Part shown: positions 1 to 64,000 of the stretch, piece by piece
Layout of the letters: the number at the start of each line of letters is the position of its first letter
Numbering within the stretch: the first letter of the stretch is position 1
Made by a program: the position numbers and the translations under genes
The notes under the pieces: generated by a model
Told to the model about the DNA's origin: nothing
The model's input: the letters and a program-made list of their open reading frames with translations, nothing else
Databases searched by the model: none
Assembly (NCBI RefSeq): GCF_902833145.1
Contig: NZ_CADFEN010000001.1
Location: forward strand, 435,994-499,993
DNA length: 64,000 nt
Source: Burkholderia sp. BCC0506
GTDB taxonomy: Bacteria > Pseudomonadota > Gammaproteobacteria > Burkholderiales > Burkholderiaceae
Reading direction: 5' to 3'

Positions 1-65
1 GAGGATACTCGCTGAATATCGGGTAAACGTGGAAATGCACGGGTCGAGAAAATGAAGTGTGTTGT

Positions 66-95
66 TTGACAAATCCCGTAATTCGGGATTACAGT
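66..95 (+). promoter_or_regulatory. Promoter with palindromic operator between -35 and -10
   Basis: A perfect -35 hexamer TTGACA lies at 66-71, and a weak -10 TACAGT at 90-95 after an 18-base spacer. The spacer is filled by an inverted repeat, AATCCCG (72-78), five bases, CGGGATT (84-90). A protein bound here would block RNA polymerase, so a repressor site is the natural reading. The same palindrome recurs in front of the MFS gene at 19856. The IclR regulator at 9247-9975 is the likeliest binder, by inference. Confidence 0.6.
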
Positions 96-129
96 GAAAA
101 CACTTCAATCAAACCCATCGATCGGCCGC

Positions 130-1710
130 ATGAACATCCCACAGCTGGACACCGATACCGGAACACGAAGCGGGGCGAGCGTCGTACTCGCGACGGCGCG
201 AGCTGCCGGCGTCGACGTCTGTTTTGCCAATCCCGGCACGACCGAGATGCCGTTCGTCGGCGCGCTCGACACCGTGGCGGGCATGCGCTCGATCCTCGGG
301 TTGTTCGAGGGCGTGTGCACGGGCGCCGCGGACGGCTATGGCCGCATGGCCGGCAAGCCCGCGATGACACTGCTGCATCTCGGGCCCGGACACGCGAACG
401 GCATTGCGAACCTGCACAATGCGCGCCGCGCCCGTACGCCGATCCTGAACATCGTCGGCGATCACACGCGCGACCATCTGAAGTACGACGCACCGCTGAC
501 GTCCGACATCGAATCGCTCGCGCGCCCAGTGTCGGTGTGGTACCGCAGCGTGGCGCGCGACATGGATCTCGCGACCGATACGGCCGACGCGATTTCGGCC
601 GCGATGGGCGCACAACGCGGCGTCGCGACGCTGGTGCTGCCGGTCGATCTCCAGTCGGCCAGGATGCGTGGCGCGGCGTCGCCCGCCGTCGTTCGCCCGG
701 CCGCGGTGTCGTTCGATCCCGCAGGGGTCGAGCGGGTGGCCGATCTGCTGCTCGGCGGCCATCGCGCCGTCCTGCTGATGGGCGGTCGCGCGCTGTCGGC
801 GCGCGGCCAGCGTGCGGCGGCGCGCATCGCGGCGGCCACCGGCGCGACCTGCTTCAGCGAAACCTTTCCCGCGCGTGCCGAACGTGGTGGCGGCCTGCCG
901 GATATCGACCGCCTCCCTTATTTTCCCGAGCCGGCGCTGGCCGCGCTGGCCGGCCGGCGCGTGGTGCTGGCGGGCGCGCTCGCGCCCGTCACCTATTTCG
1001 GCTACGAAGGCATTCCGGGCGAACTCGCGCGGCCCGAGGACATCGTAACGCTCGCTACACCGGGCGACGCGGCGGACGACGCGCTGGAGGCGCTCGCCGA
1101 TCGCATCGGCGCGGCGGGGCATGACGATGGCGTGCGCGTCGAGCGCTGGCACGTGGAGGGCGGGCCGCTCACGCCGCAGGCCGTCGGCCGTGTGCTCGCG
1201 AATGCGCTGCCCGACGACGCGATCGTGTCGATCGAAGGCGGCACGTGCGGCTACCCGTTCGTGACCGCATCGGCGCGCGCGCGTCGTCACACCATTTTGA
1301 CGAACACCGGCGGCGCGATCGGCCAGGGCCTGCCGGTGGCGCTCGGCGCCGCCGTCGCGTGCCCGGACCGCCGCGTGTTCGCGCTGCAGTCCGACGGCAG
1401 CGCGCAGTACACGATCCAGTCGCTGTGGACGATGGCGCGCGAGCGTTTGCCGATCGTGATGCTGATCGCATCGAACCGGCGCTACGGGATCCTGCAGACC
1501 GAGCTCGCGCGCAGCGGCCTGCCGACCGACACGCCGCACGCGAGCCGCTTGACGCAACTCGACGACCCACCGATCGACTGGCTCGCGCTGTCGCGCGGCT
1601 ACGGCGTGCCGGCTCGACGCGCGAGCGACACGCATGCGCTGGTGCAAGCGCTCGACGACGCGCTTGCGCATACCGACGGGCCGACGCTCGTCGAAATGCA
1701 GTTGTCCTGA
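130..1710 (+). CDS. Thiamine-diphosphate-dependent enzyme, acetolactate synthase / benzoylformate decarboxylase family
   Basis: 526 residues, the usual size of the family. The N-terminal PYR domain has the activating glutamate (Glu60) in LFEGVCTGAADGYGR. The C-terminal PP domain has the ThDP/Mg motif SDGS followed about 25 residues later by the Asn in ASNRRYG. Family members decarboxylate 2-oxo acids or join two of them. In an operon with a ring hydroxylase, a dioxygenase-like protein and an aldehyde dehydrogenase, 2-oxo acid decarboxylation feeding the dehydrogenase is a reasonable inference. It is first in the operon, and the SDR gene follows after 49 bases. The ATG at 130 is preferred to the in-frame GTG at 94, which lies at the promoter's -10. 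The Shine-Dalgarno is weak. Family is sure, substrate unknown. Confidence 0.8.
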   Translation: MNIPQLDTDTGTRSGASVVLATARAAGVDVCFANPGTTEMPFVGALDTVAGMRSILGLFEGVCTGAADGYGRMAGKPAMTLLHLGPGHANGIANLHNARRARTPILNIVGDHTRDHLKYDAPLTSDIESLARPVSVWYRSVARDMDLATDTADAISAAMGAQRGVATLVLPVDLQSARMRGAASPAVVRPAAVSFDPAGVERVADLLLGGHRAVLLMGGRALSARGQRAAARIAAATGATCFSETFPARAERGGGLPDIDRLPYFPEPALAALAGRRVVLAGALAPVTYFGYEGIPGELARPEDIVTLATPGDAADDALEALADRIGAAGHDDGVRVERWHVEGGPLTPQAVGRVLANALPDDAIVSIEGGTCGYPFVTASARARRHTILTNTGGAIGQGLPVALGAAVACPDRRVFALQSDGSAQYTIQSLWTMARERLPIVMLIASNRRYGILQTELARSGLPTDTPHASRLTQLDDPPIDWLALSRGYGVPARRASDTHALVQALDDALAHTDGPTLVEMQLS

Positions 1711-1759
1711 TCGTGCAACCGGCTCTTTTCTTCAATCCCGACTCTCACCTTTCATCGCT

Positions 1760-2572
1760 ATGGATCTGCAACTCCACGGAAAAGCCGCGTTCATCACCGG
1801 CGGCAGCATGGGCATTGGCAAGGCGGTCGCGCTCGAGCTGGCGCGCGAAGGCGTCAATGTGTCGATCGCCGCGCGCCGCATCGAACACCTCGAAATCGCG
1901 GCCGCCGAGATCCGCGCGGCGCTCGCGCCGCTCGGCAGCGCGGCCGGCGCAATCCTGCCCGTCACGATGGACACGACCGACATGGCGTCGGTCGAAGCGG
2001 CGATGGCCGCGAGCGTCGAGCGCTTCGGCCGGCTCGACATCCTGCTGAACGGCGCCGCGCATCCGGGCGGCCTCGTGCGGACCGAGCTCGAACACGCGGA
2101 CCCGCAGGGGCTGCTCCAGGACATCGACATCAAGGTGGTCGGCTATCTGCGTTGCGCGAAGGCGGCCGCGCCGTACATGCGGCGCAACGGCTTCGGCCGG
2201 ATCGTCAATATCGGCGGCCTGACGGGCCGCGGCAGCAAGCAGCTGTCCGGCATGCGCAACGTGGCGATCGTGCATCTGACCAAGACGCTGTCCGACCAGC
2301 TCGGCCCGTTCGGCATCACGGTTAACACGATCCACCCCGGCGTCGTCGAGACGCCGCACATCCACGAGCTCTACGAGAAGGAAGCGCAGAAGCAGGGGCT
2401 CACGGCCGCCGAGGTCGAGGCCAACTACGTGAAGGTCACGCCGATCCGGCGCGTGCTGCAGCCCGAGGAAATGGGGTGGATCGTCGCGTTTGTCGCGTCG
2501 CCGAAATCCGGCTCGATCACAGGCGAATCGATCGGCTGCGATGGCGGGCTCACGCGCGGCATTTTTCTCTGA
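1760..2572 (+). CDS. Short-chain dehydrogenase/reductase family protein with a degenerate active site
   Basis: 270 residues with a classical Rossmann start, TGGSMGIG (residues 13-20), the LNGAA motif (about 96-100) and the usual SDR length. The catalytic part is abnormal. In the segment aligned to YxxxK, the Tyr is Ser163 and the Lys is Asn167 (SGMRNVAIVHLTK), and the catalytic Ser region reads NIGGLTG, without the usual serine. Classical oxidoreductase chemistry is therefore doubtful. It may be a binding or lyase-type variant, or use a different mechanism. The start is the ATG just upstream of the Rossmann strand; a longer frame from 1634 overlaps the preceding gene. Third gene follows after 15 bases. 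Confidence 0.75.
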   Translation: MDLQLHGKAAFITGGSMGIGKAVALELAREGVNVSIAARRIEHLEIAAAEIRAALAPLGSAAGAILPVTMDTTDMASVEAAMAASVERFGRLDILLNGAAHPGGLVRTELEHADPQGLLQDIDIKVVGYLRCAKAAAPYMRRNGFGRIVNIGGLTGRGSKQLSGMRNVAIVHLTKTLSDQLGPFGITVNTIHPGVVETPHIHELYEKEAQKQGLTAAEVEANYVKVTPIRRVLQPEEMGWIVAFVASPKSGSITGESIGCDGGLTRGIFL

Positions 2573-2587
2573 CACAAGGAGCATTTC

Positions 2588-3625
2588 ATGACCGCAACCG
2601 TACTGGTCGCCACCGCCGGGCAAGGCATCCTGCGCTCGAACGACGACGGCAAGACATGGCATCGCCTGGGGCTCGCCGAGCCGATCGAATTCGACGGCAT
2701 CGTGCGTGCGCTCGCGGTGTGCCCCGCGACGCCGTCGCGCATCTACGCCGGCGCCGATTCGGGGCTATGCATCAGCGACGATGGCGGCGCGCACTGGTTT
2801 CGGCCCGAGAACCTGCTGAACGGGCAGACGGTCTGGTCGATCGCGACCGATCCTGCGAACCCGGCGGTGCTCTATGCGGGCACCGGCGCGCCGTCGCGCG
2901 CGGCGCTTTACAAGTCCAGCGACGCGGGCGCGACCTGGGAGAGAACGGCACCGGAGTTCCCGGAGTTTTGCGCGGGCGTCAATCGTCCGCGGCTGCTGAC
3001 GATCTGCGTGGACCCGGACGACAGCCGCAACGTCTGGTACGGCGTGGAGGAAGGCGGCGCATGGCGCAGCCGCGATGCCGGCGCGAGCTGGACGCGCGTG
3101 GACGGCGCCGGCACCGCGATCCGCAACAGCGACATTCACGCGATCGCCGTCCTCCCGGCCACGCAGGACCGGCCGAAGACCACGGTGCTGCTGACGGTCA
3201 ACGCGGTGCACGTGAGCGAGGATGACGGTGCGACATGGGATGCCAGGCTGTCGCGCGAGCGTTTCGACGGGCTGTACTACACGCGCACGGTCGTGCAACT
3301 GCCGGAGCCGGAAGGCACCCTGCTGATGGCGATCGGCGACGGTACGCCGGGCACCCGCAGCCGCATCTACCGCTCGACCGATCGCGGCCATGCGTGGCAC
3401 GAGACGGACCTCCACACGCCGCCGAACTCCACGTTCTGGGCGTTCGGCGTACATGCGGCGCGGCCGACGCTCGTCTATGCGGGCACCAAGTACGGGCACC
3501 TGTTCCGTTCGCATGACGGCGGCCGGAACTGGACCAAGGAATGGCGCGATTTCAGCGAGATCACGGCGGTTGCGTGGACACCGTTCGACGCGCCGCTCGT
3601 CGCCCATGCGCAATCGGCCTACTGA
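2588..3625 (+). CDS. BNR/Asp-box beta-propeller protein
   Basis: 345 residues containing seven Asp-box motifs of the form SxDxGxxW: SNDDGKTW, SDDGGAHW, SSDAGATW, SRDAGASW, SEDDGATW, STDRGHAW and SHDGGRNW. These mark the blades of a sialidase/VPS10-like beta-propeller. There is no signal peptide, so it is probably cytosolic, unlike secreted sialidases. No sialidase catalytic arginine triad can be assigned by eye. A good Shine-Dalgarno (AAGGAG) precedes the ATG, and it sits inside the catabolic operon with 12 bases to the next gene. Its role there is unknown; ring opening, lactonase-like hydrolysis or scaffolding are possibilities only. Confidence 0.8.
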   Translation: MTATVLVATAGQGILRSNDDGKTWHRLGLAEPIEFDGIVRALAVCPATPSRIYAGADSGLCISDDGGAHWFRPENLLNGQTVWSIATDPANPAVLYAGTGAPSRAALYKSSDAGATWERTAPEFPEFCAGVNRPRLLTICVDPDDSRNVWYGVEEGGAWRSRDAGASWTRVDGAGTAIRNSDIHAIAVLPATQDRPKTTVLLTVNAVHVSEDDGATWDARLSRERFDGLYYTRTVVQLPEPEGTLLMAIGDGTPGTRSRIYRSTDRGHAWHETDLHTPPNSTFWAFGVHAARPTLVYAGTKYGHLFRSHDGGRNWTKEWRDFSEITAVAWTPFDAPLVAHAQSAY

Positions 3626-3637
3626 GCGGAGCGAACG

Positions 3638-4153
3638 ATGACACCGTCCGATATCCGCCAACATGCCGAGCGTGCGAACGCGAGCGGCTTGCCGCTGCCG
3701 ACGCCGCGCGTGCAGCGCACCCATCTGTCGCTGTTCGTGCGCGATCCCGTCCGTTCGAGCACGTGGTATGCCGAGGTGCTCGGCATGACGGAAACCGCGC
3801 GCGGTGAGCAGTGGGTGTTCATGTCGTTCGGCCAGAAGCACCACGACATCGCGCTGATTCGCGCGGCGTCCGATGCGGAGCTCGGCACGATCGGCCTGCA
3901 GCACTACGGCCTCGAAATCGCCGGCGGCCTGACCGAATTGCGCCGCCTGTACGGGATGCTGATTCGCCGCGACGTGCCGATCGTCAAGATTACCGACCAC
4001 AAGGTCGGGATCGGCGTGTATTTCACGGACCCGGACGGCAACCGGCTCGAATTCTTCTGCGAAACGGTCATGGACGACGAAGAGGGCAAACGCGTACTGC
4101 ACCGGTACAACGCGCCGAGCGATCCGTTCCAGCTCGAACCGCTGTTCGACTGA
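3638..4153 (+). CDS. VOC-fold protein, candidate single-domain extradiol dioxygenase
   Basis: 171 residues with one vicinal-oxygen-chelate domain. Candidate metal ligands are His29, His89 and Glu138, a 2-His-1-carboxylate set. Residues 119-138 (TDH, five residues, VYFTDPDGNRLE) fit the extradiol ring-cleavage dioxygenase signature as I recall it, with His121 and Tyr129 in the second-sphere positions. Spacings (60 and 49 residues between ligands) are close to those in BphC-type enzymes, but classical members have two such domains, about 300 residues. Upstream of an alpha/beta hydrolase and a FAD phenol hydroxylase-like enzyme, ring cleavage is a plausible role. It could instead be a glyoxalase-type lyase. 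Confidence 0.75.
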   Translation: MTPSDIRQHAERANASGLPLPTPRVQRTHLSLFVRDPVRSSTWYAEVLGMTETARGEQWVFMSFGQKHHDIALIRAASDAELGTIGLQHYGLEIAGGLTELRRLYGMLIRRDVPIVKITDHKVGIGVYFTDPDGNRLEFFCETVMDDEEGKRVLHRYNAPSDPFQLEPLFD

Positions 4154-4201
4154 GGCGCCGCCTTTCAATCCGAGGCATCGTCATTTTATAAAGGACTGCA
4201 A

Positions 4202-4807
4202 ATGAGCAAGACCGCCAATTTCGAAGGGTTTCATATCCGCAAGTGGTACACGCAAATCGAGGATTCGCTCGCGAACGAATCCGGCCAGCTCGCGGACGGC
4301 GAGCCGCTGCGCAAGATCGTGATCGCCGCGGCCGTGCACAACCCGTACGCGGGGCGATTCAGCGAAAACCTCGACGATCTGGTGCGCCCGTCGCCGGCGC
4401 TCGGCAAGGAGTTCGCGCGACGCATCGAGGCGCTCTCCGCCGGCCGTGCGATCGAGAGCTACGGCAAGGCGTGCCTGGTCGGCTCGGCCGGCGAATACGA
4501 ACACGGCAATGCGTTCCTCACGTCGATCTTCGCGGAGCCGATCCGCGCGGCGCTGGGCGGCGGAAAATCGTGGGTGCCGTCGAGCGGCAAGCGCGGCCCG
4601 ATCAACACGGTGATCGACGTGCCGCTCGCGCACAAGGATGCGCTCTACGTGCGCTCGCACTATGACACGGTAACGTGCCTGTTTCCCGATGCACCGAACG
4701 CCGACGAAGTGCTGGTGATCTTCGCGTTCGCGACGCGCGGCCGGCTGCATGCGCGGCTCGGCGGGCTGAAGGCGAGCGAGATCGTCGGCCGCGATGGTCT
4801 GGTCTGA
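4202..4807 (+). CDS. Amino acid synthesis family protein (DUF1185)
   Basis: 201 residues matching the DUF1185 / 'amino acid synthesis' family as I recall it: start around FHIRKWYTQIEDS, a central IAAAVHNPYAGRF segment, GSAGEYEHGNAFL, and the VRSHYDTVTCLFPDAP block. The biochemical role of the family is not established. Members tend to lie in catabolic operons with flavin-dependent oxygenases and hydrolases, as here. No signal peptide or membrane segment is visible, so it is expected in the cytosol. The ATG is preceded by AAAGGACTGC. Confidence 0.75.
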   Translation: MSKTANFEGFHIRKWYTQIEDSLANESGQLADGEPLRKIVIAAAVHNPYAGRFSENLDDLVRPSPALGKEFARRIEALSAGRAIESYGKACLVGSAGEYEHGNAFLTSIFAEPIRAALGGGKSWVPSSGKRGPINTVIDVPLAHKDALYVRSHYDTVTCLFPDAPNADEVLVIFAFATRGRLHARLGGLKASEIVGRDGLV

Positions 4808-4832
4808 GCGCATGCGGGCCGGGGAGCAGATG

Positions 4833-5720
4833 ATGAACAGGGCATCCGTCAAGGATGGATGGATCGACAACGATGGATTGCGGCTGCACTACGTGAGCTG
4901 GGGGCGCGACGATGCGCCGACCGTGGTGATGCTGCATGGCTTGCGCAGCTACGCGCATACCTGGGCGCCCGTCGCAGCTGCGCTGGTCGACCGCTACCGG
5001 GTCGTCGCGCTCGATCAGCGCGGGCGCGGGTTGAGCGATTGGGACCCGCGGCGCGACTACTACGCGGCCGCCTACGTGCGCGATCTCGACGCATTGGTGC
5101 GTGCGCTGGACCTGCGACGATTCGTGCTGGTCGGACACTCGATGGGCGGCGCCAACGCGTTCGTCTACGCGGCGGCGCAGCCGCAACGGCTCGTGGGCCT
5201 TGCGATCGAGGACATGGGCCCCGGCGCGTCGGCCGGCTCCGCGGGTTCCGAGCGCATCAAGCGCGAGCTGAAGGAAACGCCGGATGCGTTCGCGTCGTGG
5301 GACGACGCCCGCGCGTTCTGGCGGCGCCAGCGGCCGAACATCGCGGAATCCGCGCTCGATTCGCGCATCGCGCATTCGCTGAAAGAAGACGAGCCCGGCC
5401 GGATCGTCTGGCGGCACGACGCGCAAGGAATTGCGGCCGCGCGGCTGGCGGCGACGCCAGAGCAACTCGTCCATCTGTGGCCGTTGATCCTCAACCTGCA
5501 CGTGCCGACGTTGCTGTTGCGCGGCGGCGACTCGGATTTCCTGTCCGCGGACGTGGCGGCTGAAATGGCGGCCGCCAATGCGGAAATCGAGCGGATCGAC
5601 ATTCCCGGCGCGACGCATTACGTGCACGACGATCAACCCGATGCGTTCAATCGCGCATTGCGCGCGTGGCTCGATCGTCTCGAGGATCCTGCATGGCGCA
5701 GCGGAGGCGTGGGCGAATGA
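4833..5720 (+). CDS. Alpha/beta hydrolase, possible C-C bond (ring-fission product) hydrolase
   Basis: 295 residues with an alpha/beta-hydrolase fold: oxyanion segment MLHGLRSYAHTW, nucleophile elbow GHSMGG (Ser103), acid in LLLRGGDSDF and the catalytic His in ATHYVHDDQPDAF. The architecture resembles MhpC/BphD hydrolases, which cut meta-cleavage products, and fits the dioxygenase-like and hydroxylase genes beside it; other esterase roles are not excluded. The start at 4833 is chosen because GGGGAG (4821-4826) is six bases upstream; ATG codons at 4812 and 4830 are alternatives. Its stop overlaps the next start in an ATGA, so the two are translationally coupled. Confidence 0.85.
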   Translation: MNRASVKDGWIDNDGLRLHYVSWGRDDAPTVVMLHGLRSYAHTWAPVAAALVDRYRVVALDQRGRGLSDWDPRRDYYAAAYVRDLDALVRALDLRRFVLVGHSMGGANAFVYAAAQPQRLVGLAIEDMGPGASAGSAGSERIKRELKETPDAFASWDDARAFWRRQRPNIAESALDSRIAHSLKEDEPGRIVWRHDAQGIAAARLAATPEQLVHLWPLILNLHVPTLLLRGGDSDFLSADVAAEMAAANAEIERIDIPGATHYVHDDQPDAFNRALRAWLDRLEDPAWRSGGVGE

Positions 5721-7345
5721 AAGCGAACAACCGGAACCGAACCTCGATTGCCATCGTCGGCGCGGGGCCGAACGGTGTGGCCATGGCGAACCTGCTCGGC
5801 CTGTACGGCGTCGATACGATCGTCGTCGAACGGGCGCCGCAGATCGTCGAGTTCCCGCGGGCGGTTGGCATCGACGACGAGGCGCTGCGGCTGTTTCAAA
5901 CGGCCGGCCTGGCCGACGAGCTGAGCCGCGACATCATCCAGAACGTGCCGTTGCGCATGTTCAAGGCGAACGGCGAATGTTTCGCCGACATCCGTCCGTC
6001 GATACGCGAGTTCGGCTGGTGGCGCCGCAACATCTTCATGCAGCACCTGGCCGAACGCACGCTGCGCGACGCACTGGCACGCTATCCGCACGTGTCGCTG
6101 CGTACGGGCGAAGAGGTCGTCGGTCTGGAGCAAGACGACGAATGCGTGACGCTTCAGGTACGCGCCGCCGACGGGCAGCAATACGAACTCGACGCAGACT
6201 ACGTGGTGGCGGCCGACGGCGGACGCAGCCCCGTCCGCGAGATGCTCGGCATCAAGCTGGCCGGCACGACGCATCCGATGAAGTGGGTCGTGGTCGACGT
6301 GAAGAACGCGCGGCTCGACCAGCCGTGTACCGCGCTGAACTGCGATCCGCGCCGCCCGAACGTCTGTATTTATCTACCGTTCAACTACCGACGCTGGGAA
6401 TTTCTCGTGTTTCGGCACGAGGACGAGGAAGCGATCGCGCAACCGGAGTCGATCCGCGCGCTGATCGCACCGTACGTCGACGACGTCGATCGCATCGAGA
6501 TCGTGCGTGCGCGGACCTACACGCATCACTCTCGTGTGGCCGAACGTTTCGTCGCCGGCCGGGTGGCGTTCATCGGCGATGCCGCGCACCTGAGCCCGCC
6601 GTGGATCGGCCAGGGGCTGAACGCGGGGCTGCGCGACGTGGGCAATCTGGCCTGGAAGCTGGCGGGGGTCGTGAACGGCACGTTGCACCGGAGCGTGATC
6701 TCGACGTACGAATCGGAGCGCCGCGACCATGCGAAGGCGATGATCGATCTCGCCGACACGTTCGGCGCCATGCTGATGCCGACCAGCCGTCTGGTCGCGT
6801 TCCTGCGCGACCGGTTCCTCGGGCTCGCGCGGTATGCGCCGGGTCTGAAGGACTACGTGCTGCAGATGCGCTTCAAGCCGATGCCCAGCTATACGCACGG
6901 GGTCGTGGTCACGGGCACGTCGGACGCCGTCGGGCGCATGATCGCCCAACCCGACGTCGAAACGGCCGACGGCGCCCGTCGCAAGCTCGACGACGTGCTC
7001 GGCCCGTGGTTTGCGATCATCGGCTGGCGATGCGATCCACAGGCGTGCCTGAGCGACGACGATCGCGCGTTCTGGACCGCGCTGGGCGCGAAATTCGTGC
7101 AGATCGTACGGTCGCGCAGCGGAACGTGCCGTGAGCAGCGCATCGCGAGCGCGCACGACAGCGTGTGCGTCGAGGACGTCGACAACGCGATGGCCGAATG
7201 GTTCGACCGGCACGCGGCGCCGCTCGTCGTCGTCCGTCCGGACCGCTATGTGGCGGCGCAGACGGACGCCGCCGGCATGGCCGGCGTGACCGCGGCGTTC
7301 CAGGCGTTTGCAGCGCGACAACGGGAGACCGCGGATGTTTGTTGA
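5717..7345 (+). CDS. FAD-dependent aromatic hydroxylase (MhpA-like)
   Basis: 542 residues of the class A flavoprotein monooxygenase family, which includes 3-(3-hydroxyphenyl)propionate hydroxylase MhpA. Visible: the FAD dinucleotide motif GAGPNG (15-20), RAVGIDDEALR typical of MhpA-like enzymes, the DG motif in DYVVAADGGRSPVRE, and the GD motif in GRVAFIGDAAHLSPPWIGQG. Such enzymes use NAD(P)H and O2 to put a hydroxyl on an activated phenol ring. The C-terminal thioredoxin-like part of the family follows. The ATG overlaps the hydrolase stop, and GGAGG lies nine bases upstream. Confidence 0.9.
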   Translation: MKANNRNRTSIAIVGAGPNGVAMANLLGLYGVDTIVVERAPQIVEFPRAVGIDDEALRLFQTAGLADELSRDIIQNVPLRMFKANGECFADIRPSIREFGWWRRNIFMQHLAERTLRDALARYPHVSLRTGEEVVGLEQDDECVTLQVRAADGQQYELDADYVVAADGGRSPVREMLGIKLAGTTHPMKWVVVDVKNARLDQPCTALNCDPRRPNVCIYLPFNYRRWEFLVFRHEDEEAIAQPESIRALIAPYVDDVDRIEIVRARTYTHHSRVAERFVAGRVAFIGDAAHLSPPWIGQGLNAGLRDVGNLAWKLAGVVNGTLHRSVISTYESERRDHAKAMIDLADTFGAMLMPTSRLVAFLRDRFLGLARYAPGLKDYVLQMRFKPMPSYTHGVVVTGTSDAVGRMIAQPDVETADGARRKLDDVLGPWFAIIGWRCDPQACLSDDDRAFWTALGAKFVQIVRSRSGTCREQRIASAHDSVCVEDVDNAMAEWFDRHAAPLVVVRPDRYVAAQTDAAGMAGVTAAFQAFAARQRETADVC

Positions 7346-7667
7346 GCAACGCACCTACACGCTGGTGCCGGGCGGCGTCGCCGAGTATCTGCGGCTGTAT
7401 GCGGAATGCGGTCGCGCGCCGCAGGAGCACGCACTCGGCACGATGGTCGGCTGTTTTGCAACGGAGATCGGGCCGCTGAACCAGCTCGTCTATCTGTGGG
7501 CGTTCGAGTCGCTGGACGATCGCGCCCGGCGTCGCGCGGTGCTGATGGCCGATCCCGAATTCAGGACGTTTCGCGGCAAGGTCCGGCATCTGCTCGTCCG
7601 GCAGGACAACCAGATCCTCCGACAGGAAATCGGCGGCCTGTTGCGTGCACCGCCATCGGCCGCGTGA
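7335..7667 (+). CDS. NIPSNAP family protein
   Basis: 110 residues of ferredoxin-like NIPSNAP type: [22 protein letters not shown] at the start and [21 protein letters not shown] in the middle. These small proteins often dimerise and accompany oxygenases or aromatic-degradation genes, but their role is poorly defined. The start codon lies inside the end of the monooxygenase gene (11-base overlap), so it is co-translated with it. Confidence 0.8.
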
Positions 7668-7752
7668 TGCGACCGTCACCCTGTCCATCACGCATCGCGC
7701 CGTCTCTACCGAGGTATCCGTCTTGATCCCGTTTACGCCCCTGACTTCCCGC

Positions 7753-9204
7753 ATGACGCCCGACGCGCAACGCGATTACGCGTCGCTCCATCTGTATATC
7801 GACGGCCGGTTCCTTCGGGCCGATGGCCGGCGCACGCAGCCCGTTGTCGATCCGGGAACCGGCAGCGTGCTCGGCGACTTGCCGCATGCGACGCCGGACG
7901 ATATCGACGCCGCGGTGCGCGCCGCGCATCGCGCGTTCGCGACATGGCGCAGCGAGTCGCCGCTCGCGCGCTCGAACATCCTGCGCCGCGCGGCTGCGCT
8001 GGTGCGCGAGCGTGCGCCGGCGATCGGCCGTCATATCACGATGGACCAGGGCAAGCCGCTTCGCGAGGCGATCGCCGAGGTCGTGTCGTCCGCCGAGCAG
8101 CTCGAATGGCATGCGGAGGAGGGGCGCCGCACGTACGGCCGCGTCGTGCCGTCGCGCTCGCCGGATGTCGCGCAGACGGTGTTGCGCGAGCCGATCGGCG
8201 TGTGCGCGGCGTTCTCGCCGTGGAATTTTCCGTTCAGCCAAGCGATGCACAAGATCGCGGCCGCGCTTGCGTCGGGCTGCACGCTGGTGCTGAAAGGGCC
8301 GGAGGAATCGCCGAGCGCGATCGTCGCGCTCGCGCGGATCTTTCACGACGCCGGCTTGCCCGCGGGCTGCCTGAACATCGTCTGGGGCGTGCCGGCCGAC
8401 GTGTCGAGGCAACTGATCGAGTCGCCGCTCGTGCGCAAGATCTCGTTCACGGGTTCGGTGCCGGTCGGCAAGCAACTGGCGGCGCTCGCCGCGTCGCACA
8501 TGAAGCGCATGACCATGGAGCTGGGCGGGCATGCGCCGGTGCTGGTCTGTGCGGATGCGGAGATCGAGCGCGCCGCGACGTTGCTGGCCGCGTACAAGTT
8601 TCGCAACGCCGGGCAGGTGTGCGTGTCGCCGACGCGCTTTTTCGTGCAACGCCCGGTGTTCGACCGGTTCGTCGCCGCGTATCTCGACGCGGTCGGCGAG
8701 ATCCGCGTCGGCTACGGGCTGGACGACGGCGTGACGATGGGCCCGCTCGCGCATGCGCGGCGGGTGGCCGAGATCGAAGCGTTCGTCGCCGACGCCCGCG
8801 CGCAAGGTGCGGATATCGCCACCGGCGGGACGCGCGTGACCGGACCAGGGCACTACTTCGCGCCGACGGTCGTGCTGGGCCCGGCGCGCGACACGCGGCT
8901 GATGAATGAAGAGCCGTTCGGCCCGATCGTCGGGATCGTGCCGTTCGATGTGCTCGACGATGCGCTCGCCGAGGCCAACCGCTTGCCGTTCGGCCTCGCG
9001 TCGTACGCGTTCACGACGTCGGCGCGCGATGCGCACCGGATCGGCCGCGCGCTCGAAGCCGGCATGGTCAACATCAATCACTTCGGGATGGGGCCGGCGG
9101 AGATCCCGTTCGGCGGCGTGAAGGACAGCGGCTTCGGCAGCGAGGGCGGAACGGAGACGTTCGACGGTTATCTGGTCACCAAATTCATCACGCAGATGAA
9201 CTGA
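7753..9204 (+). CDS. NAD(P)-dependent aldehyde dehydrogenase (succinate-semialdehyde type)
   Basis: 483 residues covering the whole ALDH fold. FSPWNFP binds cofactor, Glu256 in MELGGHAP is the general base, and Cys290 in [12 protein letters not shown] is the nucleophile. Best resemblance is to GabD/succinate-semialdehyde dehydrogenases, but the operon suggests another aldehyde, perhaps the product of the TPP enzyme. It closes the operon. The ATG at 7753 is the conservative start; an in-frame TTG at 7723 has a better Shine-Dalgarno (GAGGT at 7711-7715) and could add ten residues. Confidence 0.85.
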
Positions 9205-9215
9205 CCGGATGTCGG

Positions 9216-9242
9216 TCGACCGTCGCGCGCGACGACGGTCGA
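9216..9242. terminator. Stem-loop between convergent genes
   Basis: TCGACCGTCG (9216-9225) pairs perfectly with CGACGGTCGA (9233-9242) around a seven-base loop. It sits between the end of the aldehyde dehydrogenase gene and the end of the convergent IclR gene. There is no T-run, so termination efficiency is uncertain. Confidence 0.45.
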
Positions 9243-9246
9243 ATGC

Positions 9247-9975
9247 TTAGGTCGCGTCGCCGATCTGGGCGGCGGCGTCGATCAGCAGCTTGCCGAGCAC
9301 GTGCTCGTCGAACAGCGCGAAGTGCTCGGCGCGAAAGACCAGCGACAGGCTGCTGTTGACCTCGCCGCTGCTGGCCGTGCGAATCGGCGCGGCGATGCCG
9401 ACGAACCCTTCATCGAGTTCGCCGCGCGAGATCCAGTAGCCCGCGTCGACGATCTGCTGGCACGCGCGCCAGAACTGCGTCCAGTCGCTCGCGAACTCGC
9501 CGAGCTCGGCGTTGTGCCGTTCGTGCAGGCGCTTCAGCCGCGCACGCGACATCGCGGCGACGATCACTTTCGACGACGCACCCTGGAACAGCGGCATGAT
9601 GCGGCCGCGGCCGAAACCGAGTTGCAGGTTCTCGGCGCCGGTTTCGTGCATCACGTTGATGATCTGTTCGTCGAACAGCGTCGACACGAGCGCGTCGCCG
9701 CCAGTGACCTGAACCAGCTTCTGGATCACGGGCTTCGCGGCGGTGAGCGTCGGGTCCGACTGCCGCATGTTGTAGTCGAGATGGATGATGCGCGGGCCCA
9801 GCGTATAGCGGCCGTTGGTGCCGACCAGCAGCCCGACGGATGCCAGTTCCTTCACGTACCGATAGCACGTGGTGCGCGAAAAGCCCATGTGTTCGGCGAT
9901 TTCCTCGGCCGTCATCGACGTCGCCGACGAAGAGAAGACGTCGAGGATGGACAACATTTTGGTGAGGCTCGACAT
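9247..9975 (-). CDS. IclR-family transcriptional regulator
   Basis: 242 residues: N-terminal winged helix-turn-helix (TAEEIAEHMGFSRTTCYRYVKELASVGLL, about residues 22-50) and a C-terminal IclR effector domain. IclR proteins bind a small catabolic acid and repress or activate a nearby operon. It converges on the 130-9204 operon and diverges from the porin at 10289. CGGGATT, half of the palindrome seen at 72-90, occurs at 9985-9991, ten bases upstream of its start, which suggests self-control. It is the obvious candidate controller of both palindrome sites, by inference. Confidence 0.85.
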   Translation of the reverse strand: MSSLTKMLSILDVFSSSATSMTAEEIAEHMGFSRTTCYRYVKELASVGLLVGTNGRYTLGPRIIHLDYNMRQSDPTLTAAKPVIQKLVQVTGGDALVSTLFDEQIINVMHETGAENLQLGFGRGRIMPLFQGASSKVIVAAMSRARLKRLHERHNAELGEFASDWTQFWRACQQIVDAGYWISRGELDEGFVGIAAPIRTASSGEVNSSLSLVFRAEHFALFDEHVLGKLLIDAAAQIGDAT

Positions 9976-10288
9976 GACGTGATCCGGGATTCAGACAGCT
10001 TGCGGCAATGGAACGGGAAGGCCGAATTCGGTTTCGGGTTGCCGCGCTGCGGCACGGAATGCGGCGCCGCGGGCGACAGGCCGTAGTCTAACTGAAGTCG
10101 TGCGGGCGGCAACCGGAACCGCGTCGACGGATGTGCGGGAAGCGCGCCGGCGCGTCGAAGTGGATCGCTTCGACGTCGATTGATATGGATTCCTATTGTG
10201 TCGATTGAAATCGCGCTGGATCGATGTCGCTGCCGTGCCGGCCGGTTCGCGCGCGCATCGGTCGGGAAAATTCAATGAGGAGAAGAGG

Positions 10289-11344
10289 ATGAAACGGTGG
10301 TTCCGAATGGTGGCATGGTGCGGCTGCGGTGCCGTTGCACCGGCGTTCGCGCAATCGAGCGTGACGCTCTACGGTTCGCTGGACACGGGCGTGACCTATA
10401 CGAGCGACGTCGCGTCCGCTCCGCGTGGCGGCCGCCAGCTCGCGTTGCAGGCCGGCGTGTCGCGCAACGACGTGTGGGGCCTGACGGGCAGGGAGGATCT
10501 CGGCGGCGCCAACTTCGCGGTGTTTCGGCTCGAAAGCCAGTTCCAGACCTCCGACGGCGCGCTGACCGTGCCGGGCTCCGCGTTCAGTTCGCAGGCGTAC
10601 GTCGGGCTCGGCGGCGACTGGGGGACCGTGACGCTCGGCCGCCAGTTCGATTTCGTCGGCGATCTGCTGCCGGCTTTCGCGATCGGCGCGAACACGCCGG
10701 CCGGCCTGCTCGCATGGGGCTTGCCGGCGAACGCGTCGGCGGGCGGCGCGCTCGACAACCGCGTGTGGGGCGTTCAGGTGAACAATGCGGTGAAGTACGT
10801 GAGCCCGACGTTCGGCGGCGTCGCGTTCGGCGGCATGTGGGGGTTCGGCAATGTCCCCGGTACGGTCGCGCGCAGCAGCGTGCAAAGCGCGATGCTGTCC
10901 TACACGCAGGGCGCATTCAGCGCCGCGCTCGCCTATTTCGGCCAGCACGACGTGACGGCCGGCGGCAATCTGCGCAATGTCTCGGGCGGGGCCGGCTACA
11001 ACGTCGGGCCGGTTCGCGTCTTCGGCATGGTGTCGGACGTGCGGATCAGCGCCGCCGCCGCGTTGCGTGCCACCACCTATGACGCAGGATTGACCTTTGC
11101 AGTCACGCCGGCGTTGCAACTGGGCGGCGGTTTCCAGTACCAGCAGCGCGGCGGCGATATCGGCTCGGCCAACCAGCTCACGTTGAGCGCCGACTATTCG
11201 CTGTCGAAACGTACCGGCCTTTACGCGGTAGTCGCACGCGGGCACGACAGTGCGTATGGCGCGCAGGTCGAAGCGGCGCTCGGCGGGGCGGCGTCCGGCT
11301 CGACGCAGACCGCGGTTCGGCTCGGGCTGCGGCATCAGTTCTGA
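10289..11344 (+). CDS. OmpC-type outer-membrane porin
   Basis: 351 residues. Signal peptide up to APAFA followed by QSSVTLYGSLDTG, the typical first strand of Burkholderia general porins; GREDLGGANFAVFRLE and GDWGTVTLGRQFD are conserved porin segments, and the protein ends in RHQF with the terminal Phe needed for BAM recognition. It makes a trimeric diffusion pore, here likely for the substrate of the neighbouring operon. GAGGAGAAGAGG precedes the ATG. It is divergent from the iclR-type gene. Confidence 0.9.
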   Translation: MKRWFRMVAWCGCGAVAPAFAQSSVTLYGSLDTGVTYTSDVASAPRGGRQLALQAGVSRNDVWGLTGREDLGGANFAVFRLESQFQTSDGALTVPGSAFSSQAYVGLGGDWGTVTLGRQFDFVGDLLPAFAIGANTPAGLLAWGLPANASAGGALDNRVWGVQVNNAVKYVSPTFGGVAFGGMWGFGNVPGTVARSSVQSAMLSYTQGAFSAALAYFGQHDVTAGGNLRNVSGGAGYNVGPVRVFGMVSDVRISAAAALRATTYDAGLTFAVTPALQLGGGFQYQQRGGDIGSANQLTLSADYSLSKRTGLYAVVARGHDSAYGAQVEAALGGAASGSTQTAVRLGLRHQF

Positions 11345-11356
11345 CGACGCGCGAGG

Positions 11357-11398
11357 AACACGGGCTGCCGCGTACGTCGCGCGAGAGCCCGTGTTTTC
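11357..11398. terminator. Terminator hairpin between convergent porins
   Basis: AACACGGGCT (11357-11366) pairs with AGCCCGTGTT (11386-11395), followed by further T residues on the plus strand. It lies between the two porin stop codons and can end the upstream porin transcript. Confidence 0.55.
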
Positions 11399-11407
11399 CC
11401 ACCCGGT

Positions 11408-12556
11408 TCAGAACCGATGCATCATCCCGACGCGCAACGCCAGCTGGTTGCGGCCCGACGACTGTCCGGCGGTGCCGAGCACGTGCGCGTAGTCGAAATC
11501 GCTGCCGGTGTTGCCGGTTGCATGCTGATACGCGCCTTGAATGTACGTCGAGGTGCGCTTGCTGAGATCGTAGTCGAGCATCATCGATAGCTGGTGCCAG
11601 CTCGGCGACGCATCTTCCGCCGCCGTCGCGACATGCGCATGCGTGTACGTATAGGCGGCGCCGAGCCAGACGTCCGGCCGGAAGAAGTACTGGCCGTTGA
11701 CCTCGAAGTTGTCGAATTTCCATGCGTTCTGCGAGCCCGCCGCCGGCTGGTTCGCGAAGTAGAGATTCGACTCGGGGTTGGTCACGTCGACGTGCGAATA
11801 CGCGGCGGACAGCGTCAGCTTGTCACCGAACTTGTATGATGCGCCGGCATCGATGTTCTGCTGCGAGCGGCCGCTGAAGACCGTATCGTCGCTCGACAAC
11901 GCACCGCCCGCGGATGCGCCGCCGTTGTTGGCCTTCAGGTACGCGACGGCGGCGGAGAACGCGCCCGCCTGGTACTGCACGGCGGCGCTATAGACGCGAT
12001 TGCGGGCGAAGCCGCCCGCCTGATTCGCGAGCCCGTAGAGCACTTCGCCCTTGAAGCCGGCGTAGGAGGGCGACACGTACTTGACGCTGTTCTGGATGCG
12101 GTAGTCCCAGTCGGCGTTGTCGTTGTCGTACGGGTGGGCGCCGAAGTCGCCGAGCCAGTTGCCGGTGGCCGTGAACGGGCTCCACATGTCGAGCGTCGGG
12201 TCGTACTGGCGGCCGAACGTGAGCGTGCCGAACCGGTCGGAGTCGAGGCCGACGTAGGCTTGCCTGCCGAACATGCGCGACGTCACGCCGAGCGCACCGG
12301 TGCTCGCGTTGAAGCCGTTCTCGAGCTGGAACAGCGCTCTCAGGCCACCGCCGAGGTCTTCGGTGCCCTTCAGCCCCCAGTTGCTGCCGACGGTATCGCC
12401 GCTCACCATCTGGTAAGCCTTGCTGCCCCCTGCGTTGCTCGTGAAATTGACGCCTTCGTCGATCAGGCCGTACAGCGTCACGGTGTTTTGCGCTTGGGCC
12501 GTCAGGCCGAATCCCATGGCGCTCGCGGCCGATACGGCCGCCATCATCTTCTTCAT
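11408..12556 (-). CDS. OmpC-type outer-membrane porin
   Basis: 382 residues. Signal peptide MKKMMAAVSAASAMGFGLTAQA, then QNTVTLYGLIDEGVNF; internal segments GLKGTEDLGGGLRALFQLE and FGTLTFGRQYDP, and the C-terminal Phe in MMHRF. It is a standard Burkholderia porin of about 16 strands. It is convergent with the first porin and differs from it clearly in sequence, so it is not a recent duplicate. A Shine-Dalgarno (GGAGAT) lies upstream of the ATG. Confidence 0.9.
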   Translation of the reverse strand: MKKMMAAVSAASAMGFGLTAQAQNTVTLYGLIDEGVNFTSNAGGSKAYQMVSGDTVGSNWGLKGTEDLGGGLRALFQLENGFNASTGALGVTSRMFGRQAYVGLDSDRFGTLTFGRQYDPTLDMWSPFTATGNWLGDFGAHPYDNDNADWDYRIQNSVKYVSPSYAGFKGEVLYGLANQAGGFARNRVYSAAVQYQAGAFSAAVAYLKANNGGASAGGALSSDDTVFSGRSQQNIDAGASYKFGDKLTLSAAYSHVDVTNPESNLYFANQPAAGSQNAWKFDNFEVNGQYFFRPDVWLGAAYTYTHAHVATAAEDASPSWHQLSMMLDYDLSKRTSTYIQGAYQHATGNTGSDFDYAHVLGTAGQSSGRNQLALRVGMMHRF

Positions 12557-12755
12557 CGTCGATCTCCAGGTGGGGGTGGCCAGCGCGGCGAGGCGCGGTG
12601 CGGTTTCCGACGGCGTGCGGCGGCACCGGACGCCTGCAGCGGGTCCGCTTGTCGTTAGTAAAACGAAATATGAAAGGCGAAGAAAATCGGCCCGCGCGAT
12701 CAGGCGGACCGAATGACGAACCTTGCCGGACGCGAGGTCCCGCGCGGCGGCGACG

Positions 12756-13319
12756 TTACAGCATCCGCCGCAGCACGTCGTTTTCCGGGTTGCGGTCGAA
12801 GAACCGGTGTTTCAGCGCGCCGAGCACATGCAGCACGATGAGCGCGAGCAACGTATAGGCGAGCGTTTTGTGCAGCCACTGAAACGCCTCGAACCAATGG
12901 TCGTTCTTCGGCAGCAGCTCGGGTACGCGGAAAAAGAAGAACGGCACGCCGTCGCTCTGCGTAAACGTGCTGGACATCGAGTAACCCATCAGCGGCACGA
13001 TAATCGCGAGCACGTACAGCAGGTAGTGGCCGATCCTGGCGAGCTTGCGGTCGAGCGTCGGCAGCGTGGAAGGCAGCGGCGGCAACGGCTTCATCGAGCG
13101 AATCGCCAGTTGCGTGACGACCACCAGCAGCGTGAGCACGCCGAACTCCTTGTGGGTCGGGTAGTACCAGTCGAACTTGGCCGGCAGATTGTCGTCGAGC
13201 CGGACCATCGTCCAGCCGGTCCAGAGCTGCGCGCCGATCAGGATTGCCCTGACCCAGTGCAGCAGCCGAAGCGCGAGCGGGTATTTCTCCGCGGGGAATG
13301 CAATGGCCTGGTTGTCCAT
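12756..13319 (-). CDS. Cytochrome b561 family membrane protein
   Basis: 187 residues with four hydrophobic helices and histidines placed as b-heme ligands: LLHWVRA, HKEFGVLT, GHYLLYVLAI, WLHKTLAY and VLHVLGALKHR. Prokaryotic b561 proteins move electrons across the inner membrane between quinol and superoxide or other partners. The ATG at 13319 with an AAGGAAG Shine-Dalgarno is used instead of an upstream in-frame start at 13427. It lies 151 bases downstream of the aminotransferase gene on the same strand, so it may or may not belong to that transcript. Confidence 0.85.
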   Translation of the reverse strand: MDNQAIAFPAEKYPLALRLLHWVRAILIGAQLWTGWTMVRLDDNLPAKFDWYYPTHKEFGVLTLLVVVTQLAIRSMKPLPPLPSTLPTLDRKLARIGHYLLYVLAIIVPLMGYSMSSTFTQSDGVPFFFFRVPELLPKNDHWFEAFQWLHKTLAYTLLALIVLHVLGALKHRFFDRNPENDVLRRML

Positions 13320-13470
13320 TTGAATTGTCTTCCTTTGAAACGAAACTGCGACAGGCGGAATGCCGATCGTCGACTTCGACGTTCCGCGGCGATTTTCGTC
13401 GAACCGAGGCCGAATGGAGATGCGCACGAACCTTCGACGAAAAGTCCGTGCGCCAGGCTGTTTCGGGCGG

Positions 13471-14835
13471 TCAGGCGATCGCGCGCGAATCCGCGCAGCA
13501 CTCCTGCAATGCCTCGCGCAGCGTCACGGCCATGAAGTCGGCTTCGCCTGGCTGCAGCGTCAGCGGCGGCGACATCACCACCTTGTTCGCGATCGCCCGC
13601 ACCAGCACGCCGCGCCGGCGCGCGGCATCGGCCACGCGGGCGGTGAACCCCTTGCCCGGATCGAGCGGCGTGCGGCTGGCCTTGTCGGTCACCAGATCGA
13701 GCGCCAGCATCAGCCCCTTGCCGCGGACGTCGCCGACGGTCTCGAAGTCGGCCTTCAGCGGCAGCAATTGCTCGAGCAGGCGCTGGCCGACCCGCGCCGC
13801 ATTGCCCGGCAGATCCTCGGCCTCGACGATGTCGAGCACCGCGAGCGACGCGGCGCACGCGAGCGGATGCCCGCTGTACGTATAGCCGTGCATGACCACG
13901 TGCGAGAAGCCCGGGCCATGTTCGATCGCGTCGGCGATGCGCCCGTTGTACAGCGTCGCGCCGAGCGGCACGTAGCCGGCGGAAATGCCCTTGGCGACGC
14001 ACAGGATGTCGGCGGCGACGCCCCAGCCGCGGCTGCCGAGCAGGCTGCCGGTGCGGCCGAAGCCGGTGACCACCTCGTCCGCGATCAGCAAGATGCCGTT
14101 ACGGTCGCACACGGCCCGCACGCGCCCCCAGTAATCGGCCGGCGGGACGATCAGGCCGCCGGCGCCCTGCACCGGTTCGGCGACGAACGCGGCGATAGTC
14201 TGCGGGCCGTGGAACGCGATCGTTTCCTCGAGCTGCCGGATGCAGTGCTCGACGAGTTGTTGCGGATCGTCGCAATTCCACGGATTGCGATAGAGCCAGG
14301 GCGTGTCGAGCAGCACGCAGCCGGGCAGCAGCGGGCCATGATTGTAATGGTAGACGCCGTTGCCGCCGATCGACGTGCCGCCCATGTGCACGCCGTGATA
14401 GCCGTTGCGCAGCGACAGGAATTTCGTGCGCGACGGCTCGCCCGCGGCGACCCAGTACTGGCGCGCCATCTTGAGCGCGGTCTCGATCGCGTCGGAGCCG
14501 CCGCTGCCGAACATCACCCGCTGCATGTCTTCCTGCGCGAACATCGCGCACAGGCGGTCGGCCAGATCGTAGACGCGCGGATGGGCGACGCCGTCGAAGG
14601 TTTGGTAGTACGAGAGTTCATCCATCTGCCGCGCGATCGCGCTTTTCACTTCCGGCCGGTTGTGGCCGACGTTGACGTTCCACAGTCCGCCGACGCCGTC
14701 GAGCATGCGGTGGCCGTCGACGTCGTATACATAGTTGCCGTCGCCGCGCGCGATGATCACGGTGGGGGTCGTATGTCCGGCGGCCGCCGAACTCATCGGA
14801 TGCCAGAATCGTTTTTGACGCTTTTGATAATCCAT
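13471..14835 (-). CDS. Class III PLP-dependent aminotransferase
   Basis: 454 residues of the omega-amino-acid/polyamine:pyruvate aminotransferase type. PLP contacts are visible: SGGSDAIETALK (111-122), the Tyr-His of RNGYHG, Asp253 in ADEVVTGFGRTG, and the Schiff-base Lys282 in CVAKGISAGYVPLG. It removes an amino group from an amine or omega-amino acid, and the aldehyde formed would go to the dehydrogenase encoded 63 bases upstream in the same transcript. The exact amine (for example a diamine, beta-alanine or an arylamine) cannot be told from sequence alone. Confidence 0.88.
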   Translation of the reverse strand: MDYQKRQKRFWHPMSSAAAGHTTPTVIIARGDGNYVYDVDGHRMLDGVGGLWNVNVGHNRPEVKSAIARQMDELSYYQTFDGVAHPRVYDLADRLCAMFAQEDMQRVMFGSGGSDAIETALKMARQYWVAAGEPSRTKFLSLRNGYHGVHMGGTSIGGNGVYHYNHGPLLPGCVLLDTPWLYRNPWNCDDPQQLVEHCIRQLEETIAFHGPQTIAAFVAEPVQGAGGLIVPPADYWGRVRAVCDRNGILLIADEVVTGFGRTGSLLGSRGWGVAADILCVAKGISAGYVPLGATLYNGRIADAIEHGPGFSHVVMHGYTYSGHPLACAASLAVLDIVEAEDLPGNAARVGQRLLEQLLPLKADFETVGDVRGKGLMLALDLVTDKASRTPLDPGKGFTARVADAARRRGVLVRAIANKVVMSPPLTLQPGEADFMAVTLREALQECCADSRAIA

Positions 14836-14898
14836 GGTGTCTCTCGTCTCTCTTGCGAAGTACTTGAACAGGGTGGCGGCGCGGTGTGCTCCGCCGGA

Positions 14899-16341
14899 TC
14901 ACAGGGCTGCGGTGACGATCTTTTCCTCGAGGTACGAATCGAGCGCGGCCTTCGACAGGTCGCGCCCGATCCCGCTCTGCTTGGTGCCGCCCCACGGCAG
15001 GCGCGCGTCGATCGGGCTCCACGCATTGATCGCGACCGCGCCGACGTCGAGCCGCTCGGCGACGCGGTGCGCGGTGCCGACGTCCTGCGTCCACACCGAA
15101 GCGGAGAGACCGAACGGCGTGTCGTTGGCGATGCGAACGGCGTCGTCCTCGGTCTCGAACGGCATCACCATGCCGACCGGGCCGAACACTTCGTCGCGGG
15201 CGACCCGCATGCCCGGATGGACACCGCCCAGAATCGTCGGGCGCATGAAGCAGCCGCGCGGCGGCACCTGTTCGTCGCCGGCGAGCATGACCGCTCCTTC
15301 GGCGAGCGCACCGTCGACGAGCGCACGCACGCGCGCGAGGTGACGCGGGTTGATCAGCGCACCCATCTGCACGTCGGGCTCCGATGGCGGACCGATGCGC
15401 ATCGCCCGGGCCGCGTCGGCAAGCCGTTCCTCGAGTGCCTGCGCGATCGAGCGGTGCGCGAGCACGCGCGAGCCGGCCGCGCACGTCTGTCCCTGGTTCG
15501 CGAACATGCCGGCCATCAGCGACGGAATCGCACGGTCGAGGTCGGCATCCGCGAAGACGATCTGCGCGGCCTTGCCGCCCAGTTCGAGCGTGACGCGCTT
15601 GAAGGTCTTGGCAGCCACGCCCGCGATCGCGCGGCCGACTTCGGTGCTGCCGGTGAAGCTGATCTTGTTCACGAGCGGGTGCGCGACCAGCGCGGCGCCG
15701 ACTTCCGCGCCCACGCCGTGGACGATGTTGACGACCCCGGCGGGAAGGTCGGCTTCGCAGACGAGCTCACCGAGCCGGGCGATCGCCAGCGGCGTGTCTT
15801 CCGACGGCTTGATGACCACCGGGCAGCCGGCCGCCAGCGCCGGCGCGAGCTTCCACACGGCGATCATCAATGGCGCGTTCCACGGGATGATCTGGCCGGC
15901 GACGCCCACCGGCGCACGTCGTGTGTAGCTGAGCGTCGGGCGGCCCATGAAGCCGTCGGTCGGAATCGTGCGGCCCTCGAGCTTGTCGGCCCAGCCGGCG
16001 AAATAGCGCAGCGTGTCGATGCACATCGGGAGGTCCATCATCCGCATCTCGGCAAGCGGGCGCCCTTGTTCGACGGCCAGGCATTCCGCCAGTGCGTCAC
16101 GGTCGCGCTCGACCATGTCCGCCAGCCGAAGCAGCCAGCGCGCGCGGGCCGAGCCGCCCGCGCGGGCCCACGCGTCGCCGTGCAGCGCGGCGTGCGCGGC
16201 ACGCACCGCGCGATCGACGTCTTCGGCGGTCGATGCGGGCACGGCGGCAACATAGTCGCCGGTCGCCGGCGCCAACTTTTCGAAGGTACGGCCGGCCGCT
16301 GCGTCGCAATGCCTGCCGTCGATCAGATTCTGAATTTTCAT
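14899..16341 (-). CDS. NAD-dependent aldehyde dehydrogenase
   Basis: 480 residues. Glu253 in TLELGGKAAQ and Cys287 in NQGQTCAAGSRV are the catalytic pair, and GQIIPWNAPL is the cofactor loop. It resembles betaine-aldehyde and gamma-aminobutyraldehyde dehydrogenases. With the aminotransferase immediately downstream it forms an amine to aldehyde to acid pair. A 258-base gap separates it from the permease gene, and that gap carries the two-part element at 16455-16502, so it probably has its own promoter. The start at 16341 fits the family; the longer frame from 16428 does not add conserved sequence. Confidence 0.88.
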   Translation of the reverse strand: MKIQNLIDGRHCDAAAGRTFEKLAPATGDYVAAVPASTAEDVDRAVRAAHAALHGDAWARAGGSARARWLLRLADMVERDRDALAECLAVEQGRPLAEMRMMDLPMCIDTLRYFAGWADKLEGRTIPTDGFMGRPTLSYTRRAPVGVAGQIIPWNAPLMIAVWKLAPALAAGCPVVIKPSEDTPLAIARLGELVCEADLPAGVVNIVHGVGAEVGAALVAHPLVNKISFTGSTEVGRAIAGVAAKTFKRVTLELGGKAAQIVFADADLDRAIPSLMAGMFANQGQTCAAGSRVLAHRSIAQALEERLADAARAMRIGPPSEPDVQMGALINPRHLARVRALVDGALAEGAVMLAGDEQVPPRGCFMRPTILGGVHPGMRVARDEVFGPVGMVMPFETEDDAVRIANDTPFGLSASVWTQDVGTAHRVAERLDVGAVAINAWSPIDARLPWGGTKQSGIGRDLSKAALDSYLEEKIVTAAL

Positions 16342-16454
16342 CGTCGTGTTCCGTGTTTCCCAGGGGCGAATCGTCGGGCCGAACGGGTGAGGGCGATATC
16401 CGCGGTTCGGCTTCGACGTCCCATTCACTGTATGTCGATGAAAACGCGCGCCTC

Positions 16455-16502
16455 GTCCGCTATCGGCAATCGTTGCGGCGCGATCGGGATAGGGAATACC
16501 CG
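16455..16502. promoter_or_regulatory. Two-part element upstream of the aldehyde dehydrogenase
   Basis: GTCCGCTATCGGCAATC (16455-16471) and, 38 bases from its start, GGAATACCCG (16493-16502). The same two words with one change each and the identical 38-base offset occur at 18252-18299. Its near edge is about 113 bases upstream of the dehydrogenase start. Direct-repeat or two-part sites of this length are typical of AraC-family activators; the regulator at 18329-19273 is the inferred binder. Confidence 0.55.
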
Positions 16503-16599
16503 TGCCGGCGCGACGCGTCGCGCGTCACGTTGGCAGCGTGGAATGCTCGGGGAGTGAACAACGAGACGACGGTGCGGCGCGGCACCGTCCGGTCGGCGG

Positions 16600-18039
16600 C
16601 TACTGGGCGGCGCGCCCGAGTTCGCGATACAGGTCCGGGTCGCTGCGCTTCAACCGCAGCGCGGCGCGGATGCCGAGCGCACCGACGGCGACGAGGAAAT
16701 ACGGAAACATCGCGACGAAGGTCGAATCCGATCCGCTCAGCACGGACAGGTTGCGCACGACGAGCACGAGGCACGCGCCGAGTGCGATCACGCTGACGAG
16801 CGGCGCGATCAGGCGGTGCACGACACCGGCGTCGCGGTGATCGCGCGCGAAGAACGCGATCACCGACGCCGCCACCAGGATCTGCACCGCGATGATGCCG
16901 ATCGTCGCGAGCGCGCTCATCCACGAGAACACGACCGCGAACGGATCGAGGCGGAACGCGGCCGATCCGGCGAGGGCCGCGAGCGCGATCAGCGTCTGCA
17001 CCTTGCCGGCGACGTCCGGGCAACGATGCACGGGGCACGTATGGCCGAGCTTGCGCCACAGCACGCGTTCGCGGCCCATCGCGTAGAAATAGCGCGTGAT
17101 CGTGTTGTGGAACGACAGGATGGCCGCGAACAGGCTCGTGACGAGCAGCACGTTCATCGCGTCCGTCGCGATGCTGCCGAGCAGCCGGCCGCTGACGGCA
17201 AACCACAGATTGGCCGGATCGCGCGCGGCCTGCGCGGCGATCGCGCGCTCGCCCCACGCCTCGACGATCGCCCACGACGACAGCGCGTAGAACGCCATGA
17301 TGAGGATCACGGCGAGGTAGGTGGCGCGCGGAATCGTGCGCTTCGGGTCGCGCGCCTCCTCGGAGAAGATCGCGGTCGCCTCGAAGCCCATGTACGAGCC
17401 GAGCACGAACACCAGCGCGGTGCCGAGCCCCGGCGCGAACACCATCGCGGGGCTGAACGGTTTCGCGCTGAAGCCGCCGGTGCCCGCGCCGTGCACGACG
17501 ATCGCGAGATCGAGCAGCATCACGATCGCGATCTCGCCGATCATCAGCATGCCGAGCAGCCGGCCGCTGAACTCGATATGCCGCGCGCCGCAGAAGTGCA
17601 CCACGGCGACGCAGGCGAGCGCGAACGCCCACCACGGCACGTCGACGCCGTAGTGCCGCTGGATGCTGTCGTTCAGGAAGAAGCCGAACATGCAGTAGAT
17701 CGCGATCTGCACCGCGTTGTACGCGACGATCGCGACAAACGCGCCGCCCACGCCGGCGGGGCGTCCGAGCCCGTTCGCGATGTATGCATAGAACGCGCCC
17801 GCATTGGAGATGTGCCGGCTCATCGCCGCATAGCCGATGCTGAAGATCAGGTACATGACGCCCGCCAGCACGAAAACGCCCGGCACGCCGGGGCCGTTGC
17901 CGAGCGAGAATGCCGCGGGTGTCGCGCCGACCATCGCGGTGAGCGGCGCGGCCGCGGCGACGACGAAGAAGACGATGTGTGAGAGTCCGACGGCGTTCCT
18001 GCTGAGCCCCGCTTCGGACCGGGATGACGATTCGTTCAT
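16600..18039 (-). CDS. APC-superfamily amino acid or amine permease
   Basis: 479 residues with about twelve hydrophobic helices. The N-terminal helix region (GLSHIVFFVVAAAAPLTAMVG) and the segment YMGFEATAIFSEEARDPKRTIPRATY match the APC consensus. It imports an amino acid or amine across the inner membrane by proton coupling. It lies between the AraC regulator and the aldehyde dehydrogenase/aminotransferase pair on the same strand, so it is the probable importer of their substrate. Confidence 0.87.
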   Translation of the reverse strand: MNESSSRSEAGLSRNAVGLSHIVFFVVAAAAPLTAMVGATPAAFSLGNGPGVPGVFVLAGVMYLIFSIGYAAMSRHISNAGAFYAYIANGLGRPAGVGGAFVAIVAYNAVQIAIYCMFGFFLNDSIQRHYGVDVPWWAFALACVAVVHFCGARHIEFSGRLLGMLMIGEIAIVMLLDLAIVVHGAGTGGFSAKPFSPAMVFAPGLGTALVFVLGSYMGFEATAIFSEEARDPKRTIPRATYLAVILIMAFYALSSWAIVEAWGERAIAAQAARDPANLWFAVSGRLLGSIATDAMNVLLVTSLFAAILSFHNTITRYFYAMGRERVLWRKLGHTCPVHRCPDVAGKVQTLIALAALAGSAAFRLDPFAVVFSWMSALATIGIIAVQILVAASVIAFFARDHRDAGVVHRLIAPLVSVIALGACLVLVVRNLSVLSGSDSTFVAMFPYFLVAVGALGIRAALRLKRSDPDLYRELGRAAQ

Positions 18040-18251
18040 GAGTAGTCCCGCTGACCGGCGCGTCCGTCAGGAATCGACACCGGCATGCCTGATCAATATC
18101 CCTGCGTCGCGGGCCGGTTCCGACTAACCGGTAACGGATGCCGACGTGCGCCGACGACACAGGTGTGCGCTTGAACGGCCCGTGGATGCGGTGTGGCGCG
18201 CATGCGAAGAGGCCGACCACAAAAATTTACGGTGCGGAAAAACCGGGCGTT

Positions 18252-18299
18252 GTCCGTTATCGGCAATCCGAATGCATCGGGCGGCCGGGGGATTACCCG
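18252..18299. promoter_or_regulatory. Two-part element upstream of the permease
   Basis: GTCCGTTATCGGCAATC (18252-18268) and GGATTACCCG (18290-18299), matching the pair at 16455-16502 with one substitution in each word and exactly the same spacing. It sits in the gap between the AraC gene and the permease gene, about 212 bases upstream of the permease start. Confidence 0.55.
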
Positions 18300-18328
18300 G
18301 ATGCGCCGTCACGGCGCGCGGGCGCGGC

Positions 18329-19273
18329 TCAGCTCAGGCGCGGCGTGTGCGACGGCAGTTCGTGGAAATGCTGCTGGTAGTACGCGGAGAAGCGTCCGAA
18401 GTGGCAAAAGCCGAATTGCGCCGCCGCGTCGCCGATCCGCATCGTGTCGGGTGTCGTCATCAGGAAGCGGCGCACGGCGTTCAGCCGGATCGAGCGGAGA
18501 TAGGCGGTCGGCGTGGTGCCGACCACGTTCTGAAAGCTGTATTGCAGCGTGCGGCGGCTGATCCGCAGGTGATGACAGAGATCGATGACCGTCGGTACGT
18601 CGTCGGATTCCAGCGCGATTTCCTGGCTGCGCCGCACGATGTAGCTTTGCGTCGAGGCCGACGGCAGCGCACCGGCATCCGGGTCGTCGGGCTGCACGAG
18701 GTCGAGCAGGATGCCGACCAGACTGTGCGCGAGCACGCGTTCGTCGAATGCATCGCGCGCGGTGAGCGAACCGCTGTCGAGCGCCTGGCCGAGCACGCGT
18801 TCGAGGCCGTCCAGCGCGTTGCGGTAGCGCGCGGGCGAGATCGGCAGCACCGGCTGCTTCAGGAAACGTGCGGGCAGGTTCGCGAGTTCGTCCACCTCGC
18901 GATCGGCCGCGAGCGTGCGGTCGATCGTGAACGCGAGCACCTCGGTGTCGCACGGCAGGTGGGCGACGAATTCCTCGCCGCCGCGCAGCGTCAGCAGGCT
19001 CGGCCGCTCGACGGTGCGCCCCTGGACCACGGGCGCGACCGCACTGGCGATCGGCAGCGCGAAGCAGAGCCGGTCGCGCGGCGCGAGGCCGTGCTGCATC
19101 ACGCGCTGGTTGATGCGTTCGCGAAAGACGTGAAAACGCTGGCCGGCGACCTGGCGCAGCGTGGTCGTCGCGGTGCCCGGACTGATCTGGTCGTAGTGCT
19201 GCGACCAGTTCACGATCGCCTGGGAATGGAGGAACACATCCGAGAAGCACAGTGTTTCAGCGCGCAGGTTCAT
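18329..19273 (-). CDS. AraC-family transcriptional regulator
   Basis: 314 residues with the effector part first and two helix-turn-helix motifs at the C-terminus (VPTVIDLCHHLRISRRTLQYSF and MRIGDAAAQFGFCHFGRFSAYYQQHF). The N-terminal part has SPLTLRG-like features (RPSLLTLRGGEEF) of AraC regulators that sense amines or amino compounds, but the ligand is not assignable. It is upstream of, and codirectional with, the permease/dehydrogenase/aminotransferase genes. The start at 19273 excludes about 28 poorly coding residues of the longer open frame. Confidence 0.85.
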   Translation of the reverse strand: MNLRAETLCFSDVFLHSQAIVNWSQHYDQISPGTATTTLRQVAGQRFHVFRERINQRVMQHGLAPRDRLCFALPIASAVAPVVQGRTVERPSLLTLRGGEEFVAHLPCDTEVLAFTIDRTLAADREVDELANLPARFLKQPVLPISPARYRNALDGLERVLGQALDSGSLTARDAFDERVLAHSLVGILLDLVQPDDPDAGALPSASTQSYIVRRSQEIALESDDVPTVIDLCHHLRISRRTLQYSFQNVVGTTPTAYLRSIRLNAVRRFLMTTPDTMRIGDAAAQFGFCHFGRFSAYYQQHFHELPSHTPRLS

Positions 19274-19686
19274 GGCGTGGCGAATGCATCCCGTTTCAAA
19301 TTCGATGCCGGCCGAAGCCGGCTCATGCTGCCGGCGCGGGCAGCGCGATCGCGCCATACGCGCGCCGCCCGGATGGCTTTCCGAACGCGCGGTGCGACGC
19401 GGTCAGTCCTGCGGACGATCATATCCAGAAAAAAACACCGCGTGACGCGATCGAAAAGTCCGGTGGCGCTTGTCGAGCGAGCAGCCCGCGGAAGGTGACC
19501 GCGCATAGCCAAACCGAAAGAAATTAGGGGGTGCCGGGCGATATCGACAGACGAATGTCGTTGACAACCCTATTTTTTCAAAATCTCATTATAGGGGATT
19601 GAATTTGTTTTTGCGGTGGGGTTTACACATGGCGTCACGCGCTGCCGAGTAACGGGGGCTTCATGGTCAACACGATCGCGTAAAAT

Positions 19687-19709
19687 CGGCCGTTTCTTAC
19701 AAACGGCCG
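19687..19709 (-). terminator. Orphan terminator-like hairpin
   Basis: CGGCCGTTT (19687-19695) and AAACGGCCG (19701-19709) form a nine-pair stem with a five-base loop. Read on the minus strand it is followed by ATTTTA, so it would end leftward transcription. No leftward gene lies upstream of it; a short antisense or small RNA starting near the MFS promoter would fit, but this is speculative. Confidence 0.35.
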
Positions 19710-19772
19710 GGTGTCGATTCACGTCATGGCCCGGGGCTGTGCGCGACGCCTTCTCTCGTGTTAACTACCAAT

Positions 19773-19800
19773 AAATCCCGAAATACGGGATTTGTATAAT
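19773..19800 (+). promoter_or_regulatory. Operator overlapping the MFS promoter
   Basis: AAATCCCG (19773-19780), five bases, CGGGATTT (19786-19793), directly followed by a perfect -10 hexamer TATAAT at 19795-19800. The palindrome is the same as at 72-90 (which lacks the outermost pair). It overlaps the -35 region, as expected for a repressor site. The MFS start lies 55 bases past the -10. Confidence 0.62.
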
Positions 19801-19855
19801 TACCCCGCAACGCCTCGCCTGTTCGTGACGCCTGTCCACATACCGGGAGCGGTCC

Positions 19856-21184
19856 ATGTCCGAGTCACCCCCTGCCTTGTTGTATCGCCGGATCGCGCTG
19901 CGCGTGATTCCGTTTCTATTCGTCTGCTACGTGATCAACTTCGTCGATCGCGTCAACATCGGGTTCGCCAAGCTGCAGTTCCTGCAGGACCTCGGCTTGA
20001 GCGAAGCCGTATTCGGCTCCGCGACGGCCATCTTCTTCATCAGTTACGCCGCGTTCGAGGTGCCGAGCAACCTGCTGCTGGCGCGCATCGGCGCGAGCCG
20101 CACGCTGATGCGGATCATGGCGCTGTGGGGCCTGTGCACGGTCGCGCAGATGTTCGTGACCGGCAGCGTGTCGCTGTACGTGGTGCGGTTTCTGCTCGGT
20201 GCCGCCGAGGCCGGCTTCTTTCCGGGCCTGATCCTGTACCTGTCGTACTGGTTTCCGGATAGGGTGCGCGCCCGCGTCAACAGCGTGCTGCTGCTCGCCG
20301 TTCCGGTCGCGGGGATGATCGGCGGACCGCTGTCCGGCTGGATCATGGCGCACCTGCAGGGCACGATGGGGTTGCGCGGATGGCAGTGGCTGTTCCTGAT
20401 CGAGGGATTGCCGGCCATCGCGCTCGGGCTGGCTGCGCCGCTGATGCTGAGCGACCGGCCGGAACGGGCGGCATGGCTGTCGCCTGCGGACCGGCAGGTG
20501 CTCTTGCGCGATCTGGATGCGGAGCGGGCGTCGGCCGTGGTCGGCCATGACCGAACGGGCGTGCTCGACATCGTTCGCCACGCGCGCGTGCTGGGGCTGG
20601 CGGCGATCTATTTCTGCGTCTACGTCGGGATGGGGACGGTGACGTTCTGGTCGCCCACGGTGCTGAAGGCGGCCGGGGTCGCGAGCGTCACCGGAATAGG
20701 TTGGTTGTCCGGATTGATTTCCGTCTTCACGATGATCGGCAACGTGGCGATCGCGTGGAGTTCCGACCGATACGGCGAGCGCCGCTGGCATACCGTGGCT
20801 TGCATGCTCGTCACCGCGTGCAGTCTGCTGCTCCTGCGCTTCTCGGTCGGCCATGTAGGAATCACCGTCGCGTTGCTGGCGATCGCGCAGCTGTGCGCGT
20901 TCACCGTGCCGATCGTGTTCTGGACGATTCCGGCTGCCCAACTGACCGGCCGGGCGGCGGCAGCCGGCATCGCGGTGATCAGCATGCTGGGTTCGCTCGG
21001 CGGTGCGTTCAGTTCGTGGCTGGTCGGCATCCTGTTCGCACGTACCGGCGCGCCGTATGCCGGGTTCGCGGTGGTCGCGGGGCTGCTGGTGGTCGGCTCG
21101 GTGCTGGTGACGAGCCTGGTGCCGCGCACGTTGCCGTCGCGCCGCACGGCGAGCGAACGGGCCGCGTTGCGGGGCGCCGAGTAG
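19856..21184 (+). CDS. MFS transporter, anion:cation symporter type
   Basis: 442 residues with about twelve helices. The opening CYVINFVDRVNIGFAKLQFLQDLGLSEAVFG is typical of the ACS group, which imports organic acids such as phthalate, hydroxyphenylacetates or hexuronates. It stands alone on the plus strand. The shared palindrome in its promoter links it to the aromatic-type operon at 130-9204, so it is the likely importer of that operon's substrate. GGGAGCGG precedes the ATG. Confidence 0.88.
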   Translation: MSESPPALLYRRIALRVIPFLFVCYVINFVDRVNIGFAKLQFLQDLGLSEAVFGSATAIFFISYAAFEVPSNLLLARIGASRTLMRIMALWGLCTVAQMFVTGSVSLYVVRFLLGAAEAGFFPGLILYLSYWFPDRVRARVNSVLLLAVPVAGMIGGPLSGWIMAHLQGTMGLRGWQWLFLIEGLPAIALGLAAPLMLSDRPERAAWLSPADRQVLLRDLDAERASAVVGHDRTGVLDIVRHARVLGLAAIYFCVYVGMGTVTFWSPTVLKAAGVASVTGIGWLSGLISVFTMIGNVAIAWSSDRYGERRWHTVACMLVTACSLLLLRFSVGHVGITVALLAIAQLCAFTVPIVFWTIPAAQLTGRAAAAGIAVISMLGSLGGAFSSWLVGILFARTGAPYAGFAVVAGLLVVGSVLVTSLVPRTLPSRRTASERAALRGAE

Positions 21185-21217
21185 CGCGCGGCCCGGGGCG
21201 GGTATCGCGTCCGTCGA

Positions 21218-22276
21218 TCAAGTGGCCGAGCGATTGCGCGACGGCGAGGTTTTCGCCGCGACCGCACGGGGCGCGGGGCCGGTGGATTGTCGAATGACGA
21301 GTTCGGCGGGCAGCACGATGCGAGGGGCCACCGATTCGGTGCTGCCGATTTGTGCCATCAGCGTGTTGACCGCGGCGCGTCCCATCGGCGCGAACGGTTG
21401 GCGTATCGTCGTGAGCGGCGGATGGACCTGGGCAGCCATCGGAATGTCGTCGAAGCCGATCACGGAGACGTCGTGAGGGACTTTCAGGCCCGCTTCCCTT
21501 GCCGCCGCGATGACGCCAAACGCGCTCAGGTCGTTCGCCGCGAAGATCGCGGTCGGACGTTGCGGAAGCGCAAGCAATTGCGATGCCGCGTCGAACGCCT
21601 TCATCTGTGACAGGTCGCCTTGCGCGATCAGGCCGGGATCGTCGGCCAGACGGAATCGCGCGATCGCATCGAGATAGCCGCGCCGCCGGTCGCGCACGCC
21701 TTCGATGGACTCGTCGCCGCTGATGAACGCGACGCGCGTATGCCCGAGTTCCGCCAGATGTTCGACCGCGCGCAATGCGCCGCCATAGTTGTCGACGGAG
21801 ATGGACGGAAATCCCGCGAGCGCGCCGCGCTGGTCGATGACGACGACCGGGACGTTCGCGGCGGCGAGCGCGTCGAAGTAGATCGAATCGCGCGGCAGGA
21901 TGGCGACGACGCCGTCGGTGAACTGCTTCATCAACCCCAGCACGGACTGATGCGAGTGACGGTCTTCGTCGAATACCGTGTACACGAAGGTCTCGTACCC
22001 GGCTACCCGCGCAGCGCGCCCCACGCCGATGATCAGTTCGCCGACGAATTCGTTGTCGAGCGTGGGCGTCACGATCCCGATGATGCCGTTGCGTCCGCCG
22101 GACAGCTTCTGCGCGCTGCGGTTGACGACATACCCGATGTTCGCCGCGACTCTCAATATTTCCTCGCGCGTTTCCTGCGAAACGCCCGGACGGTCGTTGA
22201 GCGCCCGCGAGGCGGTCATCTGTGACACGCCCGCGATACGCGCGACATGGGCGAGAGTGGGATTCTGTTTGCTCAT
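21218..22276 (-). CDS. LacI-family regulator of the sugar ABC/GH3 operon
   Basis: 352 residues. The N-terminal LacI helix-turn-helix (TLAHVARIAGVSQMTASRALNDRPGVSQETREEI) is followed by a periplasmic-binding-protein-like sensor with the usual GFDDIPMAAQVHPPLTTI segment. It is divergent from the ABC importer and GH3 genes, the arrangement of a local repressor responding to an imported sugar. MSKQNPTLAHVA at 22276 is the better start; an in-frame ATG at 22306 adds ten residues. Confidence 0.88.
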   Translation of the reverse strand: MSKQNPTLAHVARIAGVSQMTASRALNDRPGVSQETREEILRVAANIGYVVNRSAQKLSGGRNGIIGIVTPTLDNEFVGELIIGVGRAARVAGYETFVYTVFDEDRHSHQSVLGLMKQFTDGVVAILPRDSIYFDALAAANVPVVVIDQRGALAGFPSISVDNYGGALRAVEHLAELGHTRVAFISGDESIEGVRDRRRGYLDAIARFRLADDPGLIAQGDLSQMKAFDAASQLLALPQRPTAIFAANDLSAFGVIAAAREAGLKVPHDVSVIGFDDIPMAAQVHPPLTTIRQPFAPMGRAAVNTLMAQIGSTESVAPRIVLPAELVIRQSTGPAPRAVAAKTSPSRNRSAT

Positions 22277-22543
22277 TGGCGAGGTCGTGCGGTCGACGGC
22301 GGCCATTCGAGCCCCACGTGTTCCGCAATGGATGATAGCGATAACGTCCGGTTTTTCCTGTTCATTCTAACAGGTCGCATGCGGATACGGCATTGAACTG
22401 ACGCGGCCGATGCCGCTAGAGCCGCTCCACACCTGGCGATCTGGCCATTGTCGTTCGGTTTGACCGGAGCGCCCGGGTGACAAATTCGACGATGGGTATA
22501 CCCGGATAGCGATGGCGATGAATCAAACCTAACATCGCATAAC

Positions 22544-22555
22544 GTTAACGCTAAC
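22544..22555. promoter_or_regulatory. Candidate LacI-type operator
   Basis: GTTAACGCTAAC is a near-palindrome with the central CG usual for LacI-family sites, 36 bases upstream of the substrate-binding protein start. A related word, GATAGCGATAAC, occurs at 22334-22345 nearer the regulator gene, so the two could be paired sites. Confidence 0.45.
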
Positions 22556-22591
22556 TCTCGGTTGGCGATACCAACAACGATGGAGACGTGG

Positions 22592-23890
22592 ATGCTTTCG
22601 ATCAAGGTTCGAAGGATCTCGCGCGCCGCGACGGCGCTGTTGGCCGCCTCGGCGCTGTGGGCCGGCGTCGGTCATGCGCAGTCGACGAAGAAAGTCATCG
22701 TCGAATGGGATCACCAGACGGAGGGCAATGGGCCCAAAACCGTACGCGCAGCCGCCGACCGGTTCGAGAAACAGAACCCCGATTACAAGGTCGAGGATTC
22801 CCACGTTCTCAACGATTCATACAAGGCGAAGCTGAAAGTGGCGTTCGGCGCCGGACAGCCGCCCTGCGTGTTCGACACGTGGGGCGGCGGGCCGCTGAGA
22901 GAGTATGTGAAGGCAGGCCAGGTCGTGGACCTCACGCCCTATCTGCGGAAGGATCCGGCCTATCGCGATCGCTTCCTGCCGGCGTCATGGAAGGCCGTCA
23001 CCTACGACGGCAAGATTTATGGTGTTCCGGCGGAAAACACGGCGGCTGCCGTGATCTTTTACAACAAGGATCTGTTCCGGCAATACAACCTCGCGCCGCC
23101 CGCGACCTGGGACGACCTGATGAACGTCGTGAAGGTGCTGACGTCGCACGGGGTCGCGCCGTTCGCGCTGGCCAACAAGAACAAGTGGCCCGGGTCGATG
23201 TACTACATGTATCTGGTCGACCGGCTCGGTGGCCCGGATGTTTTTCGGCGCGCCGTCGAGCGCGAGAAGGGCGGCGGTTTTGCGGATCCGGTGTTCGTCG
23301 GCGCCGGCAAATATCTTCAGCAACTCGTCAAGGCGGGCGCATTCGCGCCCGGCTACAACGGGCTCGACTACGACATCGGCGCGTCCCGTCGCCTGCTGTA
23401 CGCCGGCCGGGCCGCGATGGAGCTGATGGGAAGCTGGGAAGCGTCGACCATCCAGAAGGAAAATCCCGCGTTCTTCAAGAAGCTCGACTTCTTCCCGTTT
23501 CCGGGCATGCCCGGCGGCAAGGGCGATGTTCGCGATCTCGTGGGGACGCTCGGCGACAGTTACCTGAGCGTATCGACGCAGTGTTCGGACCACGACGCGG
23601 CGTTTCGTCTGATCAGGACGATGACGGATGACGAATCGATCCGCGCGAAACTGGCCGATGCCCGACTCCCGCCGGTGAAGAATCTGACCATCGCGGATCC
23701 GTTGCTGAAGCGCGTGCAGGAACTGGTCGCGCAGGCGCCGAACGTCCAGCTCTGGTACGACCAGGAACTGTCGCCGCGTCTCGGCGAGCGGCACAAGGAG
23801 ATTTCGCAGGCGCTGCTGGGGCTGTCGGTGACGCCCGAGGCGGCTGCGCAACAGATGGAAGACGCGGCAAAGGCGGAAGCGGGCCGCTAG
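22592..23890 (+). CDS. CUT1-type sugar ABC transporter, substrate-binding protein
   Basis: 432 residues with a signal peptide ending in GVGHA before [13 protein letters not shown]. The mature part has the features of extracellular solute-binding family 1: [42 protein letters not shown] and the later [16 protein letters not shown]. It captures a sugar, probably a di- or oligosaccharide given the GH3 enzyme downstream. The ATG at 22592 has GGAG six bases upstream; ATGs at 22562 and 22580 are less likely. Confidence 0.88.
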
Positions 23891-23927
23891 GCCGGCTGGA
23901 ATGGAACCGATCGTCAAGGAGGTCAGG

Positions 23928-24845
23928 GTGGATACAGCGATGATCGCGATGCGCGCGAAAGCGCACCACGTGTCGCCGCACCGGTGGGCCGCGGTGTTGT
24001 TGCTGGCGCCGTCGGTCCTGCTGTTGGCCGTTTTCCTGCTCTATCCGCTGGTCGACAGCTTCCGGTTGTCGCTGGTCGACTGGAACGGGCTCGGTAGCGA
24101 CGCGCGTTACGTCGGCGTCGCGAACTGGCTGCATCTGGCCCGGGACGACGTGTTCTGGAAGGCGCTCGGCAACAATTTGCTGCTCGCCGCGTTCTCCGTG
24201 GTGATCCAGCTGCCTGTCGCGCTGGTGCTCGCGGTGCTGCTCGACAAGGCCGGCAAAGGCTCGCGTCTGCTGAAGATCCTGTATTTCCTGCCGCTGCTGA
24301 TGTCCAGCGTCGCGATCGGCGTGCTGTTCAAGAACGTCTACGATCCGAACTTCGGTCCGCTGAACGCCGGATTGCATGCGCTCGGCCTGCATGCGCTGGC
24401 ACAGGACTGGCTCGGCGATCCGCGCTTCGCGCTCGCTTCGACGATCGCGGTGATCTGCTGGCAGAACATCCCGTTCTACATGATCCTGTTTCTCGCCGGG
24501 CTGTCGTCTTTTCCGGCGGAACTGGGCGAGGCCGCGCGGCTCGACGGCGCGTCGGAATCGACGATCTTCTGGCGCATCAAGCTGCCGCATCTGCAAGGCA
24601 CGGTACGGACCGCCGCACTGCTCGCGGTACTGGGGTCGCTGCGCTACTTCGACCTGATATTCGTGATGACGGGCGGCGGGCCGGAGAATGCGTCCGAGCT
24701 GATGGCCACCTACATGTACCGTCGGGTGTTCAGTTCGTTCCAGCTCGGCTACGGCAGCACGATCGCTTCGGCGATGTTCATCATCGTGGCGCTGGTGGCT
24801 GCTGCTGCGTTGCGCGTCACGCAGCGCTACTCACAAAAGGCCTGA
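23928..24845 (+). CDS. Sugar ABC transporter permease (MalF/UgpA type)
   Basis: 305 residues and six helices. The EAA loop reads [25 protein letters not shown], the contact with the ATPase. Partner of the next permease. AAGGAGG (23916-23922) is five bases before a GTG at 23928, so GTG is preferred; ATG at 23901 lies upstream of that Shine-Dalgarno and ATG at 23940 too far from it. Confidence 0.87.
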
Positions 24846-24847
24846 CC

Positions 24848-25693
24848 ATGTTCGCTCGTTCTGTCCGGCAGGCGGCCAGCCGACGGCATCCCGTGATCTT
24901 CCTGCTGGCGCTCATCTGGCTCGCGGTGACCACGCTGCCGTTCCTGTTCGTGGTCGTCACCAGTCTCAAGTCGCAGGAAGAGACCTATTCGGCTTCGGTG
25001 TGGGCGCTGCCGTCCCGGCTCGACCTGTCGAACTATCTGGACGTGCTGCATGGCGCGTTCTTCATGTACCTGCGCAACAGCCTCTTCGTGGTCGGCCTGT
25101 CGGTGATCGTGATCGTGCTGCTCAGCGCGATGGCCGCCTACGCGTTCGCGCGCCTGCAGTTCCGCTTCAACAAGACGTTGTTCGGGCTTGTCGTTGCATC
25201 GATGATCGTGCCGCTTCACGCGACGCGGGTGCCGATCTACCTGATGATTCGCAACATCGGCCTGTACGACACGTCGCTGGCGCTCGTCGGCCCGTACGTC
25301 GCGTTCAGCCTGCCGATCTCGATTTTCATTCTCACCGAGTTCATGAAGCAGATCCCGCACGAACTCGAGGAAGCCGCCTGTCTCGACGGATGCGGGCCGC
25401 TCGAGATCTTCTGGCGGATCTACTTTCCGCTGTCGATGCCGGGCCTGGCGACGGTGGCCATCTACAACGCGATCGCCCTCTGGAACGAGTTCATCTTCGC
25501 GTACGTGCTGACTTCCACGCCGGAACACCGCACGCTGCCGCTCGCGCTGTGGGATTTCCAGGGGCAGTACGCATCGAACATTCCCGCGATGCTGTCGGTC
25601 GTCACGCTCACGTCGCTTCCGCTGATCGTCGCCTACGCGTTCGGGCAGGAACGGATCATCAAGGGAATGATGGCGGGATCGTTGAAGGGGTAG
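24848..25693 (+). CDS. Sugar ABC transporter permease (MalG/UgpE type)
   Basis: 281 residues, six helices, with the EAA loop [28 protein letters not shown]. It forms the heterodimeric channel with the previous gene, whose stop is only two bases away, so the pair is coupled in translation. The C-terminus ([15 protein letters not shown]) is the standard end of this family. Confidence 0.9.
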
Positions 25694-25765
25694 CGACCGC
25701 CCGGCCGCAGCCCGGCGCACGTCGCGGGACGGCGGGATCCACTTACTTGTTCAGTCGAGCGAATC

Positions 25766-26932
25766 ATGGCAAGCATCAGTCTCAAGAACGTCCAGAAGGC
25801 GTACGACGGCAATCCGCCGGTCATTCGGGATGTCGATCTCGAGATCGGCGCCAACGAGTTTTGCGTGTTCCTCGGTCCGTCCGGATGCGGAAAATCGACG
25901 CTGCTGCGGATGATCGCCGGACTGGAAACCATCACGGCCGGCGAACTGAGCATCGATGGTACGCGCGTCAATGACGTGCATCCGTCGAAGCGGCGCGTGG
26001 CGATGGTGTTCCAGAACTATGCGCTGTATCCGCACATGACCGTCTACGAAAACATGGCTTTCGCGTTGCGGCAGGCGAAGATGGACGCCGCGACGATCGA
26101 CGGCAAGGTCAGGCAGGCCGCGGCGTCGCTGCAGCTGGAGACGTTGCTCGAGCGGCGGCCGGCGGCGCTGTCGGGCGGGCAGCGCCAGCGTGTCGCGATC
26201 GGACGGGCAATCGTGCGCGAGCCCGGCGTATTCCTGTTCGACGAGCCGCTGTCGAATCTCGACGCCGCGCTGCGGGTGCAGACGCGAACGGAGATTGCGC
26301 GTCTGCACCGTGAGTTCAACCGGGCGAGCGCGATTTACGTCACGCACGACCAGACCGAAGCGATGGCGCTCGCGGACAAGATCGTGCTGCTGCACGCCGG
26401 CGCCGATATGGAACGCCATGGCAGCGTGGCCCAGGTCGGTGCGCCGCTGGATCTTTACCACCACCCGCGAAGCCGGTTCGTTGCGGGCTTCATCGGCTCG
26501 CCGCGGATGAATTTCCTGCCGGGTCGCATCGTCGCGGTCGATTCAGGCGGGCTCTCGCTCAGCTTGCGTGGCGGCGCGCTGATTCAGGCCGCGGTCGACG
26601 CACGCGGCGTGCAGGTAGGCGCCGACGTCACGCTGGGGGTGCGGCCCGAGCACTTCGTCATTGCCGCAGGCGACGCGCGAAGTCAGGCCGTCAACGCGAC
26701 GACCGGGCTGATCGAGCGTTTCGGCGAGTGTACCTATCTGCACGCGACCGTTGGCGAAGGTCGTGACGTCGGCGTGATCGCGAAGCTTTCCGGCGATGTC
26801 GACATCGGGCGCGGCCGGGCCGTCGCGCTTCATGTGTCGCCCGATGCCTGCCATGTCTTCGATGCCGACGGCATGGCGTTGCCGCGTCTCGCTGCGAAAC
26901 GGCAACAGGATTACGCGTTGCAATCGGCGTGA
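25766..26932 (+). CDS. Sugar ABC transporter ATP-binding protein (UgpC/MsmK type)
   Basis: 388 residues. Walker A GPSGCGKST (about residues 38-46), signature LSGGQRQRVAIGRA, Walker B VFLFDEPLSNLDA, switch His in IYVTHDQTEAMAL. A C-terminal TOBE/MalK regulatory domain follows (VGADVTLGVRPEHF). It drives the CUT1 importer encoded upstream. Confidence 0.92.
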   Translation: MASISLKNVQKAYDGNPPVIRDVDLEIGANEFCVFLGPSGCGKSTLLRMIAGLETITAGELSIDGTRVNDVHPSKRRVAMVFQNYALYPHMTVYENMAFALRQAKMDAATIDGKVRQAAASLQLETLLERRPAALSGGQRQRVAIGRAIVREPGVFLFDEPLSNLDAALRVQTRTEIARLHREFNRASAIYVTHDQTEAMALADKIVLLHAGADMERHGSVAQVGAPLDLYHHPRSRFVAGFIGSPRMNFLPGRIVAVDSGGLSLSLRGGALIQAAVDARGVQVGADVTLGVRPEHFVIAAGDARSQAVNATTGLIERFGECTYLHATVGEGRDVGVIAKLSGDVDIGRGRAVALHVSPDACHVFDADGMALPRLAAKRQQDYALQSA

Positions 26933-27088
26933 TCGCACGGCATACCGGGTCGGCTTCGCCGATGTGCGTCGATCGCCCCGGGCATGGATTCGACCAGACG
27001 GGCGCGGTGCACGCTGTCGCTTGCGTCGCGCACTGAAACGGGTAGCTGGCCCATTCGTCCATCCATTCAATACTTACTTTGGACTCCT

Positions 27089-29509
27089 ATGTCACTCGAT
27101 CTTGAAGAACAACCGGCGCTGTACCGCAATCCGGACGCGCCCATTCCCGCGCGCGTGGCCGATTTGCTCGGCCGCATGAACCTGGACGAAAAAATCGCGC
27201 AGTTGCATGCCGGCTGGCTGAAATTGTCGTCGGACGGCAACCATGCGTGGCGGCTGGCCGATTTCGCGCAGCGGCAGACGGGGATCACCGTCGATGAGCT
27301 GCTGACGCATGGCCTCGGACAGATCACGCGCCCGCTTGGTACGCACTCGGTCGAGGCACGCGAAGGCGTTCGTGCATTGAACGCGCTGCAGCGCAGGATG
27401 GTCGAGAACACGCGCCTGGGTATTCCCGTGATGTCGCACGAGGAGTGTCTCGTCGGCCTGATGATCGAAGGCGCGACATTGTTTCCGGCACCGCTCAACT
27501 ACGCCGCGACGTGGAACCCGGAGCTGGTCGAAGCCGTCGGGCGTGAAATCGGCCGGCAGGCGCGCTCGATCGGCTGCCACCAGGGGCTCGCACCGGTGCT
27601 CGACGTATCGCGCGATCCGCGCTGGGGACGCACCGAAGAGACGCTCGGCGAGGATCCGTATCTGGTCGGCGTGCTGGCCTGTCGTTACGTCGACGGCCTG
27701 CAGGGCGAGCGCCGCGACTTGCTGGCGACGCTCAAGCATTTCGCCGGGCACTCGGCGAGCGAAGGCGGACGCAACCACGCGCCCGTCCACGTCGGCCCGC
27801 GCGAATTCAACGATGTCTTCCTGCTGCCCTTCGAAATGGCGGTCAAGCTGGCCAACGCGGGCGCCGTGATGCCGGCATATCACGACATCGACGGTATCCC
27901 GTGTCATGCGGATCCGACGCTGATCGAGGAAACGCTGCGCGCAAAATGGGGATTCGACGGGCTGGTCGTGGCCGACTATGCCGGCGTCAACCTGCTGTTT
28001 ACGCACCATGGCGTCGCCCATGACGAAGCGCAGGCCGCGGCGCTGACATTCAATGCGGGTCTCGACGTCGAACTGCCGGGGCACGAATGCGCACTGCACC
28101 TGAAGACGGCGATCGAGCGCGGCGACATCGAGATGCCGGCAATCGATGCGGCGGTGTCGCGCGTGCTGACCGAGAAATTCCGTCTCGGGCTGTTCGAGCA
28201 CCCGTACGCGGATCCGGACGGTGTCGATCTGAACGGCGCCGATGCGGCGGTCGTGGCGGATCAGGTCGCACTCGAATCGATCGTCCTGTTGAAGAACGCC
28301 GCGGTACTGCCGGTCGAGGCGGACGGCGCGTCGCGTGTGGCGATCATCGGACCCACGGCCGACGATCCGCTCGCGCTTCTCTCCGGATACAGCTTCCCGG
28401 TACACCTGATCACGACCGGCGAAGATGCGCGTTCGCCGGTGAAGACGCCGTTGCAGGCGTTCAGGGAGCGCTTCGGCAGCGATCGGGTGCTTTACGCGAA
28501 GGGCTGCGAGATTCTGCGCGAGCGCCGCGCGGGAACGCCGGTATTCCCGGGGGATGTCGACATGGCGCGCGCGATCGACGCGGACCGGCAGGCACCCGTC
28601 AGCCGCGAAACCGACCAGATCGCCGAGGCCGTGCGGGTGGCGAAATCCGCGGATGTTGCGATCGTCTTCGTCGGCGATCTGGCCGGGCTGTTTCAGTCCG
28701 GAACCGTCGGCGAGGGATCGGATACGGACAGCCTCGACTTGCCCGGCGTCCAGCAGGCGCTGCTGGATGCCGTCGTCGCGAGCGGCACGCGGACGGTCGT
28801 CGTGCAGACCGGCGGGCGTCCGTACAATCTCGGCGGCCTGGAAGAGGTCGTGGCCGCGCATATCGTCGCGTTCGCGCCGGGCCAGGGCGGCGCCGACGCG
28901 CTCGTGAAGCTGATTGCCGGCGCGGCCGACTTCAGCGGCAGATTGCCGTTGTCGATTCCGAAAAGCGCCGGCGCGGTGCCCTACGTGTACAACCACAAGC
29001 TGAAAAGCGCCGGCACGCCGATTGCCTACCATTTCGGCTCGCGTTACCCGTTCGGCTTCGGTCTGAGCTACACCGAATTCCGTTATGGCGCGCTCGACTG
29101 GATCGACCAAAGGGCGAGCATCGCCGACGGTGTCCTTGAATTCTCGTTCGAGGTCGAGAACGTCGGGGCACGCGACGGGACGGAAGTCGTCCAGATCTAC
29201 GTGCGGGATCGCGTGGCGTCGGTCGTGCGACCGGTGCGGGAACTCAAGGGCTTCCAGCGCGTTTTCGTGCCGGCCGGTGCGCGCAGAACGGTGAACGTCC
29301 GGCTGCCCGTCGATATGCTCAATTTCACCGATGAGCGAGGCGAGCGCATCGTGGAGCCAGGCGAGTTCGACATCATGGTCGGCAGCTCCAGCCGGGACAT
29401 TCATCTGGCCGGTTGCGCGACCGTGGTCGGTGAAACCGCGCGGACGCTCGATCGCCACTGGCGCATGATCTGCGAGGTCACGGCAGGCAGTCCGGTCGCG
29501 GCGGGCTGA
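27089..29509 (+). CDS. Glycoside hydrolase family 3 (beta-glucosidase / beta-xylosidase)
   Basis: 806 residues without a signal peptide, so it acts in the cytosol on imported oligosaccharide. The TIM-barrel domain has the family landmarks DPRWGRTEETLGEDPYL and KHFAGHS (Lys216-His217) and the nucleophile Asp296 in GFDGLVVADYAGV. The second alpha/beta sandwich carries the acid/base region near residues 545-560, and a C-terminal fibronectin-III-like domain follows (FSFEVENVGARDGTEVVQIYV). GH3 members remove terminal beta-glucose, xylose or arabinose; which one is not clear. It is the last gene of the LacI-controlled operon. Confidence 0.9.
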   Translation: MSLDLEEQPALYRNPDAPIPARVADLLGRMNLDEKIAQLHAGWLKLSSDGNHAWRLADFAQRQTGITVDELLTHGLGQITRPLGTHSVEAREGVRALNALQRRMVENTRLGIPVMSHEECLVGLMIEGATLFPAPLNYAATWNPELVEAVGREIGRQARSIGCHQGLAPVLDVSRDPRWGRTEETLGEDPYLVGVLACRYVDGLQGERRDLLATLKHFAGHSASEGGRNHAPVHVGPREFNDVFLLPFEMAVKLANAGAVMPAYHDIDGIPCHADPTLIEETLRAKWGFDGLVVADYAGVNLLFTHHGVAHDEAQAAALTFNAGLDVELPGHECALHLKTAIERGDIEMPAIDAAVSRVLTEKFRLGLFEHPYADPDGVDLNGADAAVVADQVALESIVLLKNAAVLPVEADGASRVAIIGPTADDPLALLSGYSFPVHLITTGEDARSPVKTPLQAFRERFGSDRVLYAKGCEILRERRAGTPVFPGDVDMARAIDADRQAPVSRETDQIAEAVRVAKSADVAIVFVGDLAGLFQSGTVGEGSDTDSLDLPGVQQALLDAVVASGTRTVVVQTGGRPYNLGGLEEVVAAHIVAFAPGQGGADALVKLIAGAADFSGRLPLSIPKSAGAVPYVYNHKLKSAGTPIAYHFGSRYPFGFGLSYTEFRYGALDWIDQRASIADGVLEFSFEVENVGARDGTEVVQIYVRDRVASVVRPVRELKGFQRVFVPAGARRTVNVRLPVDMLNFTDERGERIVEPGEFDIMVGSSSRDIHLAGCATVVGETARTLDRHWRMICEVTAGSPVAAG

Positions 29510-29526
29510 GTCTCGGTGACGAAGCG

Positions 29527-29562
29527 AAGGCCGGTCATTCCGGAGTCGGAATGACCGGCCTT
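29527..29562. terminator. Bidirectional terminator hairpin
   Basis: A perfect 16-pair stem, AAGGCCGGTCATTCCG (29527-29542) with its complement at 29547-29562, and a four-base loop. It begins 17 bases after the GH3 stop and faces the convergent GntR gene, so it can end transcripts from both sides. Confidence 0.75.
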
Positions 29563-29656
29563 GGGCCAGTGACGGGATCGACAGGCAAGCGGCCAGTTCG
29601 AACAGATCCCGGGGAGCGGTGCATTGCGACGCTGACGCATGCCGGCGCTCGCACGG

Positions 29657-30358
29657 TCAATCCGGATCGGCTTTCAGCCCACCCTCGATCCAGCGCGCTT
29701 CGGACGCGCGAAGATGCGCGCGCATGGCCGTCTGCGCCGCGATCGGGTCGCCGGCCTGCAGCGCGAGCAGCACGTCCTCGTGCTCGCGCACGGCGGCGGT
29801 CCAGGTCTGCGGATTCTCCGCGTGGCCGCGCATGGCGGTCGCGATCGGGTCGTGGCGGCTGTCGAACAGCTCGCCGACGAAGCGGGTGAGCACCGAATTG
29901 CCGGCGGCTTCCGCGATCAGCATGTGGAACTGCCGGTCGGCCTCCACCGGCGATTTGCCGGCCTCCGCGAGCCGCTTCATCCGCTGAACCGTGCGGCGCA
30001 GGCGCTCGAGCATCGCGGCCGTCATCCGCGCGGCGGCCAGCGCGGCCACGCTGCCCTCGACGGCCGCGCGGGCCTGCATCAATTCCGACGGACTGTCGCC
30101 GAGCGTGGCCATCGGGCCGACGGCGTCGGCCGCCGTATCGCGCACATACACGCCGGAGCCCATCCGGATCTCGATCTGGCCGCCGATTTCCAGCGCGATC
30201 AGCGCCTCGCGAAGGGACGGACGCGATACGCCGAGCGTCAGCGCGAGCTCGCGCTCCGGCGGCAGCCGCTCGCCGATCGCGAATTCGCCCTGACGAATCA
30301 GCGCGACGATCTGGGCCGCGACCGATTGGTAAAGCCGCTTGGGTTCTGTCGATTTCAT
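29657..30358 (-). CDS. GntR-family regulator, FadR/FCD subgroup
   Basis: 233 residues. Winged helix GEFAIGERLPPERELALTLGVSRPSLREALIALEIGGQIEIRMGSGVYV, then an FCD helical sensor with metal- or acid-binding residues (DRQFHMLIAEAAGNSVL, AVREHEDVLLAL). FCD regulators usually respond to sugar acids or hydroxy acids. It is divergent from the L-galactose-type operon, like the GntR regulator LgoR of the E. coli L-galactonate genes. The ATG at 30358 fits the family; a start at 30472 would run into the operator region. Confidence 0.87.
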   Translation of the reverse strand: MKSTEPKRLYQSVAAQIVALIRQGEFAIGERLPPERELALTLGVSRPSLREALIALEIGGQIEIRMGSGVYVRDTAADAVGPMATLGDSPSELMQARAAVEGSVAALAAARMTAAMLERLRRTVQRMKRLAEAGKSPVEADRQFHMLIAEAAGNSVLTRFVGELFDSRHDPIATAMRGHAENPQTWTAAVREHEDVLLALQAGDPIAAQTAMRAHLRASEARWIEGGLKADPD

Positions 30359-30499
30359 CCGATGGAGTGGGGTCAATGCGCTTTCGGCGCAAGCGCGTGT
30401 CGCGGAGTCTATCACGCCCGCCGGATCGCCCCGTGGGGCGGCCCGTTCATCCGATGTCCGGGTTTTCACCATTGGTAAGATCGGATGATGATAGTTAAA

Positions 30500-30555
30500 T
30501 TGGCTTGACCAAAATTGGTTTGATTGCTGTAATTCATCCAAATTGGACTGACCAG
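30500..30555. promoter_or_regulatory. Repeated TTGGnnTGACCA operator for the GntR regulator
   Basis: TTGGCTTGACCAA (30500-30512) and TTGGACTGACCAG (30543-30555) are two near-copies of an inverted repeat with a five-base centre; a degenerate third copy, TTGGTTTGATTGC, lies at 30515-30527. All are in the 233-base gap between the divergent regulator and ABC genes. Spacing and symmetry fit a dimeric FadR-type GntR repressor. Confidence 0.55.
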
Positions 30556-30591
30556 ATGGCGCCGAGGCCGGTCCGCCCCAAAGGAGACGCA

Positions 30592-32139
30592 ATGGCAATG
30601 CCTCGCACGCTGCCCGGTGGCGAGACCGCACAGGACGAAGCGGACCGGGAGATCCTGCGCCTGGACGGGATTCGCAAGCGCTTCCCGGGCGTCGTGGCGC
30701 TCGACGGCATTCGCCTCGACCTGCGCCGCGGCGAGGTGCATGCGGTGTGCGGCGAAAACGGCGCGGGCAAATCCACGCTGATGAAGATCATCAGCGGCCA
30801 GTACCTGCCCGACGAGGGCGTCGTCCACTATCGCGGCGCGCCGGTGCAGTTTCGTTCGGTATCCGAAGCGCAGGCGGCCGGCATCGCGATCATTCACCAG
30901 GAGCTCAATCTCGTCCCGCACCTGAGCGTGGCGGAGAACCTGTTCCTCGCGCGCGAGCCGCGGCGCGGGCCGTTCGTCGATACGAAACGCATGAATGCGG
31001 ATGCGGCGCGCTGCATCGCGCGAATCGGCCTGAACGTCGCGCCGACCACGAAGGTCGGCGTGCTGTCCATCGCGCAGCAGCAGATGGTCGAGATCGCGAA
31101 GGCGCTGTCGCTCGATGCGCGCGTGCTGATCATGGACGAGCCCACGTCGTCGCTGACCGAAGCGGAGACGGTGCAGCTCTTTCGCATCATCCAGGAACTG
31201 CGTGCCGACGGCGTGGCGATCCTGTATATCTCGCACCGGCTCGACGAAATGGCGCAGATCGTCGATCGCGTGACCGTGCTGCGCGATGGGCGTCACATCT
31301 CGACGGACGATTTCGCCGACGTGAGCATCGACGACATCGTCGCGCGCATGGTCGGACGCACGCTCGACGACGCCTATCCGTCGCGGCAATCGGTGCCGAC
31401 GGACGACGTGCTGCTCGACGTGCGGGAACTGCGCCGGGACGGCGTGTTCGGGCCGGTGTCGTTCGCGCTGCGCCGCGGCGAGATTCTCGGTTTTGCTGGA
31501 TTGATGGGCGCCGGGCGCACCGAGATCGCACGCGCGATCTTCGGCGCGGATCGCGTGGACGGCGGCACGATCGAACTGCACGGCCGGCCCGTGACGATCC
31601 GCTCGCCGCGCGAGGCGATCCGGCACGGCATCGCGTATCTGTCGGAGGACCGCAAGAAGGAGGGCCTCGCGCTGCCGATGCCCGTCGCGGCGAACCTCAC
31701 GCTCGCGAACGTGCGCGGCATCGCGTCGCGCTTCGGGTTCCTGCGCTTCGACGACGAGCTCGACGTGGCGCGCCGCTACGTGCAGGCGCTCGCGATTCGC
31801 ACGCCGTCCGTGCACCAGCGCGTGCGCAACCTGTCCGGCGGCAATCAGCAGAAGGTCGTCATCGGCAAATGGCTGTACCGCGGCTCGAAGATCCTGTTCT
31901 TCGACGAGCCGACGCGCGGGATCGACGTCGGCGCGAAATTCGCGATCTACGGGCTGATGGACCGGCTCGCCGCCGACGGTGTCGGCGTGGTGCTGATCAG
32001 TTCGGAACTGCCCGAGCTGCTCGGCATGACCGATCGGATCGCCGTTTTTCACGAAGGTCGAATGACCGCATTGCTCGACACGAAACACACCAGTCAGGAG
32101 GAGATCATGCACTACGCGTCGGGGCGTTCCCATGCTTGA
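30592..32139 (+). CDS. Ribose-type sugar ABC transporter ATP-binding protein (two ABC domains)
   Basis: 515 residues with two fused nucleotide-binding domains like RbsA/XylG. The first has Walker A GENGAGKST and Walker B VLIMDEPTSSL. The second has the degenerate P-loop GLMGAGRTE, the signature NLSGGNQQKV and Walker B ILFFDEPTRGIDVG, all normal for this CUT2 family. AAGGAGA precedes the ATG at 30592. It is the first gene of the operon, and it overlaps the permease gene by eight bases. Confidence 0.92.
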   Translation: MAMPRTLPGGETAQDEADREILRLDGIRKRFPGVVALDGIRLDLRRGEVHAVCGENGAGKSTLMKIISGQYLPDEGVVHYRGAPVQFRSVSEAQAAGIAIIHQELNLVPHLSVAENLFLAREPRRGPFVDTKRMNADAARCIARIGLNVAPTTKVGVLSIAQQQMVEIAKALSLDARVLIMDEPTSSLTEAETVQLFRIIQELRADGVAILYISHRLDEMAQIVDRVTVLRDGRHISTDDFADVSIDDIVARMVGRTLDDAYPSRQSVPTDDVLLDVRELRRDGVFGPVSFALRRGEILGFAGLMGAGRTEIARAIFGADRVDGGTIELHGRPVTIRSPREAIRHGIAYLSEDRKKEGLALPMPVAANLTLANVRGIASRFGFLRFDDELDVARRYVQALAIRTPSVHQRVRNLSGGNQQKVVIGKWLYRGSKILFFDEPTRGIDVGAKFAIYGLMDRLAADGVGVVLISSELPELLGMTDRIAVFHEGRMTALLDTKHTSQEEIMHYASGRSHA

Positions 32140-33163
32140 AATGACATCCGATCGAAGCCAGGCCGACGAACGGGCGGCGCGACAGCGGCGGCGCGACCTG
32201 ATCCAGAAGTTCGCGGCGCTGGGCAGCCTGGTCGTGCTCGTGCTCGCGTTCTCGATCTCGAGCGCGGCGTTCTTTTCGGTCGACAACCTGATGACCGTCG
32301 GCCTGCAGGTGACCTCGATCGCCTATCTGGGCGTGGCCGCGACCTGCGTGATCATCACGGGCGGCATCGACCTGTCGGTCGGCTCGGTGCTCGCGCTGGC
32401 CGGCGTGTGCGCGGCGCTGCTGGTCAAGGCCGGCGTGCCGGTGCCCGCGGCGATGGCGGCCGGCATCCTGGTCGGCGCGCTGTGCGGGCTCGTCAACGGC
32501 ATTTGCGTGACGCGCATGGGCCTGCCGCCGTTCATCGCGACGCTCGGCATGATGCTCGTCGCACGCGGCATCGCGCTCCAGATCACGGGCGCGCGGCCGG
32601 TATCGGATCTCGGCGACGCGTTCGGCGCACTCGGCAACGGCGCGCTGCTGCGGATCTCGCACATCGGGGCGGACGGTTTCCCCGATACGACGTTTCCCGG
32701 CATTCCATACCCGGTCGTGATCATGGTCGTGCTGTTCGTCGTGGTGTCCGTGCTGCTGTCGAGAACGTCGCTCGGCCGTCATATCTACGCGGTCGGGTCG
32801 AACGCGGAAGCCGCGCGGCTGTCGGGCGTGAACGTGCAGGGCGTGAAGCTGTTCACCTACGTGCTGTCCGGCGCGCTCGCGGGCGTGACCGGCTGCGTGC
32901 TGATGTCGCGGCTCGTCACCGGGCAGCCGAACGAAGGCGTGATGTACGAGCTCGACGCGATCGCCAGCTCGGTCATCGGCGGCACGTCGCTGATGGGCGG
33001 CGTCGGCACGATTTCCGGCACGGCGATCGGCGCGTTCGTGATCGGCGTGCTGCGCAACGGCCTGAACATGAACGGCGTGTCGAGCTTCATCCAGCAGATC
33101 ATCATCGGCGTCGTGATCCTGGGCACGGTCTGGATCGACCAGTTGCGCAATCGCCGGCCCTGA
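32132..33163 (+). CDS. Ribose-type sugar ABC transporter permease
   Basis: 343 residues with eight to ten helices of the RbsC family. Characteristic segments: IITGGIDLSVGSVLALAGV, GLPPFIATLGMMLVARGIAL, GRHIYAVGSNAEAARLSGVNV and ELDAIASSVIGGTSLMGGVGT. It forms a homodimeric channel with the ATPase encoded just upstream. An in-frame ATG at 32141 is a possible alternative start. Confidence 0.92.
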   Translation: MLEMTSDRSQADERAARQRRRDLIQKFAALGSLVVLVLAFSISSAAFFSVDNLMTVGLQVTSIAYLGVAATCVIITGGIDLSVGSVLALAGVCAALLVKAGVPVPAAMAAGILVGALCGLVNGICVTRMGLPPFIATLGMMLVARGIALQITGARPVSDLGDAFGALGNGALLRISHIGADGFPDTTFPGIPYPVVIMVVLFVVVSVLLSRTSLGRHIYAVGSNAEAARLSGVNVQGVKLFTYVLSGALAGVTGCVLMSRLVTGQPNEGVMYELDAIASSVIGGTSLMGGVGTISGTAIGAFVIGVLRNGLNMNGVSSFIQQIIIGVVILGTVWIDQLRNRRP

Positions 33164-33205
33164 CCGGCAGCAAGCAGTCCCTACCAACGAGAAGCGGAGC
33201 GAGAC

Positions 33206-34153
33206 ATGAACAAATCCATCCTGCTGGCGGCATCGGCATGCGTGTTCGCGGTGTGCAACGGCGGCGCGTATGCGGCGGGCGGCGAGATCGCCGTGATCGT
33301 CAAGACCGTCAATTCGAACTACTGGCAGAACGTGCAGAAAGGCGCGAAGGCCGCGATCGACGGCGTCAAGGGCTACACGATGACGTTCCAGGGGCCGGCG
33401 GCCGAGTCCGACATCAGCGGGCAGGTCAACATGGTCGACAACGCGGTCACGCGCCACGTGGCGGGCATCGTGCTCGCGCCGTCCGATCCCGATGCGCTCG
33501 TGCCCGCGATCAAGAAGGCGTGGGAAGCGCACATTCCCGTCGTGCTGATCGATTCGGCCATCTCGGATGCCGGCAAGCCGTACTACCAGGCGTTCCTGTC
33601 GACCGACAACGAGAAGGCGGGGGCGTTGTGCGCGAAGGCGCTGATCGACCGCGTCGGGCAGTCGGGCAAGATCGCGATCATGTCGTACGTGCCGGGCGCG
33701 GGGTCCGAGATCAGCCGCGTCGGCGGGTTCCGCAAGTACATCGAGAGCCATTCGAAGCTGCAGATCGTCGGCCCGTACTACTCGCAGTCGCAAATGGCGA
33801 CCGCGCTGAACCAGACGACCGACGTGCTGTCGTCCAACCCCGACCTGAAGGGCATCTTCGGTGCGAACGAGCCGACCGCGGTCGGCATGGGCCGGGCGCT
33901 GAAGCAGTCGGGCAAGGCGGGCAAGGTGGTGGCGATCGGCTTCGACGGCAACGAGGATTTGCAGGGCTTCGTGCGCGACGGCACCGTGCAGGCGATCGCC
34001 GTGCAGGGCTCGTGGCAGATGGGGAACCAGGGCGTGCGCACGGCGCTCGACGTCGTCGAGCGCAAGCCCGCGCCGAAGCTGATCGATACCGGCGTCGTGA
34101 TGGTCGACAAGCAGAACCTCGATTCGCAGGCGGCGAAGAACGTCCTGTACTGA
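33206..34153 (+). CDS. Ribose-type sugar ABC transporter substrate-binding protein
   Basis: 315 residues with a signal peptide ending near GGAYA before AGGEIAVIVKT. The two-lobed periplasmic fold shows NSNYWQNVQKGAKAA, VDNAVTRHVAGIVLAPSD and GFDGNEDLQGFVRDGTVQAIAVQ. It captures a monosaccharide for the CUT2 importer; from the downstream enzymes the ligand is inferred to be L-galactose, possibly also L-fucose. AGCGGAGCG lies before the ATG. Confidence 0.9.
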   Translation: MNKSILLAASACVFAVCNGGAYAAGGEIAVIVKTVNSNYWQNVQKGAKAAIDGVKGYTMTFQGPAAESDISGQVNMVDNAVTRHVAGIVLAPSDPDALVPAIKKAWEAHIPVVLIDSAISDAGKPYYQAFLSTDNEKAGALCAKALIDRVGQSGKIAIMSYVPGAGSEISRVGGFRKYIESHSKLQIVGPYYSQSQMATALNQTTDVLSSNPDLKGIFGANEPTAVGMGRALKQSGKAGKVVAIGFDGNEDLQGFVRDGTVQAIAVQGSWQMGNQGVRTALDVVERKPAPKLIDTGVVMVDKQNLDSQAAKNVLY

Positions 34154-34189
34154 CCGACCATGCCGCTTCCCCGCATCCAGTCACGCGCC

Positions 34190-35206
34190 ATGAACGCAAA
34201 CGATACGCGCACGTTGCCGCGCAGCGGGTTGACGGTGTCCGTGCTCGGCCTCGGCTGCTCGCAGCTCGGCGGCCTCTATCGTCCGATGTCGGCCGCCGAT
34301 GCCGCCGCGCTCGTCGACGCCGCGTGGGCGGCCGGCCTGCGCTACTTCGACACCGCGCCGTATTACGGCTACACGCTGTCGGAGCGGCGCGTGGGGGCAA
34401 GCCTCGCCCCGTGCGAGCGCGGCGCCTTCACGCTCAGCACGAAGGTCGGGCGGCTGATGCGCGCCGACGCGAGCGTGCGGCCGGGCGACGACGGCTGGGC
34501 CGAGCCGCTGCCGTTCCGGCCGGTCTACGACTACAGCTACGACGGCATCATGCGCTCCTACGAGGACAGCCGGCAACGGCTCGGGCTCGCGCGCGTCGAC
34601 ATGCTGTACGTACACGACATCGGCGCGATGACGCACGGCGATCGTCATGCGCACTACTGGGAACAGTTGACCCGCGGCGGCGGGTTTCGCGCGCTGGAAG
34701 CGCTGCGCTCGGGCGGCGAGATCGCCGCGTTCGGTCTCGGCGTGAATGAATGGGAAGTCGCGGTCGACGCGCTGAACGAAGCCGCGCTCGACGCCGTGCT
34801 GCTGGCGGGCCGCTATACGCTGCTCGAACAGACGGCGCTCGAACCGCTGCTCGACGCATGCGCCCGGGAAGGGACGGCGATCGTGATCGGCGGCGTATTC
34901 AATTCCGGCCTGCTCGCCGGCAACGGCAAGTTCAACTATGCGGACGCGAGCGCCGACGTGATCGACAAGGCGGCGCGGCTCGGCGTGCTGTGCAGCCGCT
35001 TCGACGTACCGCTTCCGGCCGCCGCACTGCAGTTTCCGTTCGGCCATCCGGCCGTCGTGTCGTGCGTGATCGGCGCGCGCAGCGTGGCCCAGTTGCAGCA
35101 GAACATCGAATGGTTCGAGCGCCCCGTGCCGGCCGAACTGTGGGATGCGCTGCGCGACGAAGGGCTGATCGATGCGCACGCGCCGGTTCCGGGAGCACGC
35201 GCATGA
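34190..35206 (+). CDS. Aldo/keto reductase, L-galactose / L-fucose dehydrogenase type
   Basis: 338 residues. The AKR tetrad is visible: Asp54 and Tyr59 in YFDTAPYYGY, Lys85 in LSTKVGR, His142 in LYVHDIG. The sequence follows the L-fucose (D-threo-aldose) dehydrogenase branch, which oxidises C1 of L-fucose, L-galactose and D-arabinose with NAD(P)+ to the lactone. It is the first catalytic step of the operon. Neither ATG (34160 or 34190) has a clear Shine-Dalgarno; 34190 is closer to the conserved start. Its stop overlaps the lactonase start in an ATGA. Confidence 0.82.
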   Translation: MNANDTRTLPRSGLTVSVLGLGCSQLGGLYRPMSAADAAALVDAAWAAGLRYFDTAPYYGYTLSERRVGASLAPCERGAFTLSTKVGRLMRADASVRPGDDGWAEPLPFRPVYDYSYDGIMRSYEDSRQRLGLARVDMLYVHDIGAMTHGDRHAHYWEQLTRGGGFRALEALRSGGEIAAFGLGVNEWEVAVDALNEAALDAVLLAGRYTLLEQTALEPLLDACAREGTAIVIGGVFNSGLLAGNGKFNYADASADVIDKAARLGVLCSRFDVPLPAAALQFPFGHPAVVSCVIGARSVAQLQQNIEWFERPVPAELWDALRDEGLIDAHAPVPGARA

Positions 35207-36078
35207 CCGCGCGCATCGACGCCCATCAGCACTACTGGCGAATCGGCGCGCGGGCCGGCTGCTGGCCGCCGGCCGAGCTCGACGCGATTCACCGGGATTT
35301 CGGCCCCGCCGATCTGGCGCCGCTGCTCGACGCCGCGCGCATCGAGACGACCGTCCTCGTGCAATCGCTGCCGAGCGAGGCCGACACGCGGTTTCTGCTC
35401 GACGTCGCGGCCGACACCGCGACGGTCGGCGCCGTGGTCGGCTGGGTCGACATGAAGGCCGACGACGCACCGGCGCGGATCGCGGCGTTCGCGGCCGCGC
35501 CGAAGGCGCGCGGCTTGCGACCGATGCTGCAGGACTTGCCCGACGACGCATGGATCGACGATCCGCGGCTGGACCGGGTGGTCGCGGCGATGCTCGAGCA
35601 TGCGCTGGCTTTCGATGCACTGGTGATGCCGCGCCATCTCGATGCGCTGCTTGCGTTCGCGCGACGCCATCCGGATCTGCCGATCGTGATCGACCACGGT
35701 GCGAAGCCGTTCATCGCGCAGGGCGAACTGCAGCCGTGGCTGTCGGCGATGCGCCGGCTCGCGAGCCTGCCGAACGTTCATTGCAAGCTCTCCGGGCTCT
35801 GGACCGAGGCCGGGCCGTCGGCCGGCCCGGACCTCGTGCGCGCGCGCACGCGGCCGTACGTCCAAGCGCTGGCCGAACTGTTCGGGCCGACGCGCCTGAT
35901 GTGGGGCAGCGACTGGCCGGTGCTGCGGCTGGCGTCGGGGTGCGGCGGCTACGGCGACTGGCTGGCCGCGTGCGAGGACGATTGCGCACGCTGGCTCGGC
36001 TCCGCGGCGCTGGCCGACCTCTTCGGCGGCAACGCGCGCCGCTTCTACCGGATCGACACCGCACGCGACGACGAATGA
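35203..36078 (+). CDS. Amidohydrolase-family sugar lactonase (L-fuconolactonase / L-galactonolactonase type)
   Basis: 291 residues of the COG3618 amidohydrolase family. Metal-site residues: His8 and His10 in DAHQHYW, His165 in IDHGAKP and Asp237 in MWGSDWPV. Members open sugar-acid lactones, and the position just after an aldose dehydrogenase fits hydrolysis of L-galactono-lactone to L-galactonate. The start codon overlaps the preceding stop. Related proteins also act on L-fucono- and L-rhamnono-lactones. Confidence 0.82.
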   Translation: MTARIDAHQHYWRIGARAGCWPPAELDAIHRDFGPADLAPLLDAARIETTVLVQSLPSEADTRFLLDVAADTATVGAVVGWVDMKADDAPARIAAFAAAPKARGLRPMLQDLPDDAWIDDPRLDRVVAAMLEHALAFDALVMPRHLDALLAFARRHPDLPIVIDHGAKPFIAQGELQPWLSAMRRLASLPNVHCKLSGLWTEAGPSAGPDLVRARTRPYVQALAELFGPTRLMWGSDWPVLRLASGCGGYGDWLAACEDDCARWLGSAALADLFGGNARRFYRIDTARDDE

Positions 36079-36101
36079 ACCCGAACGAAAGGAAACCCGA
36101 C

Positions 36102-37112
36102 ATGCTCAGCGTGATTTGCGAATCCCCCGGCGTGCTGCGCGTGCAGCAGCGCGAACTGCCCGTGCGCGGCAGCGGCGAAGTGCTGTTGCGCGTGCAGCGC
36201 GTCGGCATCTGCGGCACCGACCTGCACATCTTCACCGGCAACCAGCCGTACCTCGACTATCCGCGCGTGATGGGCCACGAACTTTCCGCGGTCGTCGTCG
36301 AGGCGGAACCGGCGTCGGGGCTTGCCGCCGGCGACGCGGTGTACGTGATGCCGTATCTGTCGTGCGGGCACTGCGTCGCCTGCCGTCACGGCAACACGAA
36401 CTGCTGCGTGAACATCAAGGTGCTCGGCGTGCATCGCGACGGCGCGCTGGCCGAATACCTGAGCGTGCCCGCGCAGTTCGTCCACAAGGCCGACGGCATT
36501 TCGCTCGACCAGGCGGCGATGCTCGAATTCCTCGCGATCGGCGCGCATGCGGTGCGGCGCGCGGACATTCGCGCCGGGCAGCGTGCGCTCGTCGTCGGAG
36601 CCGGGCCGATCGGCATGGCCGCGATGATCTTCGCGAAGCTGCGCGGCGCCGACGTCACGTGTCTCGACACGCGTGCCGATCGCCTGGCGTTTTGCCGGCA
36701 GCATCTCACGGTCGATGCGACGGTGGAAGTGGGCGCGGACGACGCGGCGCGTCTCGCGGAATTGACGAACGGCGAGTATTTCGATGCGGTGTTCGACGCG
36801 ACGGGCAACCTCGATGCGATGAATCGCGGCTTCGAGTTCGTCGCGCATGGCGGCAAATACACGTTGATTTCGATCGTGCGCGGGCACGTCGCGTTTTCGG
36901 ATCCGGAATTCCACAAGCGGGAAACCACGCTGCTCGCGAGCCGCAACGCGACGGCCGAGGATTTCGCGACGGTGCTCGACGCGATGCGCGCGGGGCGCAT
37001 TCCGGACCGCGCGCTGAACACGCACCGGATGCGGCTCGACGAGGTGCCGGACGCGCTGCCGCGGCTGCTGGACGCGGGGCAGACCGTCGTGAAGGCGCTC
37101 GTCGAATGCTGA
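36102..37112 (+). CDS. Zinc-dependent dehydrogenase, L-galactonate 5-dehydrogenase (LgoD/YjjN) type
   Basis: 336 residues of the medium-chain dehydrogenase family. Catalytic zinc: Cys37 in GICGTDLH and His59-Glu60 in GHE; structural zinc: Cys88, 91, 94 and 102; NAD fold at GAGPIG. Several segments (GNQPYLDYPRVMGHE, NTNCC, FSDPEFHKRET, SRNATAEDF) agree closely with E. coli LgoD/RspB as I recall them. LgoD oxidises L-galactonate to D-tagaturonate. ATG at 36102 follows AAAGGAAA; an in-frame ATG at 36075 overlapping the lactonase stop is an alternative. Confidence 0.82.
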   Translation: MLSVICESPGVLRVQQRELPVRGSGEVLLRVQRVGICGTDLHIFTGNQPYLDYPRVMGHELSAVVVEAEPASGLAAGDAVYVMPYLSCGHCVACRHGNTNCCVNIKVLGVHRDGALAEYLSVPAQFVHKADGISLDQAAMLEFLAIGAHAVRRADIRAGQRALVVGAGPIGMAAMIFAKLRGADVTCLDTRADRLAFCRQHLTVDATVEVGADDAARLAELTNGEYFDAVFDATGNLDAMNRGFEFVAHGGKYTLISIVRGHVAFSDPEFHKRETTLLASRNATAEDFATVLDAMRAGRIPDRALNTHRMRLDEVPDALPRLLDAGQTVVKALVEC

Positions 37113-37143
37113 GCGATCGGATCCGGCACGCGGAGCGCGCGCG

Positions 37144-38310
37144 ATGACGCCGCCGATCCTGCAGTTCGGCACGAGCCGCTTCCTGCTGGCGCACGTCGAC
37201 CTGTTCGTCTCGCAGGCGCTGGACGACGGCCACGCGATCGGCGGCATCGGCATCGTGCAGACGACCGGCAATCCGGCCAGCCGCGCGCGAATCGATGCGC
37301 TGCGCGCGGCCGGTCGGTATCCGGTGCGCATTCGCGGGCGCGAGCACGGCATCGTCGTCGACGAACTCGTCGAGTGCCGCGCCGTGCAGCGCGCGTGGGA
37401 CGCCGAGCGCGACTGGGCGGAGATCCGTCGTGCCGCGATCGAGACGGTGCGCGTGATCGTGTCGAACACCGGCGACGCCGGCTATCGTGCCGATCCGCGC
37501 GACGCCGCGGAGTTGCCGGCGCGGCCTGCGCAGGTACCGCATGGCTTTCCGGCGAAGCTGCTCGTGCTGCTGCATGCGCGCTGGCAGGCACGGCCCGACG
37601 ATGGCGTTTCCATCCTGCCTTGCGAACTGGTGACGAACAACGGCGACACGCTGCGCGACATCGTGCTGGGTCTCGCGCGCGAGTGGCGGCTGCCCGACGC
37701 GTTCGCCGACTATCTGTGCAACCGGTGCGTGTGGGTCAATTCGCTTGTCGACCGCATCGTGTCCGAGCCGCTTCACCCGGTCGGCGCGGTGGCGGAGCCC
37801 TATGCGCTGTGGGCGGTCGAACGGCGGGCGGGCATGACGCTGCCATGCCGGCACGCGCAGATCGTCGTCACCGACGATTTGCGCCGCCACGAGCGCCTGA
37901 AGCTGTTCTTCCTCAATCTCGGCCACAGCTGGCTCGCGGAGCAGTGGCGCGCGGCGGGGCGCGACGCAGCGGAAACGGTGCTGGACGCGATGAACGACGC
38001 GCGGCTGCGCGACGGTCTCGAGGCGGTGTGGCGCGATGAGGTGACGCCGGTGTTCGTCGCGCTGGGCTTGCGCGAACCGGCGGAGCGCTACGTCGACCGC
38101 GTGCGCGAGCGCTTTCTCAATCCGTTTCTCGCGCATCGCATCGCCGATATCGCGGTCAACCATCGCGAGAAGGTCGCGCGGCGGATCGAGCCGCTGCTCG
38201 CGCTCGCGGATTCGCTGGCGCTGCCGGCCGGACAGCCGCGGTTGCGGCAACTCGTCGCCCGCTATGAACCGGCGGCCGGCATCGCAACGACAGGGAGAGA
38301 ACCATCGTGA
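37144..38310 (+). CDS. Mannitol-dehydrogenase-family reductase, tagaturonate reductase (UxaB) type
   Basis: 388 residues, shorter than E. coli UxaB (about 480). Nucleotide fold at LQFGTSRFLLAHVDLF, VSNTGDAGY and PCELVTNNGD, and the family catalytic set Lys253, Asn258 and His261 in LKLFFLNLGHS. UxaB reduces D-tagaturonate to D-altronate with NADH, which is the step needed between the zinc dehydrogenase and the UxaA-like dehydratase encoded on either side. It overlaps the next gene by four bases. Confidence 0.82.
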   Translation: MTPPILQFGTSRFLLAHVDLFVSQALDDGHAIGGIGIVQTTGNPASRARIDALRAAGRYPVRIRGREHGIVVDELVECRAVQRAWDAERDWAEIRRAAIETVRVIVSNTGDAGYRADPRDAAELPARPAQVPHGFPAKLLVLLHARWQARPDDGVSILPCELVTNNGDTLRDIVLGLAREWRLPDAFADYLCNRCVWVNSLVDRIVSEPLHPVGAVAEPYALWAVERRAGMTLPCRHAQIVVTDDLRRHERLKLFFLNLGHSWLAEQWRAAGRDAAETVLDAMNDARLRDGLEAVWRDEVTPVFVALGLREPAERYVDRVRERFLNPFLAHRIADIAVNHREKVARRIEPLLALADSLALPAGQPRLRQLVARYEPAAGIATTGREPS

Positions 38311-39830
38311 AGCAACCGGCAATCGTGATCCTTCACGGCCACGACAACGTCGCCGTCGCACTCGACGCGCTGGCGCCGGACGTGCCGGTCGACGTGCGCG
38401 GCGAGCCGCTGCGGCCGGCGGCCGCGGTGCCGGCCGGCCACAAGATCGCCACCGCGCCGATCGCGCGCGGCGACGCGGTCGTCAAATGCGGGCAGCCGAT
38501 CGGCATCGCGCTGCGCGACATCGCCGCGGGCGAGCACGTGCACGTGCACAACGTCGGGATGCCCGAGCGGCATGCGCACGACGACGGGCGTGCGGGCGGT
38601 GCGAGCGACGTTCCGGCGGATCGCGGCGACACCTTCGACGGCTTCGTGCGGCCCGACGGCAGCGTGGGAACCCGCAACTACGTCGGCGTGATCGCGAGCG
38701 TCAACTGTTCGGCGAGCGTCTGCCATGCGATCGCCGATGCATACCGGCATGGCGCGCTCGACGCATTCGGTCACGTCGACGGCGTCGTCGCGATCACGCA
38801 TCAGAGCGGCTGCGGCATGTCGGCGACCGGGGACGGCATCGAACTGCTGCGGCGCACGCTCGTCGGCTATGCGCGCAACCCGAATTTCGCCGGCGTGCTG
38901 CTCGTCGGCCTCGGCTGCGAGGTCAACCAGGTCGGGGCGCTCGCGCAACGGCTCGACGCGGCAGCGCCGGGCACCGTGCGCACGCTGGTCATCCAGGACG
39001 AGGGCGGGGTGCGCGAAACCGTCGCGCACGGCGTGTCGATCGTGCGCGAGTTGCTGGAGACGGCCGACCGCGCGCGTCGCAGCGCCGTGCCGGCATCGCG
39101 GCTGACGGTCGGCCTGCAATGCGGCGGCTCCGACGGCTACTCGGGCATCACGGCGAACCCGGCGCTCGGCGCGGCCGTCGATCTGCTGGTGCGCAACGGC
39201 GGCACCGCGATCCTGTCCGAGACGCCCGAGATCTACGGCGCGGAGCATCTGCTGATCGCACGGGCGGCCTCGCACGACGTGGCCGAGCGTTTGCTCGGCA
39301 GATTGCAGTGGTGGGAGCGCTACGTCGCCGACAACGGCGGCGAAATGAACAACAACCCGTCGCCCGGCAACCTCGCCGGCGGCATCACGACGATTCTCGA
39401 GAAGTCGCTCGGCGCGGTGTCGAAGGGCGGCCGCTCGCCGCTGCGTGCGGTCTACGATTATGCGGAGCCGGTGCGGCAAGCCGGGCTCGTGTTCATGGAT
39501 ACGCCCGGCTACGACCCGGTGTCGGCCACCGGGCAGATCGCTGGCGGCGCGAATCTGGTGTGCTTCACGACAGGCCGCGGTTCGGTGTTCGGCTCGAAGC
39601 CGGTGCCGACGATCAAGATCGCGACGACGACCGGCCTGTTCGAGCGGATGCGATCGGACATGGATTTCGACAGCGGCGGGATCGTCGCCGGGTCGCTCAC
39701 GGTCGACGAAGCGGGGGAGCGGCTGTTCCGGCTGATGCTCGACGTCGCGTCCGGGCGACGATCCCGCAGCGAGGACAACGGCATCGGCGAACGCGAGTTC
39801 GTGCCGTGGCTGCGCGGCGCGGTCATGTGA
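38307..39830 (+). CDS. Altronate dehydratase (UxaA) type enzyme
   Basis: 507 residues with an N-terminal SAF domain (about 1-75, HGHDNVAVALDAL then IGIALRDIAAGEHVHVHNV) and the UxaA/GarD dehydratase core: GFVRPDGSVGTRNYVGVIASVNCSAS, THQSGCGM, LGCEVNQ, LQCGGSDGYSGITANPALG and DNGGEMNNNPSPGN. It converts D-altronate to 2-keto-3-deoxy-D-gluconate, the end product of this operon. The start is GTG, overlapping the preceding stop in GTGA with GGGAGAGA upstream. No KDG kinase or aldolase follows, so these must come from elsewhere. Confidence 0.87.
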   Translation: MKQPAIVILHGHDNVAVALDALAPDVPVDVRGEPLRPAAAVPAGHKIATAPIARGDAVVKCGQPIGIALRDIAAGEHVHVHNVGMPERHAHDDGRAGGASDVPADRGDTFDGFVRPDGSVGTRNYVGVIASVNCSASVCHAIADAYRHGALDAFGHVDGVVAITHQSGCGMSATGDGIELLRRTLVGYARNPNFAGVLLVGLGCEVNQVGALAQRLDAAAPGTVRTLVIQDEGGVRETVAHGVSIVRELLETADRARRSAVPASRLTVGLQCGGSDGYSGITANPALGAAVDLLVRNGGTAILSETPEIYGAEHLLIARAASHDVAERLLGRLQWWERYVADNGGEMNNNPSPGNLAGGITTILEKSLGAVSKGGRSPLRAVYDYAEPVRQAGLVFMDTPGYDPVSATGQIAGGANLVCFTTGRGSVFGSKPVPTIKIATTTGLFERMRSDMDFDSGGIVAGSLTVDEAGERLFRLMLDVASGRRSRSEDNGIGEREFVPWLRGAVM

Positions 39831-39924
39831 CGTGCCTCGCGGCGTCGGGCCCTGCGCGCGATCGGCCGCGAAGCAGAACCCGCGCCGGAAACCGGCATGA
39901 GCCGGCCGCCAGCGCCGCTGCCGA

Positions 39925-41886
39925 CTATGCGGCCGACAGCGTGATCGACACGCCCGTCGCGGTGTAGACCGGCGTGGCCTTGAATCCGTCGACCGTCACC
40001 GTCGCGAACTTCGCGGCAGCCGCGGCGCCGTCGATCAGCGCGATGGTGTCGCCGGCCTTCGGCGCGTAGCCGTTCACGAATTTCACGTGCAGCGTGCCGC
40101 CCGCGACGGTGAGCGGCCCGCCCACGCGCAGGCGTCCGCCGCCGTTGCCGTCGATGTCGAGTTCGAGCGTCGTGTTGTCGAGCTGCGTGTAGCGGGTGGC
40201 GATCGTCACCGGCGCGGCGGCCGCGATCCGCACGCTGCCGCCCGGGCCGACGTATACGTCCCCCTTGCCGAACGCCGTCGTCGACGCGGCCGCCAGCGTG
40301 CCGCCGTTCACCTGCGTGCCGCCCGTGTAGCCGTTGTTGCCCGCCAGCGTCAGCGTGCCGCTGCCCTCCAGCGTCAGCTTGCCGGCGCCCGCGATGTCGT
40401 TGCGCCACGCGTCGGCGGCATTGAGCCCGCCCTGCGACGCATCCATCGACACGATCACGTTGCCGTTGAACGCGCCGTAGCCGTCGGCCGCCGCGAACAG
40501 GTTCAGGCGGCCCCAGCCTTCCGCGTCGTCCATGACCGGATAGCCGGACGGCAGCTCGGTCGTCTTCAGCACGACGCGCCGCTGGTCGGCGCTCAGGTAC
40601 GGGAAGCGCGTCTGCAGCAGGATCTCCGCGCCCTTCGGCACGACCGGCGGTGCGTTCGTCGATTCGATCGCACCGAAGCCGAACGTCATGCGGCGAAGGA
40701 ACGCGGCCTTGTTCGCCGCGTAGTCGGCGAACCGGTCGGTGGCCGTCGTGCCCGAGTGCGCGAAGGCGGCGAACGTCGTGGCGCTCGTTCCCGTCAGTTG
40801 CCGCAGCGTCTGATGGGCTTGCGTGTAGGCCGCCTGCGCATCGCCGGCGTACGCGGTCAGGTTCGCCGCGCTGACGGCCAGCGCGAGCATCCGGCCGCCG
40901 ATCACGTCGAGCGGCGAATGCATCCCGGCGAGAATCCGGTTCTCGCCGAGTTCGAGGCCGCGGCTGATCATCTCCTGGAAGCGTTCCGGCACGAGCCACG
41001 CCATCGTCGTCGCATCGCGCACCGCCTCGGCCGTGTGGCCGCTGATGAAGCCGCCGTCGGTCGCGGGCGTGGCGCTTTCGGCCGGCACGAGCGTCGGCGC
41101 GACGACCACGCTCGTGCTCCAGCGGTACGGGCGCGCATATTTGAAGAAGCGCTTGGACGGTTCGGTCGACGCGTTGTTGCCCATTTCATTGAGCAGGTCG
41201 ACGACCTTCCCGAAACTGGCGTTGCCGCTGCTGCTGCCGACGCCGACGTTGTTGCCCGAGTCGTTGTACAGCACGGTCGTCGCATCGGCCGGCACGCTGG
41301 CGATGCTGGTCGTCTGCTGGGCCGCGGTGCGCCATGCGGCGGTAAGCGGGCCCATGCCGTCGGTCACGCTGTATCCCTTGCCGCGCCGGTCGTCGTAGTA
41401 CGCGGCGTCGGCCTGCTGCGGCGTACGCGCGGTCGTCGCGTTGACCACATACTGCACGTTGGCCGACAGCACCGCGTCGTTCAGGATCGTGCCGCACGGC
41501 ACGCCGCTGTTCGGCAGACCGGAGCAGGTCGACGGCGAGATGGCCGGGAACGCGCCGCTGGCCGGCGCGCTCACGCCCGCGTCGACCAGCATCGTCGCCG
41601 GTTGCCAGAGATCGAGGAAACGGCTCAGCACGCGCACCGCGGCGTTGGTCGACAGCGTCGCATAGCGCGCGTCGCCGCGCTGGTTGGTCGCGACGTTGTC
41701 GACGAACGCCGGCGCGCTCGGGATCGGGGCGCTGTCGACGAAGCCGGGGTCGGCGGGCGGCGCCGGAACGGCCGCGGCGATGGTGCCGGTCGACGTGACG
41801 TCGTCGCCGCCGCCGCAGGCAGCCAGTACGAGCGCACTCGACAATGCCGCGACGTGCAGCGGGAAACGGCTTCGTGACGCAAACAT
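39925..41886 (-). CDS. PAP2-family acid phosphatase lipoprotein with an autotransporter-type repeat
   Basis: 653 residues. A lipobox (LAAC, Cys24) marks it as a lipoprotein. The class A acid phosphatase signature is complete: Lys245, six residues, Arg252-Pro253; Ser282-Gly-His284; Arg317, five residues, His323 and Asp327. Beyond about residue 500 comes a passenger-associated autotransporter repeat (GAGKLTLEGSGTLTLAGNNGY, then GGTQVNGGTL) and a beta-rich tail, but no translocator barrel is present. It would hydrolyse phosphate esters at the envelope. The single MFASRSRF start at 41886 is preferred to 41898. Confidence 0.85.
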   Translation of the reverse strand: MFASRSRFPLHVAALSSALVLAACGGGDDVTSTGTIAAAVPAPPADPGFVDSAPIPSAPAFVDNVATNQRGDARYATLSTNAAVRVLSRFLDLWQPATMLVDAGVSAPASGAFPAISPSTCSGLPNSGVPCGTILNDAVLSANVQYVVNATTARTPQQADAAYYDDRRGKGYSVTDGMGPLTAAWRTAAQQTTSIASVPADATTVLYNDSGNNVGVGSSSGNASFGKVVDLLNEMGNNASTEPSKRFFKYARPYRWSTSVVVAPTLVPAESATPATDGGFISGHTAEAVRDATTMAWLVPERFQEMISRGLELGENRILAGMHSPLDVIGGRMLALAVSAANLTAYAGDAQAAYTQAHQTLRQLTGTSATTFAAFAHSGTTATDRFADYAANKAAFLRRMTFGFGAIESTNAPPVVPKGAEILLQTRFPYLSADQRRVVLKTTELPSGYPVMDDAEGWGRLNLFAAADGYGAFNGNVIVSMDASQGGLNAADAWRNDIAGAGKLTLEGSGTLTLAGNNGYTGGTQVNGGTLAAASTTAFGKGDVYVGPGGSVRIAAAAPVTIATRYTQLDNTTLELDIDGNGGGRLRVGGPLTVAGGTLHVKFVNGYAPKAGDTIALIDGAAAAAKFATVTVDGFKATPVYTATGVSITLSAA

Positions 41887-42067
41887 GCAAGACTCCATCC
41901 TGATGGTCGAAGATGGAGGATTGTGGTGAGCGATCGTTACGCGGCCGTTACGGAATTGTTTCGCGTGCTGGTCGTTGCGCGCGAATTCCCACTATCTGGT
42001 TAATTTCCGGTGCTGAACATGACGGGCGTCGGAATCGATGCGTCCGTCACCGAAACAGCGCGCCGGC

Positions 42068-43654
42068 CTACGCGATGGCCGTGCGCGCGTCGAGCCGGAA
42101 CAGCGATACGGCCTCGGCCAGCCGGCTTCCCTGTTCCTCCAGCGACTTCGATGCGGCCGCGGCCTGCTCGACGAGTGCCGCATTCTGCTGTGTGACTTCG
42201 TCCATTTGCGTGATGGCCAGATTGACCTGCTCGATGCCGCGGCTCTGCTCGCTCGACGCCGCGGCGATCTCGCCCATGATGTCGGTCACGCGCGAGATCG
42301 CGTGCGTGACCTCGCTCATCGTATCGCCCGCGTCGTTCGCGATCTGCGAGCCGTCCTGGATCTTGCGGACCGATTGCGAGATCAGCTCGCGAATTTCCTT
42401 CGCGGCGCTCGACGAACGCTGCGCAAGACTTCTGACTTCGCTGGCCACCACCGCGAAACCGCGGCCCTGTTCGCCGGCGCGGGCGGCTTCCACGGCCGCA
42501 TTGAGCGCGAGAATGTTGGTCTGGAACGCGATCCCCTCGATGATCGCGGTGATCTCGGCGATCTTGGCGGAACTCGCGCTGATGTCCGACATCGTGTCGA
42601 CCATCAGGCCGACGGCCGCGCTGCCGCGCCGGGCGACCTCCGATGCGTTGTTCGCCAGGCCGCTTGCCTGCTGCGCATTGTCGGCGTTCAGGCGCACGGT
42701 GGACGTCAGTTGCTCCATGCTCGACGCGGTTTCCTGCAACGAGGCGGCCTGCTGTTCGGTGCGGGACGACAGGTCCTGGTTGCCGGACGCGATTTCGCCT
42801 GCGCCCGTCGCGACGTTGCCCGATGCGGTACGCACTTCCGAGATCAGGCGGCTCAGGTTCGCCTGCATGTCGCGCATCGAAGCCAGCACGCTGCCGGCCG
42901 GCGCGGCGCCGGTCGTGGCTTCGGCGCCGAGATTGCCGGCGGCGATATGGCGAGCGATATCGCTGAGTGCGGCAGGCTCCGTGCCCAGCGCGCGCAGCAG
43001 GCCGCGCGTGATGAGAAGGCCCGAGATGGCGGCCGCCGCGGCGGCGGCGATGCAGATCGCGATCAGCATCAGTCGTCGCGACGTATAACGGTCGTTCGAT
43101 TCCGTCACCAGTTGGTCGGCCCGCGAGCGCGTGTACGTCGCATACGCGTCGGTGGCCGCGACCAGCTGGGCCAGCAGCGGGCGACACTGTTCGTTGATCA
43201 TCGTGATCGCCTGATCGCGCCGGTTGTTCGCCGCCGCTTCGACGATGGCGCGCGCCACGGGGCCGTACTGCGCCTCGACCGCCCCGATTTGCCGAACCAG
43301 TTCGCGCGATTTGTCGGACGCGCCGCTTCCCTCGCGCACCGCATTCGTCAGTTCGCCCAGCAGCGCGCCGACTTCGCGGTCGGCCTGCAGTGCCGCTTCC
43401 TTCTCGATGTCCGCATCGCGCGGCCCGGTTGCCAGCACCAGGTTGCGGGCGGCGATCGCGCGCCGGTCGACCGCGACGCGAACCTTGCCTGCCAGCATTG
43501 CGCGGGCGTTGGTGCCGTTGACGTATTTGTCGAATGCCGCGTTCGCGTTGCCGAGCGACACGATGCCGACGAGGGAGACGAGCACGACCGTGCACGTAAG
43601 CAGCCCGAAAGCCATGGTCAGCTTCGCGCGAACCGTTATCCGTCGATCATTCAT
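42068..43654 (-). CDS. Methyl-accepting chemotaxis protein (Tar-like)
   Basis: 528 residues: helix 1 near residues 12-33, periplasmic four-helix-bundle sensor, helix 2 near 190-212, HAMP, and the cytoplasmic hairpin with [41 protein letters not shown]. Methylation helices are visible ([18 protein letters not shown]). There is no C-terminal CheR/CheB tethering pentapeptide (it ends in ARTAIA). A flagellar sigma-28 type promoter lies 40 bases upstream. The ligand is unknown. Confidence 0.92.
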
Positions 43655-43693
43655 GGGAAAAGTCCAGTCGTTGATATCAAATAGCTTTCCTGA

Positions 43694-43720
43694 TTATCGG
43701 AATGGTGAATGAACAATTTA
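43694..43720 (-). promoter_or_regulatory. Sigma-28 (FliA) type promoter for the chemoreceptor
   Basis: On the minus strand TAAATTGT (43720-43713), eleven bases, TCCGATAA (43701-43694). Against the flagellar consensus TAAAGTTT, eleven bases, GCCGATAA this matches 6 of 8 and 7 of 8 with exact spacing. It points at the chemoreceptor starting at 43654. Confidence 0.6.
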
Positions 43721-43906
43721 GGCGCGCCGCCCGCGGGCAATCGTTTGCGCGCAATTTTCCGCCGAAAAAAATTCAGGTCGCTGCGTGGTACGGCGTCTCG
43801 TCCGCATGCTCGGCTCAATTTCCCGCCGCCGGTGCCGTTAAACGAACAAGGGTCGGCTTGTCGATCGATCCGGTTCAATCACGCGGTAACGGAGACCGAA
43901 GTCATC

Positions 43907-45724
43907 ATGCTGTCATCAATTCGCGCACGGATCCTTGCGACGTGTGTCGCCATCGTCGTGACGGCGCTGGCCGTCACCGGGGGGCTCGTCTATTACGTCG
44001 TCAAGCACCACAACGACGAGGCCATCGACCAGAATCACCAGTCGATCCTGGCCGGCCATGCGCTGGCGATCGACGAATGGGTGGCCAGCCGGGCGCGCGA
44101 AACCCAGGCGCTCGCGGACACGATCGCGATCGGCGACGGCGACCCGGTACCGGCGTTGAAGCTGCTCGGCAAGTCGGGCGGCTTCGAGGTGCTGACGCTC
44201 GGCCTGCCGGACAAGACGGCGTTTTCGAACGTGCCGCTCGCGCCCGGCTACGATCCGACCGCGCGGCCCTGGTACAAGCAAGCCGTCGGCGCGGGCCATC
44301 TGGTCGTGACGGCGCTCTACCGCGATGCGACGAGCGGCAAGCCGGCCGTCGCGTTCGCGGTGCCCGTCGTGCGCGACGGCGCGGTGAAGGGCGTGCTGGC
44401 AGCCAGCCTGTTCATGGAGAACGTGAGTTCGATCGTGACCTCCGTCCACCCGACACCGGCCAGCTTCGCCTTCCTGGTGGACAAGGGCGGTCGCGTGATC
44501 GCGTCGGCCAAGACCGACCTGATCATGAAGCCGGCCACCGGTCTCTCGCCGGAACTCGATGCCGATCGCCTCGGCGCGCTCCAGACGGCGTCCGCGCCCG
44601 TCGCGCTCGACATCGACGGCGCCGCCAAGCTGATGCGGGCCCGGCCGATCGCCGGCACCGACTGGTCGCTGGTGCTCGCGCTCGACAAGGGCGACGTGAC
44701 GGCCGGCATGCGGGCCGTCGCGACGACGACGCTGCTGGCGATCGTGATCGTCGCCGTCATCGCGGCGGCGCTCGTCGGCGCGATGACGAACGCTGCCTTC
44801 AAGCGCATCCTGATGGTGCGCGACGCGCTCACGGACGTCTCGAGCGGCAGCGGCGACCTGACGAAGCGCCTGCCCGCCGACGGCGCGGACGAAGCCGCGC
44901 AGATCGCGCAGGCGTTCAACGCGTTCGCCGAGAAGATCAGTGCGATCCTGCTGCAGATCCGCACGTTCAGCGCGTCCGTCAGCCTCGCGAGCGCCGAGAT
45001 CGCGCAGGGCAACCAGGATCTGTCGGCCCGCACCGAGCATGCGGCGTCGAGCCTGCAGGAAACGGCCGCCGCGCTCGAGGAGATCGCCGGCACGGCCCGC
45101 AATTCGGCCGATGCCGCGAGCCAGGTCAACCGTCTGGCGGAATCGGCATCGGATGTCGCGCTGCGGGGCGGCACGGTCGTGCGCGAAGTCGTCTCGACGA
45201 TGCACGACATCACGCAGGCGTCGGGAGAGATCGCCAACATCGTCGGCGTGATCGACGGCATCGCGTTCCAGACCAACATTCTCGCGTTGAACGCCGCCGT
45301 CGAGGCCGCGCGCGCGAACGAGCACGGTCGCGGCTTCGCGGTCGTCGCCGGGGAGGTGCGGGCGCTCGCGCAGCGCAGCGCGCAGGCCGCGCGGGAAATC
45401 AAGCAGTTGATCCACTCGTCGGTCGAGAAGATCGAAGGCGGCTCCGGTCTCGTCCAGACGGCCGGCGCGACGATGGACGAGATCGTCGACGGCGTGCGCA
45501 ACATCACGAGCGTGATCGCCGAGATCAGCGTCGCCGCGAAGGAGCAGAGCACCGGGCTCGAGCAGGTGAATCAGGCGGTGTCGCAGCTCGACGATACGAC
45601 GCAGCAGAACGCGGCGCTCGTCGAGCAATCGGCGGCGGCCGCGACGTCGCTGCGCGAGCAGGCGGCCCGGCTCGCGCAGACGGTGGGCGAATTCAAGCTG
45701 GCGGAGCGACCGGTGCCGGCTTGA
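43907..45724 (+). CDS. Methyl-accepting chemotaxis protein with double-Cache sensor
   Basis: 605 residues: helix 1 (about 9-31), large periplasmic dCache domain, helix 2 (about 268-290), HAMP and signalling hairpin ([41 protein letters not shown]). The ligand pocket has Tyr115, Arg120, Trp122, Tyr123 and Tyr138 spaced as in amino-acid-binding dCache receptors, but Ser167 stands where those have Asp. The ATG at 43907 begins the first helix cleanly; the longer frame from 43709 is unlikely. It is divergent from the previous receptor. Confidence 0.9.
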
Positions 45725-45823
45725 CGGTCGGCCTGGCGGGGCCGTTGCGCCGCGGCTTCATGCGTCGCACCGCCCGAACATGGCGGCGCCGCGAAGCCGG
45801 TCCGTTCAGGCGGGCACCGCGTC

Positions 45824-47140
45824 TCACACGGGCGACGCCGAACGTCGCACCGTCCCGCCTTTGCGATACAGCGACAGGGTCGCGATGAGCCCGCAGCATG
45901 CGGCGAAGCTGAGCCAGTATCCGGGCGCGGCCTTGTCGCCCGTGATCTCGATCAGATAGGTCGACACCGCGGGCGTGAAGCCGCCGAAGACCGCGGTCGC
46001 GAGGCTGAATGCCAGCGAGAAGCCGGCCACGCGAACGCTGGCGGGCATGATTTCGGTCAGCGCCGCGACCATCGCGCCGTTGTACATGCCGAAGAAGAAC
46101 GAGAGCCACAACAGCACGGCGAGCATGCGGCCGAAGCTGGGCGCGGATGAAAGCCACGCGAGCGCGGGATACGACGTCAGGATGGCCGCGACGGCGATGG
46201 CCACGAGGATCGGCTTGCGGCCGACGCGGTCCGACAGTGCACCGCCCACGGGCAGCCAGAAGAAATTCGACACGCCCACGCACAGCGTGACGATCAGGCT
46301 GTCCGCCGTGGACAGTTTCAGGACGGCCCGGCCGAACGTCGGCGTATAGACCGTGATGAGGTAGAACGTCGTCGTGGTCATGGCGACGAGCAGCATGCCG
46401 GCAAGCACGGTGCGCCAGTTCCGCAGCATCGTCGCGAACACCTCGCGTGCACGCGGGTGATGGCTGCGCGCCCTGAATTCATCCGTTTCCTGCAGCGTTC
46501 GGCGAAGCACGAAAATGACCGGCACGATCGCGCAACCGATGAAGAACGGGATGCGCCAGCCCCATGCACCGATTTCCTGGCTCGTCAGCAGATGATTCAG
46601 CAGATAGCCCAGGGCCGCCGCGATGACGATCGCGACCTGCTGGCTTGCCGACTGCCAGCTCGTATAGAAGCCCCGGTGCCCGGGCGTGGCCATTTCGGCG
46701 AGATAGACCGACACGCCGCCCAGCTCCGCGCCGGCGGAGAAGCCCTGCAGCAGGCGCCCGAGCAACACCAGCGCCGGCGCGGCGAGCCCGATCGTCGCGT
46801 ACCCCGGCACGCACGCGATCAGGATCGTGCCGCTCGCCATGATCGAGAGCGTCACGATCAGGCCTTTGCGTCTGCCCACTTCGTCGATGTAGGCGCCGAG
46901 CACGATCGCGCCGAGCGGGCGCATCAGGAAACCGGCGCCGAAGACGGCAAACGTCAGCAGCAGCGATGCGAACTCGCTTGCCGCCGGGAAGAAAACCCGC
47001 GAGATGCTCGTCGCATAGAAGCCGAACAGGAAAAAATCGAACTGCTCGAGAAAGTTGCCGCTGGTCACGCGCAGGACCGCGCCGAGCTTCGACGTGCCTG
47101 TGGCCGTGGCGTCCGGCGCGGTTGACGGTGAGGGTTGCAT
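45824..47140 (-). CDS. tcuC: Tricarballylate/proton symporter TcuC (MFS, MHS family)
   Basis: 438 residues and twelve helices of the metabolite:proton symporter type, like citrate and tricarballylate importers: [46 protein letters not shown] and [31 protein letters not shown]. It follows tcuB by 66 bases on the same strand, so it completes the uptake and oxidation set. Alone it could also be a citrate carrier; the neighbours decide the call. Confidence 0.87.
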
Positions 47141-47206
47141 GGGGTGTCTCCGTTGAATGTATTGTGCGAAGCGGCCCGGAAGCCGGACCGCTTCGGTTGG
47201 CCCGGT

Positions 47207-48409
47207 TCAGTCCGAGCCGAGCTGCACGCGGTTGGCCTGGCGCTTTTCGATCGACGACTTGAGCAGTGCCGCGCAGCGAAAGATGCCGTGGGCGAATTTT
47301 CCGTACGGCAACGTCGCGAAGAGGGCCATCACGATGCCGAGATGAACGGCGAGCAGCATCGCCATCGCGCGGGTGTCGCGCCACGCGAGCAGCGCCAGCC
47401 CCGACACGCTCACGAGCATCAGCAGCACGATGAAGCCGCGATCCATCGGGCGTTGTGCCGGATCGGTCCGCGCGGGGTCGCGCCGCAGGTTGAGCCACAG
47501 GAGGCCGGCCGGTCCGATCAGCAGACCGATTCCGCCGGCGGTGCCGAGCAGTACGGGCAGGCTCAGGAACGCGTACGGCGCGTGCAGGTCCAGCGCATAG
47601 TGATAGAAGGTCGCCACGAGCGTGGCCGCAAAGCACAGCATGAAGCCGTAGAACGTGAAGTGGTGAAACCGGCGCCGCGCGAGCGTGAACGCATCGTCCG
47701 ACTCGTTGCAGCCGTCACCGTGGCCGCCGTCGAGATAGGTCAGCGCGAGCGCGTGTTTCGCCGCCTCGGCAACCGCGGGCAGGCTCGCCGTACCCGACGA
47801 CACGTCGCGCCAGAAGCGCGTCACGCCGACCCCGAGCGCCAGAACGGCGAGGCCGAACACCGAGCCGAACATCGCGGCGAGCAGGTTGTGCGGAAAGATC
47901 GCATAGAAACGGCCGCCCGACGGGCCATTCAGCAGCGAGCCGTGCATCGCGACGCCGAGCATCAGGAAAAGCGCCAGTCCGATCGCCAGGGCGAGCGCGA
48001 CGGTCAGGCCGTTGCGCCTGTAGAGCTGGCCCAGCGCGGCGGGCCACGCATACTCGACATACGTATCGACGCGCACCTGCGCCATCGCCTTCGGCACGTT
48101 CACCGCGAATTCGTGCGGCGGCGCATATTGGCACGCGTGATAGCACGCGCCGCAGTTGTGGCACAGGTTGGCCAGATAGTTGACGTCCGCCTTCGCGAAC
48201 TCGAGCCGGCGCGTCATCGCCGGAAAGACCGCGCAAAATCCTTCGCAGTAGCGGCACGCATTGCAGATCTGCATCTGGCGCGCGACTTCCGCTTCGTTGT
48301 CGGTGACGGGCACGACGCGAATCACGGCGGCGCCGCTCGCGCGTTTCGACGGCTGGCCGACGGGCGCGAGCGCATGGGCGTCGCGAAGCTGTTCTTCAAT
48401 ATCGTGCAC
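47207..48409 (-). CDS. tcuB: TcuB, Fe-S/heme membrane protein reoxidising TcuA
   Basis: 400 residues. Two [4Fe-4S] ferredoxin motifs at the N-terminus, Cys49/52/55/59 and Cys83/86/89/93, then about six membrane helices with histidines fit for heme b. In Salmonella, TcuB passes electrons from reduced FAD of TcuA to the quinone pool. Its start overlaps the end of tcuA by 14 bases. Confidence 0.9.
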
Positions 48410-49802
48410 GTTGAACTCCGGTCGTGTGCGCGGACTTCGCCGCCTCGGTGCCCGCGATACGGCCGAACGCGGTGCCGATCGACATCCCGACGCCCGCCGT
48501 ATAACCCTTGCCCAGCACGTTGCCGGCCATCATCTCGCCGGCAACGAACAGGTTGCCGCTCGGCCGTCCGCCGAAGTGGACCTGCGCGCGCGCGTTGACC
48601 TTGAGCCCGAGATACGTAAACGTGATGCCGGGACGCAGCGCGTAGCCGAAGAAGGGTGGTGTATCGATCGGGCGGGCCCAGTGGGTTTTCGCGGGATGGA
48701 CGCCTTCGGTGCGACAGTCGTCGAGCACGGTGTGATCGAACGTGCCGGCCCGGCATGCGGCGTTGTACGCGCGCAGCGTCTCGACGAACGCATGCTCGGG
48801 CAGGTTCAGCCGGCGCGCGAGTTCCGGCAGCGAATCGGCGCGGACCCCCGGAAATACCGGCGGCATGAAGCGTCCGACGGCCTTGGCGTCGATGATCGAG
48901 TAGGCGGTCTGCCCCGGCTGCTGCGCGACGAGGCGGCCCCAGATCGCATAACGCTTCGGCCAGAAATCCTCGCCTTCGTCGTAGAAGCGCTGCGCATCGC
49001 GGTTGACGACGATGCCGAGCGAGACGCAATCGATTCGCGTGCAGATGCCGCCGTCGTAGAGCGGCGCGCGCGCGTCGATCGCGACGCAATGCGACTGCGA
49101 CGGGTCGCCGATCGCGTCGGCGCCGGCGTCGAGCATCGCCTTGAGCAGGACGCCCTGGTTGAACCGCGTGCCGCGGATGAGGAAATTGTCGGCGGGCCAC
49201 TCGCCGCGCTCGTTTTGTCCCCACGCTTCACGCAGCCATTCGCGGTTCGATTCGAAGCCGCCTGCCGCGAGCACGCAACTGCGCGCCTCGAAGCGCTGGC
49301 TCCCGCTACGCGCGGCGACGAAGCGTTCGCCGTCGAGTTCGATCGCGTCGACCGGCGTGTCGTAGCGAATCCGTACGCCAAGCGCTTCGGCGCTGCGGTA
49401 ATACGCGTTCACCAGTGCTTTGCCGCCGCCCATGAAGAATGCATTGGTGCGCGCCACGTGCAGTGCGCCGGACAACGGCGGCTGAAACCGCACGCCGTGA
49501 GCGCGCATCCACGGGCGGCAGCTCGCCGACGCGCGGATCGCGAGCCGGGCCAGCGCCTCGTTCGTGATGCCGCCCGTGACCTTCAGCAGGTCTTGCCAGT
49601 ATTCTTCTTCCGGATAGGCGCCGACCAGCACATCCTGCGGGCCGTCGTGCATGCAGCGCAGGTTGCGGGTGTGCCGGGAGTTTCCGCCGCGCCATTCGCG
49701 CGGCGCCGCTTCGAGCAGCAGTACCGAGGCGCCGGCTTCGCGCGCCATCAAGGCGGCGCACAGCGCCGCGTTGCCGCCGCCGATTACGAGGACATCGACC
49801 AT
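48396..49802 (-). CDS. tcuA: TcuA, FAD-dependent tricarballylate dehydrogenase
   Basis: 468 residues of the fumarate-reductase/succinate-dehydrogenase flavoprotein family. FAD fold at [30 protein letters not shown] near residues 38-48, and the C-terminal [36 protein letters not shown]. It oxidises tricarballylate to cis-aconitate, which enters the TCA cycle. The ATG at 49802 with a GGAGACAA Shine-Dalgarno begins the Rossmann strand directly. Confidence 0.92.
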
Positions 49803-49876
49803 CTGAGTTGTCTCCTTTGAGACGCACTCTACGGATCGGCCTCGCGTGCCGCCATCAGGGAAGCGGCAACACGTCT

Positions 49877-50818
49877 TCAGTGTTTGTGAAGAGGCGACGC
49901 GCGCAACGTGGCGCCGGGCCACCCGCCCGCCGCGACGATCTCGCGCGCCACGTCGGCGAGGACGACCCGCGCGGCGAGCCCGGCGGGCGACAACTCGTCG
50001 TCGGAGACGCTCGCGATCAGGTTGGGCCGCGTCGCCTGGGCGTCCGCGACCGGGACGCTCGCGAGCGCCGCGTTCTCGAACCGCGCGAGTGCCGCGCCCG
50101 GCTGGATGGTCGCGCCGAGCCCGCCGCGCACCGCATCCATCAACATCGCGAGGCCGTCGACTTCGGCGGCAATGTGCGGGGTGAAGCCGGTGCGGGCGAA
50201 TGCGACATCCAGCAGTGCGCGCAGGCCGTGCGGGCCGCTCGGCAGGATCAGCGGCACGGCGCCGAGATTCGCCAGGTGCACGTGCGGCCCGTCGGGCATG
50301 CCCGGCAGGCCGGGGGCGCCGATCACGAACAGATGCTCGTCGAGCAACGGCATCACGCTCCAGCGCTGCGCGGGTTCCTCACGAAACAGGATCGCCAGGT
50401 CGATTTGCCGCGCACTCAGCATCGCGCCGAGATAGCCCGACAGGCTCTCGACCATGCGCAGCCGGACATCCGGGTAGCGCCGTCGCATCGCCTGCATGAA
50501 CGCGAGACCGAGTACGCCGGTCGTACTGGGCGCCAGCCCGACGCTGACGTGCCCCGACAGGCGCGCCTGACGCGCGGCCAGCGCCGCATCGTCGACGTGG
50601 CGCAACGCGAGCTGCGCCTGTCTCCAGAATGCAAGACCGGCGTCCGTCGGAACGACGCCCGTGGAGGTGCGTTGCAGCAGGCGCGTGGACAGCTCGCTCT
50701 CGAGCCGGCTGATCTGCTGGCTCAGTGCGGACGTCACCACGCCCAGTTCCAGCGCGGCCTTGCCCATGCTGCCGTGTTCCACGACGCAGACGAAATAGCG
50801 CAGTTGCCTCAGTTCCAT
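49877..50818 (-). CDS. tcuR: TcuR, LysR-family regulator
   Basis: 313 residues with an N-terminal LysR helix-turn-helix (ELRQLRYFVCVVEHGSMGKAALELGVVTSALSQQISRLESEL) and a periplasmic-binding-like effector domain. It lies 74 bases upstream of tcuA on the same strand, so it can be part of the same transcript. In Salmonella TcuR activates tcuABC with tricarballylate as coinducer; the same role is inferred here. ATG at 50818 is preceded by GAGG; an in-frame GTG at 50824 is possible. Confidence 0.85.
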   Translation of the reverse strand: MELRQLRYFVCVVEHGSMGKAALELGVVTSALSQQISRLESELSTRLLQRTSTGVVPTDAGLAFWRQAQLALRHVDDAALAARQARLSGHVSVGLAPSTTGVLGLAFMQAMRRRYPDVRLRMVESLSGYLGAMLSARQIDLAILFREEPAQRWSVMPLLDEHLFVIGAPGLPGMPDGPHVHLANLGAVPLILPSGPHGLRALLDVAFARTGFTPHIAAEVDGLAMLMDAVRGGLGATIQPGAALARFENAALASVPVADAQATRPNLIASVSDDELSPAGLAARVVLADVAREIVAAGGWPGATLRASPLHKH

Positions 50819-51101
50819 CGACACCTCGAATTGACTCAGCCGCGGTATTGTCGCAGCCGGCGAGGCGCCGGTGGGGCCAATTGCGTCCGCCGACCCCGAC
50901 GAGCGTTGCCGGACAGCCCGTCGGGGTTGCGGGAGCAGCCGGCGGCGGGCTCTGCGCGGCCGTTCCGGCTCGGCGCGTGTTCAGGTCGGGAGGTGACGGC
51001 CGGCTACGTGCGTGCCGGCGCGAACGCCCGTTTCATCCCGCTTCGCCCGCTGTTCGTCGCCGTCGTTCGCGAACGGCTTCATGGCGTCGCGTCTTCCGCT
51101 T

Positions 51102-52283
51102 TCATTCGGCAAGCAGCCCGCGCGCGGCCAGATTCGCATACAGCGCGCGCACGCCGAAGGTCCACGGCGCGATCTCCGTGCACAGCCGCACGGTGTTGAC
51201 GAGTGCGCCGAGCGCGGGCGTGGAGATCGTGACGCGATCGCCGAGGTGATGCGTGAATCCGCCGCCGGGCGCATCGCGATCCTGGATCGGCGAGAACATC
51301 GTGCCGAGGAACAGCATGAAGCCGTCCGGATACTGGTGATGCGCGCCGCAGGTCTGCGCGACGAGGTCGGCCGGGTCGCGGCTGATCTCGCGCATGTGGC
51401 TGATGCCGTCGAGGACGAAGCCGTCGTCCGCACCCTCGACGCGCAGCGACACGCTGGCCTGTCGGACGCTGTCCAACGTGAAGCCGTCGTCGAACAGCCG
51501 CACGAACGGGCCGATCGCGCACGAGCCGTTGTTGTCCTTGCATTTGCCGAGCAGCAGCGCCGAGCGGCCTTCGATGTCGCGCAGATTCACGTCGTTGCCG
51601 AGCGTCGCGCCGACCGGCCGGCCGTCGCTGGCGACCGCCAGCACGATCTCGGGTTCCGGGTTGTTCCACACCGACACGGGCAGCAGCCCGACATCCGCGC
51701 CGAAGCCGACCGCGGACATCGGCTGCGCCTTCGAGAACACTTCGGCATCCGGACCGATGCCGACTTCCATGTATTGCGACCACGCGCCGCGGCGCTCGAG
51801 TTCCGCCTTCAGGCGCATGGCGGCTTCCGAGCCCGGCACGATCTTCGACAGATCGGTGCCGATGGTCGTGGCGATGGTGTCGCGCGCCTCCCGCGCTTTG
51901 GCCGGATCGCCGCCGGCCTGTTCCTCGATCACGCGCTCGATCAGGCTGACCGCGAAGGTGACGCCGCACGCCTTGACGGCCTGCACGTCGCACGGCGCGA
52001 GCAGGCGCGCGGCGCCGGGCGTGCCGTCGAGCGCCGCCTGCAACAACGGCTCGACGCGGCCGAGCGATTCGCCGGCAGCGGTGCGTGCGACGGCGACTGC
52101 ATCGGGACGGTCGAACAGGTCCGCGGTGGTCGGCACGGCGCGCGTGATGTCGAACACTTCGCCGCCGCGCACGGCGACGACGCTCGGGCCCGCGTGGGCG
52201 CCGTCGTGCCGCCAGACGCGGCCGATCAGCAGCGCGTGGGCGAGGTCGTGCGGCAGGCAATCGGAAACGGAAGGAGTACGCAT
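51102..52283 (-). CDS. FAH-family 2-keto-3-deoxypentonate dehydratase (XylX type)
   Basis: 393 residues of the fumarylacetoacetate hydrolase family. Metal-binding Glu-x-Glu in NPEPEIVLAV and the block GNDVNLRDIEGRSALLLGKCKDNNGSCAIGPFVRLFDD are as in sugar-acid dehydratases such as Caulobacter XylX and archaeal 2-keto-3-deoxyarabinonate dehydratase. It would convert 2-keto-3-deoxypentonate to 2-oxoglutarate semialdehyde. It is 32 bases downstream of the aldonate dehydratase gene, the order expected for consecutive steps. No semialdehyde dehydrogenase is beside it. Confidence 0.82.
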   Translation of the reverse strand: MRTPSVSDCLPHDLAHALLIGRVWRHDGAHAGPSVVAVRGGEVFDITRAVPTTADLFDRPDAVAVARTAAGESLGRVEPLLQAALDGTPGAARLLAPCDVQAVKACGVTFAVSLIERVIEEQAGGDPAKAREARDTIATTIGTDLSKIVPGSEAAMRLKAELERRGAWSQYMEVGIGPDAEVFSKAQPMSAVGFGADVGLLPVSVWNNPEPEIVLAVASDGRPVGATLGNDVNLRDIEGRSALLLGKCKDNNGSCAIGPFVRLFDDGFTLDSVRQASVSLRVEGADDGFVLDGISHMREISRDPADLVAQTCGAHHQYPDGFMLFLGTMFSPIQDRDAPGGGFTHHLGDRVTISTPALGALVNTVRLCTEIAPWTFGVRALYANLAARGLLAE

Positions 52284-52315
52284 GATCAGCTCGGCAAGAG
52301 TCGTGGACGGTGGAG

Positions 52316-54097
52316 TCAGTGCGAATGGCGCGGGTTGCCGCGCTGCTCGATCACCTTCAGGTACAGCGTGGCCGGTTCGAGGCAGCCGCCGGTGGACAGC
52401 TGGCCGACGAAGCGGCGATAGAGTTCCTGCCACGGCGTTTGCGCCTGCGGCACGGTGAAGCTTGCAGTCTCGCGGCGGCGCGCGAGTTCGTCCTCGTCGA
52501 CGAGCACGTCGACGCTGCGGCGATTCAGGTCCACGCGCACGCGATCGTTCGTGCGCAGCAGCGCGAGGCCGCCGCCGACCGCCGCCTCCGGCGACACGTT
52601 CAGGATCGACGGGCTGGCCGACGTACCGCTCTGGCGGCCGTCGCCCAGGCACGGCAGCGACGTCACGCCGCGCTTCACCAGGTCGGCCGGCGGTGCCATG
52701 TTCACGACTTCCGAGCTGCCCGGGTAGCCGACCGTGCCGCAGCCGCGGATCACGAGGATGCAGCGCTCGTCGATGTTCAGCGCCGGATCGTTGATGCGCG
52801 CGTGGTAGTCCTCGGGGCCGTCGAACACGATCGCGCGCGCCTCGAACGTATTCTCTGCGCCCGGCTCGGAAAGATAGGTCCGGCGGAACGCGTCGCCCAC
52901 CACCGACATCTTCATGATCGCGCTGTCGAAGAAGTTGCCCGACAGCACCATGAAGCCGGCGCCGTGCTTGAGCGGCGCGTCGGGCGTACGGATCACGTCG
53001 CGGTCGGCGTCCTGCGCGGTGTCGGCGATCTCGCCGATCGCGCGACCGGATACGGTCAGGCAGTCGCGCCGCAGCAGGCCGGCCGCATCGAGCTGACGCA
53101 GCACGGCGGGCACGCCGCCCGCGCGGTGGAAGCTTTCGCCGAGGTACTCGCCGGCGGGCATGCAGTTCACGAGCAGCGGCACGGCTTCGCCGAAGCGCTG
53201 CCAGTCGTCCAGGCTCAGTTCGACGCCCATGTGGCGCGCAATCGCGATCAGGTGGGGCGGGCAGTTGGTCGATGCGCCCAACGCCGATGCGACGACGATC
53301 GCGTTCTCGAACGCCGCGCGCGTCATGATCCTCGACGGGCGCAGGTCTTCGCGAACGAGTTCGACCGCGCGCTTGCCGGTCGCGTAGGCCATCTGGCCGC
53401 GCTCGCGATAGGCGGCGGGAATGCTCGCGCACCCCGGCAGCGACATGCCCAGCGCCTCGGCGAGGCTGTTCATCGACAGCGCGGTGCCCATGGTGTTGCA
53501 ATGGCCGATCGACGGCGACGACGCCGTGGTCAGCTGCATGAAGCCTTCGTAGTCGATCTCGCCGGCCGCGAGCAGGTTGCGCGCATGCCAGATCACCGTG
53601 CCCGAGCCGACGCGCTTGCCCTCGTGCCAGCCGTCGAGCATCGGCCCGCCCGACAGCACGATCGCGGGCAGGTCGACGGTGGCGGCCGCCATCAGGCAGG
53701 CCGGCGTGGTCTTGTCGCAGCCGGTCGTCAGCACCACACCGTCCAGCGGAAAGCCGTGCAGCACTTCCACCAGCCCGAGGTAGGCGAGGTTGCGGTCGAG
53801 CGCGGCGGTCGGCCGGCGGCTCTGCTCGGCCAGCGGATGCACGGGGAATTCCATCGGGATGCCGCCCGCGTCGCGGATGCCGGCCTTGGTGCGTTCGGCC
53901 AGTTCGATGTGGTGGCGGTTGCACGGCGCGAGATCGCTGCCCGTCTGCGCGATGCCGATGACAGGGCGGCCCGACTGCAGCTCCTCGCGCGTCAACCCGT
54001 AGTTCATGAAACGCTCGACGTAGAGCGCGGTCATGTCCGCGTGCGCGGGGTCGTCGAACCATTCCTGGCTGCGCAGACGGCGAGGGGTATGTGACAT
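52316..54097 (-). CDS. IlvD/Edd-family pentonate dehydratase (L-arabinonate / D-xylonate type)
   Basis: 593 residues. Fe-S ligands Cys59 (SDLAPCNRH), Cys127 (TTGCDKT) and Cys200 (SIGHCNTMG), with Lys129 beside Cys127, occupy the same positions as in the [2Fe-2S] L-arabinonate dehydratase of Rhizobium as I recall it. It removes water from a pentonate to give 2-keto-3-deoxypentonate, the substrate of the FAH-family enzyme next door. Substrate choice between arabinonate, xylonate and others cannot be made by eye. A LacI-type operator lies upstream at 54141-54156. Confidence 0.87.
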   Translation of the reverse strand: MSHTPRRLRSQEWFDDPAHADMTALYVERFMNYGLTREELQSGRPVIGIAQTGSDLAPCNRHHIELAERTKAGIRDAGGIPMEFPVHPLAEQSRRPTAALDRNLAYLGLVEVLHGFPLDGVVLTTGCDKTTPACLMAAATVDLPAIVLSGGPMLDGWHEGKRVGSGTVIWHARNLLAAGEIDYEGFMQLTTASSPSIGHCNTMGTALSMNSLAEALGMSLPGCASIPAAYRERGQMAYATGKRAVELVREDLRPSRIMTRAAFENAIVVASALGASTNCPPHLIAIARHMGVELSLDDWQRFGEAVPLLVNCMPAGEYLGESFHRAGGVPAVLRQLDAAGLLRRDCLTVSGRAIGEIADTAQDADRDVIRTPDAPLKHGAGFMVLSGNFFDSAIMKMSVVGDAFRRTYLSEPGAENTFEARAIVFDGPEDYHARINDPALNIDERCILVIRGCGTVGYPGSSEVVNMAPPADLVKRGVTSLPCLGDGRQSGTSASPSILNVSPEAAVGGGLALLRTNDRVRVDLNRRSVDVLVDEDELARRRETASFTVPQAQTPWQELYRRFVGQLSTGGCLEPATLYLKVIEQRGNPRHSH

Positions 54098-54140
54098 GGC
54101 AGGCTGTCTCCTAAGGGGCCTTTTTCATTTTGCGTGCCGG

Positions 54141-54156
54141 ATGGTACCGGTAACAT
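54141..54156. promoter_or_regulatory. LacI-type operator upstream of the pentonate dehydratase
   Basis: ATGGTACCGGTAACAT, 44 bases before the dehydratase start. It matches the sites at 55482-55497 and 55544-55559 around the shared core TA(C/T)CGGTA, with the central CG of LacI-family operators. Confidence 0.6.
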
Positions 54157-54284
54157 AGATTGAATGTTAGCACGGGTTTTTTGCGTGGCGGAAGGGATTT
54201 CGTGTGCGTGTGGCGCAGGCGAGGGCAGGGGCCGGTACGAAGCCGCGCGCGTCGCGTCTTGCGATGCGCCCGGCCTTTGGCCCG

Positions 54285-55322
54285 TCAGGCGCTTTCCCGC
54301 GGGATGATCGTGTAGTCGATACGGATGCTTTTCGACTCGGCGCGCTCGCCGCCGTCACGGGCCTGCAGCGCCGCCAGCAACGCTTCGCCGGTGCGCAGCC
54401 CGATGCCGTATGCGTCGACCGATACGGTCGTGATGGTCGGGTGGCAGCATGTCGCCACCTCGAAGTTGCCGAAGCCGGCCACGGCGATGTCGGCCGGCAC
54501 GGCGAGCCCGCGCCGGTGACATTCCATGATCGCGCCGAATGCCGACATGTCGCTCACGCACATCACCGCATCGGTGTCCGGCCATTTCTCCAGCAGCGCC
54601 GCCATCGCGGGCCCGCCGTGGCTCATCGTGATCGGCGATTCACCCAGCCGCACGACGCGCGGTTCGCCCAGCTTCAGCGCCTTGATTTCCGCCTGGTAGC
54701 CCTTGAGCCGGTCCAGGCCGCGGCGATCCAGTTCGCTCGCGCCGACCAGAAAGCCGATGCGCCGGTAACCGCGCTCGGCCAGGTGGCGCACCATCGCACG
54801 GGCGGCGCGCACGTTCGAGAAGCCGACGGCGGTGTCGATCGGGCGCGTGGGCAGGTCCCACATCTCGACCACGGGAATCGCCGAGCGCTCCAGCACCTTG
54901 CGCGTCGCATCGGTGTGCTGCGACCCCGTCAGCGCGATGCAGCGCGGCTGGTGTCGCAGCATCGAGCGCACCAGCCGTTCTTCACGTTCGAGGTCGTAGT
55001 CGGTGTCGCCGAGCAGCAACTGGAGGCCGTGCGGCTCGAGCGCATCGGTCAGGCCGCGCACGGTGTCCGAGAAGTTGGAACTCGACAGCGACGGCACCAG
55101 CACCGCGACGAATTCCGATCGCCCCGACGACAGCGCGCCGGCGGCCGCATCGGCCACGTAGCCGAGCTGCTCGATGGCCTCGCAGACCCGCGCGCGCGTC
55201 TCCGCGGCCACGCTGTGGCCGGCGAGCACGCGCGACACCGTCATCTTCGATACGCCGGCGAGGCGCGCTACGTCGGACATGCGGGGCGGCCCGGCGGGCC
55301 GGACGGCGGTGGGACTGGGCAT
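54285..55322 (-). CDS. LacI-family regulator of the pentonate module
   Basis: 345 residues. Helix-turn-helix MSDVARLAGVSKMTVSRVLAGHSVAAETRARV near residues 15-45, then a sugar-binding-like sensor (AGFGNFEVATCCHPTITTV). It resembles GntR/IdnR-type LacI members that answer sugar acids. It is encoded between the dehydratases and the MFS importer, divergent from the latter, and three copies of one operator lie before the transcription units around it. Confidence 0.88.
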   Translation of the reverse strand: MPSPTAVRPAGPPRMSDVARLAGVSKMTVSRVLAGHSVAAETRARVCEAIEQLGYVADAAAGALSSGRSEFVAVLVPSLSSSNFSDTVRGLTDALEPHGLQLLLGDTDYDLEREERLVRSMLRHQPRCIALTGSQHTDATRKVLERSAIPVVEMWDLPTRPIDTAVGFSNVRAARAMVRHLAERGYRRIGFLVGASELDRRGLDRLKGYQAEIKALKLGEPRVVRLGESPITMSHGGPAMAALLEKWPDTDAVMCVSDMSAFGAIMECHRRGLAVPADIAVAGFGNFEVATCCHPTITTVSVDAYGIGLRTGEALLAALQARDGGERAESKSIRIDYTIIPRESA

Positions 55323-55481
55323 CGGAATCGCGATCGGGAGAAAGCCGGAAAGGCTACATCATACCGGTGCGGCGTATCGTTCAGGCCGGCTGACGCGCGC
55401 CCGTCGCGGCAGCGTCCGCACTAGGGAAACCACTCGTTCGGCGGGACTTGTACGCGCGTATCGCCGCGTGCTACCTTCGAT

Positions 55482-55559
55482 GTGTTACCGGTATCAGTGT
55501 GCCGATCGCTCCCGTCGCCTCGCCGGCTTTTTTTTGCTGCGGAATGTTATCGGTAACAT
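55482..55559. promoter_or_regulatory. Two LacI-type operators before the MFS importer
   Basis: GTGTTACCGGTATCAG (55482-55497) and ATGTTATCGGTAACAT (55544-55559), the latter a near-perfect palindrome. They are 62 bases apart in the divergent gap, about six helical turns, which would allow looping. The third copy is at 54141-54156. Confidence 0.65.
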
Positions 55560-55617
55560 CGATGCATCAACGGACTCGCCGGTACGAAGAAGACCTACAC
55601 AATCAGGAGACAGACCG

Positions 55618-56964
55618 ATGCCATCCCTTACGCAGGCCGCCGCCGCACCGGCCGCGGCCGACTCGTCCGAGGACGCCCTTTACCGCAAGGTCATGCGGCG
55701 CATCCTGCCGTTGCTGCTGCTCTGCTACGTCGTGGCCTACCTCGACCGCGTCAACGTCGGCTTCGCGAAGCTGCAGATGCTCGACGACCTGAGCCTGAGC
55801 GACGGCGTCTATGCGCTCGGCGCCAGCATTTTCTTCTGGGGCTATTTCCTGTTCGAGATGCCCAGCAACCTGCTGCTGCATCGTTACGGCGCGCGCTTCT
55901 GGATCGCGCGGATCATGATCACGTGGGGCATCGTGTCGTCGTCGATGGCGTTCATCGTGCCGCTCGCGCAGTTCTTCCACGTGCAGACGACCACGATGTT
56001 CTACACGCTGCGCTTCCTGCTGGGGCTGTGCGAAGCCGGTTTTTTCCCGGGCGTCATCCTGTACATGAACTACTGGTTTCCGGCGCGGCGCCAGAGCGTG
56101 GCGATGTCGGGCTTCCTCGTGGCGATCCCGCTGAGCCTGACGCTGGGCAGCGTGGTGTCCGGCTGGCTGATGGAGCAGACGCACGGCCTGTCGGGCATGA
56201 GCGGCTGGCAATGGATGCTGCTGCTCGAAGGGCTGCCGTCGGTCGTGGTGGCGTTCATCGTGCTGGCGTGCCTCGGCGACGGTCCGCAATCGGCGAAGTG
56301 GCTGTCCGCCGACGAAAAGGCCGTGCTGTCGCGCAACCTCGAATCCGAGGCCGCGCACAAGTCGCACAGCATCGGCGCCGCGCTGCGCAGCCCGCGTGTC
56401 TGGTTGCTCACCTTCATCCTGCTGACCTTCAATACCGGCTTCTACGGGCTGGCGTTCTGGCTGCCGTCGATCATCCGCGCATCGGGTGTGCACAGTCCGC
56501 TGCATATCGGTGTGCTGACGGCCATTCCGTACCTGACGGCCATCTTCACGATGGTGTGGAACGCATCGCACTCGCGCAAGACCGGCGAGCGACGCCTGCA
56601 TGCGGCGATTCCCGCGCTGATCGGCGGCGTCTTCCTGATCCTGAGCGCGGCGTTCGCGCAGAACGTGACGCTGTCGATCGTATTCCTGACCATCGCCACG
56701 TGCGGCATTCTCGCATTGATGCCGATCTACTGGACCTTTCCGGGGCAGATCCTGTCCGGCACGGCGGCTGCCGCCGGCATCGCGCTGATCAACTCCGTGG
56801 GCAACCTGTCCGGGTTCACGGGCTCGATGATCACCGGCGTCGCCAAGCAAATGACCGGCAACATCAACAACGGGACCTATGCGCTGGGCGCTTGCCTGCT
56901 GGTCAGCTGCGTGCTGATCGCGTCGATTCCGCGCGACATCCTGCAGCCGCCGGCGGGGCGGTAG
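55618..56964 (+). CDS. MFS transporter, sugar-acid importer (ACS family)
   Basis: 448 residues with about twelve helices. CYVVAYLDRVNVGFAKLQMLDDLSLSDGVYALGASIFFWGYFLFEMPSNLLLHRYGARFW is the standard ACS start, and GLCEAGFFPGVILYMNYWFPARRQS the motif of helices 4-5. Members carry galactonate, tartrate and other sugar acids. Its operators match that of the dehydratase operon, so it most likely imports the pentonate. AGGAGACAG precedes the ATG. Confidence 0.88.
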   Translation: MPSLTQAAAAPAAADSSEDALYRKVMRRILPLLLLCYVVAYLDRVNVGFAKLQMLDDLSLSDGVYALGASIFFWGYFLFEMPSNLLLHRYGARFWIARIMITWGIVSSSMAFIVPLAQFFHVQTTTMFYTLRFLLGLCEAGFFPGVILYMNYWFPARRQSVAMSGFLVAIPLSLTLGSVVSGWLMEQTHGLSGMSGWQWMLLLEGLPSVVVAFIVLACLGDGPQSAKWLSADEKAVLSRNLESEAAHKSHSIGAALRSPRVWLLTFILLTFNTGFYGLAFWLPSIIRASGVHSPLHIGVLTAIPYLTAIFTMVWNASHSRKTGERRLHAAIPALIGGVFLILSAAFAQNVTLSIVFLTIATCGILALMPIYWTFPGQILSGTAAAAGIALINSVGNLSGFTGSMITGVAKQMTGNINNGTYALGACLLVSCVLIASIPRDILQPPAGR

Positions 56965-57113
56965 GGCGTTCGCCCGGCGCGACGTCGGGCAGGGGCGGCG
57001 ACCTCGCGCCGTCCCGGTGCCGGACACATCACGCCACGTGAATCGTCACGAGCGGTACTTTCGCAAAAAAACAGGACGCTCGGCGCGCGACTCGGCTTTC
57101 CCGTGAGCAGCCG

Positions 57114-58280
57114 TCATGCATCCTCCAGTGCGAAGCGGACCTTGTCCCCGAGCGTGCGCAACCGCTCGACAGGTTCGTTCGAGAACACGAACCGGACGTA
57201 CTGCTCGCCGTGGACGACGCCCCATCCGGTCATCGCCGTCGCACATACGCCGTGGCTCAGTAACCGCTCCGACATCTGCGATCCGGTCAGGCCGAAGTCG
57301 GACACGCGCAGCAGCATCGACCAGCCGCCCGCCGGCATGCCGAACGGAAGCCCCGACAGTTCGGCGGCGACCGTGTCCCGCCGCCTCTCGAGTTCGCTCA
57401 CGTAGCCAGGCAGGTCGGATGCGGAATGTTCGAGCGCCACCGCCGCTGCCTCCTGGGCAATGCCGACCGGCACCACGACATTGGCGAGCGACACGGCCAC
57501 CAGATCGGGAATCAGCCATGCCGGCGCGACGATCCAGCCGACCCGCCAGCCGATCATGCGGAGTTCCTTCGACGCGGCGCCGACCGTGACCGTGCGCTCG
57601 GCCATGCCGGGCAGGCCGGCGGGATGGATGACCGTGCGTCCATCGAACAGCAGCCGCTCCATCGCGCTGTCGAGGATCAGCAGCAGATCGTTCTGCACAC
57701 ACAGGCTCGCGATCAGGTGCCAGTCGGACGCATCGAAGCAACCGCCCGACGGCATCGACGGAGACATCAGCAGCATGACGCGCGTTTGCGGACCGATCGC
57801 AGCTCGCAGCGCGGCCTGGTCGAGCTTCCATTCGCCGCCCGGCGTGAAGATGAACGGGACTTGCCGCGGCACGCCTCCCGCCAGGCGGACGCGGTTCAGC
57901 AGCCCCGCATACGTCGGATCGGTGACGATGACTTCGTCGCCGGTCTCGACGGTCGCGAGCAGCGTGTTCAGAATGCCGGAGAGCCCGCCCGCCGACACCA
58001 CCACCTGGTCGGCCGTGAAGTGCTGCCCCGACAGTGCCGACACGTGGGCGGCAGCGCTCGCGCGTAGCCGATCCTGACCGACGAATGGCAAATAGGAGTT
58101 GGCCGAGTCTCGCTGGATGGCCGCTCGGGTGAAGGCGAGCGCCTCTGCAGTGGGCGGGATGTCGGTGTCGAGATTTTCGAGTCGCAACAGGTCGACGTCG
58201 GCGTGATCGGCGATCGAACCCATGCGATCGACGCCGATGCCGGCAATGTGCTGCAGACGGACAGGGCGGTGGCGGCGCAT
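57114..58280 (-). CDS. Class I/II PLP-dependent aminotransferase
   Basis: 388 residues of fold type I. NSYLPFVGQDRLRASAA near residues 62-78, SAGGLSGILNTLLATVETGDEVIVTDPTYAGL, and the Schiff-base Lys in VGAASKELRMIGWRVGW. The substrate is not recognisable; the family includes aspartate, aromatic and methionine aminotransferases. It is divergent from a GntR-family gene, which is probably its regulator. Confidence 0.85.
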   Translation of the reverse strand: MRRHRPVRLQHIAGIGVDRMGSIADHADVDLLRLENLDTDIPPTAEALAFTRAAIQRDSANSYLPFVGQDRLRASAAAHVSALSGQHFTADQVVVSAGGLSGILNTLLATVETGDEVIVTDPTYAGLLNRVRLAGGVPRQVPFIFTPGGEWKLDQAALRAAIGPQTRVMLLMSPSMPSGGCFDASDWHLIASLCVQNDLLLILDSAMERLLFDGRTVIHPAGLPGMAERTVTVGAASKELRMIGWRVGWIVAPAWLIPDLVAVSLANVVVPVGIAQEAAAVALEHSASDLPGYVSELERRRDTVAAELSGLPFGMPAGGWSMLLRVSDFGLTGSQMSERLLSHGVCATAMTGWGVVHGEQYVRFVFSNEPVERLRTLGDKVRFALEDA

Positions 58281-58333
58281 CGGGGCTCCGTTTCTGTTAC
58301 AATTTAATAGATAATATATGCATGGTGGTCGGA
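58281..58333. promoter_or_regulatory. AT-rich divergent promoter region
   Basis: The 53 bases between the divergent aminotransferase and GntR starts include an AT-only stretch (AATTTAATAGATAATATAT, about 58301-58319) in an otherwise GC-rich area. It must hold at least one promoter and probably the GntR operator; no single palindrome is convincing. Confidence 0.4.
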
Positions 58334-58984
58334 ATGAATTTCGAAGTCAAGGCGGATCGCTCGCTGGCCGATCGGATCGCCGTCGCATTGGCGGACCGCA
58401 TCATCTCGGGCGCCATCGCGCCGGGAGAGTGGCTGCGTCAGGATCACATCGCCGCGGAATTCGGCGCGAGTCATGTGCCGGTGCGCGAGGCGTTCAGACG
58501 GCTGGAAGCGCAGGGGTTGGCCGTGGTGGAGCCGCGCCGAGGCGTGCGTGCAGCGCCGCTCGAGCCGGCGGACGTACTTGAAATGGCAAAGATGCGCGCG
58601 GCTTTCGAGGCGCTCGCGCTGCGCGAGGCGATTCCCGCTCTCGACGCACCTGCGCTGGAGGAACTCGATGCGATCCTCGGCCAGGAGTCGGCGGCGCACG
58701 GCATAGCCGTGCTCGGCACGCTGAACCTGAGGTTTCATCGCGCATTGACAGCGCGATGCGGGATGCCGCGGCTCATCGACGCGATCGGCGACATGCATCG
58801 GGCCAGCTCACGGCATCTGTATGCGACGTGGCAGCAGCTCGACTGGCAGCACCGCTCGAACGACGAGCATCGAAACATCGTGCGGGCGATACGGGACGAC
58901 GATGTGGACGCAGCGTGTGCGGCGCTGTCCGCGCATATTCTGGCTGCGGGTGATGCACTGGCTCAGGCGTTGCGTAGCCGGTAG
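58334..58984 (+). CDS. GntR-family regulator, FCD subgroup
   Basis: 216 residues. Winged helix (ADRIISGAIAPGEWLRQDHIAAEFGASHVPVREAFRRLEAQGLAVVEPRRGVRA) and an FCD sensor (LNLRFHRALTARCGMPRLIDAI, SNDEHRNIVRAIRDDDVDAACAAL) with histidines suited to metal-assisted acid binding. Probably controls the divergent aminotransferase. Starts at 58322 and 58334 are both possible, neither with a strong Shine-Dalgarno. Confidence 0.85.
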   Translation: MNFEVKADRSLADRIAVALADRIISGAIAPGEWLRQDHIAAEFGASHVPVREAFRRLEAQGLAVVEPRRGVRAAPLEPADVLEMAKMRAAFEALALREAIPALDAPALEELDAILGQESAAHGIAVLGTLNLRFHRALTARCGMPRLIDAIGDMHRASSRHLYATWQQLDWQHRSNDEHRNIVRAIRDDDVDAACAALSAHILAAGDALAQALRSR

Positions 58985-59089
58985 GGACGCGGGTCGGGCC
59001 GGGGGCATCAAGCGGTCCACAAAGGCCGGTTTTGGGAATGGCTGGCGTTTTCTCCGGGGCGGCTATAGGCACACGCGTCGGGCGGCATC

Positions 59090-59137
59090 CGGCCATGAAC
59101 GGTCAGTCGACTTGAGCATCCGAATTGTTCACAATCG
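59090..59137. repeat. Degenerate intergenic repeat, copy 1
   Basis: CGGCCATGAACGGTCAGTCGAC (59090-59111), ten bases, then CGAATTGTTCACAATCG. It shares the words GGTC(A/G)nTCGAC and GAATTGTT(C/G)nCAATCG with copies near 59912, 60381 and, in part, 62996. Confidence 0.45.
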
Positions 59138-59171
59138 CTCGTGTTGACCAAGGTCGACGCACCAATGGCCG

Positions 59172-59747
59172 TCAGGAGGAGCTACACCATTCGTGGAACC
59201 GTTCGAATACCCGAAAACCAACGTAATCGAGTTTTCGCTTGTACAGCCAACGGTAGTAGCAATCCCAATAACTGATCATTCGATCATGCGTGCGTTTCAT
59301 GAAAACTGGGTTTTCCCTGAAAAAGGCCCCGTAAACGCATTGATCCATGGATGGCAAGTTCGCTTCAATCTCGGCGAGGATTTCAATTACATACTCGCCG
59401 CAAAGGTGCACGATGAAAGGCACAATCCAAGGCTCGGGTGAAGTGGCCAGCCGCCCGATTTGGCGCTGGCGCACATGTCCGTCAAGGTGCCTCGTCAGCA
59501 CGCAAGCATAGATGGCCGCTTGAGCCGAGTTCAGCTGAGGGAATAGCGTGTCATCGCATTCGTGGTGAATTCGATACGGGATGTTGAGTGATTCGCCTCG
59601 AACAACGACAGCCGCCCCGGGATGAGTTGCGGTGCTGGGTCGAATCAAATCCGTGACGACGGTCACTTCGGAGCGAAGCACTTCGGGAAAGGCAGTCAGC
59701 AAAGAACCGCTTTGAACTCCGTTATTCGCTGCCCGGGTGCTTGCCAT
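59172..59747 (-). CDS. Protein of unknown function, 191 residues
   Basis: Not recognised. The protein is well formed: SAQAAIYACVLTRHLDGHVRQRQIGRL in the middle, PWIVPFIVHLCGEYVIEILAEIEANL after it and a Trp/Tyr/Arg-rich C-terminus (SYWDCYYRWLYKRKLDYVGF). It has no signal peptide or clear membrane helix and is probably cytosolic. Base composition is lower in GC than the catabolic genes, and the opposite-strand frame (59193-59441) looks like a shadow. It stands alone between repeat copies. Confidence 0.65.
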   Translation of the reverse strand: MASTRAANNGVQSGSLLTAFPEVLRSEVTVVTDLIRPSTATHPGAAVVVRGESLNIPYRIHHECDDTLFPQLNSAQAAIYACVLTRHLDGHVRQRQIGRLATSPEPWIVPFIVHLCGEYVIEILAEIEANLPSMDQCVYGAFFRENPVFMKRTHDRMISYWDCYYRWLYKRKLDYVGFRVFERFHEWCSSS

Positions 59748-60054
59748 AGGGTTTCGCCGTCAACGTAAATCATGCAATTGTGTCATACGTAGACCGACGG
59801 TCGGTGGTGCCTGCGAATGTCCGCATTGGGTTTCTGGGAGTGTCCCTTCCGGGTCGATCTGCGTCGGTCGCACGTCGCAGGGCGGTTGCCGGCCGAGTTC
59901 GGCTGCCAGGAACGGTCGTTCGACACGATGATTCAAATCGTCCACAATTGCCCTAGCGAGCATCTCAAAGACGCATACCCACAAAGTGGTTCGCTGTCGC
60001 TCGATAGCCGTCTATCGACGATACATTGGATGTGGCAGATCGGCCGAGGGATAC
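59748..60054. other. Intergenic stretch with repeat copy 2
   Basis: No gene is supported over about 307 bases. It holds repeat copy 2 (59851-59956) and otherwise featureless sequence. Confidence 0.5.
59851..59956. repeat. Degenerate intergenic repeat, copy 2
   Basis: The first 70 or so bases (from GGGTCGATCTGCG at 59851 to about 59923) match 61514-61585 with few changes, sharing GTCGCAGGGCGGTTGCCGG and CGAGTTCGGC. The end (AACGGTCGTTCGAC, then ATCGTCCACAATTG) matches copies 1 and 3. So this copy joins the two halves of the family. Confidence 0.6.
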
Positions 60055-60267
60055 ATGGCTATTCAGAGTGCAATTGTCCGGGTGGCAGCATTGGCTGCTG
60101 TGCTTTACGCCATGAATCGCCTTAAAGAGCGGCGCAATGCTGGCGATATCATGCCCGCATCGACGAATGTCACGACCCGGCGCATTGCAGGGATTGTGAC
60201 AGGGCTAGTCATCTTTGCCTTGATTGCATGCTCTGAGCGACACCTGATAGCGGCGACTTTCGGTTAA
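60055..60267 (+). CDS. Small membrane protein, 70 residues
   Basis: Tentative. From ATG 60055 (GAGGG just upstream) the frame gives MAIQSAIVRVAALAAVLYAMN, a charged middle (RLKERRNAGD), then IAGIVTGLVIFALIAC: two hydrophobic segments. No family is recognised. It may be a real small inner-membrane protein or a chance frame. Confidence 0.4.
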   Translation: MAIQSAIVRVAALAAVLYAMNRLKERRNAGDIMPASTNVTTRRIAGIVTGLVIFALIACSERHLIAATFG

Positions 60268-60380
60268 CTGCGAAGCTCGGGCTTTGACCGAGTGGAATGA
60301 TCCGTGACACTTTGTACATTCTTTCGAACTGTTCGAAGGTCGGCTCAAGGGTAGCATTTGCTGACTGTGTCGGGTGGTAA

Positions 60381-60429
60381 TCGGCCAGAAGCGGTCGCTC
60401 GACGTCAGGGGCTGAATTGTTGGCAATCG
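60381..60429. repeat. Degenerate intergenic repeat, copy 3
   Basis: TCGGCCAGAAGCGGTCGCTCGAC, nine bases, then TGAATTGTTGGCAATCG, matching copy 1 and the end of copy 2. It lies in the 203-base gap before the gene at 60471. Confidence 0.5.
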
Positions 60430-60470
60430 ATGCGTAATCTAAACAATAAACTCACGACCAAATCTTCAAT

Positions 60471-61355
60471 ATGATCAAGCTCACCAAACGGGCGATCCTC
60501 GACGGGCCACTGTCTCATCACGAACGGCAATTAATTGCTTCAAAGATTGTGCAACTGGGCGATGCAAAAATGACCATCACCTCACACGGATACCGGCTTG
60601 GAGAAGACGAGACGATCCTAGCTGCTGCTACACGAGGTGCCAAAGGCTATACGAAGAAGAGTCGTAACAGTCCGGCTATCGCCATGATGGACGTAATTCT
60701 TGCCGCTAATCGTGACTACAATAAAGCCGTCAAGCCTTATGTTGACGATATGCGAAAGCGTTATGGGCGATTGACGATGAAGCAACTGGGAGGAATGGCT
60801 GCCGCCGCAGCTAGTGCAAGTGAATTCAAAGTCGTGTGGGGGCACAATGATGCACGGAAGTTCGAAATCCTCAAGGCGTTATTGAAGACTTTCACTCCTC
60901 GATTGGGGCAACTCGATACTCCCGATAACGACTTTACGGTCATCTCTGCGTGGGCGAAGACCGCGCATTTGTCAACCAAGGCTACGGATCCCGTAGGGCG
61001 GATCAAAGATATCGGCATCGCAACGTTTCAGCATCTGCGAATGACATTTGGGGCAGATACGATCAAGCCCGATCTTCGTGTTAAAAATGTGCTTGAGCGG
61101 GAATTTCATCTGCATCTGTCAGATCGGGATGCTATCCTGGCTGTCGAGCAAATGGCAAAAGTCGTCGGGCACACTCCACTTTTGATCGACCAAATATTTG
61201 TGAAATATGGTTCGGGGTACTACTATCGGATGGACTCGGATGCTGTCCGAAAGGCGGTCACGCATATCGTCCGCAACCTGAAAACTATGGATTTTCCGAT
61301 TGAGAAGATCGCCGAAGCTACCGGATGGTCAACCCGCGACGTAGAAGGCGCGTAG
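60471..61355 (+). CDS. Unrecognised protein with a possible HhH-type DNA glycosylase-like core
   Basis: 294 residues, no close family recognised. Residues about 150-250 read like a helix-hairpin-helix glycosylase: FTVISAWAKTAHLS, GRIKDIGIATFQHLRMTFGADTIKPDLRVKNVLE with Asp201 in the place of the catalytic Asp of IKPDxxV motifs, then AKVVGHTPLLIDQIFVKYGSG. The first 140 residues are unlike known glycosylases, and the end (IEKIAEATGWSTRDVEG) could be a small helix-turn-helix. Base composition is clearly less GC-rich than the catabolic genes, which suggests transfer. The fold call is inference. Confidence 0.6.
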   Translation: MIKLTKRAILDGPLSHHERQLIASKIVQLGDAKMTITSHGYRLGEDETILAAATRGAKGYTKKSRNSPAIAMMDVILAANRDYNKAVKPYVDDMRKRYGRLTMKQLGGMAAAAASASEFKVVWGHNDARKFEILKALLKTFTPRLGQLDTPDNDFTVISAWAKTAHLSTKATDPVGRIKDIGIATFQHLRMTFGADTIKPDLRVKNVLEREFHLHLSDRDAILAVEQMAKVVGHTPLLIDQIFVKYGSGYYYRMDSDAVRKAVTHIVRNLKTMDFPIEKIAEATGWSTRDVEGA

Positions 61356-61513
61356 CACGATCGGACCGGTCGCATCGAGCTTGCCGACCTACGCGGGCGA
61401 ACACATGCACGAGGGCTAGATCAGACTACGCTCGAATTCACTTCGAGTTGTCCGTCCCCAACAAATATCGCGAAAGCGAAGGACCGCTATTGGGGAATGC
61501 AAACGTCGCGTTC

Positions 61514-61585
61514 GGATCGATCTGCGCCGGTCGCGAGTCGCAGGGCGGTTGCCGGCCGAGTTCGGCCAGCAACGGCCGGCCGGAC
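61514..61585. repeat. Degenerate intergenic repeat, copy 4
   Basis: GGATCGATCTGCGCCGGTC to about 61585, nearly the same as 59851-59923 but lacking the following GGTCGnTCGAC ... CAATCG half. It lies in the 265-base gap between convergent genes, in which nothing else is seen. Confidence 0.6.
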
Positions 61586-61620
61586 CATCTAAGTCTCCGC
61601 CCTCCAATAGTTGGGCACGA

Positions 61621-62526
61621 TCATTGCGTCTCGCGGTCGACCGGGCCATTGTCAAACGTGTACTGACCAGACGACGGAAACACAAATACGCTATAGGAAG
61701 CTAGAGGCTCTGCGAAAGCGCCCATGTTCTTCGCGCTAACTCGAAGCGATAGGCGGCCAGATTGATTTACTTCAACATCACCGGGCAGGCCAACACCAAG
61801 AACTGGAGATTTAACCCACGCAATTTTTCGTTTTGGGAGTGCCCCGCCTTTCAGGTCAAGTTCCAGTTCAGAACGTATCTCAGAATACCCAGCCCTAATA
61901 GAAGTCCGATACTGATCTAGCTTCTCATTTGAAAGAGGGCTCTTGAGTGCGTCAAGAGGAAGAGTGTCATTCACAATGTAGCTATAGATTCCAACCCACG
62001 CTTTTGAATGCTCTTTCGGCGGAGGCTGGCTTGATTCAACGCGAGCTGATACTACGGTGCTAATCCCGTTATTCTCGTCCGATACATATAGCAAGACAAA
62101 TGGTTTAACCGTCACCGAGTCAGAAATAACGGATGCATCGTCGGCCGTCAACTTGACCATCGGCCACGCCGCACGGGCCTCCGTCAACGCATCAATCGTG
62201 TACAGACTAGAGAGGGTGGCGGACTTCCCCATTAAATCTGTAATGCGATCGGTATTGGCAGCGTTCGCCAAAACCCCGAGCGGACCCAATAGCAATCCAG
62301 CCGCCATACTACCCCCGGTGGTCTGTTGAAAAAACATCGACCGACCAGGAACTTCGTATGCGCGTGGTGCAACATTGGCCCTTGATGGACGCTCAGCGCT
62401 TAGTTTGATAGTTGAGCCCGACAATTGTGCTGGAATTTGTGCAGGCTTGACAGCTTGCAGGTTTCCGCAAGCACCCACGATGCACGATCCAAAGATCACA
62501 GCAATAGATTTAAGTATTTTTTTCAT
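61621..62526 (-). CDS. Putative lipoprotein of unknown function
   Basis: 301 residues. Signal sequence MKKILKSIAVIFGSCIVGAC with a lipobox ending at Cys20, so it should be a lipoprotein at the cell envelope. After it comes a glycine/alanine stretch (GGSMAAGLLLGPLGVLANAAN) that may insert in or touch a membrane, then a beta-rich domain (VKPFVLLYVSDENNGISTVVSARVE). No family is recognised. Lower GC and atypical codon use match the surrounding island. Confidence 0.65.
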   Translation of the reverse strand: MKKILKSIAVIFGSCIVGACGNLQAVKPAQIPAQLSGSTIKLSAERPSRANVAPRAYEVPGRSMFFQQTTGGSMAAGLLLGPLGVLANAANTDRITDLMGKSATLSSLYTIDALTEARAAWPMVKLTADDASVISDSVTVKPFVLLYVSDENNGISTVVSARVESSQPPPKEHSKAWVGIYSYIVNDTLPLDALKSPLSNEKLDQYRTSIRAGYSEIRSELELDLKGGALPKRKIAWVKSPVLGVGLPGDVEVNQSGRLSLRVSAKNMGAFAEPLASYSVFVFPSSGQYTFDNGPVDRETQ

Positions 62527-63191
62527 GTTTGTTGGAAAGTAATTTCGTGCAATGCCGCCGGGTGAATAGATGGCAGCAATAATTGCTGCTCCTGCATATG
62601 CCCGTCAAGCCATTTCTGCGCTCACTTCCAACAAAAATCTACGCACTTCAATTTCATTTCCGTTGTAGTCGGAATGAATCGAGGCCGGCGCTGATGGCGA
62701 CCAGCGTCTCGTCGCAATTCGCATGCTACGATCCGCCGTCGTCATAGAGTATATCGGTTGGATTCGCGGCTAATGTGTCCAACTGTGTCAACAATGGAAT
62801 GCTAGGAACTGTTGAGATGGGCGTTCTGTGCTGTTAACGTGCGTTGCCTAGTGCAGGCTTCGAACGCGCGTGCGTGCTGATGCCCGTGACTGCAATGCAG
62901 CGCGCAAATGTCTCCTCTCGGTGAGACAGCAGAATAGCGCCCATGCTGACTGAGTGACTCATATGGCTCGGGTGCGGCCGTGCACGTCGGGCAGCGGTCG
63001 GCCAGAAGCGGCCTTTCGTGCTTCGCCACCCAGCGTCTGCTTGTCATCCCGAATCAGCCACTCGGACGCACAATTGGGAGCGCGTGGAGCAAGATCGTTG
63101 TCACAGAAGGGTTCTTCCGGTGGGCGAATTTTGTCCGGCCTAGAATCTCTTTGATCCATGTACGGGCAGGACAAAGCCAACGAAGCGCCAA
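62527..63191. other. 665-base gap without a supported gene
   Basis: No coding frame here is convincing on either strand. It holds repeat copy 5 and presumably the promoters of the divergent lipoprotein and phosphoesterase genes. Confidence 0.5.
62996..63018. repeat. Degenerate intergenic repeat, partial copy 5
   Basis: GGTCGGCCAGAAGCGGCCTTTCG resembles the start of copy 3 (TCGGCCAGAAGCGGTC). The second half of the repeat is missing. Confidence 0.35.
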
Positions 63192-63992
63192 GTGACGGTC
63201 ATTGCACAACTTTCGGATATTCATGTCCGGCCTCACGGCGCCCTGTATCAAGACGCAGTGGATTCAAATGTAATGTTTTCGGCAGCCGTCGATTCGCTGA
63301 ACCGCATTCGACCCGAACCAGACCTGGTTGTCATTTCCGGCGACCTGACGGACGAGGGCACCGAAGACGAGTATCGAAAGCTTCGCGAGTTGCTTGTCGC
63401 GTTGAGGCGACCGTTCGTGGTTCTGCCGGGTAATCACGACGACCGTGGCAATCTGCGAGCCGCGTTCCCGGATCACACGTGGCTTCCGAACGAGGGGGCA
63501 CTCTCGTTCGCGCTAGACGTGGGCGAACTACGCCTCGTGGCGTTGGACACCTCCGTTCCTGGACTACATCACGGTGAACTGGACGCCGAAACCTTGGCAT
63601 GGCTCGACACTGAACTTGCCGAGCATCGCAGTCGGACCGTGGTTATCGTCATGCATCATCCACCGTTCATGACCGGCGTTCCTTATCTGGACATCTACGG
63701 GTTGCGAAATGCGAATGCATTTGCCATGGTTCTTGCGCGGCATAGCAACGTCGATCGCATTCTCGCTGGGCACGTCCACCGGTCGATGCAGACGCGTCTT
63801 GGGAGCGTTCCGGTATTCACCTGCCCGAGCACGACCACTCAGATTGCGCTGCAAGTGGAAGCGGACGCGCAGCCCGCTTCTTTTCTCGAACCACCTGCAT
63901 ACATGCTGCATCGCTGGACAGATCGAGGTCAGTCAGCGGTCTCCCACTTGTGTTACGTGGGGCATTTCGAAGGCCCGTTCCCCTTCGCGTAA
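63192..63992 (+). CDS. Metallophosphoesterase, CpdA-like phosphodiesterase
   Basis: 266 residues of the calcineurin-like family with all dimetal motifs: AQLSDIHV (Asp, His), ISGDLTDEG, LPGNHDD, VIVMHHPPF and GHVHRS. This order is that of CpdA-type cyclic nucleotide or related phosphodiesterases. Cyclic AMP hydrolysis is possible but not proven, and other small phosphodiesters would fit. The start is a GTG without a clear Shine-Dalgarno; no better in-frame ATG lies upstream. It returns to the high GC of the rest of the window. Confidence 0.85.
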   Translation: MTVIAQLSDIHVRPHGALYQDAVDSNVMFSAAVDSLNRIRPEPDLVVISGDLTDEGTEDEYRKLRELLVALRRPFVVLPGNHDDRGNLRAAFPDHTWLPNEGALSFALDVGELRLVALDTSVPGLHHGELDAETLAWLDTELAEHRSRTVVIVMHHPPFMTGVPYLDIYGLRNANAFAMVLARHSNVDRILAGHVHRSMQTRLGSVPVFTCPSTTTQIALQVEADAQPASFLEPPAYMLHRWTDRGQSAVSHLCYVGHFEGPFPFA

Positions 63993-64000
63993 ACGCTCCC

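Follow-up and report, generated by a model that had tools for sequence, protein, structure and literature searches.

A predicted operon for L-galactose import and oxidation in Burkholderia sp. BCC0506

L-Galactose occurs in side chains of plant cell walls, as part of vitamin C synthesis in plants and in the galactans of algae, and to our knowledge its use by bacteria has been studied in few organisms. In a 64,000-nucleotide stretch of the Burkholderia sp. BCC0506 genome (hereafter the window), eight consecutive genes for an importer and five enzymes raise the question of which sugar they serve. A sequence-only reading of the window had proposed a complete oxidative L-galactose pathway. Our analysis suggests that the locus is probably a dedicated operon for the import and breakdown of L-galactose.

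Gene content and boundaries of the operon

The eight plus-strand genes between 30592 and 39830 lie in the order that the sequence-only reading had described, with all reading frames open and their domains supported by Pfam. The GntR regulator it had counted with the operon is also present, on the minus strand just outside that interval.

29657..30358, minus strand: divergent GntR/FCD regulator (Pfam GntR and FCD)
30592..32139, plus strand: ATPase of a sugar ABC importer, CUT2, AraG/RbsA-like (515 aa)
32132..33163, plus strand: permease of the sugar ABC importer (343 aa)
33206..34153, plus strand: periplasmic sugar-binding protein (315 aa)
34160..35206, plus strand: aldo-keto reductase (AKR), predicted L-galactose (L-fucose-type) 1-dehydrogenase (348 aa)
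35203..36078, plus strand: COG3618-type amidohydrolase, predicted L-galactono-lactonase (291 aa; Pfam PF04909)
36102..37112, plus strand: zinc medium-chain dehydrogenase, LgoD-like, predicted L-galactonate 5-dehydrogenase (336 aa)
37144..38310, plus strand: short mannitol-dehydrogenase-family enzyme, UxaB-like, predicted D-tagaturonate reductase (388 aa)
38307..39830, plus strand: UxaA/GarD-superfamily dehydratase, predicted D-altronate dehydratase giving 2-keto-3-deoxy-D-gluconate (KDG) (507 aa; GTG start)

Adjacent genes overlap by 4-8 bp or are spaced by 6-42 bp, and the AKR gene has a possible alternative internal ATG at 34190. Scans for sigma-70 promoters and terminators saw none at either end of the operon. 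Because the regulator, the importer and the enzymes co-occur across many genera, a chance association of these genes can be excluded. When genes were clustered across 80 importer loci on the basis of rough gene calling, the GH3, binding-protein and permease genes upstream of the operon found no partner and the upstream ATPase gene clustered with three other loci only, and these genes were therefore left out of the system. Nucleotide comparison against plasmids gave 231 matching records; of the 20 listed, only one, from Burkholderia cenocepacia, spans at least 80% of the operon at 94.1% identity. A similar gene set is present on a Paracoccus seriniphilus plasmid.

Importer, enzyme families and predicted route

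The importer shows the features of a CUT2 system, namely a double ATPase, a BPD_transp_2 permease and a Peripla_BP_4 binding protein, which together would bring L-galactose into the cell. The binding protein has a close relative in PDB 4wut. That chain, apart from its first few residues, is identical to the binding protein of an Agrobacterium vitis locus (L082). The depositors of 4wut label it ribose-type, and a literature search did not settle its ligand. The structure was reportedly deposited with D-fucose bound; if so, it would be a poor fit to an L-galactose importer. The specificity of the importer, like that of the enzymes, is a prediction that lies beyond proof from sequence.

Inside the cell, L-galactose would be converted in turn to its lactone, L-galactonate, D-tagaturonate, D-altronate and KDG. 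The five best of the 21 PDB sequence matches of the AKR are L-galactose dehydrogenases, though distant, and its residues D64, Y69, K95 and H152 agree with the catalytic tetrad expected of an AKR. A second AKR in the same genome (L092, 41%) has no other queried pathway gene alongside. The best PDB match of the lactonase is the 4dlf set (E 1.4e-43), presumably an L-fucono-lactonase. The zinc dehydrogenase matches E. coli LgoD at 42.7%, against 31.3% for RspB, and contains both a zinc-ligand motif and a four-cysteine motif; by homology, it appears to supply the LgoD-like gene of an oxidative L-galactose pathway to KDG.

The last two enzymes are less conventional. The UxaB-like protein shares 31% with UxaB and 26% with UxuB of E. 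coli, carries a K-x4-N-x2-H motif at 253 and scores 199 bits with the NCBIfam UxaB model, whose cut-off is 359. It was described as a UxaB-type reductase, and family membership stands, although the protein belongs to a shorter, conserved version of the enzyme: the 51 extracted orthologues measure 375-399 aa, and E. coli UxaB 483. The dehydratase has Pfam GD_AH domains, is no closer to E. coli UxaA (35% identity) than to GarD (38%), and reaches 390.4 bits with its NCBIfam model against a cut-off of 730.85. In a tree of 32 of the 44 collected sequences and 3 added ones (12 of the 44 were set aside as near-copies, as second paralogues or because their rows were truncated or repeated), it falls into a third group apart from UxaA and GarD (support 94/92). 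The proposed UxaA-type altronate dehydratase is therefore a member of the superfamily and not an orthologue of E. coli UxaA, and the same tree grouping led us to discard the idea of a plain uxa/lgo operon of the E. coli type. Given such low identities to both references, its assignment to altronate rests on context. In the NCBIfam scan of seven operon proteins, the lactonase aside, no family among the matches listed reached its cut-off; for the ATPase the listing comprised the best 25 of 190 families, and for the zinc dehydrogenase the best 25 of 26.

A kinase and the Eda aldolase, both encoded outside the operon, would then take KDG further. Eda is found elsewhere in the genome, above its cut-off, and the best match to E. 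coli KdgK has 32% identity, making the kinase assignment uncertain.

Conservation, regulation and competing substrates

Of the 80 importer loci, some of which are cut by contig ends, only 12 hold the full set of AKR, lactonase, zinc dehydrogenase, UxaB-like and UxaA-like genes, 37 appear without the AKR and 18 without the zinc dehydrogenase. Wherever both are present, the UxaB-like gene adjoins the zinc dehydrogenase gene (51 of 51 loci). In six Ralstonia-type loci, the importer and regulator are flanked by an L-fucose arm and by an arm of zinc dehydrogenase, UxaB-like and UxaA-like genes; in the one scanned (L042), the first enzyme exceeds the L-fucose dehydrogenase cut-off (444.9 versus 300 bits). 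For seven of nine genomes whose importer locus is without an AKR, AKR regions elsewhere were taken, and in all seven the AKR adjoins FAH or KDF-dehydrogenase genes.

These patterns are compatible with a tentative wider reading, which we hold at slightly less than an even chance: throughout Proteobacteria, one importer and one regulator family may serve as a common hub for taking up L-galacto sugars, whether 6-deoxy or 6-hydroxy. The downstream modules would be exchangeable: one for L-fucose, one for L-galactonate (made up of the zinc dehydrogenase, the short UxaB and the third-group UxaA), or both around a single regulator and importer. The C1 dehydrogenase and the lactonase would be common to the modules or present in duplicate. 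In Burkholderia the hub would have been split into two systems, the AKR there being sister to those of L-fucose clusters in a tree of 47 rows, from which eleven near-copy loci and short loci that were repeated had been left out.

The divergent regulator has both the GntR helix-turn-helix and the FCD domain (Pfam), shows 36-37% identity to E. coli ExuR and UxuR (blastp), and has an orthologue in 68 of the 80 importer loci. Two candidate operators lie between it and the importer:

30500..30512, plus strand: predicted operator 1, TTGGCTTGACCAA (core conserved in regulator-importer gaps)
30543..30554, plus strand: predicted operator 2, TTGGACTGACCA (pattern match and core conservation)

Of 67 gaps between regulator and importer, 65 contain the predicted core, compared with 0.1% of mononucleotide shuffles. 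The exact pattern TTGGMYTGACCA has three copies in its own genome, two of them at the operon, and the reversed control pattern has one; across nine genomes it is hardly commoner than that control (29 versus 23), and 3 of 100 window shuffles equalled the two matches seen. Because these counts are near control, we count only the conserved position of the operator as evidence. The GntR/FCD protein would repress the operon through the two predicted sites until the sugar or a sugar-acid intermediate appears, although both the direction of control and the inducer are what we infer.

L-Fucose, D-arabinose and L-galactose have the same configuration at C2-C4, and the enzymes concerned often take all three. 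One report says as much of the mammalian L-fucose dehydrogenase (PMC13406643). The operon could accordingly be mainly a second uptake and oxidation system for L-fucose or D-arabinose, with L-galactose as a side substrate, and 8 of the 80 importer loci do include a gene for a fuconate dehydratase of the enolase type; however, all 8 also carry the zinc dehydrogenase gene. We regard this as quite unlikely. The genome keeps a complete L-fucose locus (G000:C7) with five enzyme genes, its own importer and its own GntR gene, and a comparison of the operon genes with fuconate dehydratase, KDF dehydrogenase and FAH hydrolase gave no match among them. The three later enzymes would have no such role with L-fucose, whose missing hydroxyl at C6 rules out conversion of its acid to tagaturonate. 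A duplicate L-fucose operon was rejected on the absence of the downstream L-fucose enzymes and the separate L-fucose locus, whose completeness indicates that the operon works in parallel on a related sugar.

If that sugar is L-galactose, the UxaA-family enzyme might still form 2-keto-3-deoxy-L-galactonate straight from L-galactonate, leaving the zinc dehydrogenase and UxaB-like protein to another acid or an epimerising side route. A member of the same superfamily in Acidovorax avenae, ACAV_RS08155, is called, from unpublished data, an L-galactonate dehydratase of L-galactose metabolism in PMC6336799, the title of Watanabe 2019 names an L-galactose pathway, and in Azospirillum (L072) a relative occurs with KDF-dehydrogenase and FAH genes and without the zinc dehydrogenase or UxaB-like gene. 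This is unlikely for the operon, however, which has neither a KDF-dehydrogenase nor an FAH gene, though the L-fucose locus has both. The zinc dehydrogenase and UxaB-like genes accompany 25 of 26 dehydratase loci, in Caballeronia (L190) the three later enzymes stand apart as a module that includes a GntR gene and a pair of operator sites, and two Azospirillum members of the third group adjoin uxaC, of the D-galacturonate route, which requires altronate dehydratase. It is highly improbable that the operon also handles L-glucose or L-gluconate by means of a 4-epimerase encoded elsewhere, as in Luteolibacter LG18, whose LguA and LguD work with either sugar and either acid (PMC12632266): the epimerase gene is not among the eight, and L-glucose is presumed not to occur in nature (PMC12632266).

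The best-supported reading remains that a sugar of the L-fucose/L-galactose type feeds an L-galactonate branch. L-galactose is the favoured candidate on indirect evidence, to which the AKRs adjoining L-fucose genes in other genomes also belong. The reaction order first proposed was retained on this basis, given the family matches, the L-fucose locus, the Ralstonia-type loci and regulator-operator conservation, with its altronate dehydratase step resting on context; we infer every substrate along it.

Significance and relation to known systems

If the proposal is true, these genes could be used to predict L-galactose use in soil and plant-associated Burkholderiales, the importer would be a dedicated one, and the sensor-operator pair could be used as an L-galactose biosensor. 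The operon would also be a clear case of a sugar pathway rebuilt from that of its 6-deoxy relative, and would give a function to a protein branch annotated merely 'altronate dehydratase family'. Other bacteria are already known to carry out this chemistry; what is new is the Burkholderiales version with importer, lactonase, regulator, predicted operator and modular L-fucose link.

In Bacteroides vulgatus, the pathway reportedly includes a lactonase (Bvu0220) and ends at D-tagaturonate, which is said to pass into general uronate enzymes, and we know of no dedicated ABC importer described for it; by description, it differs from the Burkholderia operon on both counts. Its L-galactose and L-galactonate dehydrogenases (BVU_0219, BVU_0222) are cited as described in 2014 (Hobbs 2014).

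E. coli LgoD, UxaB and UxaA carry out the same three reactions predicted here, with LgoD 42.7% identical to the zinc dehydrogenase. However, that route starts at L-galactonate with the symporter lgoT, its genes are scattered, its UxaB is longer and its UxaA belongs to another clade. The non-phosphorylating L-fucose pathway of Burkholderia multivorans, Xanthomonas and Herbaspirillum begins with two reactions of the same type, and the L-fucose locus of our genome uses the same kinds of importer and GntR gene as the operon, but the pathway goes on through fuconate dehydratase, KDF dehydrogenase and FAH hydrolase, which the operon does not encode.

The sequence-only reading knew of no described bacterial operon with the full set, a claim overtaken by a Luteolibacter cluster from L-galactose to KDG published in 2025 (PMC12632266). 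In LG18, lguABCDEF unites an AKR, zinc dehydrogenase, tagaturonate reductase, altronate dehydratase and regulator, annotated as a Btr-type activator, with a KDPG aldolase, and gene disruptions showed that it serves in L-galactose use (PMC12632266). The cluster also serves L-glucose through a separate epimerase, and the authors' orthologue search gave no organism with the set minus that epimerase (PMC12632266). By description, the two systems share the AKR, zinc dehydrogenase, reductase and dehydratase in a regulated cluster; no lactonase or importer is named for lgu, whereas the Burkholderia operon has both.

Operon layout and predicted enzymes

The plus-strand operon of eight genes proposed by the sequence-only reading was confirmed, with every gene complete and neighbours separated by gaps of 6-42 bp or else overlapping by 4-8 bp.

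29657-30358, divergent from the operon: GntR/FCD regulator (Pfam)
30592-39830, plus strand: ATPase, permease and binding protein of a CUT2 sugar ABC importer, then AKR (predicted L-galactose 1-dehydrogenase), COG3618-type amidohydrolase (lactonase), LgoD-like zinc dehydrogenase, short mannitol-dehydrogenase-family protein (UxaB-like, predicted tagaturonate reductase) and UxaA/GarD-superfamily dehydratase

The expected domain of every operon protein and of the regulator was borne out by Pfam. In an NCBIfam scan of seven operon proteins, none of the families listed reached its cut-off; therefore, the protein names depend on lower similarity and context. The genome is 7.29 Mb in size, and the named species with closely related operons belong to the Burkholderia cepacia complex, for example B. 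latens (88-98% per protein).

Among 21 distinct PDB sequences matched by the AKR, the top five were L-galactose dehydrogenases (E 5e-27 to 5e-19), and the AKR carries residues that fit the catalytic tetrad of its family. The best of three PDB matches of the lactonase was the 4dlf/4dlm/4dnm/4do7 set (E 1.4e-43), presumably the L-fucono-lactonase work of Hobbs 2013. The zinc dehydrogenase retains its zinc motifs and shares 42.7% identity with E. coli LgoD versus 31.3% with RspB. With 31% identity to UxaB versus 26% to UxuB, the UxaB-like protein retains the K-x4-N-x2-H motif. It is a short form: E. coli UxaB has 95 residues more, and lengths among the 51 extracted orthologues range from 375 to 399 aa.

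The dehydratase (35% identity to UxaA, 38% to GarD) had been called UxaA-type. Its superfamily membership stands, but it does not group with E. coli UxaA: in a 35-row tree it falls into a third group, apart from both UxaA and GarD (support 94/92). This group includes two Azospirillum proteins encoded next to uxaC, two further proteins with uxaC within the stretch read, and the dehydratase of a Paracoccus L-galactose-type cluster; other members adjoin other kinds of enzyme genes. A same-group gene on Klebsiella aerogenes plasmid pC9_001 (L121) adjoins genes for KDGal kinase and KDPGal aldolase, and its product belongs to a different sugar-acid route. For the product 2-keto-3-deoxy-D-gluconate (KDG), Eda was found in the genome; the assignment of a KDG kinase is insecure, the best candidate matching KdgK at 32%.

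The surroundings show three further features. At 21218-29509, a LacI-type gene (minus strand) is followed on the plus strand by genes for a CUT1 ABC importer and a GH3 enzyme of 841 aa. The GH3 enzyme is closest to beta-xylosidase structures, and isoprimeverose-producing enzymes come among the matches that follow; this gene group, which is not kept beside the operon in relatives, perhaps serves the use of plant hemicellulose. Adjoining the operon end, the minus-strand gene at 39925-41898 encodes a product that combines a PAP2 phosphatase-type domain with an autotransporter passenger repeat. At 58001-64000, G+C drops from ~67% to 52-61%, a possible sign of a mobile or foreign region at the window end.

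Importer neighbourhoods and regulation

Relatives of the binding protein found in one scan numbered 271; the 80 best loci were retained, and the gene counts cover every one of them, using per-gene identity thresholds. The regulator was present in 68, the zinc dehydrogenase in 62, the AKR in 43 and AKR plus lactonase in 24, with the complete enzyme set in 12 and regulator and importer alone found in 11; contig ends cut some loci, so some of these absences may not be real. The UxaB-like gene, present in 51 of the 80, directly adjoins the zinc dehydrogenase gene in all 51. In six Ralstonia-type loci (L039, L042, L044, L047, L048, L050), an L-fucose arm lies on the importer side, and the zinc dehydrogenase, UxaB-like and dehydratase genes lie on the regulator side. 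The family scan of these L-fucose genes covered L042, where the first enzyme of the arm scored above the L-fucose dehydrogenase cut-off (444.9 versus 300 bits). An Agrobacterium vitis locus (L082) combines regulator, importer, AKR, lactonase, enolase dehydratase and zinc dehydrogenase. Its binding protein was solved as PDB 4wut, reportedly a D-fucose complex, which would speak against the L-galactose reading of the operon.

Of 67 regulator-importer gaps (the window's and those of 66 loci), which are related sequences rather than independent cases, 65 contain the core TGGNYTGACCA. It was found in 0.1% of mononucleotide-shuffled gaps and in 2.2% of random same-locus stretches, true sites included. 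The window holds two TTGGMYTGACCA sites, both exact, versus 0.36 expected with one mismatch allowed; at least two occurred in 3 of 100 shuffles. Genome-wide, two of three exact TTGGMYTGACCA sites are at this operon (reversed control, one), and the pattern was absent from the genome's own L-fucose locus stretch. Nine other genomes gave 29 exact sites versus 23 for the reversed control; therefore, scattered operator-like sites mean little. The regulator is likely a dedicated local repressor, with both the direction of control and the inducer inferred.

Relationship to L-fucose breakdown

A separate locus of the same genome (C7) carries relatives of the Ralstonia L-fucose enzymes: L-fucose dehydrogenase (72%; 441 bits versus a cut-off of 300), KDF dehydrogenase (77%), FAH hydrolase (83%) and enolase-type fuconate dehydratase (86%), together with a COG3618 lactonase and a GntR gene; no mutarotase match was found at this locus. 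This locus holds the L-fucose gene set and its own importer (57%, 44% and 29% identity to the window ATPase, permease and binding protein), and the window operon lacks every downstream L-fucose gene; the two therefore represent parallel systems. The last three operon enzymes, if they make tagaturonate and altronate, require an acid whose C6 hydroxyl is free, which L-fuconate cannot provide.

AKR and dehydratase were searched for in ten genomes, nine with an AKR-less importer locus and that of an Azospirillum locus (L072), and each was matched in all ten. AKR regions were read in seven of the nine (G301 and G305 left out). FAH or KDF-dehydrogenase genes lay beside the AKR in all seven, a lactonase nearby in six, and a distant UxaA-family gene (33-37%) in all seven. 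These seven L-fucose clusters (L193-L199; Paraburkholderia, Trinickia, Caballeronia, Pararobbsia, Burkholderia sp. Leaf177) have that gene adjoining the AKR; it is perhaps a fuconate dehydratase replacing the enolase, with which a remark in PMC6336799 agrees. In the AKR tree, 29 rows from zinc-dehydrogenase loci and seven from L-fucose clusters are each set off by one change (support 99/95), leaving out 11 rows in neither group and with some of the 29 from loci also holding L-fucose genes.

The genomes of L059 (Caballeronia sordidicola) and L068 (Burkholderia sp. Leaf177) carry zinc dehydrogenase and UxaB-like genes at another site (L190 and L192), each next to a GntR gene and a pair of operator-like sites; at L190 the module also includes the dehydratase. 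In the L049 genome, a GntR gene and a single operator-like site lie near the dehydratase gene (L191). These data support a modular reading, in which C1 oxidation and lactone opening are shared and the L-galactonate module is separable.

Comparison with known L-galactose routes

The dehydratase may instead act directly on L-galactonate. Such an enzyme in Acidovorax avenae is mentioned as unpublished data in PMC6336799, and the Azospirillum locus L072 has a 62% dehydratase relative with neither zinc dehydrogenase nor UxaB-like gene, the nearest UxaB-like match in that genome being 37%. Among the 80 importer loci, 25 of the 26 with the dehydratase have both the zinc dehydrogenase and UxaB-like genes, which speaks against this alternative.

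Across the 299 genomes of the family that were examined, 96 had a match to the UxaB-like protein at E 1e-60 or better. A plasmid of the marine isolate Paracoccus seriniphilus carries an L-galactose-type cluster (L119) with mutarotase, lactonase, UxaB-like, AKR, importer, zinc dehydrogenase and dehydratase genes. Six of its proteins compared with the window set share 43-61% identity; its regulator is closer to E. coli LgoR (32%) than to the window regulator, with which it gave no match.

Among the matches listed in a Burkholderia L-galactose literature search, titles and abstract openings did not describe the window operon, weak evidence of absence with subscription journals largely outside. 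The sequence-only reading had known of no described bacterial operon with the full set, and this novelty does not hold: PMC12632266, which cites Hobbs 2014 on Bacteroides vulgatus, describes, with gene disruptions, a Luteolibacter lgu cluster that takes L-galactose to KDG by way of tagaturonate and altronate, so the route was already known. The value of follow-up lies in the importer, the lactonase, the predicted operator and the L-fucose coupling.
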